The notes beneath the pieces were generated by a model that saw only the letters and a list, made by a program, of their open reading frames with translations, made no database searches and was not told where the DNA came from. From Actinomycetota bacterium (GTDB lineage Bacteria; Actinomycetota; Acidimicrobiia; IMCC26256; PALSA-610), in contig PLBO01000067.1 of the NCBI GenBank assembly GCA_003134555.1, positions 1 to 34,677 of the forward strand: DNA of 34,677 nucleotides, written 5' to 3'. Position numbers and translations under genes: made by a program. Below, piece after piece: positions 1 through 34,677 of this stretch (positions within the stretch are counted from its first letter, which is position 1; every line of letters starts with the position of its first letter).

Positions 1-518
1 TCCGCGGACGCGGGGTCGCAGATCCCGTTGATGGCGAGCATGCCGTCGAGGGTGCTCGACAGGTGCAGCCGCCGCCGTTCGAACAGTGCTTCATCCGATA
101 CGGCGCCGCCGTCACCGTCGATCGCGTCGATCAGGTAGCGGACAACGCCACCAAGCTCCCTCGGCGTGTGCCGGCGGGCGACATCGACGAGCTCGGCCTT
201 GACGTCGGAGATCGCGGCCGCGCGTTCGGGTGTGGACGCGTTCGCGACCACGACCGCGTGCCGGGCGGAGATCTCCCCCCGCCCGAACGCATCCGCGACT
301 TCCGGAAGGTCTTCCAGCTTGCGCGCGAGGTCGACGTGTCCGCGCGCGGTGCCGGTATTCATGTTGCAAGCGACACGGATCGCCGCGGCTGCGCTGACGT
401 AACCCGCCGCCCGTCAGTCGTCCGAACGGTCGTACGCGGCGACCATCTTCAGCCATGCGGCTTCTTGCGCGTCGAGGGCTCGACGTTCCGCTGCAAGCTC
501 CTCGAGCGACACGCACAT
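1..518 (-). pseudogene. DUF222 / 13E12-family HNH endonuclease-like gene, broken by an in-frame TGA and cut by the window edge
   Basis: Reading leftwards from ATG at 518, the first 34 codons (MCVSLEELAAERRALDAQEA and on to AYDRSDD) look like the N-terminus of DUF222/13E12 proteins. They end at TGA 416-414. The same frame then continues without a break as RAAGYVSAAAIRVACNMN..., through LARKLEDLPEVADAFGRGEI and LHLSSTLDGMLAINGICD, to the window edge; this is the DUF222 core. Family members usually have Trp just before R(A/D).GY, so TGA most simply replaces TGG. The other genes in the window use TGA as a stop, so recoding is unlikely. The HNH nuclease motif would lie beyond base 1 and is not seen. 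An internal restart at ATG 362 is possible but would lose the N-terminus. These proteins are multicopy in actinobacteria and poorly understood. Confidence 0.8.
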
Positions 519-531
519 GTGTTCGATGATA
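511..531 (-). promoter_or_regulatory. LexA/SOS-box-like operator with -10 box over the DUF222 start
   Basis: On the plus strand, 511-526 reads acgcac-atgt-gttcga, matching the actinobacterial SOS consensus TCGAAC-N4-GTTCGA at 10 of 12 defined positions; the right half-site is perfect. The start codon (518-516) lies inside the box. A minus-strand TATCAT (-10 type, plus 526-531) sits 7 bases upstream of the ATG, so transcription would begin at or near the start codon, where LexA would block it. SOS control is documented for mycobacterial 13E12-repeat genes. The function here is inferred. Confidence 0.55.
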
Positions 532-622
532 GTCGAATAGACCCTATGAAACAAGGAGAATTGCGACTTCCGAGGAACGAACAACGCCGCGCAACGCAAA
601 CTCGTAAGGCACACTGTCAGCC

Positions 623-1138
623 ATGTCGCCGACGATCCGAGCGCCGCGTTTGATGGAGCTCGATCTGTTGCGCGAGATCGAACGCGCGGCCGGCGCGCTC
701 TTCGCCGAGATCGGTTTCGCAGAAGTCGCAGCCGCCGAGCCCGCAAGCGTCGAGGAGCTGGCCGCGTACGTCCTCGACGGACGAGCGTGGGTCGTCGTCG
801 AGCACGACGTTCCCGTCGGCTACGCGGTCGTCGACATCGTCGACGGGCTCGCGCACCTCGAACAGCTCAGCGTCCTACCGGAACACGGACGCAAGGGCCT
901 CGGATCGGCGCTGCTCGCGCACGTGTGCGACTGGGCCGCGCAACGTCGGCTCGAGGCCGTCACCCTCACCTCTTTCCGCGCCGTCCCTTGGAACGCGCCC
1001 TACTACGAGAAGATCGGTTTCTGCGTGATGGACGACGCCGAGATCGGGCCCGAACTGCGCGACCTCCGCGCGCTCGAAGCCGAGCACGGCCTCGACCCGA
1101 CCCAACGCGTCTGCATGCGCCGCGACGTAGACCCCTGA
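623..1138 (+). CDS. GNAT-family N-acetyltransferase
   Basis: A 171-residue protein with a GNAT fold: it would transfer an acetyl group from acetyl-CoA to an amine that cannot be identified here. The acetyl-CoA-binding segment is LEQLSVLPEHGRKGLGSALL (motif A, with the (R/Q)xxGx(G/A)-type loop R-K-G-L-G-S). It is followed by WNAPYYEKIGF, the usual motif B region containing the conserved Tyr and the N.YEK.GF pattern. The ATG at 623 is used here, with only a weak AAGG upstream. A second ATG at 653 (MELDLLREIERAAG) would remove ten basic residues and is a plausible alternative. The gene stands alone, divergent from the DUF222 relic and convergent with the PII gene. Confidence 0.85.
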   Translation: MSPTIRAPRLMELDLLREIERAAGALFAEIGFAEVAAAEPASVEELAAYVLDGRAWVVVEHDVPVGYAVVDIVDGLAHLEQLSVLPEHGRKGLGSALLAHVCDWAAQRRLEAVTLTSFRAVPWNAPYYEKIGFCVMDDAEIGPELRDLRALEAEHGLDPTQRVCMRRDVDP

Positions 1139-1145
1139 GAACGCA

Positions 1146-1196
1146 GCGAACGCGACGGCGCTCACGCTTCAGCGTCGAAGCGTGAGCGCCGTTCGC
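1146..1196. terminator. Strong bidirectional hairpin terminator between GNAT and PII genes
   Basis: Bases 1157-1170 and 1177-1190 form a perfect 14-bp inverted repeat (GGCGCTCACGCTTC and its complement) with a six-base loop. A second outer arm, GCGAAC 1146-1151 with GTTCGC 1191-1196, adds six pairs with a one-sided five-base bulge. It lies between two converging genes (stops at 1138 and 1212). There is no T-run, which is common for actinobacterial terminators. Confidence 0.85.
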
Positions 1197-1211
1197 ATGA
1201 TCAGGCGGGGA

Positions 1212-1562
<351 letters not shown>

Positions 1563-3116
1563 CTATTCCCCGACACTGATCGACGGAGCGCCCGAACCGG
1601 TCGGTAACGAAACTCCTGGCGACCTGCCGCTCGGGATCGGCGAGTATCCCATGTAGGCGTACTCCGGGTGATACGCCGGCGCGCCGTGCTCGACGATGTC
1701 GAGACCCTCGAGCTCGTGCTCGGGAGAGATGCGCAACACACCAATCGCCTTGAGGGCGAACATGATGATCAACGCGATCGCGAATGTGGCCGCGCAGATG
1801 ATCAGGCTGCCGTATATCTGGAACTGCAGCTGATGGAAGCCGCCGCCATAGAACAGCCCCTTGAACGACGTGGACGGGTCGGGCCCGACACTGGTCGCTC
1901 CGCCGTACTGTCCCGTCGCGAACAGCCCGAGACTCCACGTGCCCCACATCCCGCAGAGGCCGTGGACGGGCCACGCACCGATCGGGTCGTCGATCCGCAG
2001 GTGCTCGAGCAGGTCGACACCGAGGACCACGACCACGCCGGCGATGGCGCCGATACAGATCGCACCGAACGGTGACACCCAATAACACGGACACGTGATC
2101 GCGACGAGCCCGGCCAGGAAGCCGTTAATCGAAATACCCGTGTCCCATTTATGCGCCCGTGGATAGACGAAGAACATCGCCACGAGACCGGCCGCCGACG
2201 CCGCGAGCGTCGTGTTGGTGGCGACACGACCGATGCCCTCGAAGTCCATGGCCGAGAGGGTCGACCCCGGGTTGAAGCCGTACCAACCGAACCACAGGAT
2301 CACACCACCGACGGCCGCGAGCGCCATGTCGTGACCTGGTGGCATACCACCGCCGTCCCGCTTGAACTTGCGACCGAGTCGCGGTCCAAGCGCAATAGCG
2401 CCCGCAAGCGCGATGTAACCGCCGATCGAGTGCACGACCGTCGAACCCGCGAAGTCGTGGAACGGCGTCTTCATCGTGGCGAGCCAGCCGTCGGGACCCC
2501 ACACCCAGTGGCCGAGAATCGGGTAGATGAACCCGCTGACGGCGCAGCTGTAGAGGAGGTCGCCGCCGAAGGCGGTTCGCCCGACCATTGCCCCGGTCGT
2601 CACCGTGCTGCAGGTGTCGGCAAAGGCGTACTGGAACAAGAAGAACGCCAGGAACGCCACGCCGGTCGACCCGTAGGTGTGCGGCGTGCCGTGCAGCAGG
2701 AAGTACTGGTGCCCGATCCATTTGTTGCCGGTACCGAACATGAACGCGAAACCAAACGCCCAGAACAACAGTGCACACAGACATGTGTCGGCGATGCACG
2801 AGACCATGACGTTCGACACTTCCCGGGTCCTTGCGAACCCGGCCTCCAAGAACATGAACCCCGCTTGCATGAAGAACACGAGGAACGCGGTGACCAACGT
2901 CCAAGTGGTGTTCACGGGGTTCACAATGTCGTCGGGCTTGAGTGCCGGCGTCGCCTGCCCGAGCATCGAGGCCCCCGCCTTGGTACTGAAGTACCAAGTG
3001 ACCGCCCAGAGCCCCAGCACGACGATGCCGAGCCCGATCATCTTTCCGCCGAAGTAAGCCCAGAACGCCTTTTGGCGTTCCCGGTCTTTGATACGCACGC
3101 GCAAGGTAGTGATCAT
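1563..3116 (-). CDS. amtB: Ammonium transporter (Amt family)
   Basis: A 517-residue polytopic membrane protein of the Amt/Mep/Rh family, which conducts ammonium or ammonia across the cytoplasmic membrane. The twin pore histidines are visible as His229 (STVVHSIGG) and His385 (WPVHGLCGMWG). Other family marks are FMFLEAGFART near residue 87, FGWYGFNPGSTLSA near 276 and the cytoplasmic tail GVLRISPEHELEGLDIVEHG. The protein is longer than the roughly 400-430 residue core because of a hydrophilic N-terminus of about 20 residues, an extra N-terminal hydrophobic segment (about 26-42) and a Pro/Ser/Gly-rich tail. ATG 3116 is preceded by TACGTT at 7 bases and has no clear ribosome-binding site, which suggests leaderless expression. 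I could not identify a GlnR operator with confidence. Confidence 0.96.
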   Translation of the reverse strand: MITTLRVRIKDRERQKAFWAYFGGKMIGLGIVVLGLWAVTWYFSTKAGASMLGQATPALKPDDIVNPVNTTWTLVTAFLVFFMQAGFMFLEAGFARTREVSNVMVSCIADTCLCALLFWAFGFAFMFGTGNKWIGHQYFLLHGTPHTYGSTGVAFLAFFLFQYAFADTCSTVTTGAMVGRTAFGGDLLYSCAVSGFIYPILGHWVWGPDGWLATMKTPFHDFAGSTVVHSIGGYIALAGAIALGPRLGRKFKRDGGGMPPGHDMALAAVGGVILWFGWYGFNPGSTLSAMDFEGIGRVATNTTLAASAAGLVAMFFVYPRAHKWDTGISINGFLAGLVAITCPCYWVSPFGAICIGAIAGVVVVLGVDLLEHLRIDDPIGAWPVHGLCGMWGTWSLGLFATGQYGGATSVGPDPSTSFKGLFYGGGFHQLQFQIYGSLIICAATFAIALIIMFALKAIGVLRISPEHELEGLDIVEHGAPAYHPEYAYMGYSPIPSGRSPGVSLPTGSGAPSISVGE

Positions 3117-3123
3117 GTAGAGG

Positions 3124-3129
3124 AACGTA
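3124..3129 (-). promoter_or_regulatory. -10 box for leaderless amtB-glnK transcript
   Basis: The minus strand reads TACGTT here, a TAnnnT -10 element ending 7 bases before the amtB ATG. No Shine-Dalgarno sequence is present. Nothing else recognisable lies in the gap 3117-3224. Confidence 0.45.
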
Positions 3130-3224
3130 AGTGCGTCGTGTTGCCACTCCGTTCGCCCTTCATGACGCGTCCTGGTCGCGCGCGTGTCGGCTGTGCTACA
3201 TAAACCTGACCGATTCCTGAACGC

Positions 3225-3602
3225 TCACTCGTCGTAGTGGCGAATCTCGATGAGGTGCTGGTTCGGGTCGAAGACGTAGAGCGACGCGGCCAATCCGCGC
3301 GCGCCGTCCTCTCGGCCGGGACCGCTCATGTTGCCGACGTCGTGGAACGAATCTCCGTAGGGGACGCCGGCGGCGCGGATGCGTGAGAACGCAGCGTCGA
3401 ACTCGGCGCGCGGCATCGCAAAGGCAAGGTGCTGCCCGCCCGTGGTTCCCCACGGCGCAAGCTGCAACGTGAGCCCGGGGCCGACGCGGATGACCGTGAA
3501 GGGGCCCGACTCCCCTTCACAGTCGAGCGCGAGAACTTCGGTGAAGAAGCGGACCGTTGCGTCGAGGTCGTTGACCGGCAGGATGAGGTGGTCGAGCTCC
3601 AT
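3225..3602 (-). CDS. VOC-family (glyoxalase/bleomycin-resistance-like) protein
   Basis: A 125-residue single vicinal-oxygen-chelate module. It begins MELDHLILPVNDLDATVRFF, the first beta-alpha unit with a potential metal-binding His5, and ends FDPNQHLIEIRHYDE, where DPNQHLIE is the typical D.(N/D)GN..E-type closing motif carrying the second ligand region. Such proteins include glyoxalase I, dioxygenases and antibiotic-binding proteins; the substrate cannot be told. ATG 3602 is preferred because it starts directly at the conserved first strand; GTG 3611 would add three residues. It lies about 27 bases after the copper-protein gene and is probably the last gene of that operon. Confidence 0.85.
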   Translation of the reverse strand: MELDHLILPVNDLDATVRFFTEVLALDCEGESGPFTVIRVGPGLTLQLAPWGTTGGQHLAFAMPRAEFDAAFSRIRAAGVPYGDSFHDVGNMSGPGREDGARGLAASLYVFDPNQHLIEIRHYDE

Positions 3603-3629
3603 CGGGAGCACACCGTAGAACGTGGTCGC

Positions 3630-4076
3630 TTACGTGTCGACGACGACCCAACCGCGCATGCCGTACGCCAAGTGACCGGGCAAGTGGCACGCGAAGAGGA
3701 GACGGCCGGGCCGGTCGAAACGATAGAACGTCTCCCCCACGTCGGTGGGCGCGACGGAGACCTCACCCGGCACCGGCGGATGCGTCGCTTCCTTGCCCTG
3801 CTCGTGACGCGCATGCACAGCGGCGTCGCCGACGATGAACTCGTGATGGATCGGGTCGTCATTGTGGATCAGGAAGCGCACCACCGTTCCTGTCCGCACG
3901 TGCAGCGTCGAGAGCGAGAACTTGCTGTAGTGGATGCCGATATCGACCGTGACGAGTCCGGGCCCGAGCGCCGCCGGCGCGCCTTCGGCGTGCGCGCCGG
4001 CGTTCATCGCGTATCCGCCGACGGCAGTCGCCGCCGCGACGAGGAGCGAGAGCGAGGCCCTGACCAACCACTTCAC
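3630..4076 (-). CDS. Exported cupredoxin (type 1 blue copper) protein
   Basis: A 148-residue protein with an N-terminal hydrophobic signal or anchor (about residues 5-25), then one cupredoxin domain. A complete type 1 copper site is visible: a His in the IHHEF segment (about 77-78), then Cys130, His135 and Met140 in CHLPGHLAYGM, with the plastocyanin spacing C-x4-H-x4-M. It should carry one electron or bind copper outside the membrane; the partner is unknown. The GTG start at 4076 overlaps the upstream DUF2330 stop as GTGA, so the two are translationally coupled. A longer in-frame upstream reading was rejected because it runs back through the DUF2330 gene and is Arg-rich. Confidence 0.85.
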   Translation of the reverse strand: MKWLVRASLSLLVAAATAVGGYAMNAGAHAEGAPAALGPGLVTVDIGIHYSKFSLSTLHVRTGTVVRFLIHNDDPIHHEFIVGDAAVHARHEQGKEATHPPVPGEVSVAPTDVGETFYRFDRPGRLLFACHLPGHLAYGMRGWVVVDT

Positions 4077-5143
4077 GCCGCGACTCCCGCGAACCGGCGT
4101 CGACGCCCGACGAGCGCGACCGCACCGAACGTCAGCGTGCCGGTGATCACCGCGGCGACGAACGGCCAGGTCGCCCAACCCGGTTCGGGCACGGCCACCG
4201 GGCGCACCACCGACGCGAGGACACCGGTGTCGGCGAGCAGCGGGACCGCGTTCGGGTGGTCGGAGACCGCGAGGTCGTAACCGAGCAGTCCGGCGGGCAC
4301 GTCGAGCTTCAGGTAGGTGAACCACATGTTCGACGGCATCCAGCCCATGCCCTTGTCGATGCGGAGATCGGCGAGCAGCCCGCTCGACGCGGCCTCGTTG
4401 CGCTGCAGGCTGAGTCCACTACCGCCCGCGAGCAACTTCGGCTGCTGGTCGGTCAGCAGGAAGACATCGGCGGCAACCACCGTCGCCTTGTCGAGACCGA
4501 GGCTCAGGATGTGCAACGGCACCCACGGCTCCCGCACCGGGATCGTCAGCATGATCGGGGTTCCGTCGCCCGTGCCTTGACCGAGTTGCTGCGCGCGCGT
4601 GGCGTCGAAGCGCGCGGCCATGAAGATCGGGCTGCGCCGGCCGTAGAAGTCGAGCATCGCCGGTGCGTCGGGCGTCAACAGGAACCCGTGGTCGACGGCC
4701 CACTTCCCGACCTCCGCCCCGCCGCCCTTGAGAACGGTGATGTCGAGCGCGTCGATCTTCGTCTGGTACAGCACTTGCGCACTCTTTTGTGAAGACGGCG
4801 CGCTCAGTGCGTCGTTGAACGCGAACCTCTCGGGGGGAGCGACCTCGCGCTCGAGGCGCTGCAGCGTCCAACTCCCACCGCGTTCCACTTTCGTGGGAAT
4901 GCCGGGCAGGGGAACGATGGATCCCACCGACTTGCCCTGCCCGCTGAACTCGAACGAGGTGACGTAGCGCTCGACACCGTTGTGGAAGGCGGCGAGCGTC
5001 GTCGTGCGCGTGAGCTTGATGCTCCCGTTCTCGCCGACCAACCCACCGCACGCAACCGCGGGCGAGGCCATCGCGACCACGACGGCGGGCACCGCGGCGG
5101 CGAAGAGCATCCGGGACACGACGCGACCCAATCCTTGCGACAT
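4073..5143 (-). CDS. Secreted, membrane-anchored DUF2330 protein
   Basis: A 356-residue protein resembling DUF2330. A signal peptide ends near residues 30-31 (PAVVVAMASPAVACGG), leaving an ACGG-type mature N-terminus typical of this family. The conserved region includes FEFSGQGKSVGSIVPLPGIP, followed by repeated beta-rich stretches such as LTIPVREPWVPLHILSLG and MWFTYLKLDV. One C-terminal membrane helix (WPFVAAVITGTLTFGAVALV) is followed by an Arg-rich tail, so the body lies outside the cell. ATG 5143 has a good ribosome-binding site, GGAGGT, three bases upstream. The biochemical role of the family is unknown; coupling to a blue-copper protein hints at copper- or redox-linked work at the cell surface, which is inference. 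Confidence 0.8.
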   Translation of the reverse strand: MSQGLGRVVSRMLFAAAVPAVVVAMASPAVACGGLVGENGSIKLTRTTTLAAFHNGVERYVTSFEFSGQGKSVGSIVPLPGIPTKVERGGSWTLQRLEREVAPPERFAFNDALSAPSSQKSAQVLYQTKIDALDITVLKGGGAEVGKWAVDHGFLLTPDAPAMLDFYGRRSPIFMAARFDATRAQQLGQGTGDGTPIMLTIPVREPWVPLHILSLGLDKATVVAADVFLLTDQQPKLLAGGSGLSLQRNEAASSGLLADLRIDKGMGWMPSNMWFTYLKLDVPAGLLGYDLAVSDHPNAVPLLADTGVLASVVRPVAVPEPGWATWPFVAAVITGTLTFGAVALVGRRRRFAGVAA

Positions 5144-5159
5144 GAGACCTCCAAGAGCT

Positions 5160-5204
5160 TCGGAACCAAGGAGTCCGACGACGCGCAGGCGCGTGCGGTT
5201 CCGA
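5160..5204 (-). terminator. Possible hairpin terminator after the sulfotransferase gene
   Basis: CGGAACC (5161-5167) pairs with GGTTCCG (5197-5203), and the closing pair 5160/5204 also matches. Inside lies a second inverted repeat, ACGCGC-AG-GCGCGT. It falls in the 86-base gap between the sulfotransferase stop and the DUF2330 start, both on the minus strand. There is no T-run, and an attenuator or leader role is also possible. Confidence 0.4.
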
Positions 5205-5229
5205 GAACCTCGAGATCCCGGGAAGGGCG

Positions 5230-6489
5230 CTATTCCTCGGTAATTCCGTAGTGCGCCACGTAGGGCGCGAAGGTTGCCCGCACGTGTGCCTCGTCGAGGC
5301 CGAGGTCGGCATATGAGTAGGCGTGCACCCCGTGCTTGGCCTTGGGCTTGGCGTCGAGGTAGCCGGAGATCGCCCGATCGTGACCCTTCGGCCAGTCGTA
5401 ACCGAGCTGGTCGTAGACCCGGTGGAGCATGGCAACCGGTTCCGACATCAGCTCGAGGAAGTGCGTGTCGACGATCTGGTCGTCGGGCACGGTCCCGCCG
5501 GTGCGCTGCACGATCACCTGCTCGAGAAACAATTGATACGTCATCTCCATGATCGGGCCGAGCGTCATCCGCTCGTCGCGATCGCTACGCATGAATCGCA
5601 AGACCGCGAGCAGGCTGACGAGCGAGGCGATGAACCGGCGCGGGTCGCGATGCGTGTGGATGACGCGCGCGTCGGGATACTCGGCGAAGAGCGCGGCCAG
5701 CGTCGACAGATGTCCGGGCGACTTGAGCAACCAGCGGCGCGGCGCCGCGCTGCTGGTTGCACCGTCGAAGCCGTGCTGGAACGTTTGCAGCATGCGCCGG
5801 TGAAGGCGGTACACGCGGCCGAGCGTGTCGAGGTTCTCGAGCTGCCAGCCGGTGAAGCTCGGCGTGTCGTAGAGCATGCTCCAGTAGGGCCCGGCGAAGT
5901 CGTACATCAAGAAGTGCACGCACTCGCACGGCAGGTCGCTCGCGAGCTCGTGCATCGTCATGAACTCGGGATGGATGTCGGCCCAGAACTCCTGCTCGCA
6001 TTCCGACAGCTCGCGCCGGCGTTCGGGATCGCCCTCGTCGGCGAGCGGGTGCAGCGCCTCCCACGCGACCGGCGCGCGCAGCTGCGGGTCGAGCGCGAGC
6101 AACTCCAGAAGGATCGTCGTGCCGGTGCGGGGCGGACCCACCACGAACAACGGCGCCTCGATCGACTCAGCCCGGATCGCGGGCCGCGTCGTCCACACGC
6201 GTTGGAGGCGAAGCCTGGTCTGCAACACCTTCAAGAGCTCCGCACGGGTGACGACGCGACCCAACGCGTGCAGCCTTGCTTCCGCGTCGATCGCCGTCAC
6301 CATCCGGCGATACGTGTCGGTCCAACCGGGCCAGTCGTCCTCGCCCAGATCGTCGAGTCCGGTCGACGCCCGCGCGGTGGCCAGCAACTCGTCGGGCTCG
6401 AGACCCGCGAGCAATCGCGGGTCTCCCACGACGTCGCCGAACAGGTTCAGGCGGCGTACCCAATCCGGATGCACGAGCGCCTCGGTCAT
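5230..6489 (-). CDS. PAPS-dependent sulfotransferase family protein
   Basis: A 419-residue protein of the bacterial sulfotransferase family, expected to move sulfate from PAPS to a hydroxyl group. The 5'-phosphosulfate loop is FVVGPPRTGTT (about 116-125), and the 3'-phosphate site is the segment VIHTHRDPRRFIASLVSL. Between them lie conserved family stretches such as APVAWEALHPLADEGDPERR and WLLKSPGHLSTLAALF. ATG 6489 is chosen because a minus-strand TAGCGT box lies 8 bases upstream; the open frame extends further but passes through the divergent acyl-CoA synthetase gene. In actinobacteria such genes often neighbour lipid or sterol genes, and here one faces an acyl-CoA synthetase. The acceptor is unknown. 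Confidence 0.88.
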   Translation of the reverse strand: MTEALVHPDWVRRLNLFGDVVGDPRLLAGLEPDELLATARASTGLDDLGEDDWPGWTDTYRRMVTAIDAEARLHALGRVVTRAELLKVLQTRLRLQRVWTTRPAIRAESIEAPLFVVGPPRTGTTILLELLALDPQLRAPVAWEALHPLADEGDPERRRELSECEQEFWADIHPEFMTMHELASDLPCECVHFLMYDFAGPYWSMLYDTPSFTGWQLENLDTLGRVYRLHRRMLQTFQHGFDGATSSAAPRRWLLKSPGHLSTLAALFAEYPDARVIHTHRDPRRFIASLVSLLAVLRFMRSDRDERMTLGPIMEMTYQLFLEQVIVQRTGGTVPDDQIVDTHFLELMSEPVAMLHRVYDQLGYDWPKGHDRAISGYLDAKPKAKHGVHAYSYADLGLDEAHVRATFAPYVAHYGITEE

Positions 6490-6538
6490 GTTCCCGGACG
6501 CTACAACTCGTAGCATCCGACCGGTCCAGGAGGGAGCA
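6490..6538. promoter_or_regulatory. Divergent promoter region, sulfotransferase / acyl-CoA synthetase
   Basis: This 49-base gap serves both genes. On the minus strand TAGCGT (plus 6498-6503) ends 8 bases before the sulfotransferase ATG, a leaderless arrangement. On the plus strand AGGAGGG (6528-6534) is a strong ribosome-binding site, one of the few clear ones in the window. It stands 5 bases before GTG 6539 and 11 bases before ATG 6545. Confidence 0.5.
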
Positions 6539-6544
6539 GTGAGC

Positions 6545-8209
6545 ATGCGGACGATCGCCGAGCTCGTCGCGGCGCGCGCCGACGACACGAGCACCGGACT
6601 GATCTTCGAAGACCGATCGTGGACGTGGGCGGAGGTCGAGCACGAGTGCGCGGTGCGGGCCGCGATGCTGCGTGCGACCCGACGCACCGAGCGCGCGCCG
6701 TTCCACGTCGGGGTGCTGCTCGACAACGTTCCCGAATACGTCTTCCTGCTCGGCGGAGCCGCGCTGGCCGGAGCCGCGGTCGTCGGCATCAACCCGACCC
6801 GGCGGGGCGCGGAGCTCGCGCACGACATCCGGCACACCGACTGTGGGCTCGTCGTCACCGAGGAGGCACATCGACCGCTTCTCGACGGCCTCGAGCTCGG
6901 CGTCGACGACGACCGCATCGTCACCATCGAATCGGACACGTGGGCGGCGTGGCGCGAAACGAACGCGGACGCCGCGCTCCCGACGGAGCTCCCCGGCCCC
7001 GAGACGCTCTTCGTCCTCATCTTCACGTCGGGGTCGACCGGCACGCCCAAGGCCGTGCGCGGAACCCAGGGGCGGTTCGCGAGCCTGGGTGAGCGCATGC
7101 CGTTCGGGCCCGACGACGTGCTGTACTGCCCGATGCCGCTGTTCCACGGCAACGCGCTGGCGTCCAATTTCGTGCCCGCGTTGACGTGCGGAGCGGCGAT
7201 CGCGTTGCGGCGGCGGTTCTCCGCGTCGGAATTCTTCGACGACGTCCGCCGCGTGGGCGCGACCTACTTCAACACGGTGGGCCGCGCACTCTCGTACGTG
7301 CTCGCGACGCCGCCGTCGCCCGACGACCGGACGCACAGGGTCAAGTTCGCGCTCGCACCGGAAGCGTCAGACCGTGACGCGCGCGCGTTTCGCGAACGCT
7401 TCGGCATCCCGCTCGTCGCCGGGTACGGCTCCAGCGAAGGCGCGATCATCATCACGCCGGTACGCGATGCGAAGCCGGGCGCGCTCGGACTGCCCCCGGC
7501 CGGTACCGACGTCGCCGTCGTCGATCCCGAGACCGGCGTCGAATGCCCGCGCGCCGAGCTCGACGACGACGGACGGCTGACGATCGAGTCCGGGGCAGTC
7601 GCGATCGGTGAGATCGTGCGGCGCGACCCTCACCTCGTCTTCGAGGGCTATTACAAGAACGACGAGGCGAACGCCGAGCGCAACCGCAACGGCTGGTACT
7701 GGTCCGGCGATCTCGGGTACCGCGATCACGACGGCGTCTTCTACTTCGCGGGCCGGACGGCCGACTGGATCAGGGTCGACGGCGAGAACTTCGCCGCGGC
7801 GCCGATCGAACGGATCATCGGCCGTCATCCCGACGTCGCCGCGGTCGCGGTCTACGGCGTACCCGATCCGGTCACCGGCGACCAGGTGATGGCCGCGCTC
7901 GAGCTGCGCCCCGGGCGCGCGTTCGCCGCGATCGACCTCGCCGCGTTCCTCGACGCCCAGCCGGATCTCGGTACCAAGTGGGCGCCGCGCTTCGTGCGGG
8001 TCGTCGACGCGCTTCCTGTCACCGGCGCGGACAAGATCGCAAAGGTCCCGCTACGCGCCGCCGCGTGGGCCACGGGCGAGGGCGAGGTGTGGTGGCGGCC
8101 GGAGCGCGGCGGCGGGTACGAACGGCTGTCCGAAGCGGCCGCCGTCGAGCTCGCGCAACGCTTCGCACAACACGGCCGCGTGGCTCTGTTGCCCCCGTCC
8201 CCCGCATAG
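6545..8209 (+). CDS. AMP-binding acyl-CoA synthetase (FadD-like)
   Basis: A 554-residue ANL-superfamily ligase that would activate a carboxylic acid, probably a fatty or cyclic acid, to its CoA thioester through an acyl-AMP. Visible signatures are the P-loop IFTSGSTGTPKAV (about 159-171), FALAPEASDRDARAF, VAGYGSSEGAIII (A5), GWYWSGDLGYRDHDGVFYF (A7) and DWIRVDGENFAAAPIE (A8). The probable catalytic lysine is in VTGADKIAKVPL near the C-terminus. Length is normal. GTG at 6539 is in frame two codons upstream and better spaced from the AGGAGGG site, so either start may be used. It resembles mycobacterial FadD17-type enzymes from memory, but the substrate is not shown by sequence. Confidence 0.9.
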   Translation: MRTIAELVAARADDTSTGLIFEDRSWTWAEVEHECAVRAAMLRATRRTERAPFHVGVLLDNVPEYVFLLGGAALAGAAVVGINPTRRGAELAHDIRHTDCGLVVTEEAHRPLLDGLELGVDDDRIVTIESDTWAAWRETNADAALPTELPGPETLFVLIFTSGSTGTPKAVRGTQGRFASLGERMPFGPDDVLYCPMPLFHGNALASNFVPALTCGAAIALRRRFSASEFFDDVRRVGATYFNTVGRALSYVLATPPSPDDRTHRVKFALAPEASDRDARAFRERFGIPLVAGYGSSEGAIIITPVRDAKPGALGLPPAGTDVAVVDPETGVECPRAELDDDGRLTIESGAVAIGEIVRRDPHLVFEGYYKNDEANAERNRNGWYWSGDLGYRDHDGVFYFAGRTADWIRVDGENFAAAPIERIIGRHPDVAAVAVYGVPDPVTGDQVMAALELRPGRAFAAIDLAAFLDAQPDLGTKWAPRFVRVVDALPVTGADKIAKVPLRAAAWATGEGEVWWRPERGGGYERLSEAAAVELAQRFAQHGRVALLPPSPA

Positions 8210-8232
8210 TTCGTCGCGCCTCCGACCAGGCG

Positions 8233-8334
8233 TTGGGCGCGAAACCCGGCGCGTGGGACCGGTTTTCCACCCAACAGTTGCGCGCAAAAACCGGCGCGTG
8301 GGACCGGTTTTCCACCCAACTGTTGGGCGCGAAA
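8233..8334. repeat. 45-bp direct tandem repeat (two full units, one partial)
   Basis: Units at 8233-8277 and 8278-8322 share an exact 30-base core (8246-8275 and 8291-8320), and a third partial unit starts at 8323 (TTGGGCGCGAAA, 8323-8334). The period is exactly 45 bases. Where units meet, CCCAAC-TG-TTGGG (8315-8327) and flanking TTTC/GAAA form an imperfect hairpin. The array fills most of the 147-base gap between the acyl-CoA synthetase and the first glycosyltransferase. No coding function is seen. Confidence 0.9.
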
Positions 8335-8342
8335 TGGGCGTG

Positions 8343-8348
8343 TACGAT
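8343..8348 (+). promoter_or_regulatory. -10 box for leaderless glycosyltransferase gene at 8357
   Basis: TACGAT fits TAnnnT and ends 8 bases before ATG 8357. There is no ribosome-binding site between them. It lies just after the tandem repeat array. Confidence 0.45.
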
Positions 8349-8356
8349 CGCCGGCC

Positions 8357-9697
8357 ATGGCCGAGGCGGAAGGGGGCGACCTCGCATCGCCCCGGTTCGC
8401 CCTCGCGCTCGCCGTCATCGCGCTCGTCGCGCTCGGGATCCGCATCGCGTTCGTGGTCGTGGTCGCGCCGCGAGTGCCCACGCTCGGCGACGCGAGCGCG
8501 TATCACCTCCTCGCCGAGCACCTCGCGCACGGCGGGGGCTACATCCGGCCGTTCGACGACCTGCTGCTCCACATCCAGCGGCCGACGGCGGAGTACCCGC
8601 CGCTGTTCCCCGCCCTGCTGTCGTTGCCGGCCCGCCTCGGCGCGCACTCCGTCGACCAGCAGCGCATCTTCCTGGCTTTCGTCGGCGCGGCCACCGTCGG
8701 GCTCGTCGGGCTGCTCGGCCGCAGGGTCGCATCCAGCACGGTCGGGCTCGTCGCGGCCGCCCTCGCGGCCGTCTACCCGATGCTCTTCCTCAGCGAGGCG
8801 ACGCTGATGGCCGAGTCGCTGTACGTCGCGCTGGTGGCGCTCCTGCTCCTGTGTGCCTACCGCGCGTACGACGATCCGAAGCCGGCTCGCTTCGTCGCGC
8901 TCGGCGCGGCCATAGGGCTCGCCACGCTGACCCGCGCCGAGGGCGCCCTGCTCGGTGTGGTGGTCGCGGTTCCGCTGGGCATGCTGCTGCGCGACCTCAC
9001 GGCGCGCGCCCGGATCGTGAAAGTCGCGATCGCGCTCGGCGTGGCCGTCGTCGTCGTGGCGCCGTGGACGATTCGCAACGCGGTGCGGTTCCACGAGTTC
9101 GTGCCGGTGTCGAACAACGTCGCCACCCTCGTCGACGGCGCGAACTGCGACGCGACCTACGGCGGCGCCCAGCTCGGCCTGTGGCGTGAGACCTTCTCGC
9201 AATTCGGCAACGCCGCCCGCGCGCTCCCGCAGGCGAAGGCCTGCTTCGAAGGATTCGACATCGCCGACCCGCACTTCGACGAGGCCAAGGCCGCGAGCGC
9301 GCACACGCGCGCGGGGACGAGCTATGCGCGCCACCACCTCGGCTCGCTCCCGAAGGTGACGGTCGTACGCGTGCTGCGCACCTGGGGGGTGTACGCACCC
9401 AGGCAGCAGGTGAGCTTCGAGTCGCTCGAAGGACGCCCGCGCGCGTGGGAGCTGCGCGGCACGTTCATGTACTGGGTGCTCGCGCCGCTCGCGATCGCCG
9501 GTGCCGTGCTGATGCGCCGCCGGCGGCGCTTGCTGTGGCCGCTCGTCGCGACCGCAGTGACCGTGACGATCGTCGCGGCGGCGACCTACGGCCAGCAACG
9601 CTTCCGGATCGCGGCGGAACCCGCGATCCTCGTTCTCGCCGCGGTCACCCTGGTCGAGCTCGGACGCGTCGCGCGCACCCGTTCGGTGGCACCGTGA
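8357..9697 (+). CDS. GT39/ArnT-like membrane glycosyltransferase, paralogue A
   Basis: A 446-residue polytopic membrane protein with GT-C features, likely using a polyprenyl-phosphate sugar on the outer face of the membrane. After the first helix comes the acidic motif GDASAYHLLAEHLAHGGGY, then EYPPLFPALLSLPARLG, which corresponds to the HPPL motif of GT39/PMT-like enzymes. About eight to ten helices can be seen, then a soluble stretch with DGANCDATYGG and a final segment TYGQQRFRIAAEPAILVLAA. These landmarks recur in the genes at 13376-14719 and 25749-27125, which are clearly paralogues. ATG 8357 is the only sensible start and is supported by the adjacent -10 box. Sugar and acceptor are unknown. 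Confidence 0.85.
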   Translation: MAEAEGGDLASPRFALALAVIALVALGIRIAFVVVVAPRVPTLGDASAYHLLAEHLAHGGGYIRPFDDLLLHIQRPTAEYPPLFPALLSLPARLGAHSVDQQRIFLAFVGAATVGLVGLLGRRVASSTVGLVAAALAAVYPMLFLSEATLMAESLYVALVALLLLCAYRAYDDPKPARFVALGAAIGLATLTRAEGALLGVVVAVPLGMLLRDLTARARIVKVAIALGVAVVVVAPWTIRNAVRFHEFVPVSNNVATLVDGANCDATYGGAQLGLWRETFSQFGNAARALPQAKACFEGFDIADPHFDEAKAASAHTRAGTSYARHHLGSLPKVTVVRVLRTWGVYAPRQQVSFESLEGRPRAWELRGTFMYWVLAPLAIAGAVLMRRRRRLLWPLVATAVTVTIVAAATYGQQRFRIAAEPAILVLAAVTLVELGRVARTRSVAP

Positions 9698-9710
9698 CAT
9701 TCCGCGCATT

Positions 9711-11495
9711 TCAATGGGTCGGCGAGACGAAGACCACGAAGCCGTCTCCGATCGCTTGAAGTCGGCCGAGCTCGTCGACGTCTTTTCGATTGGCGCCGTC
9801 GTCGACGAAGGCGCTCCGTGCGTAGTTGGAATCGGCCACGAGCCGCTCCGATGCCTTGGCGCCGACTTCGGCACGGATCTGCTCGTCGAGCGTACGGACG
9901 CGTGCTCGTTGCTCGGTCGTGAGCGGATCGAAGGTGGCGACGACCCGCGAGTTGGCGGGCGCGTGCCATCCGGCGTCGATTTCGGGAATCGCAACCATCG
10001 TGATGACGGCGTCGACTTGGTCCGGGCTCGCCAAGCGCCAGCTGCCGTACATGAGGAGTGCGTCCGGTCCCCGATCGCTGAAGACGTGGAAGCCGCGCGT
10101 TGCGAGGGCGACGAACAGTCCGCTGGTCGGCGCCGAAAGCGTGCGGCGGTCGACGCTGCGTACGAGGTAACGCCGATCGCGGTCGAGCGCGGAGGCGGTC
10201 GGCCGCGCGACCGCGCCGATCGCCGTCGAGACGGGTGCGAACGGCAAAGGCGCGGGTAGCGCGAACAACTCGACCACGGCCACCGCGAGCATGCCGGTGA
10301 CGGCGACGCCTTGCGTGACGGCATGGATCCTGCGTCGGCCGAGGCTGAAGAGCAGCGACCATGCGATCGAGAGGTAGGTGAGCGCGGCGACGCCGCGCCA
10401 CCATCGCAGAACATACGGAGCGAAGATGCCTGTGACCCGCGCGGTCGCGGCCACCGCGATCGCGATTGCAATCAGGCTGACGATCGCCAACCGCGCGGCT
10501 TGCTTCGCGCCCCGCTTGTTTGCCCACAATCCGGCGGCTACGACCATCACGATTGTCGCGTCGGCCCAGATCGTCGAAGCCGTTTGCTCGAGGCCCGGCC
10601 CGGTGCTCTCGTGGCCGGTTACCCACGGCCCGAACGGCCGCAACTGTTCGCCCATCGTGTCGAAGGCTCGTGACCAACCCGCAGCCGGTTCCGGCGGGTG
10701 CCGAACGTACGCGAGCAACGATGAGACGTTGCCGGGAGTCCCGGTCAGTTGTTGGACGATCACCGGCGCCCACAGGGCGGCTCCGACGAGACCGGCCAGA
10801 AGCAAGGGTCGTCGAAACAGGGATTGCCGACCCGCGTGCGGTTCGTGGTCAACAGGTCGGCGGCGCCGGCGGTTCACGGTCCAGCCAACCGCCGCACCTA
10901 GGGCAACAAGGAGCAAGCCGCCCACCAACGGCATGTAGCCGAAGTGGATCTGCGCGACGAACGAGCCCACACCCACGGCGACGGGAAGCATCGCAAGGTC
11001 GCCGCACAGTACTGACCACACGAGCCCGAGAAACACGACGGACGGAAGGAATGCAACCCATGGATTCCAGGGGTCGATCAGCATGCCCGGACCGAGCGCG
11101 CGGGTGACGAGCGCGACCATCAACCCGGCGAGCACTGCGCCGGTGTCGCCGCCTCGTCGGAAACCGATGAGCACGACACCGATCGCCGAAACGAGGTTGA
11201 TGACGCCCACGCCGACGAGCACGCCGTTGTTGCCGAGCGCTCGATACCACGGAGCCAGCGTCCAGAACAGCAGCGGACCGGGATGCGCCCAACCCCAACG
11301 AGACCACGCGCCGAGCAACGGCGTGTGTGATCCACCGACGTCGCGAATCCGGAGCAACTCGAGACCTTGGTCGCTGCTCGGATGCCAATGACGGCCCACG
11401 ACTGAGATGATCGTCACGAGAAACGGCACCGCGACCAGCGACATCGCCAGCCACGGCAACATGAACTTGCGGCTCCACGTTCGCGCTTGTGCCAT
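9711..11495 (-). CDS. Large GT-C-like membrane protein, HPGP family, paralogue 1
   Basis: A 594-residue protein with about eleven hydrophobic segments and a soluble C-terminal third. After helix 1 it carries RHWHPSSDQGLELLRIRDV, then TPLLGAWSRWGWAHPGPLLF and DPWNPWVAFLP. The gene at 14733-16628 has the same landmarks (IRVRDV, PLIGLAGR, HPGPLSFY, LPWNPYLPVL) and a matching C-terminal stretch (VATFDPLTTEQRARVRTL here, VAAFDPRSDAERAEFDRL there), so they are paralogues. The family occurs in actinobacteria as an uncharacterised GT-C-like group; acidic residues in the first external loop suggest glycosyl transfer, but this is inferred. ATG 11495 begins just before the first helix; the longer open frame upstream lacks membrane character. 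It converges on the preceding gene with a 13-base gap. Confidence 0.75.
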   Translation of the reverse strand: MAQARTWSRKFMLPWLAMSLVAVPFLVTIISVVGRHWHPSSDQGLELLRIRDVGGSHTPLLGAWSRWGWAHPGPLLFWTLAPWYRALGNNGVLVGVGVINLVSAIGVVLIGFRRGGDTGAVLAGLMVALVTRALGPGMLIDPWNPWVAFLPSVVFLGLVWSVLCGDLAMLPVAVGVGSFVAQIHFGYMPLVGGLLLVALGAAVGWTVNRRRRRPVDHEPHAGRQSLFRRPLLLAGLVGAALWAPVIVQQLTGTPGNVSSLLAYVRHPPEPAAGWSRAFDTMGEQLRPFGPWVTGHESTGPGLEQTASTIWADATIVMVVAAGLWANKRGAKQAARLAIVSLIAIAIAVAATARVTGIFAPYVLRWWRGVAALTYLSIAWSLLFSLGRRRIHAVTQGVAVTGMLAVAVVELFALPAPLPFAPVSTAIGAVARPTASALDRDRRYLVRSVDRRTLSAPTSGLFVALATRGFHVFSDRGPDALLMYGSWRLASPDQVDAVITMVAIPEIDAGWHAPANSRVVATFDPLTTEQRARVRTLDEQIRAEVGAKASERLVADSNYARSAFVDDGANRKDVDELGRLQAIGDGFVVFVSPTH

Positions 11496-11640
11496 AGGGA
11501 CGCGTTTCGCGCTCGGTTCGACGGGCTGAAAGTACCGAAGGAGGTGATAGCCGAGCGTTAGCTCGTTCAGCCACCTTACGCGTGACGCGGTTTGGCAACG
11601 CTTACGGGGGCCACCGGGGACCACTGGGTAGGCTCCGAAC
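11496..11640. promoter_or_regulatory. Divergent intergenic region with -10 box, hairpin and anti-SD-like element
   Basis: For the rightward gene, TAGGCT (11629-11634) ends 6 bases before GTG 11641, a leaderless pattern. For the leftward gene no clear -10 close to ATG 11495 is seen, so it may have a leader. That leader would contain the complement of AAGGAGGTGAT (11538-11548), that is a perfect anti-Shine-Dalgarno string, next to a small hairpin CGAGC-GTTA-GCTCG (11552-11565). Confidence 0.4.
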
Positions 11641-11964
11641 GTGCTTTGGTTCGAGCGGAAGGTCGTCGGCACGCTCATGAGCCCGACGCTCGACGCGGAC
11701 GCCCGCGCGGCCATCGAGTCGTATGTCGCGACGACATTGCACTCCATGCCCGAGTATTTGCGCGCCGGCGTCGCCGCGGAAACGATCGTGCTCGGTAGTT
11801 GGTCGTGGCTCGAGGACCGCGTCGGCCACCTCGACGAACACCGCATCCGCGCCCGTATCGCGCGCTGGAAGGCCAGCAAGATCGATCCGATCCGCCAGTA
11901 CGTTCGGCTGCTGGAATCACTCGTGCTGTTCGCCGAGAACGAGCTCGCACCGGACGGCGCATGA
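11641..11964 (+). CDS. Small protein encoded with a GMC flavoprotein
   Basis: A 107-residue, mostly helical soluble protein that I do not recognise. It begins LWFERKVVGTLMSPTLDADA, has no signal peptide or membrane helix, and contains the charged segment DEHRIRARIARWKASKIDPI. Its stop overlaps the start of the GMC oxidoreductase as ATGA, so the two are translationally coupled, as expected for subunits of one enzyme. Several bacterial GMC dehydrogenases, for example gluconate 2-dehydrogenase, have a separate small subunit; this may be a distant analogue, but no sequence motif proves it. The GTG start is supported by TAGGCT six bases upstream. Confidence 0.7.
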   Translation: MLWFERKVVGTLMSPTLDADARAAIESYVATTLHSMPEYLRAGVAAETIVLGSWSWLEDRVGHLDEHRIRARIARWKASKIDPIRQYVRLLESLVLFAENELAPDGA

Positions 11965-13397
11965 AGCCGCCGGTCGAGACCGTCGACACCGACGTCCTCA
12001 TCATCGGATCAGGCGCGGGCGGCGCCGTCACCGCGGCCACGCTCGCGCGCGCCGGCCGCACCGTGACCGTGCTCGAAGAGGGCCCCTGGGTCGACCCCGA
12101 CGCGTTGGAGCCGTTCTCGCTACAGGAGATGGTCGCGAAGTACCGCCACGGCGGTTCGTGCGCGGCGCTGGGGCGACCCGCGATCGCGTTTGCCGAAGGC
12201 CGGTGCGTCGGCGGGAGCACCGAGATCAACAGCGGCCTCTACCACCGCCTACCGCCCGAGCTCGCCGAGGAATGGCAGCGCGACTACCGGATCGACGAGT
12301 TCGGACCGGAGGTGCTCGGCCGCTACGCCGAACGTATCGAGCAGGAGTTGGCGGTCTCGCGCCTGCCCGGCCCGCCGCCGGAGTCGTCGGCCGTGCTCGA
12401 GCGCGGCGCCACGAAACTCGGTTGGCGCTCGGTCGAGTTCGCGCGCGTCTTCCGCTACGAATCGAACGGCCGGGCGGTGAAGCAGACGATGGCGCGGACG
12501 CTGCTCCCAACCGCGATCGAAGCTGGCGCGCGCGTCGTCGCCGATTGCCGCGTCGCCCGGCTCGTGCGCAGCGGGAGCCGGATCGTGGGGGCACGCTGCG
12601 AGCAGACGCTCCCCGACGGCACGTCGCGCCCGCTGCTCGTCCGCGCCGACCACGTGTTCGTGTGCGCGGGCGCGACCCAGACGCCCGCGTTGCTGCAGCG
12701 CAGCGGCATCCGCTCGAACATCGGCCGGGGCTTGAAGATGCACCCCACGGTCAAGATCGCGGCCCGTTTCGATTCGCCGATCGATCACGGCGACGTACCC
12801 ATGCACCGCGTCACCGAATTCTCGCCCGGACTCACGATCGGCGGGTCGGCGAGTCGCCGCGGTCATGTCGCGCTCGCGCTCGCCGACTCCGACGCCGACT
12901 ACGCCGACGCGCTCGCCCATTGGGACAACGTCGCCGTGTACTACGCCGCGATCCGCAGCGAGGGCTCGGGCCGGGTGATCGCGCTTCCGGGCTTGCGGTC
13001 GCCGCTCGTCACTTACCAACTCACCGAAGGTGACATGAGCCGGCTCGCCCGCGCCCTCGTGCATCTCGGTGAGGTGCTGCTCGCGGCGGGCGCGATCGAG
13101 CTGTACCCGTCGGTGACGGGCGGGGTCGTCGCCCGTGGGCCGGAAGACCTCGTGCACTGGTGGGACGCGCTGACGCGCAACCGGGCGAACCTGATGACCG
13201 TGCACCTCACGTCGACGGTACGCATCGGTGAGAACCGGTCGCGGACGGGCGCCGACAGCTTCGGGCGCGTCTGGGGCTTCGACAACCTGCGGGTGAACGA
13301 CGCGTCACTGCTGCCGGAGGCGCCCGGCGTCAATCCGCAGGGCCCGATCATGGCGGTCGTGGCCCGCAACAGCGATCACTTCCTGGCCGACGCGTAG
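11961..13397 (+). CDS. GMC-family FAD-dependent oxidoreductase
   Basis: A 478-residue flavoprotein of the glucose-methanol-choline family, which oxidises alcohols or sugars. The FAD-binding dinucleotide fold is at the N-terminus (DVLIIGSGAGGAVTAATLAR, ending at EEG near residue 37), followed by GRCVGGSTEINSGLYHRLP, the GMC FAD-contact segment, and the C-terminal block DASLLPEAPGVNPQGPIMAV. The active-site region is HLTSTVRIGENR, a variant of the usual H..GT.RMG. No signal peptide is present, so it is cytoplasmic unless carried by a partner. The gene overlaps the upstream small gene by 4 bases and the downstream convergent gene by 22. It lies inside the glycan cluster, so a sugar or lipid-sugar substrate is possible. 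Confidence 0.88.
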   Translation: MKPPVETVDTDVLIIGSGAGGAVTAATLARAGRTVTVLEEGPWVDPDALEPFSLQEMVAKYRHGGSCAALGRPAIAFAEGRCVGGSTEINSGLYHRLPPELAEEWQRDYRIDEFGPEVLGRYAERIEQELAVSRLPGPPPESSAVLERGATKLGWRSVEFARVFRYESNGRAVKQTMARTLLPTAIEAGARVVADCRVARLVRSGSRIVGARCEQTLPDGTSRPLLVRADHVFVCAGATQTPALLQRSGIRSNIGRGLKMHPTVKIAARFDSPIDHGDVPMHRVTEFSPGLTIGGSASRRGHVALALADSDADYADALAHWDNVAVYYAAIRSEGSGRVIALPGLRSPLVTYQLTEGDMSRLARALVHLGEVLLAAGAIELYPSVTGGVVARGPEDLVHWWDALTRNRANLMTVHLTSTVRIGENRSRTGADSFGRVWGFDNLRVNDASLLPEAPGVNPQGPIMAVVARNSDHFLADA

Positions 13398-14719
13398 GTA
13401 CTGCGCAGCCGTGTTCGCGCGGTATCGATCGCGGCGACGATCGCAACCGCGGCGAGCACCGCGAGCGCGGGCTCCGCGGTCGTGCGGAAGCGGGTGCTCG
13501 CGTAGGTGACGAGAACGGTCACGAGCACCACGGCGATCGGTGCGATCAACGGGTACACGGGCGGAGCGCGGTCGCCGGTGGCACGGGCCCGTCCGCGCAG
13601 TACGACCACACCCCCGATCGACAGCAACGCCACGACCCAGAAGCTGTAGAGCGCGGCCCACGAGATCCAGATCGGATCGCGACCCTCGACGTACCAATCG
13701 GCGCGGACGTACAGCGAGGGTTTGTAGAGGCCGACGATGCGCAACAGCCGCACGCCCTCCACCACCGGCAGCCGGCTCAGGTGTCCGCGCACGTATGCCA
13801 GCGCCTCGCGCCGGTACACGACGCCTTCCTGCGACTCGTCGTCTCGGAGCGTCAGACCTTCCTTCTGCGCGATCGCGGCCGCGCACTGGATGTCGAAGTA
13901 GCCCTGGAAGTCGCCGTAGTACACAGAGTCGCAGTTTGCGGATGCGAGGAGCGGGTCGACCTGCGCACTCAGAAGAATCGGGTGCACGAAGCGCGTGGCG
14001 TTGTAGATAGTCCACGGTGCGATCACGATCGCCGCCGCGACGACCGCCGCGCCGAGCCAACGCAATCGCTCGCGCCACGCGCGATCGCGCGTCGTCCACA
14101 CGAGCGGCACGACGAGGAACGGTACGAGCAAGATCAGTTCGGAACGGGCGAGCGCGCCCGCGCCGCATCCGATACCGACGAGCACGAGGCGCCGCCAGCT
14201 CGGTCGCTGCCAATAGCGGTACGCGAGCAACAACGTGGCGGTCGCCGCGAACATCGAGAGGGTCTCGGCCTCGAGCATCCCGTCGGGCGCCCACATGTTC
14301 GGGTACACCGCCGCGATCACCGCGGCGACGATCCCCACTCGCGCGCCGCCGACCGCGCGCCCGAGCAGCCCCACGAGCCAAACGGTTGCCGTGCCGAGCA
14401 GGCACGACCAGAGCAGGTGCGCGAGGACGCTCTTCATCCCGAGCACCGACGGGACCGCGAGGAACACGATGTAGAGGGGCGGGTGCTCGGCCGCGGCGCG
14501 GTGCAACCCCGACTTCACGAAGAACGGAGATATGAAGCCCTTGCCGTCGGCGAGGAGGTTCGCGGCGCCGTGGTAGAAGAACGCGTCGCCGTGCGGGTCG
14601 AAGTTGCGGCGCGAGATGAGCACGTACGCGACCCGCACCGCGAGCGCGGCCACGACGACCAGCATCAATGCCGGCCGAAACCAACGTGGGTCGCGCTCGG
14701 CCGGATCGGCGCATTCCAT
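13376..14719 (-). CDS. GT39/ArnT-like membrane glycosyltransferase, paralogue B
   Basis: A 447-residue paralogue of the genes at 8357 and 25749. It shows GDAFFYHGAANLLADGKGF after the first helix, AEHPPLYIVFLAVP (the HPPL motif), PWTIYNATRF, the ANCDSVYYG signature and the end segment TYASTRFRTTAEPALAVLAAV. It has about nine membrane helices. ATG 14719 gives a natural N-terminus of about 15 polar residues before the first helix. It is the last gene of a tight leftward run (18729 to 13376), 13 bases after the HPGP-family gene. Its stop lies inside the 3' end of the convergent GMC gene. Sugar donor and acceptor are unknown. Confidence 0.84.
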   Translation of the reverse strand: MECADPAERDPRWFRPALMLVVVAALAVRVAYVLISRRNFDPHGDAFFYHGAANLLADGKGFISPFFVKSGLHRAAAEHPPLYIVFLAVPSVLGMKSVLAHLLWSCLLGTATVWLVGLLGRAVGGARVGIVAAVIAAVYPNMWAPDGMLEAETLSMFAATATLLLAYRYWQRPSWRRLVLVGIGCGAGALARSELILLVPFLVVPLVWTTRDRAWRERLRWLGAAVVAAAIVIAPWTIYNATRFVHPILLSAQVDPLLASANCDSVYYGDFQGYFDIQCAAAIAQKEGLTLRDDESQEGVVYRREALAYVRGHLSRLPVVEGVRLLRIVGLYKPSLYVRADWYVEGRDPIWISWAALYSFWVVALLSIGGVVVLRGRARATGDRAPPVYPLIAPIAVVLVTVLVTYASTRFRTTAEPALAVLAAVAIVAAIDTARTRLRSTYASARK

Positions 14720-14732
14720 TCGTCGCGCTCGA

Positions 14733-16628
14733 TCAGCCGATTCGGGGCGGACCGATGAAGACCGCCATGGGCATGCCGAGGCCGAGCATCTGCGAGATCA
14801 AGCGCTGTGTGCTCACGGGCACACGCGGCGCGAGCGCGAGCATGAACAGGTTGTCGTCGATTTGCGCGACGAGATCGCCGAGCCCGGCACCGCGGAGCTC
14901 GCCGGCCACCTCTGCGTGCAGCCGGTCGAACTCCGCCCGTTCGGCATCGGATCGAGGGTCGAACGCGGCCACCTGCGAGAAGCGCCCATCGCGACGCCAG
15001 TTCGCGATGTCGGGCCCCGTCGCGAGGTGCACTTCGAGCGCAGGCGTACGGTCGTCGATCACGTGATAGCGGGTCGCGCCGGGCCGGAAGGACTCCGCGG
15101 CACGCACATCGAAGCCGCGGCGGTCGAGCTCGTTCAGCAACCCGAAGCCGGCCGAGCCGATCGCCTGCGCGTCGGGCAGCCAGGTCACGAGATACGGCCC
15201 GCGATCGCCGCCGACCCGGCGGCGGCCGAGCTGCGTGAGCGCGTCGGCGGTCGGCACGACCAGCGCCCCGAGCGACTCGTTGATGCGCGGTGTCTGCACC
15301 GTGACACTCGACGCCTGGAACGCGAACGCGACGCTCGCGATCAACGTCACGGCCGCGAGCGCGGCCGCGCCGGCCGGCGCGAGGTTGCGGAGCATGCGAT
15401 GGTCGGCGCCGATCCGAGCGCGTAGGAGCTCGACCGCGGTCCAACCGATCGCGAACAGCATGAGCGCAACGAGTCCCCATGCCCAGAGCATCAGATAGAA
15501 CCAGACCGTTCCGAAGATCCGCGCCGACGACACCAACCCGAGCGCGAGCGCGGCAACGATCACGGCGTCGAGCAGGAGGAGCACGCGCCGGCGAAGCCGC
15601 CACGCGACGATCACCGACGCGCCGAACACGATCAGGAGGAGGACGCCGGGAAGCCGGGAGCCGGTGACCTCGAGCGCGCCGCTGTCGCGGACCAGTGTCT
15701 GGCTGAGCAGCTTCCACGGATCGAGCTGCGACAACAACACGTCGACGCCGCGACCGAATCCGATGGGCGAGGTCGACGAGGGCGGGTGGCTGAAGTAGTC
15801 GCGGATGATGCCGAGATTTCCCGGCGAATGCGCGAATTGGTCGATGACCGGGGGGATCCACAGCACGACGCCGGCCGCGACGCTGATTCCGCCCCACCGC
15901 CAGAGCGCGCGACGCGCGTCGGCATCGCCCCGGCGCTTGAACGCGGACCGTCCGACCATGACCACGGTGACGAGTACCAGCCCGCCGATCAATCCGAGAT
16001 ACGAGATGTGAGTCTGCATGCAGAACGATCCGGCGAACACGAGGATGGGAAGCATCGCCAGATCGTCCGCGAGCACGGACCACACCGCGAGCACGAACAC
16101 GAACCACCACAGCACGGGTAGGTACGGATTCCAGGGCAGGGTCAGGAGGAACGCGCCGTACGCGCGCGTCAGCACCGCGAGCACCGCGGCGATCCCGAGC
16201 AGGAGCGGACGGCCACCTCGCCGCAGGGCCATCCAGAGCGCAAGCCCCATCGCCACGACGTCGAGCACGACGTTGGCGGCGAACAATCCGTACGACGAGC
16301 CCCCGAGGAGTTTCCATACGGGCCAGAGCGCGTAGAAGCTCAGTGGTCCGGGATGACTCCCACCGTTCGGCCCGAACGGTCCGATGCGACCGGCCAACCC
16401 GATGAGCGGCGGGTGACTCGTGACGTCGCGCACGCGGATCTCGGTCTGCGCCATGTCGAGCAGCGGATACCAGTGGGGACGTCGCAGTTGAACGAGCGCG
16501 ACCACGAGCGGGAACGCGAGGACGACGATCAGCGCCGCGAAGAGCAGGGCCGTAGCACCGCGGAGCCGGCGATCCGGCGGCAGGCGACGCGCATCGACCG
16601 GCGAATCGAGCACGATGTCGTCGATCAC
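14733..16628 (-). CDS. Large GT-C-like membrane protein, HPGP family, paralogue 2
   Basis: A 631-residue polytopic protein, about eleven helices, related to the gene at 9711-11495. The first external loop reads HWYPLLDMAQTEIRVRDV, followed by GGSHPGPLSFYALWPVWKLL and LPWNPYLPVLWW; the soluble C-terminal region includes VAAFDPRSDAERAEFDRLHA. Acidic residues in the first loop are a GT-C hallmark, so transfer from a lipid-linked sugar is likely but unproven. The start is GTG 16628, overlapping the upstream epimerase stop as GTGA. This places it in the same translation-coupled operon and gives a short cytoplasmic N-terminus with an Arg-rich stretch before helix 1. Confidence 0.78.
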   Translation of the reverse strand: MIDDIVLDSPVDARRLPPDRRLRGATALLFAALIVVLAFPLVVALVQLRRPHWYPLLDMAQTEIRVRDVTSHPPLIGLAGRIGPFGPNGGSHPGPLSFYALWPVWKLLGGSSYGLFAANVVLDVVAMGLALWMALRRGGRPLLLGIAAVLAVLTRAYGAFLLTLPWNPYLPVLWWFVFVLAVWSVLADDLAMLPILVFAGSFCMQTHISYLGLIGGLVLVTVVMVGRSAFKRRGDADARRALWRWGGISVAAGVVLWIPPVIDQFAHSPGNLGIIRDYFSHPPSSTSPIGFGRGVDVLLSQLDPWKLLSQTLVRDSGALEVTGSRLPGVLLLIVFGASVIVAWRLRRRVLLLLDAVIVAALALGLVSSARIFGTVWFYLMLWAWGLVALMLFAIGWTAVELLRARIGADHRMLRNLAPAGAAALAAVTLIASVAFAFQASSVTVQTPRINESLGALVVPTADALTQLGRRRVGGDRGPYLVTWLPDAQAIGSAGFGLLNELDRRGFDVRAAESFRPGATRYHVIDDRTPALEVHLATGPDIANWRRDGRFSQVAAFDPRSDAERAEFDRLHAEVAGELRGAGLGDLVAQIDDNLFMLALAPRVPVSTQRLISQMLGLGMPMAVFIGPPRIG

Positions 16629-17656
16629 GGCAGCGCCTTCAGCGCGCGCAGCAAGCCCGGTCGAACCGGTGACTGGTGATGCGATCGCGCGCCGTCAGCC
16701 GACTCGCGACGATGCGCGAGGAACCACTCGTACGACTCGATCACCATCGACGCGTTCGAGTGTTGCGGCTCCCAACCGAGCTCCGTCCGCGCCAACGTCG
16801 AGTCGAAGAACAACGACTCGCTGTACAGCAGCCAGTGGTAGGGCGCGAACGGCGCGAGGCCGAGCGCGGCGAGTGCGCGCATCGCGAACCGCGCCGGCGC
16901 GACGGGCAACGATCGCAACCGCGAGCCGGTCTGTGCGTGGTCGACGAGCGCCTGCAGTGTTTCCCGCATCGTGCCGAACTCGAGCGCGCCGATGTTGTAC
17001 ACCGAGGGTCCGGCGCGATCCCCTGCGCGCAAACAGGCATCGGCCAGGTCGGCCGCATGCACCAGCTGGTACCGATTGTTCCCGCCACCGAGCAGGAACA
17101 CGGGCGCGCCGTCGGCCACGAAGTCGAACAAGAGCGCGATCACGCCGAGACGACCGTGACCGAGGACCGTGCGGGGCCGCACGATCGTGACGTCGAGCCC
17201 GGAAGCGATGGCGTCGTGACACAAGATCTCGGCCCGCAGCTTGGCTCGGCCGTACGCCTCCAGCGGACGGCCGGGGGTGGCTTCGGTCACGGGATTGTGA
17301 TCGGGAATGCCGAACACCGCGCTCGACGACGTGTGCACCACCTTGGCGACGCGCGCGTCGCGCGCCGCGACCAGCACGTTCGCGGTTCCGCCGACGTTCA
17401 CCTCGTCGAACAGCGCCCGATCCTTGGCGAGCGGGACCTGCGCGACGTTGTGGAACACGACGTCGATGCCGGCGCAGGCGCTGCGCACCGCGGCCCGGTC
17501 TCGCACGTCGCCGGCGACGAAGTCGGCCGCGGCGAGGCTCGGGCCGGGCGGGTTCACGTCGAAGATCCGAACCGCATCGCCGCGGGCCAGGGCCTGCTCG
17601 GCCAACACGGTGCCGAAGTATCCGCTGCCGCCCGTGACCAAGAGCGAGCGCGCCAT
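16625..17656 (-). CDS. NAD-dependent epimerase/dehydratase (extended SDR), second of pair
   Basis: A 343-residue extended short-chain dehydrogenase/reductase. The Rossmann motif is LLVTGGSGYFG (about 5-15), the acidic residue for NAD is in FDVNPPGPS, and DFVAGDVRD gives the adenine-binding Asp. The catalytic Tyr and Lys are in LEAYGRAKLRAE, with TSSSAVFG supplying the Ser. Such enzymes make nucleotide sugars, but some act on sterols; the segment FVADGAPVFLLGGGNNRYQLVHAADLADA also recalls 3-beta-HSD-like members. Neighbouring glycosyltransferases favour a sugar. ATG 17656 overlaps the preceding stop by one base. Confidence 0.86.
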   Translation of the reverse strand: MARSLLVTGGSGYFGTVLAEQALARGDAVRIFDVNPPGPSLAAADFVAGDVRDRAAVRSACAGIDVVFHNVAQVPLAKDRALFDEVNVGGTANVLVAARDARVAKVVHTSSSAVFGIPDHNPVTEATPGRPLEAYGRAKLRAEILCHDAIASGLDVTIVRPRTVLGHGRLGVIALLFDFVADGAPVFLLGGGNNRYQLVHAADLADACLRAGDRAGPSVYNIGALEFGTMRETLQALVDHAQTGSRLRSLPVAPARFAMRALAALGLAPFAPYHWLLYSESLFFDSTLARTELGWEPQHSNASMVIESYEWFLAHRRESADGARSHHQSPVRPGLLRALKALP

Positions 17657-18729
17657 CAGAGCCGGTCACCGCGCGCGAGACACCAGCGCACGCTCGCCCG
17701 CATGCCGTCGAGCAACGCCGTGGCCGGCTCGTATCCCAGCTCTTTGCGCGCCCGGGAGATGTCGCACGCGATCGTGTCCTTCAGTTCTCCGAGGACGTGC
17801 AAGACCTGCACGTAGCGCCCACTCGCCTGCGCGAGCGCGTCGAGCCTCTCGGCGACCACACCCGCGATCCGCGGAATGGCCAAGGGGCGCCGATTCGACA
17901 CGCTCAGTCCTTCGGCCTCGATCGCGTCACGCACCGTTCGCAACACGTCGCGCAGCGCGTAGGGTTCGGCGTCGGCGATCCAGTACGCGTTGCCGCAGGC
18001 GGCGTCGACTGACTCAGCCAGCAGCACGCCCTGCACCAGGTTCCCCGTGAAAACCATCGAACGCCGCTGAGTACCGGGCCCGACCAGCGGGAAGCGTCCG
18101 CGCCGCACCGCCGACAGGAACTGCGTCTGGCGCTCCGGCTGATACGGACCGTAGAACCAGGGCGGGCGCACGACGACGGTCGCGAGGTCGCCGCGGTCGT
18201 AGCTGCGCTGCACGAGCTGCTCCGCCTCGAGCTTCGAGCGCCCGTACGCCATGTACGGAGCGAACGGCGAGTCCTCGTCGAAGCGATCGTCACTCGTGCG
18301 GTTCGCGCCGAACGGGGAGTTCGACGAGACGTGCACGAACCGCGACGCACCGACCCGGCGGGCCCGGTCGAGCACCAGCTGCGTGCCGCCGACGTTCACG
18401 TCGAACAGCTCCCGTACGTAGCGAGCCGGATGGATGACCGCCGCGGCGTGGATCACCGACGCGCGCCCGACACCGTCGAAGAGCGCGTCGATCACCGCGG
18501 GATCGCGCACGTCGCCGACGACGACCTCGATCCGCGGGTCGACCACCTCGATCAGCGACGCGTCGCCGGGCTCGTGCACCAGACACCGGATGCGACGGCG
18601 GCTCGCTTGTCCGGCAAGCGTCCGCACGAGGTTTTGGCCGAGCCAGCCCGCCGCGCCGGTGACGACGACGGTCGACGCCGGCACAGTCGCCTTCGGCGTC
18701 TCACCCAACTCCGGCTCGCCAGCGCGCAC
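17656..18729 (-). CDS. NAD-dependent epimerase/dehydratase (extended SDR), first gene of operon
   Basis: A 357-residue extended SDR. The nucleotide-binding motif is VVVTGAAGWLGQNLV (about 21-35), GDVRDPAVIDALF follows, and VHVSSNSPFG with MAYGRSKLEAEQLVQ supplies the Ser, Tyr and Lys of the active site. VVRPPWFYGPYQPERQTQF is a typical substrate-domain entry. It is related to the following gene but not a close copy. GTG 18729 is chosen because a minus-strand TAGCGT lies 8 bases upstream, fitting a leaderless transcript; the roughly 18 residues before the Rossmann strand are more than usual, so a start further in cannot be excluded. It heads a four-gene operon with two membrane glycosyltransferase-like proteins. 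Confidence 0.85.
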   Translation of the reverse strand: MRAGEPELGETPKATVPASTVVVTGAAGWLGQNLVRTLAGQASRRRIRCLVHEPGDASLIEVVDPRIEVVVGDVRDPAVIDALFDGVGRASVIHAAAVIHPARYVRELFDVNVGGTQLVLDRARRVGASRFVHVSSNSPFGANRTSDDRFDEDSPFAPYMAYGRSKLEAEQLVQRSYDRGDLATVVVRPPWFYGPYQPERQTQFLSAVRRGRFPLVGPGTQRRSMVFTGNLVQGVLLAESVDAACGNAYWIADAEPYALRDVLRTVRDAIEAEGLSVSNRRPLAIPRIAGVVAERLDALAQASGRYVQVLHVLGELKDTIACDISRARKELGYEPATALLDGMRASVRWCLARGDRL

Positions 18730-18816
18730 GGGCGTCGACGCTATCGCCTTCCCGCGCGCACCGACCCACCGCCCTCCTTCCCGGGACGGAACACTCGGCG
18801 CGCCTAGCTTTCCCGT
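18730..18816. promoter_or_regulatory. Divergent promoter of the glycan island
   Basis: Two TAnnnT boxes face away from each other in 87 bases. TAGCGT on the minus strand (plus 18738-18743) ends 8 bases before GTG 18729, and TAGCTT on the plus strand (18805-18810) ends 6 bases before GTG 18817. Neither gene has a ribosome-binding site, so both are probably leaderless. Shared control of the two operons is plausible. Confidence 0.5.
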
Positions 18817-20499
18817 GTGTCCCGAGCCGAGCCCGTCGCCGACGCTCCCGCGCGTTCCGGCCGCTTCCTGCGCGACGAAGGCCCGCGCAACGCCGTCGCG
18901 CTGGCGATCGTCGCGCTCGTATTCGCGCTACCGCTGCGCGGTCTGTTGCGCGCGCCGGGCCCGCCCATGGAAGAGGGCTTCATGCTCGTGTTCCCCGAGC
19001 AGGTCCTGAAGGGCGCGATACCCAACCGCGACTTCCTGCACCTGTACGGACCGGGCAGCTTGTGGGCGCTCGCGGGGGTGTTCAAGGTGTTCGGCGTCTC
19101 GCTGCTCAGCGAGCGCGGGTTCGGCCTGGTGCAGCAGCTCGCGATCGTGTTCGGGATCTACGCTCTCGCGCGCCGATGGGGTCGAGTGCTGGCCGTCGCC
19201 GCGGCGGTGACGTCGGGACTCATCATCATCCCGTTCGGCCTGACCGCGTTGGCGTGGGTCGGCGGTGTCGGTCTCGCGGTGTGCGGCCTGGCGGCCGGCG
19301 TCGAGGCGCGCGCCGACCGCGACGATCGCGGCGCACAGCGATGGGCGCTGGTCGCGGGATTGCTGCTCGGTATCGCGGTGTTGTTCCGCCTCGACCTCGT
19401 GCTCGGCGTCGGTCTGGCGACGCTCGCACTCGCGTGGGGCATGCCGCGGGCGCGCATCTCGCGCCTCTGCGCCGGCCTCGTCATCGGCATCCTGCCGTAT
19501 TCGATTCACATCGCGACGGCCGGTCCCGGACACGTGTTCCAGGGCATGGTGATCGATCCGGTGTTCCGGCTCCGCGGTGGAAGGAGCCTGCCGGTCCCTC
19601 CTTCGTGGGGGCATCTCGACGGCTTCCTCCAACGGGCGGGCGCGCTCGCCCAGTTGTCGTGGCCGCTCCCGGCCCTCGCGCGTCCGCACCAACTCTTCCT
19701 GTGGTTCTTCCTCCTCCTCGGCGCGATCGCGCTCGTGCTCCGGCAAGGTTGGCGCGCGACGCGCGCGGATCCCGAGTCGATCACGGCGCGAACCCTTCTC
19801 GTCGTCGGGCTCTTCGGCGCCGGCATCCTTCCGCAAGCGTTGCAACGCGTCGACTCCGGACATTTCGCGTGGGTGAGCTGTGTGGTCTTCGCGTTCGTTC
19901 CGATCGCGTTGTACGAGCTCGCCCGAAAGCACGCTCCGACGGTGCCCGTCCGGCGCCTCGCGCTCGGTTCGGTCGCGTCGATCCTGGCGCTGCTCGCGTT
20001 CGTCATCCCCGCCTTCACGATCAGTACGTACGCCGACTACTCGCTCCAGACGTTCGGCATCCATCGCGCTTCGTACAAGATCGAACACGACGGCCGCGTC
20101 TTCTACTACGGCAAGCCCGACCGCGCGGCCGCGGCGAACATGGTGATCGCCGCGGCGGCGCGGATCTCGAAACCCGGACAACGGCTCTTCGTCGGACCCG
20201 TGAACCTGCGCAAGACCCCTTACAGCGACGCGTACCTCTACTACATGCTCCCCGACCTCGTTCCGGCGACCTACTACATCGAGATGGACCCGGGCGTCGC
20301 CAACGCGAACAACTCGCGTCTTCCGCAGGATCTCGAGTCGGCCGACGTCGTGATCCTCTCCGCGATCTGGGAGGACTGGTCGGAGCCCAACGACTCCCGC
20401 AAGGTCGGATCCGACGCGTCCGAGAAGATCCTCGCCCGCGACTTCTGCCGGGTCGGCACGTATCTCGACCTGTACCAGCTGTTCAAGAAGTGCCACTGA
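18817..20499 (+). CDS. Polytopic membrane protein, probable GT-C glycosyltransferase
   Basis: A 560-residue protein with roughly ten membrane helices and a soluble C-terminal region of about 150 residues. The first external loop carries EEGFMLVFPEQVLKGAIPNR followed by DFLHLYGPGSLWALAGVFKV; the acidic pair and the LYGPG motif are typical of GT-C-like membrane proteins of unknown sugar specificity. The tail includes KTPYSDAYLYYMLPDLVPAT and ESADVVILSAIWEDW, as in other actinobacterial members where a globular domain follows the membrane part. GTG 18817 is supported by the TAGCTT box; GTG 18815 is out of frame. The polyprenol-sugar synthase gene follows after 30 bases, which suits a donor and user pair. 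Confidence 0.75.
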   Translation: MSRAEPVADAPARSGRFLRDEGPRNAVALAIVALVFALPLRGLLRAPGPPMEEGFMLVFPEQVLKGAIPNRDFLHLYGPGSLWALAGVFKVFGVSLLSERGFGLVQQLAIVFGIYALARRWGRVLAVAAAVTSGLIIIPFGLTALAWVGGVGLAVCGLAAGVEARADRDDRGAQRWALVAGLLLGIAVLFRLDLVLGVGLATLALAWGMPRARISRLCAGLVIGILPYSIHIATAGPGHVFQGMVIDPVFRLRGGRSLPVPPSWGHLDGFLQRAGALAQLSWPLPALARPHQLFLWFFLLLGAIALVLRQGWRATRADPESITARTLLVVGLFGAGILPQALQRVDSGHFAWVSCVVFAFVPIALYELARKHAPTVPVRRLALGSVASILALLAFVIPAFTISTYADYSLQTFGIHRASYKIEHDGRVFYYGKPDRAAAANMVIAAAARISKPGQRLFVGPVNLRKTPYSDAYLYYMLPDLVPATYYIEMDPGVANANNSRLPQDLESADVVILSAIWEDWSEPNDSRKVGSDASEKILARDFCRVGTYLDLYQLFKKCH

Positions 20500-20514
20500 C
20501 CGCCGGTCCCAAGA

Positions 20515-20520
20515 TACATT
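20515..20520 (+). promoter_or_regulatory. -10 box for leaderless GT2 gene at 20530
   Basis: TACATT ends 9 bases before GTG 20530 and lies in the 30-base gap after the previous stop. It would give the polyprenol-sugar synthase its own leaderless transcript in addition to read-through. Confidence 0.4.
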
Positions 20521-20529
20521 TCCGGCTCT

Positions 20530-21258
20530 GTGCGCGCGCTCGTCGTGACTCCGACCTATCAGGAGTCGGAGAACATCGTGGAGTTCCTGCACCGCGCGCG
20601 TGAGGCCGTGCCCGACGCCGACATCCTCGTCGTCGACGACAACAGCCCCGACGGTACGGCGGATCTCGTCGACGAGGTCGGCGCACGGCTCGGGCACATC
20701 GAGGTGTTGCGGCGGCCGCGCAAGATCGGCATCGGCGACGCCGTCCGCGCGGGCTTCGCGGTGGGCATCGACCGCGGGTACGACGTCGTCGTGCAGATCG
20801 ACGCCGACCTCTCGCACGATCCGGCCGCACTGCCGCAGCTCCTCGCCGAGATCGAGCGCGGCGCCGATGTCGCGATCGGTTCCCGGTACGTTCCCGGCGG
20901 CTCGATCCCCCACTGGCCCTGGTACCGGCGGGCCGTCTCGAAGTGGGGCAACCGCTACGCAACGCTCGTGCTCGGCATCCCGATTCGCGATGCGACGTCC
21001 GGTTACCGGGCGTTTCGCGCCGACACGCTCGAGTCGGCCGACTACGCGCAGACGCGCTCCAAGGGCTACGGCTTCCAGATCGAGCTCTGCTACCGCGTCT
21101 GGAAGCACGGTGACCACATCGCGCAGGTGCCGATCACGTTCACCGACCGCGTGCGCGGTCACTCCAAGATGTCGTTGGGGGTGGGCGCGGAGGAGCTTGC
21201 GCTCGTCACGTGGTGGGCGCTCCGCGACCGGGTCCTCAAAGGCCGTTCACGGCGCTGA
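20530..21258 (+). CDS. Polyprenol-phosphate mannose synthase-type GT2 glycosyltransferase
   Basis: A 242-residue cytoplasmic GT2 enzyme of the dolichol-phosphate-mannose synthase family. It would move a sugar, most likely mannose from GDP-mannose, to a polyprenyl phosphate, making the lipid donor for GT-C enzymes. Landmarks are VVTPTYQESENI, VVDDNSPDGTADLVDEVG (about 34-51), the metal-binding QIDADLSHDP, IGSRYVPGGSI, IRDATSGYRAF and the family-specific DRVRGHSKMSLG. There is no C-terminal membrane domain, so it is the short, soluble type like the catalytic part of mycobacterial Ppm1. It sits next to many candidate users of the product. Another sugar, such as glucose, cannot be excluded. Confidence 0.9.
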   Translation: MRALVVTPTYQESENIVEFLHRAREAVPDADILVVDDNSPDGTADLVDEVGARLGHIEVLRRPRKIGIGDAVRAGFAVGIDRGYDVVVQIDADLSHDPAALPQLLAEIERGADVAIGSRYVPGGSIPHWPWYRRAVSKWGNRYATLVLGIPIRDATSGYRAFRADTLESADYAQTRSKGYGFQIELCYRVWKHGDHIAQVPITFTDRVRGHSKMSLGVGAEELALVTWWALRDRVLKGRSRR

Positions 21259-21274
21259 CGCGCCGGCGTCCGTC

Positions 21275-23212
21275 TCAGGGCGACGACGACCGCAGTCGGG
21301 GCAGCCACCACTTCCAGACGACGACCGCGCCGGCGGAGGTGAGATGCTGGTCGTCGGGCTGCCAGAGATGCACACCTCCGACGCTCTCGACGCGATGGCC
21401 GCCCGGGCACACGAGTGTTCGCCAGTCGACGATCTGCACCTTGGGTATCGATCGCGCGACGGTCGCGAAGATCTCGTTGAGCGCGGCAATGCGCCGTGGG
21501 TCGCTGCGCTCGGGCATCCGGTCGTTGGCGTTCCCCGCGCCGTAGCACGGCACCTCGAACAGGTACACGGTCCGCCCGTCGGCTGTGAGCGTTTGGAGCG
21601 CCGTCCGCAACGACAGCGCGATGAGATCGGTCCACGCGCTCGTGCCAAACCGAATGACGCCGAATGCGGTCTGCTGATCGAGGGCCTCCCACGCGCCGGC
21701 CATGAGTGCGAGGCGAGCGCCGGGATCGTTGCGCATCGACGCACGCCAGCGCGCTTGCCAGCCGTCGCACTCTTTGGGATTCGCGAGCACGCGCCCGTCG
21801 GAGACGTGGTCGCTCCGCACGATGCCGCAGCCCAACTCCGCGTCGCCGCCGACCGAGATGCCGAGCTCGCGCGCTCGAAGTGCGCCGCCGTATCCGAGCA
21901 CCAGCGCGGTCGAGTCGCCGAACAGGTCGACGCGCAATGCCTTCGCGTCGTGGTTCCCGCTGAGTGTGTTCAGCTTGGTGAGATTGCTCGGCGGGAGCGG
22001 CTTGGGCGCGGCGACGGTCGTGACGAGCACGGCGGCAACGAGCGTGAGCGCCGCGAAGTATGCGATCGCGCCCCGGCTGCCCGAGCGCCGGGCAACCTTC
22101 CCGACTCGGAAGGGTTGCTCGACGAAACGGAACGAGAGCTCGGCGAGCACGATCGAGATGACGACCCTGACGCCGAACAGAAACACCCCGTCGAATCCCG
22201 GACGGGGCGTGACGAACACGCGCACGGGCCAGTGCCACAAGTACAGGGAGTACGAGCGGAGCCCGATCGCGACGAGCCAGGGCGCGCGCAGCAAACGCGC
22301 GATCGGTGCAGTCGGTACCGCCACGACGACCGCGATGATCACCGCGCACAGCACCGCGAACACGAGGAAACCGCCGCGGTAGAGCGCAAGGGTGCGATCC
22401 CGGGTGACGCGCATCGTCACGAGGATTGCTACGAGCGATGCGGCGGCGAGGAGGGGAACCGTGCGCGCCGCCGTTGTATTGGAACGCGCCCAGCGCGTGA
22501 ACACCTCCCACGGTTCGCCGGCGCCCGCGAGCACGCCGAGCGCGACTCCCACCAGCAGGCCCATCGCGTGTGAATCGCTCCCGAGATACGCGCGGGTCGG
22601 ATCGCCGGTCGGCGACACGAGCACACCCATCCACACCGTCGACGCGATGGCTCCGACCAGAGCGATCGTCGCCGTCCGGAACGGATGCCGGACGACCACG
22701 CGCCGAGCTGCGAACAGCGCGAGCGGCAGAACCAGGTAGAACTGCTCCTCGACGGCCAGCGTCCACATGTGCAAGAAGGGCGACGGCCGCCCGAGATTGC
22801 CGAAGTAGTTGCCCTTGGCGAAGATGATCACCCAGTTCGCGCAGTAGAACAACGTGCCGAGGGCCTGCGCGCGCAGGTCGTGGAGCTCGGCGTTCGAAAA
22901 GCTGATCGCGGCCGCGCACAACACGACGACCGTGAGCGTCGCGAGCGCGGGAAGGAGCCGGCGGGCGCGCCGCGCCCAGAAATTTCCCAGCGACACCGAG
23001 CCCGTTCGCTCGATCTCCCGGGTGACGAGCCGCGCGATGAGAAAGCCCGAGACCACGAAGAACACGTCGACGCCGAGGAAACCTGCGGGCAGGACCGACG
23101 GCGCGAAATGAAAGACGACGACGGCCGCGACCGCGATCGCCCTCAGGCCGTCGAGCCCGCCGACGTACGCGTCCTCAGCCGCGCGGGGCACTCGTTGTTC
23201 GGTAACGGTCAT
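21275..23212 (-). CDS. Acyltransferase-3 with C-terminal SGNH domain (OafA-like), first copy
   Basis: A 645-residue membrane O-acyltransferase that would acetylate a cell-surface glycan. The AT3 domain opens with GGLDGLRAIAVAAVVVFHF, containing the R-x10-H motif (Arg24, His35). GFLGVDVFFVVSGFLI, FWARRARRLLPAL and FLHMWTLAVEEQFYLVLPL follow, all standard. About ten helices precede a periplasmic SGNH esterase-like domain: VDLFGDSTALVLGYG (nucleophile Ser in GDS), AELGCGI and, near the end, QPDDQHLTSAGAVVVWKW with the Asp and His. ATG 23212 suits the family N-terminus; GTG 23269 would add 19 residues. It is paralogous to the gene at 27229 and divergent from the gene at 23288. Confidence 0.88.
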   Translation of the reverse strand: MTVTEQRVPRAAEDAYVGGLDGLRAIAVAAVVVFHFAPSVLPAGFLGVDVFFVVSGFLIARLVTREIERTGSVSLGNFWARRARRLLPALATLTVVVLCAAAISFSNAELHDLRAQALGTLFYCANWVIIFAKGNYFGNLGRPSPFLHMWTLAVEEQFYLVLPLALFAARRVVVRHPFRTATIALVGAIASTVWMGVLVSPTGDPTRAYLGSDSHAMGLLVGVALGVLAGAGEPWEVFTRWARSNTTAARTVPLLAAASLVAILVTMRVTRDRTLALYRGGFLVFAVLCAVIIAVVVAVPTAPIARLLRAPWLVAIGLRSYSLYLWHWPVRVFVTPRPGFDGVFLFGVRVVISIVLAELSFRFVEQPFRVGKVARRSGSRGAIAYFAALTLVAAVLVTTVAAPKPLPPSNLTKLNTLSGNHDAKALRVDLFGDSTALVLGYGGALRARELGISVGGDAELGCGIVRSDHVSDGRVLANPKECDGWQARWRASMRNDPGARLALMAGAWEALDQQTAFGVIRFGTSAWTDLIALSLRTALQTLTADGRTVYLFEVPCYGAGNANDRMPERSDPRRIAALNEIFATVARSIPKVQIVDWRTLVCPGGHRVESVGGVHLWQPDDQHLTSAGAVVVWKWWLPRLRSSSP

Positions 23213-23287
23213 GTCCTCATGGGGTTGGTACCATCGCCGCTTCCAAAGTCTGGACGACCAGTCGAACACGGCTCGGGGGGAACTGAC

Positions 23288-25759
23288 ATGAGCGCGGTCA
23301 GCTCCGGCACGCCCGCAAGGGGCGGTGCCGACACCCGCGTGCCGCGCTGGCTCACGATCCTGCTCGTCAGTCTCGCGGGGCTCCTGCTCGAGGTCGGTTA
23401 CACCCGGATCGTCTCCTTCAAGCTCTGGTACTACTACACCTACCTGGTGATCGGGCTCGCGCTCTTGGGCATCGGCTCGGGCAGCGTGTTCGTGGCGGTG
23501 TTCTCCCCGGTGCGGCGCTGGACGACCGAGCGCATCATCGCGGTGTGCTCGATCTGGGGCGCGGTCAGCATCGCGCTCGGCTATCTCGTGGTCGCGAAGA
23601 TGCGGGTCAACACGATCGCGATCTGGGACTACGGCTCGCGAGCGTCGTTCACCAACCTGTTCCGGCTCGGCGTCATCTGCTTCGCGATCTTTGCCACGTT
23701 CATCGCGTTCGGGATCATCGTCGCCGTGCTCCTCGGCCGGGCCGGCGACGGCATCGGTCGCATGTACTTCTCCGATCTCGTCGGCGCCGGACTCGGCTGC
23801 CTCTTGGCGATCCCCTTGATCACGCGCCTGGGGCCGCCGCGCGTCGTCATGCTCGCGGCCCTGATCTTCGCGGTCGTGGGGTTGGCGTCGTCGGCGCCGA
23901 AATCACTGCTCTTCGGCTTCGCCGCGATCACGAGCATCGTGCTTGTAGTCACGGTCGTCGCCACGAACGCCCTGCCCGACGTGCGAACCGAGGACGGAAA
24001 GCTCTACACCCCGGTCACGCTCTACTCGGCGTGGGGGCCGGTGTTCCGCGTCGACGTCGTACAGCTCGGACCCGACACGTCCAACTATCTCTTGGTCCAC
24101 GACGGCACCTTCGGCTCGGGCATCCGGCGGTTCGACGGCAACCCCGCGTCGCTCGGGTTCTACGCGAAAGACCCGCGCGCGATCCCGTTCGACGTACTCG
24201 GAAAACCCCCCGCGCGCGAGCTGATCATCGGCTCGGCCGGCGGCAACGAGATCCTGGCCTCGCTCTACAACAAGGCGCCGAACATCGAAGCCGTCGAGCT
24301 GAACCCCGTGACGGTCTCGTTGCTGACGAATCGCTTCGCCGACTACACGGGCCATCTCCCCCAGCAACCCGCGGTGCACCTCCACCAAGGCGACGGTCGC
24401 TCGTATCTCGCGCGCACCAACGCGCAGTACGACCTCACCTGGTACGTCGCGCCCGACAGTTACGCGGCGACGAATGCGGCGTCGTCGGGCGCGTTCGTGC
24501 TCTCGGAGAGCTACCTGTACACCACGCAGATGATCAAGACGACACTCCAGCACCTCACCGACAACGGCATCATGGTGGTGCAGTTCGGTGAGCTGAACTT
24601 CGACACTCCGAACCGGACGAGCCGCTACGTCGTCACCGCGCGCAAGGCGCTCGAGGAGCTCGGCGTCCGCGACCCCAACAATCACCTGCTCGTCGCCGCG
24701 CAGCTCACCAAGTCGGGCGCGTTCTCGACCATCGTCGTCAAGCGCACCGCGTTCACCAAGGCCGAAACCGATCGGTTCCTCGGTGGCATCGCACACCTGC
24801 CCGAGCAGCACCCGTACGCGGCGCCGGGCCACGACATCAACAACGGCATCGTGAGCCAGTTGGCGTCGGGATCGAACGCGCAGGTCGCGGCGATCGTGTC
24901 GCACTCGACCAAGAACATCACTCCCGTCTACGACGACGCTCCCTACTTCTGGCACTTCTCGCGCTTTCGCGACGTGCTCGCCCACATCGGGCAACCGCTC
25001 AAGAACAGCGACCCGGAAGACGCGATAGGTGAACGCGTACTCCTCCTGCTCCTCGCGATCGCGGCGCTGTACGCGGCGGTGTTCCTGTTGGCGCCGTTCT
25101 TCGCGGTGCGCAAGAAGTGGCGCGCCCTGCCGGCGAAGGGCACGTCAGCTGTCTATTTCGCCGCGCTCGGTCTCGGATTCATGTTCTTCGAGATCACGAT
25201 GATCCAGCGGTTGGTGCAATTCCTCGGCTACCCGACCTATTCGCTGACCGTCACTCTCGCCGCGATCCTCCTGTCGACCGGCGTCGGTGCACTCCTCAGC
25301 CGCAGGCTCGTCGATCGGGCTCGCACCGCGGTGCCGATCCTCCTCGCGATACTCGCCGCGCTCACGCTGTTCTACGAGCTCGCGCTCCCGTCGATCCTCG
25401 ACGGGCGATTGCTCTCCACCGGTCTCGCGGTCCGCGTCGTCTTCGCGGGCGCGATCCTCACCCCGCTCGGCCTCTGCCTCGGTATGTTCATGCCCCTCGG
25501 ACTCGGACGGATCGCGTCCCTGACCGAGCACGGCGAGGAGTACGTGGCGTGGGGCTGGGCCGTCAACGGCTTTTTCTCCGTCATCGGTTCCGTGCTCACC
25601 ACGATCCTGTCGATGGCGCTGGGCTTCCGCGCGGTGCAGTACGCGGCGCTCGGCGCCTACGCGATCGCGGTCGTCGCCTTCACGAGGCTGCCGGCGGCAA
25701 CGCGGCACTCCAACGTCGCGCTCGACGACGAACCGAATCTCCAGGCCGTCACGGTGTGA
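23288..25759 (+). CDS. Membrane-embedded spermidine-synthase-like protein
   Basis: An 823-residue three-part protein: about seven N-terminal helices (from VPRWLTILLVSLAGLLLEVG), a methyltransferase-like domain, then about eight C-terminal helices. The middle domain has a glycine-rich SAM-type loop ELIIGSAGGNEILASLY, the acidic VELNP and GDGRSYLARTNAQYDLTWYV, as in polyamine aminopropyltransferases. The catalytic Asp usually found in YD.I..D..DP is not evident, the segment reading APDSYAATNAASSGAFVLSE, so polyamine synthesis is doubtful. The C-terminal membrane part FFEITMIQRLVQFLGYPTYS is typical of this fused group. ATG 23288 has a GGGGGGA ribosome-binding site; a long open extension upstream overlaps the divergent gene and was rejected. 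The role is unknown. Confidence 0.82.
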   Translation: MSAVSSGTPARGGADTRVPRWLTILLVSLAGLLLEVGYTRIVSFKLWYYYTYLVIGLALLGIGSGSVFVAVFSPVRRWTTERIIAVCSIWGAVSIALGYLVVAKMRVNTIAIWDYGSRASFTNLFRLGVICFAIFATFIAFGIIVAVLLGRAGDGIGRMYFSDLVGAGLGCLLAIPLITRLGPPRVVMLAALIFAVVGLASSAPKSLLFGFAAITSIVLVVTVVATNALPDVRTEDGKLYTPVTLYSAWGPVFRVDVVQLGPDTSNYLLVHDGTFGSGIRRFDGNPASLGFYAKDPRAIPFDVLGKPPARELIIGSAGGNEILASLYNKAPNIEAVELNPVTVSLLTNRFADYTGHLPQQPAVHLHQGDGRSYLARTNAQYDLTWYVAPDSYAATNAASSGAFVLSESYLYTTQMIKTTLQHLTDNGIMVVQFGELNFDTPNRTSRYVVTARKALEELGVRDPNNHLLVAAQLTKSGAFSTIVVKRTAFTKAETDRFLGGIAHLPEQHPYAAPGHDINNGIVSQLASGSNAQVAAIVSHSTKNITPVYDDAPYFWHFSRFRDVLAHIGQPLKNSDPEDAIGERVLLLLLAIAALYAAVFLLAPFFAVRKKWRALPAKGTSAVYFAALGLGFMFFEITMIQRLVQFLGYPTYSLTVTLAAILLSTGVGALLSRRLVDRARTAVPILLAILAALTLFYELALPSILDGRLLSTGLAVRVVFAGAILTPLGLCLGMFMPLGLGRIASLTEHGEEYVAWGWAVNGFFSVIGSVLTTILSMALGFRAVQYAALGAYAIAVVAFTRLPAATRHSNVALDDEPNLQAVTV

Positions 25760-27125
25760 CGTCCGGCGCGGCGATCCCGCGTCGGCCGCGGCCTCGCAAC
25801 CACCGGACGATCGCGACGGCCCCGACCGCGGCGAGCAACGCCAGCGAAGGTTCCGCGCCCGCCCGAAAGCGGGTCTGCCCGTAGGTGATCATCGTGTTGA
25901 GCGTCACGATGATCGCCGGCACGACGAGCACCCACCACGCGGCTCGCGCCCGACGTCGCCAGAGCACCACCGCACCACCGACCGCGAGCAGCAACGTCGG
26001 GTAGTACGCGACGAGGCCGAGACGCGTCACCCATTCCTCGCGATCCTCACCCGTGTTGAGTTTCACCATGTCGAGCGGACGGAAGAGGCTCCAAGTGCGG
26101 CCGAGGCGCGCCAGGACGACGAGGGGAACTCGTGACGCGTGCCCCTTCATGTAGTCGAGTCCCCGGCGGCGAAACGCGCCGGCCACCTGCGACTGGTCAC
26201 CGGGCGGCGGGTTGTCGGCGCACGACTGGAGCGTCCAGAAGCCGGTTGCCCGGCCTTGGTACATCGCATCGCAGTTCGCGCCGGCCAGGGTCAGACCGTC
26301 GTTCGTCGAGATGAACGTCGGATCGTGGAACCGCGCGAGGTTGAAGCCCACCCACGGCGCCATCACGACGAGCGCGGCGGCGAGCGCGACGAGCGCCTGC
26401 CTCCACCGCACCGCCCGGGGCTGCGGCAGTGAACACGCGACGACGATCGCGAGCAGCGGTACGAGCAGGACGAACTCGACGCGTGCGAGCGCGGCCAGAC
26501 CGCAAACGGCTCCCACAACCGCGGCGCGTCGCCAACTCGGTCGATCGCGCCACCACAGCGCACCCAGCATCGCGCCCACGACGGTCAGCGCGGTGAGGGT
26601 CTCCGACATCACCAGCCCGTCCTCGACCCAGATCGTCGGGCTCACCGCCGCGATCGCGGCCGCGACGAGACCGACCGCATCGCCGCCGACCCGTCGACCG
26701 AGCAGGCCGACGAGTCCGACGAGCAACGTTCCGAGCAGCACCATCGTGTAGCGGTGCTCGCGTACGTGATCGTGCAGCGGCTCCTTGATGATCCACGAGA
26801 GCGGCGCGTGTTCGACGAGCCACGACACGGGCGCGAGCACCACAACGGTGAGCGGCGGATGATCGGCGGCCGGCGGCGGCGGGACACCGGGATGGATGAA
26901 CGCCGACAGCGGCTCGTTGAAGCCGTGGCCGGCCGCCACGTAGTTCGCTTCCGCGTTGTAGAAGAGCTCGTCGCCTCTCAGGCATTTGCTCGGAGAGCTG
27001 CCCACGTGCCTGCCGTCGGCCAGTACGAGCGGGCACGGACCCGCCTTCGCGATCGCGACGTACGCGACACGGATTCCGAACGCGACCGCGATGATGACGA
27101 GCAGCACACGCCCGAATCGGGTCAC
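25749..27125 (-). CDS. GT39/ArnT-like membrane glycosyltransferase, paralogue C
   Basis: A 458-residue paralogue of the genes at 8357 and 13376. It has GDELFYNAEANYVAAGHGF, ADHPPLTVVVLAP, the signature AGANCDAMYQG and the final TYGQTRFRAGAEPSLALLAAV. Its first external loop is longer than in the others (KCLRG and a Pro-rich stretch VPPPPAADHPPL). GTG 27125 is preferred: a minus-strand TAGGTT ends 8 bases upstream and the resulting length matches the paralogues. A longer frame to 27290 would run into the divergent acyltransferase gene. Its 3' end overlaps the convergent spermidine-synthase-like gene by 11 bases. Donor and acceptor are unknown. Confidence 0.84.
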   Translation of the reverse strand: MTRFGRVLLVIIAVAFGIRVAYVAIAKAGPCPLVLADGRHVGSSPSKCLRGDELFYNAEANYVAAGHGFNEPLSAFIHPGVPPPPAADHPPLTVVVLAPVSWLVEHAPLSWIIKEPLHDHVREHRYTMVLLGTLLVGLVGLLGRRVGGDAVGLVAAAIAAVSPTIWVEDGLVMSETLTALTVVGAMLGALWWRDRPSWRRAAVVGAVCGLAALARVEFVLLVPLLAIVVACSLPQPRAVRWRQALVALAAALVVMAPWVGFNLARFHDPTFISTNDGLTLAGANCDAMYQGRATGFWTLQSCADNPPPGDQSQVAGAFRRRGLDYMKGHASRVPLVVLARLGRTWSLFRPLDMVKLNTGEDREEWVTRLGLVAYYPTLLLAVGGAVVLWRRRARAAWWVLVVPAIIVTLNTMITYGQTRFRAGAEPSLALLAAVGAVAIVRWLRGRGRRGIAAPDVTP

Positions 27126-27228
27126 GGCGGGCAAACCTAGTGCCGCGCGCGCCGGAGATTCGGGCTTCGAAACGTCGACGTCCGCGCGTGGAGGCTCACC
27201 AACCTGTCGCTCCCGTAACCTCTGCCTC
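27126..27228. promoter_or_regulatory. Divergent promoter, GT39-like paralogue C / second acyltransferase
   Basis: TAGGTT on the minus strand (plus 27134-27139) ends 8 bases before GTG 27125. TAACCT on the plus strand (27216-27221) ends 7 bases before GTG 27229. Both fit leaderless starts, and neither side has a Shine-Dalgarno sequence. Confidence 0.5.
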
Positions 27229-29262
27229 GTGATCGAGGGGACCGAGACGGCGGGCCGCGCCGCGCCCACGGCGGAGTGGGAGCCCGCCACCGAGGTGCCC
27301 GAGCGCAGTTCGACCGCAACCGGCTTCCGTTATCACGCCGCGCTCGACGGCCTGCGCGCGGTCGCCGTGCTGTCGGTCATCGCGTATCACTACGACTACT
27401 CGTGGGCGAAGGGCGGCTTCCTCGGCGTCGACACGTTCTTCGTGCTCTCCGGGTTCCTGATCACGACGCTGCTCGTGCTGGAGTTCCGGCGCGAGTCCAC
27501 GGTGCGATTCGCCGCGTTCTGGGCGCGCCGGGCGCGCCGCCTGCTCCCCGCTCTCCTGCTGGTCTTGGCCTTCGTCGCGGTGTACTCGCATCGCGCCGTC
27601 GTGCCGTGGGAGCGCAACAGCGTGCGCGACGACATGTTCGCGAGCCTGTTCTACGTCGCGAATTGGCGCTTCATCCTCGACCGGCAGGGCTACTTCCAAC
27701 TGTTTTCCGCCGCGTCCCCGCTGCGCCACATGTGGTCGCTCGCGATCGAGGAGCAGTACTACCTCCTGTGGCCGCTGGTGGTGCTCGCGTGCCTGCGCCT
27801 CGGCCGCGGATCGACACGCGTGCTCGGTTGGGTGTGTGTCTTCGGTGCCGCGGGATCGATCGTCTCCATGGCGCTGCGGTTCCACCCCGGCGATCCGTCC
27901 GGTGCGTACTACGCGACCGACGCCCGCGCGCACACACTGCTCATCGGTGCCTTGCTCGCGCTGCTGCTGCTCGCGTGGAAACCGAGCGCGCGGGCGCGAC
28001 GCGCGCTCGCGGTCGCCGCGGTCCCGGCAATCGTCGCGGTGCTCGTCGCCGCGCACGGCGCGTCGGGGACCGCCGCGAGCTACTACCGCGGCGGCTCGGC
28101 GTTGTTCGCCGGAGTGGTCGCACTGCTGATCGCGGGTGTGGTGCAGCCCGGACCGGTTTCGGCGCTGTTGTCGACACAACCGCTCGCGTGGATCGGCCGG
28201 ATCTCCTACGGCTTGTACTTGTGGCACTGGCCGATCGACGTCTGGCTGGTGCCGTCACGGGTGCACGTCGGAACCAACACGCTCAACGTTCTCCGCCTCG
28301 GCGTCACCTTCGCGGCCGCGATCGCGTCGTACTACCTCGTCGAGCGTCCGATCCGCGAGCGCACGTGGACCCTGCGCCTGTCGGCCGCCGCCTTCGCGCC
28401 CGCGGTTGCCATCATGGTTGCGATCATCACGGCCTCCGCCGTGGGCGCAACCGCACCGCCCGGGTTCATCTGGGGCTACGGCGACCCGCTGCTGTGCGGC
28501 ACGCCGCGCCCGAGCGAGACGAGCGAGGCGATCGCCGCGGCCGCCAAGATGGGCCCGCTCTCACTGCCCGCGTCCGCTCGCAACCAACGCATCCTGCTCG
28601 TCGGCGACTCGACGGCGTGCAGCCTGTGGCCGGGCCTGAAAGCGGCCGGCGACGCGGCCGGCATCGCGACCGACCAGGGCTCCGTCTTCGGATGCGGTGT
28701 CGCGAGCGGACAGATCACGACGACCCGCAACGAAGCGATCACACCCCACTCGTCGCGCTGTCCCGAGCTCGTCGACTCCGACGTGAGCAAGGCACTTGCC
28801 CGCGCCCGGCCGACCATCGTCATATGGATGAGCATCTGGGAGAAGTCCGACCTCGTGGTCGACGGCCACACGGTCGTGGCGGGGACGCCCGCCGGGGAGA
28901 AGGAGATCATGGCGCGCATGGACGCGGCACTCGCGCGCCTCACCGCCGGCGGCGCGCGCGTCGTACTGATCACGGAGGCCGGGCCCGCGCCCAACCCCGC
29001 CCAGGGCACGCAGACCACGAGCCTGAAGGCCGACAACGACGGCTACGTGCGCCTGAACGCGCTGCTGCGCCGCTTCCAAGCGCGCCACCGTCGCGACGTC
29101 TCCCTTGTCGACCTCGCGACGAAGCTGTGCCCGAGCGGAACTCCGTGCCCCGACCGCGTCGAGGGACTGCACGCCCGGCCCGACGGCCACCACTTCACGC
29201 CGACGGCCGCAACCTGGGCCGCGCGCTGGATCCTGACCGAAAGCCTCGGAGCCGCGCGGTGA
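27229..29262 (+). CDS. Acyltransferase-3 with C-terminal SGNH domain (OafA-like), second copy
   Basis: A 677-residue membrane O-acyltransferase. Its AT3 domain starts at AALDGLRAVAVLSVIAYHYD, with Arg43 and His54 forming the R-x10-H motif. GFLGVDTFFVLSGFLI, FWARRARRLLPALLL and LRHMWSLAIEEQYYLLWPL follow. After about ten helices the SGNH domain has ILLVGDSTACSLWPG (Ser nucleophile), GSVFGCGVASG, IVIWMSIWEKSD and RPDGHHFTPTAATWAA with the closing Asp and His. It resembles the copy at 21275 throughout but with clear divergence, so the two probably modify different positions or use different acyl groups. GTG 27229 is supported by TAACCT seven bases upstream. Its stop overlaps the next start as GTGA, coupling it to the AftB-type transferase. 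Confidence 0.88.
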   Translation: MIEGTETAGRAAPTAEWEPATEVPERSSTATGFRYHAALDGLRAVAVLSVIAYHYDYSWAKGGFLGVDTFFVLSGFLITTLLVLEFRRESTVRFAAFWARRARRLLPALLLVLAFVAVYSHRAVVPWERNSVRDDMFASLFYVANWRFILDRQGYFQLFSAASPLRHMWSLAIEEQYYLLWPLVVLACLRLGRGSTRVLGWVCVFGAAGSIVSMALRFHPGDPSGAYYATDARAHTLLIGALLALLLLAWKPSARARRALAVAAVPAIVAVLVAAHGASGTAASYYRGGSALFAGVVALLIAGVVQPGPVSALLSTQPLAWIGRISYGLYLWHWPIDVWLVPSRVHVGTNTLNVLRLGVTFAAAIASYYLVERPIRERTWTLRLSAAAFAPAVAIMVAIITASAVGATAPPGFIWGYGDPLLCGTPRPSETSEAIAAAAKMGPLSLPASARNQRILLVGDSTACSLWPGLKAAGDAAGIATDQGSVFGCGVASGQITTTRNEAITPHSSRCPELVDSDVSKALARARPTIVIWMSIWEKSDLVVDGHTVVAGTPAGEKEIMARMDAALARLTAGGARVVLITEAGPAPNPAQGTQTTSLKADNDGYVRLNALLRRFQARHRRDVSLVDLATKLCPSGTPCPDRVEGLHARPDGHHFTPTAATWAARWILTESLGAAR

Positions 29263-30971
29263 CCACGCTGCTCGCTTCCGACCAGAACGACGAACCCGAC
29301 GTGCAACGGCGGCCGTCGCGTTGGGCCCGACTCGGCCTGGCCGCGCCCGCATACCTTCCCGCGCTCATCATCGCGGTCGGCGGTTGGCAGCACCGCTGGA
29401 TGGACGAGGACGCGTTCATCAACCTGCGCATCGTCGACCAGATCTTCGCCGGCCACGGTCCGGTCTTCAACGCCGGCGAACGCGTCGAGGCCTCGACGAG
29501 CACGTTGTGGATCGTCGCGCTCGTCGTGGGCCGCGCGCTGTTCGGCGTGTTCACGAGCATGGAATGGATCGCGCTGCTCGCAAGCCTGGGCGCGGCGGTC
29601 GCCGCCTTCGCGGTCGCGGGCAAGGCAACTCGGCTCCTACACCGCGACGAGAACGGCATCGTCGTCCCGGTCGGGCTGATCCTCGTCGCGGTGGTGAAGG
29701 TCGTATGGGACTTCTCGACCTCGGGACTGGAAATGGGCCTCGTGTGGCTGTGGATCGCGGCGGCGTGGCTCGTGCTCGTCCATGCCGCGCGGTCGGCGGA
29801 GATCAGCGGGCGGAAGCGCCTCGGTTTCGGCGTGGTGCTCGGACTCGCGCCGCTCGTGCGTCCGGATCTCGGCTTGATGATGCTCTGCGTACTGGTCGCG
29901 TGGTTCATGCTCGTGCGCCCACGGCGAATCGTGTTCGACGTCGTCGCGATCTTCGCGCTGCCGCTCGCCTACCAGATCTTCCGCATGGGCTACTACGCGA
30001 TGCTCGTCCCCACGACTGCACTCGCCAAGGACGCGGGCGGACTGCACTTCGGTCAGGGTTGGGACTACGCCCGGAATTTCATCGGGCCCTACCGGCTGTG
30101 GCTGACCGCGATATTGATCGCGGCGACCGTCGCCTACCGCTCTCTCGCCAACCGCGACCGCCGGCTCGCGATCGCCACTGCGGCCATGCTCGCGGCCGCT
30201 CTCGTTCACGCGCTCTACATCACCGCCGTCGGCGGCGACTACATGCACGGTCGGCTACTGCTTCCCGCGTTCTTCGCGCTCGCGCTGCCGGCGTCGATCT
30301 CGGTCCCGACGATCGCGGTCACCCGCCGGACGCTGGCCGTCATCGGCATCAACGCGTTCGCGGCCGTATGGGCGATCGTGAGCATCGTCGCGTTCCGACC
30401 CCCGCCGAACCCCAGGTCGTTCATCCTCAGCCCCATCACCGACTTTCGCGCCGCGTCGCACGCGACGCTCCATCCGACCGACATCCAGTTCGGCCTGAAC
30501 GGATACGAGGCCGCGGCCGCATACGACCGTGGAGTGCGCGGCTATTTCAAGGTTGCCGACAAGCATCCGCTCCCCGCGCTCGATCCGCACGCGTTCGTGT
30601 TGACCCTCGGCTCGATCGGTGTGCCCGCGTACGACGCGGGCCGGCGCATCTGGGTCGTCGACATCGGCGGGCTCGCGGAACCGCTAGCGGCGCGCACGGC
30701 GCCCGTTCCCGGGCGCGCCGCCGGCCATCGCAAGCAGATCGACGAAGCGTGGTACGACGCGCGCTTCGGCGCGATCACGGCAACGAACAACTCGAAGGAC
30801 GACGCGGCCCGGCGCGCGCTTTCCTGCGGCCCGATCCCCGGGTTGCTCGACGCGGTGGACGCGAAGATGACTCCGGGCCGCTTCTTCTCGAACATCCGGC
30901 ACAGCGTCGACAACACGACGTTGCGCATCCCCACCGACCCTGTGACCGCCGAGCAGAAGTGGTGCCGATAG
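29259..30971 (+). CDS. aftB: AftB-type terminal arabinofuranosyltransferase homologue
   Basis: A 570-residue GT-C membrane protein that matches, from memory, mycobacterial AftB (Rv3805c) along its length. Shared blocks include HRWMDEDAFINLRIVDQI with acidic residues 49-51, GPVFNAGERVEASTSTLW, DFSTSGLEMGLVW, AYQIFRMGYYAMLVPTTALA, GGDYMHGRLLLP, DIGGLAEPLAART and RFFSNIRHSV. AftB adds terminal beta-1,2-arabinofuranose from decaprenyl-phospho-arabinose to cell-wall arabinan. About ten helices precede a periplasmic C-terminal domain. Start GTG 29259 overlaps the acyltransferase stop by 4 bases, linking arabinosyl-type transfer with O-acylation. Whether this organism uses arabinose is not shown; another pentofuranose is possible. 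Confidence 0.87.
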   Translation: MTTLLASDQNDEPDVQRRPSRWARLGLAAPAYLPALIIAVGGWQHRWMDEDAFINLRIVDQIFAGHGPVFNAGERVEASTSTLWIVALVVGRALFGVFTSMEWIALLASLGAAVAAFAVAGKATRLLHRDENGIVVPVGLILVAVVKVVWDFSTSGLEMGLVWLWIAAAWLVLVHAARSAEISGRKRLGFGVVLGLAPLVRPDLGLMMLCVLVAWFMLVRPRRIVFDVVAIFALPLAYQIFRMGYYAMLVPTTALAKDAGGLHFGQGWDYARNFIGPYRLWLTAILIAATVAYRSLANRDRRLAIATAAMLAAALVHALYITAVGGDYMHGRLLLPAFFALALPASISVPTIAVTRRTLAVIGINAFAAVWAIVSIVAFRPPPNPRSFILSPITDFRAASHATLHPTDIQFGLNGYEAAAAYDRGVRGYFKVADKHPLPALDPHAFVLTLGSIGVPAYDAGRRIWVVDIGGLAEPLAARTAPVPGRAAGHRKQIDEAWYDARFGAITATNNSKDDAARRALSCGPIPGLLDAVDAKMTPGRFFSNIRHSVDNTTLRIPTDPVTAEQKWCR

Positions 30972-31556
30972 CTATTTGTCGCTACCCGCCGTCGCTTCCA
31001 GCGCGGCGATGATCGTCTCGGTCACTACAGGTACCGGCTCCGCGGCGTCGACCGTGACGAGGATGCCGCGCGCTTCGTAGAACTCGAGGATCGGGCGGGT
31101 GTTGGCGTGGAAGAGCTCCAGCCGGCGCTCGATCACCCCGCCGTCGGCGTCGTCGACCCGGCCGGCGCGCGCTCGGCTCGCAAGCCGGCGGCGCGCGATG
31201 TCGTCGGCCAGCGCGAGGTACACAGCCGCCTCGGCCTCGATTCCCTTCGGCCGGGCGAGCTCATAGGCGCGCTCCGCTTGCGCCCGCGTGCGCGGGAACC
31301 CGTCGAGGATGTATCCACGGCCGGACTCGCACGCGGCGGTGACCGCTTCGCACACGATTGCGAGAACGACGTCGTCGGGAACGAAATCACCCCGCGCGAG
31401 CCGGGCGGTGATCTCTACGCCGAGCTCGCTCTCGGCCGCGACGTGGGCGCGCAGCAGCTCTCCGCTCGCGACGTGGCGCACGCCCAGACGTTCGGCCAGA
31501 AGGTGACCTTGGGTGCCTTTGCCGGATCCCGGCGCGCCGAGCAGGACGAGTCGCAA
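30972..31556 (-). CDS. adk: Adenylate kinase (short-LID type)
   Basis: A 194-residue nucleoside monophosphate kinase interconverting ATP, AMP and ADP in the cytoplasm. The P-loop is LLGAPGSGKGTQ (about 5-16), the AMP-binding region includes HVASGELLRAHV, and YILDGFPRTRAQAE carries the Asp-Gly-Phe-Pro-Arg motif. The lid is short, RARAGRVDDADGGVIERRLE, with no zinc cysteines, as in actinobacterial enzymes. The start is TTG 31556: no ATG or GTG is in frame nearby, and the N-terminus matches the family exactly from there. It is not next to secY or infA, the usual place for adk in many bacteria, so it may be a second copy. Its stop abuts the aftB stop with no gap. Confidence 0.92.
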   Translation of the reverse strand: MRLVLLGAPGSGKGTQGHLLAERLGVRHVASGELLRAHVAAESELGVEITARLARGDFVPDDVVLAIVCEAVTAACESGRGYILDGFPRTRAQAERAYELARPKGIEAEAAVYLALADDIARRRLASRARAGRVDDADGGVIERRLELFHANTRPILEFYEARGILVTVDAAEPVPVVTETIIAALEATAGSDK

Positions 31557-31601
31557 GTGGTCATGATCGCACGGTCCGGCGCGAGGGCTCCCACGCGGCC
31601 G

Positions 31602-32308
31602 TCACATCGGAGTGGTTCCGACCGAACCCGGCTCGCGAGACTCCCGGAACCGACGCATCACCTGGTCGAAGGGAGCGGGTCGGGCGAAGAGATATCCCTG
31701 GCCGAAGTGGCAACCGAGCCGTTGGATCCGCCGCAGCTTCCGGTCGGTGTCGATTCCTTCGGCGATGACCTTCAGATCGAACGCCGGCCGAGCTGGACCA
31801 TGATCTGCAACAGCACGAGGTCGGAGCCCTCGTCCTCGAGTACGGCGACGAACGACCGATCGATCTTGAGCTCGTCGATCGGAAGCCGGTGTAGATAGGT
31901 GAGGGAGCTGTATCCGATTCCGAAGTCGTCGAGCGCGAGACGAACGCCGAGCGACTTCAGCTCGTTCAGCAGGGCAATGGTCTCGTCGGCGTCGTCGACG
32001 AGCACCGACTCGGTGATCTCGAGCCCGAGCAGCGAAGGCGCGAGACCCGTCTCGCGGAGCGCGCTCTCGACCACCTCCACGACCGAACGACTGTCGAACT
32101 GCCGCGGCGACACGTTCACCGACACACCGACCCCCGGTGCGACGTCCTGCCACCCGGCGCAGTCGTGCGCGGCGCGCTGGAGGGCGCACATCAGGTTCTC
32201 GCAGCACAGGGCTCTATCGGCGGCGCCGAGAGCAGTGCTGAGGCCAATGAACCGGCGCGAGCCCGCCGACGGTGCACCATTCGGCCCGATTACGCCGTCC
32301 CGCGGCAT
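31602..32308 (-). pseudogene. EAL-domain (c-di-GMP phosphodiesterase) relic, truncated and frameshifted
   Basis: From ATG 32308 one frame encodes most of an EAL domain: VSVNVSPRQFDSRSVVEVVE, GLEITESVLVDDADE, LALDDFGIGYSSLTYLHRLP and DELKIDRSFVAVLEDEG. After VQLGR it runs out of frame and stops near 31772. The rest of the domain continues in the next frame as FDLKVIAEGIDTDRKL and LGCHFGQGYLFARPAPF to the stop at 31602. Adding one G-C pair near 31784 would restore LGRAFDLK, as in intact homologues, so a single-base deletion (or sequencing error) is likely. The N-terminal part with the E-A-L motif is missing; the upstream DNA belongs to the sulfatase gene. Without that glutamate the protein could not hydrolyse c-di-GMP. 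Confidence 0.85.
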
Positions 32309-32312
32309 CGAA

Positions 32313-33752
32313 CTAGAAGCCGCGCCGGGCGACGATCCTCGAGTGCAAGTACTGGCGGATGCCGAGCGTCGCCGGGTCCGATGCCAGGTTGCTCATCTCA
32401 TAGGGGTCGTGCACAACGTCGAACAGCTGCCGCTCGCCGTTCGGGTACTCGACGTACTCGTAGTTCGCGGTGCGCAGACCCCAGTTCATGCCCATGTCGA
32501 CCGGGTAGCCACCGCACGGGTGGGGCGTCATGTCCCGCCCGCTCCGGCAGCCCCGCAACAGCACCTCGCCGGGCTGGGTGGCCCGCGGGTCGCCGCGCGC
32601 CGTGGCAGCCCACGACGCGCCGTCGAAGAACCCGGTCGGTGCCTGCGCTCCGGCCCATTCCACGAAGGTCGGGGCCAGGTCGACGTTGCTCGTGAGGCGA
32701 GCGGTCGTACCGGGAACCACACCGGGGCCCCGCACCATCAGCGGCACGCGAACCGACTCCTCGGAGAGGTCGCCCTTGCCGAAGAGCTTGTGCTCACCGA
32801 ACTCGTAGCCGTTGTCGGACATGATCACCACGTACGTATTGGCAAGCCGACCGGCAAGCGCGAGCTGGTTCATGATCGCGACGACACCGTCATCGACGGC
32901 GCGGAGCGTCTCGCAGGTCGCTCGGCGCTGGCGCGCCATGTCGTACAAGCCGACGCGTGGTTCCGCCTTCAGCCATGCCGGCTCGCTGTTCTTGTCGTCG
33001 GCGTTGAAGCTCGGCGGAACCGGGAACGGCACATTTGCACACGACCCGACGTCGCGCGGAGCGGGAACGGGGTCGCCAGTCGATGCGCGATGCGGAGCGT
33101 TGTACGCAACCTCGAGGAAGAACGGCTTCGCCGGGTCCGTATGGCTGAGAAAACGGCGGGCCTCGGAAGTCCACACGTCGGTCGAGTAGTCCGAAGGGGC
33201 CGCGCCGTGGGACACCCGCGTGCCGTTGCGGTTGAAGACGTAGTTGTAGTAGTCCGTCGCACCTTCGTAGGCCTCGAAGGTGTCCCACCCGGGCGGCACG
33301 TAGTCTCCACGACCGAACGGGTAGCCGTTCAGGTACTTGCCGAGGAAGCCGGTCTGATAGCCGCTCGAGTGCAGCATCGTCGCGATCGTCCGGCTCTCGT
33401 CGAGCTTCGCTCCGCTCTCCAACGTGTCGACGCCGGTGTGATGCGAATAGCGCCCCGTGAAGATCGTCGAACGCGAAGGACAGCATTGAGGCTCTTCCAC
33501 GAAAGCTCGCGTGAACCGCATCCACGACGGCTGCGCGTTCAGCTTCGGTAACTGCGGCACCGCGTCGGAGCGCTGGTCGTCGGTCAGGATGAACAAGATG
33601 TTCGGTTTCGTGCTGACCGCGTGCGCGGATCGACCGGGAGGTCCAACCGCGACGAGCGATCCGAGGACGAGGGCAACAACCACACCGCGAGTCACGCGAG
33701 AACCGAGCGACCACGGCCTCGCGGGTCGGCGCTCCCTCGCCTTGCGCTTCAT
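32313..33752 (-). CDS. Secreted sulfatase
   Basis: A 479-residue type I sulfatase that hydrolyses sulfate esters. An N-terminal signal peptide (basic start MKRKARERRPAR, hydrophobic core VVVALVLGSLVAVG, likely cut after SAHA) sends it outside. NILFILTDDQRSD gives metal-binding Asp58 and Asp59. PQCCPSRSTIFTGRYSHHTG has the C-x-P-S-R motif, with Cys90 expected to become formylglycine through a separate modifying enzyme not in this window. IMSDNGYEFGEHKLFGKGD supplies the other metal ligands. ATG 33752 is chosen because it gives a proper signal peptide; ATG 33773 is also in frame. The natural substrate is unknown. The sulfotransferase at 5230 is 26 kb away, so a link is not implied. Confidence 0.9.
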   Translation of the reverse strand: MKRKARERRPARPWSLGSRVTRGVVVALVLGSLVAVGPPGRSAHAVSTKPNILFILTDDQRSDAVPQLPKLNAQPSWMRFTRAFVEEPQCCPSRSTIFTGRYSHHTGVDTLESGAKLDESRTIATMLHSSGYQTGFLGKYLNGYPFGRGDYVPPGWDTFEAYEGATDYYNYVFNRNGTRVSHGAAPSDYSTDVWTSEARRFLSHTDPAKPFFLEVAYNAPHRASTGDPVPAPRDVGSCANVPFPVPPSFNADDKNSEPAWLKAEPRVGLYDMARQRRATCETLRAVDDGVVAIMNQLALAGRLANTYVVIMSDNGYEFGEHKLFGKGDLSEESVRVPLMVRGPGVVPGTTARLTSNVDLAPTFVEWAGAQAPTGFFDGASWAATARGDPRATQPGEVLLRGCRSGRDMTPHPCGGYPVDMGMNWGLRTANYEYVEYPNGERQLFDVVHDPYEMSNLASDPATLGIRQYLHSRIVARRGF

Positions 33753-33839
33753 AATCCCCGCTCCGTCCCGCATCGACGCCTGGTGACCATTATCCACGAG
33801 GAGCAGTGCCGGAACCAAGGCCTCGCCCTGATCGTGATC

Positions 33840-34036
33840 TCAGCCGCCGATCGGCGGGCCGCCGACGGTGATCTCAGCGGTCTCGATTCCTCCGGGCCCC
33901 GCTGTTAGGAACCCAGGTAGTCCATGCGAGTCGAATCCGGAGTAGGCCGGGTCGGGCGTATAGGTGAACGAGCCGTTGCTGCGCAGGACGACCGTCCCGT
34001 GCGCGGGAGCGGGCGCTCCGGTCCGCGGCTCAACCG
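33840..34036 (-). pseudogene. Fragment of an Ig-like / cadherin-like tandem-repeat surface protein
   Basis: The minus strand encodes about 60 residues, APAHGTVVLRSNGSFTYTPD then PAYSGFDS and GGIETAEITVGG, before a stop at 33840. The pattern HGTV.L..(N/D)GSFTYTP...Y.G.DS...TA.ITV is the hallmark of bacterial Ig-like/VCBS-type repeats of large surface proteins. Only one incomplete repeat is present, with an atypical HGLPGFL in place of the usual FTY strand. Upstream it runs straight into the tRNA-like sequence, so the rest of the gene is gone. It is therefore probably the stranded 3' end of a larger gene. Confidence 0.6.
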
Positions 34037-34077
34037 TGGGCGCCGGCGGGCTCGAACCGCCGACCCCTGCTTGCAAG
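34037..34077 (-). other. tRNA-like 3' half, possible attachment-site remnant
   Basis: On the minus strand these 41 bases read like the 3' half of a tRNA: anticodon-loop-like CTTGCAA, GCAGG, a short variable region, a T-arm GGCGG-TTCGAGC-CCGCC with perfect stem pairing, then GGCGCCC and A. No matching 5' half (CCTGC stem, D-arm, GGGCGCC) lies in the next 40 bases upstream. If the loop is read in standard register the anticodon is TGC, but position 70 is C, not the U of alanine tRNAs, so identity is open. Half-tRNAs ending like this are typical of integration sites. Confidence 0.45.
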
Positions 34078-34286
34078 TACGCCCGAGACGAATCACGACG
34101 GACGATTGCGAACTGTTTTGGCTGGTCAGACTGACCGCGCGAAACACGCGCGATGGTTCTGGCCCAACGTTCCTCGCCGCCGAACCTCCTCGACCGACGT
34201 CGAACACCCCGTCACGCCGATACCGCGGCGCCCCCGGCGCCTGAACGCAGCGGTGAGGTAGGTGGCGCAGCCTTCCGCCCGCGTCA
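34078..34286. other. Non-coding stretch between tRNA-like fragment and DUF899 gene
   Basis: No convincing gene is present. Two small adjacent inverted repeats are visible: GGTCA-GAC-TGACC at 34124-34136 and GCGCG-AAACA-CGCGC at 34137-34151, which could end transcription of the DUF899 gene. Short open frames here lack recognisable features. Confidence 0.4.
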
Positions 34287-34677
34287 CTAGCCGTCGTACT
34301 CGTCGTGGCGGCGCCACCAGAAACCGGTCTCGTTGCGACCGAGTGACGCGCGGTCGAGCCACTGGTACATGCCCCAGATGCCGTCCAGCCCACGCGCGTA
34401 TGCCGAGTAGGTGTGGTACACGACGCCGTCCTCGAGCACGAACGCGCTCATGCCGGGCCCCTCGCGTCTGTAGGTCGGCCAGTCCGTACCGACGATGCTC
34501 GATGCGAATTCGTCGAGCCCGGCACTTTCCTCACCGGCCGCCGGCCGAAGGTCCATCGGGCGGAAGTTGTACTCGACGGCTCCCGACTCCCATTCCTCCT
34601 TGGTGTGCGCCGCCTGGAAGTCGTAGTTGAAGTCGCTGTCGGACGAAGACGCCCAGGGGAAGCTCCAGCCCATCCGC
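34287..34677 (-). CDS. DUF899 thioredoxin-like protein, C-terminal part
   Basis: The last roughly 130 residues of a DUF899 protein that continues beyond the right edge. Typical landmarks are SSDSDFNYDFQAAHTKEE, VEYNFRPMDL, GPGMSAFVLEDGVVYHTYSA, YARGLDGIWGMYQWLDRASL and the ending WWRRHDEYDG. DUF899 proteins have a thioredoxin-like (AhpC/TSA-related) fold and occur in many soil actinobacteria and proteobacteria; their substrate is not established. The usual N-terminal part, including any redox cysteine, is outside the window, so activity cannot be judged. The stop is TAG at 34289-34287. Confidence 0.9.
   Translation of the reverse strand, partial: RMGWSFPWASSSDSDFNYDFQAAHTKEEWESGAVEYNFRPMDLRPAAGEESAGLDEFASSIVGTDWPTYRREGPGMSAFVLEDGVVYHTYSAYARGLDGIWGMYQWLDRASLGRNETGFWWRRHDEYDG

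Follow-up and report, generated by a model that had tools for sequence, protein, structure and literature searches.

The window in this study, that is, the whole stretch of 34,677 nucleotides that was analysed, carries a tandem hairpin array within a 147-bp gap between an AMP-binding gene and a PMT_2 glycosyltransferase gene (Table 1). The array begins 22 bp after the TAG stop codon of the upstream gene (8207-8209), and 8 bp separate its end from the -10-like element TACGAT. Both TACGAT and the ATG at 8357 lie where the original prediction had placed them. At the orthologous spot in G003, another genome of the same genus, the stretch from TACGAT to the ATG is conserved, so the promoter upstream of the glycosyltransferase gene itself looks real as judged from the sequence. 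Elsewhere in the window, a DUF2330 protein is encoded on the reverse strand at 4076-5143 (Pfam PF10092, 2.7e-09).

Table 1. Coordinates of the array, its parts and its neighbours in the window
Feature	Position	Strand	Remarks
Upstream AMP-binding (acyl-CoA ligase-like) ORF	5960..8209	+	Pfam PF00501 5e-54
Tandem hairpin array, 2.3 units of 45 bp	8232..8334	.	TRF and covariance-model matches
Unit 1	8232..8276	+	left-end palindrome half eroded; starts at GTTGGGCGC
Unit 2	8277..8321	+	41/45 identical to unit 1
Partial third unit, GTTGGGCGCGAAA	8322..8334	+	13 bases, then ends
Hairpin/palindrome, centre A8276, CCACCCAACAGTTGCGCGC	8267..8285	.	
Hairpin/palindrome, centre T8321, CCACCCAACTGTTGGGCGC	8312..8330	.	
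TACGAT, -10-like element	8343..8348	+	outside the repeat; conserved at the G003 ortholog
Downstream PMT_2-type glycosyltransferase	8357..9697	+	ORF; Pfam PF13231 4.1e-14

The original prediction described a 45-bp tandem repeat with an identical 30-base core in two units and a third unit cut short, and our analysis confirms all of these features. The array is the top-scoring of the 34 TRF rows for the window (period 45, score 178). The two complete units differ at only four of 45 positions (5, 10, 14 and 45), which leaves an identical run of 30 bases, 8246-8275 being the same as 8291-8320, and the third unit indeed ends after GTTGGGCGCGAAA. The junctions had also been said to fold (CCCAAC-TG-TTGGG); the second junction is a perfect CCCAAC-W-GTTGGG palindrome, but the first reads CCCAACAGTTGCG and has one mismatch. 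Because a 22-base core with up to three mismatches occurs twice in the window against 0.01 expected, chance is no explanation of the repeat. The covariance model R1, built from 21 pair units (alignment A1), matches the window at 8264-8333 (75.2 bits) and 8219-8288 (61.1 bits), both of which were among its building sequences. The RNA fold of the array is moderately stable, with z -2.98 for 8225-8340 and z -1.98 for 8205-8356, while as single-stranded DNA its stability is not above that of shuffles (z -0.80; 44 of 200 did equally well). No terminator-like site was found at 7900-8600. No Rfam family matches the window above its gathering score, and a search of 8180-8380 at E<=5 returned just three miRNA families, far below their gathering scores.

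A dispersed and effectively genus-restricted family of tandem hairpins

The repeat in the window is one member of a dispersed, extragenic family of tandem hairpins that is effectively restricted to a single uncultured actinobacterial genus, which its named relatives would place in the Acidimicrobiia. A BLAST search with the array against the genome to which the window belongs (G000, 4.6 Mb) gives 34 matches at E<=10 and 21 at E<=0.01, self-matches and both strands counted. The motif CCAACWGTTGG occurs there at 22 sites, mostly with a partner 45 bp away, compared with 2 sites for the reversed control, and R1 finds 19 places at E<=0.01 after merging of matches. These results bear out the suggestion in the original prediction that the repeat is a copy of a dispersed genomic one. 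A product of slippage had been suggested as well. The unit recurs at 19 places in its own genome and at orthologous spots in sister species with the same architecture, and such recurrence rules out local slippage as the full account, although the number of units fits local duplication.

The other three genomes of the genus (G001-G003) are 74-88% complete. R1 is positive in 4/4 genus genomes, with 42, 64, 85 and 104 matches among those listed, both strands counted. Among the matches listed for ten other genomes of the family, with up to 150 candidates scored per genome, there is one weak match, in G008, which does not resemble the element. In the order, searched with up to 87 candidates and stricter filters, five of 58 genomes are positive at E<=1e-4 among the matches listed, namely the four genus genomes and G026. 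The latter, a genome of another family, has two R1 matches at no fewer than one place, on a contig that carries the same kind of array (L251, G026:C144). The flanks of this array share 87-90% identity with G002 across 1.3-1.6 kb, and we therefore read the contig as probably misbinned or recently transferred. When R1 was applied to 25 of 80 loci from named relatives, one matched (L171) and another did so weakly (L183, E 0.012). Since R1 requires two hairpins, single hairpins are under-counted by it; one of the 22 perfect cores in the own genome is single.

The architecture of the unit was read from 91 loci, a subset of all places, comprising 18 from the own genome, 18 from G001, 20 from G002 and 35 from G003. 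The unit is a palindromic hairpin with an AACWGTT centre, and it is repeated directly every 44-46 bp, mostly two to four times. Pairs of ACWGT 10-120 bp apart fall at 42-46 bp in 121 cases and at 86-90 bp in 38, with 13 elsewhere. We identified 201 strict hairpins in 86 of the 91 loci; they were selected for ACWGT, so that its invariance among them is by construction. They form 87 arrays, of which 63 have two hairpins, 18 have three, five have four and one has a single hairpin. Neighbouring hairpins (n=114) are direct in 65 cases, inverted in 6 and tied in 43. As regards a consensus across the genome, the stems are of several types and ACWGT stands at the model positions in 83 of 91 first hairpins, a count that is based on 91 best hits from 90 of the 91 loci (L097 omitted), covers first hairpins only and comes from a model that itself favours ACWGT. 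More diverged hairpins than the strict set also exist, as indicated by L099 (G003:C190), where at about 1900-1985 hairpins of the GTTGCAAACAGATTGCAAC type with an ACAGA centre adjoin a CTCCC-type array.

The arms of these hairpins pair well above chance. At six stem positions (4-9 from the centre) in 146 distinct hairpins, 72.8% of the cells are Watson-Crick pairs, compared with a mean of 55.0% and a maximum of 59.0% in shuffles, none of 500 reaching the observed value, and with 22.4-41.4% when one side is slid by 1-3 bases; related hairpin rows are not independent, and these controls are therefore guides. Pairing is often imperfect: among 100 distinct arm sets, six are paired throughout the six positions and 60 at four or more of them. 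In the 21-row alignment, 70.1% of the cells pair against 65.2% after shuffling. Double changes in the stems number 139, compared with 25-60 in the slid versions, while the 12 pair types are not above the 8-13 of the slid versions. Pairing outside the stem, at position 3 and at positions 10-12, is not above expectation. As RNA, eight of eight arrays hand-picked from the 87 fold with z -2.2 to -7.9. In several of the minimum-energy folds, hairpins 1 and 2 pair with each other to form a rod, and counts of discordant cells for pairing within the palindrome and with the neighbour's arm are close (55 vs 48 and 80 vs 83). The centre bases of neighbours, however, are mostly identical rather than complementary (86 vs 28 of 114), so the rod is not favoured. 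In two of the eight arrays, L101 (G003:C380, 805-915) and L005 (G000:C41, 1475-1590), an outer stem is formed by flanking bases that pair across the array, and with z -7.9 and -5.4 both rank high among the eight in fold strength.

Stem types differ among the genomes. The commonest are CTGCC and TTGCAA in G002, CTGCC, CTCCC and TTGCAA in G003, and CACCAA or CGCCAA in G001, and those of G000 are a mixture of GTGCC, CACCC/CGCCC and TTGCC. Single arrays may also hold two or three stem types, as in L112 (G003:C343) and L115 (G001:C295), both at 2001-2160, where one type gives way to another at hairpin centres, a pattern that resembles an exchange of blocks.

Persistence between species and position at gene ends

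By matching flanks among array-bearing loci we found 41 interspecies orthologous pairs, in which 14 of the 18 own loci have a partner; as only array-bearing loci were searched, this persistence is not comparable with loss. Identity of the coding flanks averages 82-90% per genome pair, and one pair (L001-L107) rests on a single flank at a contig end. Judged by eye, stem types mostly differ in the 29 pairs that involve G000 or G001 and are mostly alike in the 12 pairs between G002 and G003. Five pairs have no strict hairpin on one side and were excluded; the remaining 36 yield 432 stem cells for comparison, of which 203 hold the same pair, 34 have changed on both sides with pairing kept, 152 are paired in one species and 43 in neither. 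With 152 one-species cells against 34 double changes, stem change is not strictly compensatory. At the window spot itself, G003 keeps the upstream gene (76% identity over 868 bp) and has hairpins of the GTTGCAAAC type, and the same 99 bases are found at the end of the named MAG RYN_52. Behind the upstream gene of L172, a named relative at a greater distance in which this gene is 69% identical, there is no array. At one junction, G002 and G003 carry an array that G000 and G001 lack; another gene ends at an array in G002/G003 and lacks one in G000, but with a different neighbour there. The first of these junctions, taken together with the orthologous arrays, shows that some places have seen gain or loss of the family while others have retained it.

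The arrays lie beside the ends of genes. Based on genes called with a home-made caller, 80 of 86 clusters lie between two called genes, 3 overlap a called gene and 3 have a gene on one side only. Of the 81 array gaps, 39 are convergent, 39 tandem and 3 divergent, compared with 14, 132 and 42 of 188 array-free gaps from the same loci. Among array-free gaps of at least 60 bp (n=50) the corresponding numbers are 1, 22 and 27; array gaps are long partly through holding the array itself. The median distance from the array is 11 bp on the stop side (n=117) and 50 bp on the start side (n=45). These positions, after many different genes, beside stop codons and rarely in divergent gaps, do not agree with the idea in the original prediction that the repeat is a regulator-binding array for the downstream gene, and neither does the spacing between the last hairpin centre and TACGAT, for which the window has 21 nt but G003, whose last hairpin has diverged, has 14 nt. 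A repeat next to a promoter can thus belong to the 3' end of the preceding gene.

When hairpins are read from a gene end, just 7 of 250 readings (2.8%) have at least five T among the 10 nt that follow, as expected of a U-tract. These 10 nt hold A at 2.5 and T at 1.7 per 10, and T reaches 32-40% at positions 11-13. The sense strand in tandem gaps shows 13 G.U pairs and 21 A.C mismatches, compared with 15 and 9 in convergent gaps, where the strand is arbitrary, and the centre base in tandem gaps is A in 46 cases and T in 44. With G.U not above A.C and the centre bases in balance, nothing points to selection on an RNA strand.

Possible roles and relation to known systems

We favour the interpretation, to which we give a probability of about one half, that the family is a REP/BIME-like array of hairpins at 3' ends, perhaps acting as a strand-symmetric boundary of transcription. 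Its position, pairing and persistence are the reasons for this preference. The family would have been dispersed by a process that does not involve a RAYT transposase, and each array would then have grown by local tandem duplication. Where an array persists, it may serve as a strand-symmetric 3'-end structure, its hairpins forming in the mRNA of either flanking gene, and, as with REP/BIME elements, the clustered hairpins could stop read-through or shield the 3' end although no U-tract follows them. Several observations stand against such a function: the usual U-tract is missing, G.U pairs are not in excess on the sense strand, many stems are imperfect, one junction is array-free in two species, and few genes are served, since 19 places in a 4.6-Mb genome mean that most genes end without an array. 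The single-stranded DNA fold of the window array, no better than that of shuffles, and the relative L172 with its array-free gene end count against it as well.

A serious rival, which we regard as quite possible, is that the arrays are a neutral or selfish, non-autonomous element that spread in waves, has no host function and is tolerated only behind stop codons. Its palindromes would stay near-perfect through template switching during replication, and slippage would add units. The low share of genes served, the junction that is array-free in two species, the lack of sense-strand bias and the many imperfect stems all agree with this account, and so does the dominance of CTGCC-type stems in G002/G003, shared places included, which suggests a recent wave. 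It is less easily reconciled with arrays at both members of 41 orthologous pairs, often with other stems (although these loci were chosen as array-bearing), with an ACWGT centre that is kept in 83 of 91 first hairpins while the stems vary (although the model favours it), and with the finding of no Y1 transposase in the four genus genomes. A binding site for a symmetric DNA-binding protein, with a nucleoid-associated or gyrase-like role at gene ends, is in our view unlikely. Here the protein would recognise AACWGTT in double-stranded DNA, and its array would be set by the 44-46 bp spacing. The idea stays as a lesser rival because the conserved centre forms a palindrome of its own, something not needed in a hairpin loop; the centre is moreover strand-neutral and the spacing nearly fixed. 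Complementary and freely varying stems, however, are unexpected for a sequence-specific dimer site.

Two further explanations appear very improbable. An operator array controlling the glycosyltransferase promoter would fit the closeness of the array to TACGAT, but the same arrays lie between convergent genes, with just 3 of 81 gaps divergent, and the centre-to-TACGAT distance is different in G003. Still less credible are integron-like attC recombination sites. Such sites have conserved AAC/GTT, are driven by structure and lie behind genes, and the arrays may resemble them in their conserved AAC and GTT triplets and variable complementary arms. In the arrays, however, AAC and GTT are one base apart within one palindrome, and recO- and carA-like genes, identified by eye, are among their neighbours. 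No integron integrase scores above the curated TIGR02249 cut-off in any of the four genus genomes, three of them incomplete, and the lower scores look like ordinary tyrosine recombinases because all 14 control genomes are also positive.

A bolder reading, to which we give a modest probability, is that the family is an element that is recognised by its structure and is independent of Y1/RAYT, with stem sets that switch between sister species. If this were true, the element would be defined by the shape of the hairpin, its AACWGTT centre and a period of 44-46 bp and not by stem sequence, and the switches of stem sets at fixed positions would imply a species-specific cognate factor or a genome-wide concerted replacement. 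The interest of the family is that, at many places, the stem sequence has been replaced while shape, centre and spacing have stayed. The 87 arrays in 86 loci, together with the 41 orthologous pairs, provide a comparative set in which above-chance pairing is kept while sequence is swapped. With this set it becomes possible to test whether REP-like repeats persist for their shape at gene ends and to ask how such repeats spread without a Y1 transposase.

REP/BIME elements are short extragenic palindromes that occur many times per genome, are clustered and are frequent at gene ends and in convergent gaps. The arrays of the genus resemble them in being repeated (19 places in the own genome), palindromic and extragenic. 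They differ in that their stems are not conserved between loci or species and that they are arranged as direct tandem repeats of 44-46 bp. The Y1/RAYT transposase (PF01797) was found in none of the four genus genomes, three of which (G001-G003) are 74-88% complete, while 5 of 14 controls were positive. Among the matches listed from the open-licence literature we found no description of the hairpin repeat of this genus. REPINs are hairpin-forming repeats with a preferred spacing that occur across extragenic space, with tandem clusters as well (PMC3116915), and the arrays are alike in all of these respects. REPINs are also inverted REP doublets linked to RAYT (PMC3116915); the neighbouring hairpins of the arrays are mainly direct (65 direct, 6 inverted and 43 tied of 114), and no RAYT was found in the four genus genomes, so that two defining features of a REPIN were looked for and not found.

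The position of the arrays is a familiar one, since stem-loops in 40 genomes are reported to favour gaps between convergent genes and the first 50 bp behind a stop codon (PMC1590033). A canonical intrinsic terminator was considered and rejected: the hairpins lie near the stop codon (median 11 bp), but the usual U-tract does not follow them. Intrinsic terminators of Bacillus cereus are described as showing compensatory stem evolution (PMC5381666). The arrays are similar in that stem pairs change on both sides between related genomes; they differ in lacking the usual U-tract and in that orthologous stems often differ in several pairs at once. Clustered hairpins have been proposed as terminators that depend less on poly-U (PMC8355165), and the arrays resemble these, too, in having several hairpins close behind a stop codon, an arrangement common in GC-rich genomes according to the same source. 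Such clustered terminators are predicted from folding alone, whereas the arrays of this genus form a repeat family with a fixed centre and a fixed period.

Follow-up and report, generated by a model that had tools for sequence, protein, structure and literature searches.

The locus described here raises the question of whether an AftB-like enzyme can act outside the mycolate-bearing actinobacteria and, if so, on which glycan. The metabolism of decaprenyl(polyprenyl)-phosphoryl-D-arabinofuranose (DPA) and the arabinofuranosyltransferase AftB have been studied as tuberculosis targets, and both have been treated as bound to arabinogalactan and mycolates. The window, that is, the whole stretch of 34,677 nucleotides that was analysed, comes from an uncultured actinobacterium of the class Acidimicrobiia and carries an AftB-like gene coupled to a gene for an O-acyltransferase of the AT3-SGNH type (Table 1). 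We favor, with a probability of about 0.6, a reading in which a DPA-dependent transferase of the AftB clade puts D-arabinofuranose (D-Araf) on a surface glycan that is not arabinogalactan, the coupled AT3-SGNH protein most likely O-acylating the same glycan.

Table 1. Features of the window around the AftB-like gene (L003, L004, and L005 are related loci).
Feature	Coordinates	Strand	Basis
AftB-clade GT-C glycosyltransferase, 570 aa	29259..30971	+	phmmer to 9dlf, NF041481, tree, residue map
AT3-SGNH O-acyltransferase, about 677 aa	27229..29262	+	Pfam Acyl_transf_3 and SGNH; stop/start 4-bp overlap
GT-C membrane glycosyltransferase (PMT_2), in divergent orientation to AT3-AftB	25749..27290	-	Pfam PMT_2; syntenic in L003-L005
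Membrane protein, weak spermidine-synthase-like region	23285..25759	+	NF002010, weak; start estimated
Second AT3-SGNH acyltransferase	21275..23269	-	Pfam Acyl_transf_3 and SGNH; syntenic in L003-L005
GT2 glycosyltransferase, resembles polyprenyl-phosphate sugar synthases	20530..21258	+	Pfam Glycos_transf_2
GT-C membrane protein, PMT_2-like	18817..20499	+	just under the Pfam cut-off; syntenic in L004
NAD-dependent sugar epimerase/dehydratase-type SDR	17656..18729	-	syntenic in L004
NAD-dependent sugar epimerase/dehydratase-type SDR	16625..17656	-	syntenic in L004
GT-C membrane glycosyltransferase (PMT_2)	13376..14719	-	Pfam PMT_2

The AftB-like gene has a GTG start and a TAG stop, and its frame is open throughout. 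A first-pass annotation had claimed long blocks shared with mycobacterial AftB, and these are indeed present: the motifs AYQIFRMGYYAMLVPTTALAKDA and GGDYMHGRLLL of the window protein have their counterparts in AYQIFRMGYYGLLVPGTALAKDA and GGDFMHGRVLL of Mycobacterium chubuense AftB (McAftB; PDB 9dlf). In a phmmer search of all PDB chains this AftB was the sole match (E = 1.4e-54, far beyond chance), spanning the transmembrane and C-terminal parts. The NCBIfam AftB model NF041481 gave 226 bits (E = 4.7e-67), which is under its curated equivalog cut-off of 1050 bits, although this cut-off can be called narrow because Corynebacterium glutamicum also scores below it. In the tree, the protein is placed with full support (100/100) in a single AftB clade of 42 rows that includes 17 Mycobacteriaceae AftB sequences; it falls outside the Mycobacteriaceae branch and groups with it apart from the wider GT-C relatives, which form the outgroup and whose tested members reach no more than 54 bits against NF041481. 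The family assignment is borne out by both homology searches and the tree. A structure prediction from an alignment of only five rows gave a mean pLDDT of 38.

The six donor and catalytic residues of McAftB (D62, T91, E172, R221, T274, and R372; PMC12041299) are all kept in the window protein, as D51, T80, E158, R201, T253, and R332, respectively. This conservation is not diagnostic of the sugar: the wider GT-C outgroup has equivalents of all six just as the AftB clade does, for which reason the conserved active site was rejected as proof of arabinose. On the acceptor side, the F448–Y449 pair, which is essential in McAftB, falls in a 3-residue gap in the window protein, L003, and L004, and R560 is replaced in the window's genus; D541 and H563 are kept. 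An aspartate and a histidine of this type are also found in most of the outgroup.

The first-pass annotation had looked to DprE1/DprE2, UbiA, and Emb homologues in the same genome as a check. In this bacterium, a UbiA phosphoribosyltransferase (364.9 bits; curated cut-off 207), DprE1 (541.8 bits; cut-off 500), and DprE2 (347 bits; cut-off 250) are encoded contiguously, which makes up the set for DPA donor synthesis, and DprE1 keeps equivalents of Y60, H132, K367, and K418. This operon sits on a different contig from the AftB-like gene and also holds genes for a HAD phosphatase and for a membrane protein that, from its sequence and operon context, may be a flippase; the latter had no NCBIfam or PDB match and a Pfam match only below the cut-off. 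A second AftB paralogue and an AftD homologue, with both the AftD N-domain and the AftD CBM, are encoded as well. Emb, on the other hand, is absent (0/41), and no model match was obtained in the host genome for AftA_N, GlfT2 (GlfT2_N), or Pks13; of the genes for building the acceptor, AftD is present and the Emb, AftA, and galactan synthesis set is not found. The host, a member of Acidimicrobiia, is not a mycolate-bearing actinobacterium. Since it has an AftB relative and arabinose-donor genes but no tuberculosis-type waxy wall, the arabinose is probably placed on a different surface sugar chain. The earlier suggestion of arabinan-like capping outside the mycolate bearers stands for the AftB clade and the non-mycolate host; in the mycobacterial sense, capping is unsupported, because Emb is absent and the acceptor FY pair is missing. 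The extension is also less surprising than it might seem, given that Pseudonocardiaceae (wall chemotype IV) are actinobacteria that have arabinose in their walls and no mycolates.

Across 295 surveyed Acidimicrobiia genomes, the DprE1-type donor pathway is found in about a third. DprE1 is present in 15 of the 16 genomes with a strong AftB-like gene vs 92 of the 279 others (Fisher p = 1.4e-6; p = 0.025 at the family level). Beyond this class, DprE1 was found in three of four tested non-mycobacterial genomes of the AftB clade, and in none of seven genomes of one family holding only wider GT-C relatives. This association is not seen inside the order to which the window belongs (7/10 vs 23/31), and genome G020 has an AftB-like gene without DprE1. 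A literature search, thin on subscription journals, returned no paper combining DprE1 and Acidimicrobi, and no wall-sugar report for Acidimicrobiia or a related organism.

According to our proposal, the UbiA–DprE1–DprE2 operon would make DPA, from which the AftB-like GT-C(A) enzyme would most likely take D-Araf. Working on the outer membrane face through an AftB-type retaining mechanism, with Asp51 as the nucleophile, the enzyme would transfer this sugar, presumably in beta linkage, to the end or the side of a cell-surface glycan other than mycobacterial arabinogalactan. Several observations weigh against this proposal, and those concerning the sugar (residues common to the outgroup, no DprE1 association inside the order, and G020) speak for the use of another polyprenyl-phosphate sugar by this AftB-clade enzyme, be it unepimerised ribofuranose, xylofuranose, or a hexose supplied by the cluster GT2, with no role for arabinose. 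In NCBIfam, that GT2 matches dolichyl/polyprenyl-phosphate sugar transferases weakly, and polyprenyl-phosphoribose pathways also serve GT-C enzymes for ribofuranose and further pentofuranoses (PMC11127046). We nevertheless regard a different sugar as unlikely, given that the host DprE1 and DprE2 exceed their curated cut-offs, that AftB-like genes and DprE1 co-occur across the class, and that the clade is shared with AftB, a known DPA user. Further objections to the preferred reading are the deleted F448–Y449, the replaced R560, the score far under the equivalog cut-off, and the location of the donor operon on another contig. A true functional AftB, capping a mycobacteria-like arabinan with terminal beta-(1->2)-D-Araf just as the mycobacterial enzyme does, would agree with the clade placement, the AftD homologue with its CBM domain, the complete DPA pathway, and the retained D541 and H563, but it is quite improbable in a genome without Emb, AftA_N, and GlfT2_N and in a genus where the FY pair is missing and the score stays under the equivalog cut-off.

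The coupled acyltransferase gene likely starts at the GTG at 27229. Its predicted overlap with the AftB-like gene was confirmed: positions 29259–29262 read GTGA, in which TGA (29260–29262) closes the AT3-SGNH frame and GTG opens the next one. The protein is a fusion of Acyl_transf_3 (84 bits) and SGNH (61.5 bits) by Pfam, and its top NCBIfam model is SucT (NF058601), with 119.7 bits over the AT3 half only against a cut-off of 1275; a special kinship to SucT was rejected, since the second AT3-SGNH protein of the window scores alike (115.6 bits). Regarding other neighbors, the listed ORF of the spermidine-synthase-like protein begins at 22685, its first ~200 aa overlap the opposite-strand AT3 gene, and the match to L003 splits at aa ~200. 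Of the earlier idea that capping and acylation act together, the coupling holds, and action on the same glycan is our inference. It is plausible, though less likely than not, that the overlap reflects mere compact gene packing and that the acyltransferase acts on another molecule, which would be compatible with any of the readings above. Four-base overlaps are frequent in dense bacterial operons, and AT3 genes beside the AftB-like gene were seen only in the window's subclade, with none near the loci outside it. However, the overlap persists as ATGA or GTGA at four loci of the genus (L003, L004, and L005 besides the window) and appears again in L006, where it reads TTGA, the AT3 protein is a different one, and AftB identity is 39%; in G630, too, AT3 genes flank the AftB-like gene. 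We consider it most likely that this translationally coupled AT3-SGNH protein O-acylates the glycan that would receive D-Araf.

More tentatively, a part of Acidimicrobiia could build an Emb-independent, acylated, D-Araf-bearing surface glycan by means of DprE1/DprE2, AftD-like, and AftB-like proteins, mycobacterial AftB being one specialised branch of a more diverse actinobacterial family. If so, a DprE1-type pathway with AftB-like and AftD-like enzymes (the latter in the window's genome) and without Emb would make D-arabinose transfer a separate module, natural AftB variants with an altered acceptor site would be available for structure-function work, and the wall sugars of Acidimicrobiia would become directly testable.

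Several known systems resemble this one in part. For example, LA_3751/LA_3752-type and other wider GT-C enzymes (NF047440) have identical donor-site residues (L007, L088–L094, L105, and L106), but they are the low-scoring outgroup to the AftB clade. SucT, the succinyltransferase of mycobacterial arabinan (PMC10503756), shares the AT3 domain with the coupled acyltransferase, which aligns with it over that half alone. Another example is the GT136 three-component systems for extracytoplasmic pentofuranose (PMC11127046), whose working parts, like those found here, are a UbiA-type polyprenyl phosphoribose synthase, a HAD phosphatase, a membrane protein resembling a flippase, and a GT-C enzyme; in our host, the epimerases are DprE1/DprE2 and the GT-C enzyme belongs to the AftB clade and lies outside the donor operon. 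Finally, mycobacterial AftB (Rv3805c type; McAftB 9dlf/9dlh; CAZy GT89) is alike in its GT-C family by sequence, the catalytic Asp motif, two phosphate-binding Arg, and an extracytoplasmic C-terminal region that retains D541 and H563, whereas identity is about 31%, the FY pair and R560 are lost, the host has no Emb/AftA_N/GlfT2/Pks13, and, as the first-pass annotation had observed, the neighbors differ, with UbiA next to the gene in mycobacteria and AT3-SGNH and other GT-C genes in the window.

The gene at 29259-30971 (+), claimed in the first-pass annotation as an AftB-type arabinofuranosyltransferase, is an uninterrupted frame of 570 codons whose GTG start sits within the TGA stop of the upstream frame (GTGA at 29259-29262), as had been stated. 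The two AftB sequence blocks named at that stage are also present, in near letter-for-letter agreement with the Mycobacterium chubuense enzyme (McAftB), whose structure was solved by cryo-EM. AftB is the sole PDB chain matched by the protein (E 1.4e-54), with an alignment covering the membrane part (22-372) and then the C-terminal extracytoplasmic part (443-562). The NCBIfam AftB model NF041481 gives 226 bits (E 4.7e-67), far below its equivalog cut-off of 1050, which the control genome of C. glutamicum likewise does not reach; a Pfam scan of the protein matched no family. In a tree of 52 proteins, the window protein is placed within an AftB clade of 42 rows (support 100/100), and the 10 wider GT-C proteins fall outside it. 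All 17 Mycobacteriaceae sequences (group f57, so called by inference, as it contains every genome exceeding the equivalog cut-off) form one branch nested within this clade (100/100); the sister of that branch is a family of the phylum, f52 (99/94), and the diversity of the clade is greater outside Mycobacteriaceae than within. The deep branches within the clade have only moderate support (84-93), which limits what the tree can say about the order of events. The protein is a real AftB-clade member.

Mapping through the 9dlf numbering (PMC12041299) shows that D62, T91, E172, R221, T274, and R372 of McAftB correspond to D51, T80, E158, R201, T253, and R332 of the window protein, all six being identical. 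Since the wider GT-C outgroup also has them, these residues show that the polyprenyl-phosphate-sugar site is a working one but do not identify the sugar. Of the acceptor-side residues, D541 and H563 are conserved. Alanine mutants of F448-Y449 are inactive in McAftB; the window protein and both close relatives lack this pair through a gap of three residues, and the R560 position is occupied by Ala; an aromatic residue is often found at the F448-Y449 site in other members of the clade. With the pair lost and R560 replaced, the acceptor has probably changed in this genus.

The genome also encodes, as a single same-strand gene run on another contig, a pathway for decaprenyl(polyprenyl)-phosphoryl-D-arabinofuranose (DPA), the donor of AftB.

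Genes of the DPA operon in the window's own genome (locus L048, contig C83)
Feature	Location	Score (bits)	Cut-off (bits)	Remark
Flippase-like membrane protein, unclassified	L048:12332-13663			head of the UbiA-DprE1-DprE2 operon
UbiA-type decaprenyl-phosphate phosphoribosyltransferase	L048, C83	364.9	207	
DprE1	L048:10030-11568 (G000:C83:126057-127382)	541.8	500	
DprE2	L048, C83	347	250	
HAD phosphatase	L048, C83			same-strand run with DprE2

UbiA, DprE1, and DprE2 are adjacent in other genomes of the order, one of which (G007) carries a 49% identical copy of the flippase-like protein at the same place; this membrane protein is a candidate DPA flippase. The DprE1 retains the equivalents of Y60, H132, K367, and K418, and has Thr at the N385 position and Ala at that of C387. 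Covalent inhibitors of mycobacterial DprE1 act on Cys387, so that this is a natural non-Cys enzyme. Other genes of the genome include AftD (GT-C domain, 351 bits, plus the AftD carbohydrate-binding domain) and a second AftB-like gene (C100:71995-73437, 37% identity), which lies next to genes for one GT87 and one YfhO-like protein.

Of 295 Acidimicrobiia genomes at least 80% complete, 100 contain a DprE1 above the cut-off, and 16 have an AftB-like gene with a strong match (E under 1e-40). DprE1 is found in 15/16 AftB-positive genomes versus 92/279 others (Fisher p 1.4e-6, the genomes not being independent; the counts include seven clear DprE1 that were sub-threshold or fragmented), and by family in 8/9 versus 22/46 (p 0.025). 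No association is seen in the window's own order (7/10 versus 23/31). In other classes, DprE1 occurs in three of four AftB-clade genomes, two of which exceed the cut-off while the third reaches 496 bits; a further genome, G386, has DprE1 with a marginal AftB match. Among seven genomes of family f45 with only wider GT-C relatives, none has DprE1, but the contrast is not clean because such relatives do co-occur with DprE1 in another family, f29, which belongs to the class of the window. As DprE1 is far commoner than AftB, the latter is not the sole DPA consumer. One 89% complete genome (G020) has an AftB-like gene without DprE1 (best match 61 bits); either part of its sequence is missing or the enzyme uses a different donor. 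DPA is the probable donor of the window protein in this non-mycolate class.

The genome belongs to class Acidimicrobiia, and the related loci come from Actinomycetota and uncultured Acidimicrobiaceae MAGs, the latter including the more distant L006. The companion genes named in the first-pass annotation are found in part: UbiA, DprE1, and DprE2 exceed their cut-offs, and the Emb N-terminal domain is found in 0/41 genomes of the order. AftA_N was not found in the window's genome by profile search, the same searches gave no match for GlfT2_N, and Pks13 yielded generic ketosynthase matches only (121 bits versus a cut-off of 2100). For each of these four markers exactly one control genome exceeded the cut-off, and the controls that matched included C. 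glutamicum, so that the models work. By these markers of the mycolyl-arabinogalactan wall, the host is not a mycolate bearer, in line with the proposal. Two genomes of the order without AftB-like matches (G024 and G035) carry an AftA_N domain that exceeds its Pfam cut-off, which suggests a mosaic distribution of arabinosyltransferases. The surprise is tempered because Pseudonocardiaceae, with wall chemotype IV, have arabinose but no mycolates in their walls; the class Acidimicrobiia is much more remote, and no report of such walls for this class was found in the library searched.

The upstream gene encodes a canonical AT3-SGNH protein. With start codons chosen by the analyst, the overlap reads GTGA in the window and two loci of its genus (L004 and L005), ATGA in the third (L003), and TTGA in L006, where the gene of an AT3 protein without SGNH overlaps the start of the gene for a 39% identical AftB-like protein. 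An AT3 profile search over all AftB loci confined such neighbours to one subclade (the window's genus, L006, and G630 at locus L111), one member of which, G570, gave no AT3 gene; among 15 other loci none has a clear one, the window genome's own paralogue having a marginal fragment. This confinement gives a Fisher p of 3e-4 (0.004 with the genus collapsed), for loci of unequal length and shared ancestry.

Other features accompany these loci. The proteins of 14733-16628 and 9711-11879, both (-), are paralogous large membrane proteins without a Pfam family (the former also without an NCBIfam family), with homologues near AftB-like genes or fragments at L050, L111, L114, and L062. The AftB-like gene of L050 (G023:C4:79828-81469) contains an in-frame TGA, being either a pseudogene or a sequencing error. 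At 23285-25759 (+), a membrane protein of the glycan cluster has a weak spermidine-synthase-like region and a 27% homologue near the AftB-like gene of G015. At 31602-32308 (-), an EAL domain is divided between two reading frames near 31772; either the gene is broken or the assembly is at fault.

Taken on sequence grounds, this is an AftB-clade member whose acceptor site is altered and whose acyltransferase partner is conserved, in a class without mycolates. DPA synthesis in the host is strongly supported by the genes; flipping may be carried out by the single unclassified membrane protein of the operon. By homology with McAftB, D51 would be the nucleophile of the transfer and the phosphate would be held by R201 and R332; the linkage would be beta, given retention in AftB. 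The acceptor is presumably something other than arabinogalactan, and gene coupling suggests that the same chain may be O-acylated. The AT3 pattern would fit acylation of an arabinosylated glycan, by analogy with SucT, which acylates mycobacterial arabinan (PMC10503756), although the AT3 proteins here are not SucT by score. Three-component extracytoplasmic pentofuranose systems are alike in parts (PMC11127046), but here DprE1/DprE2 would serve as the epimerase.
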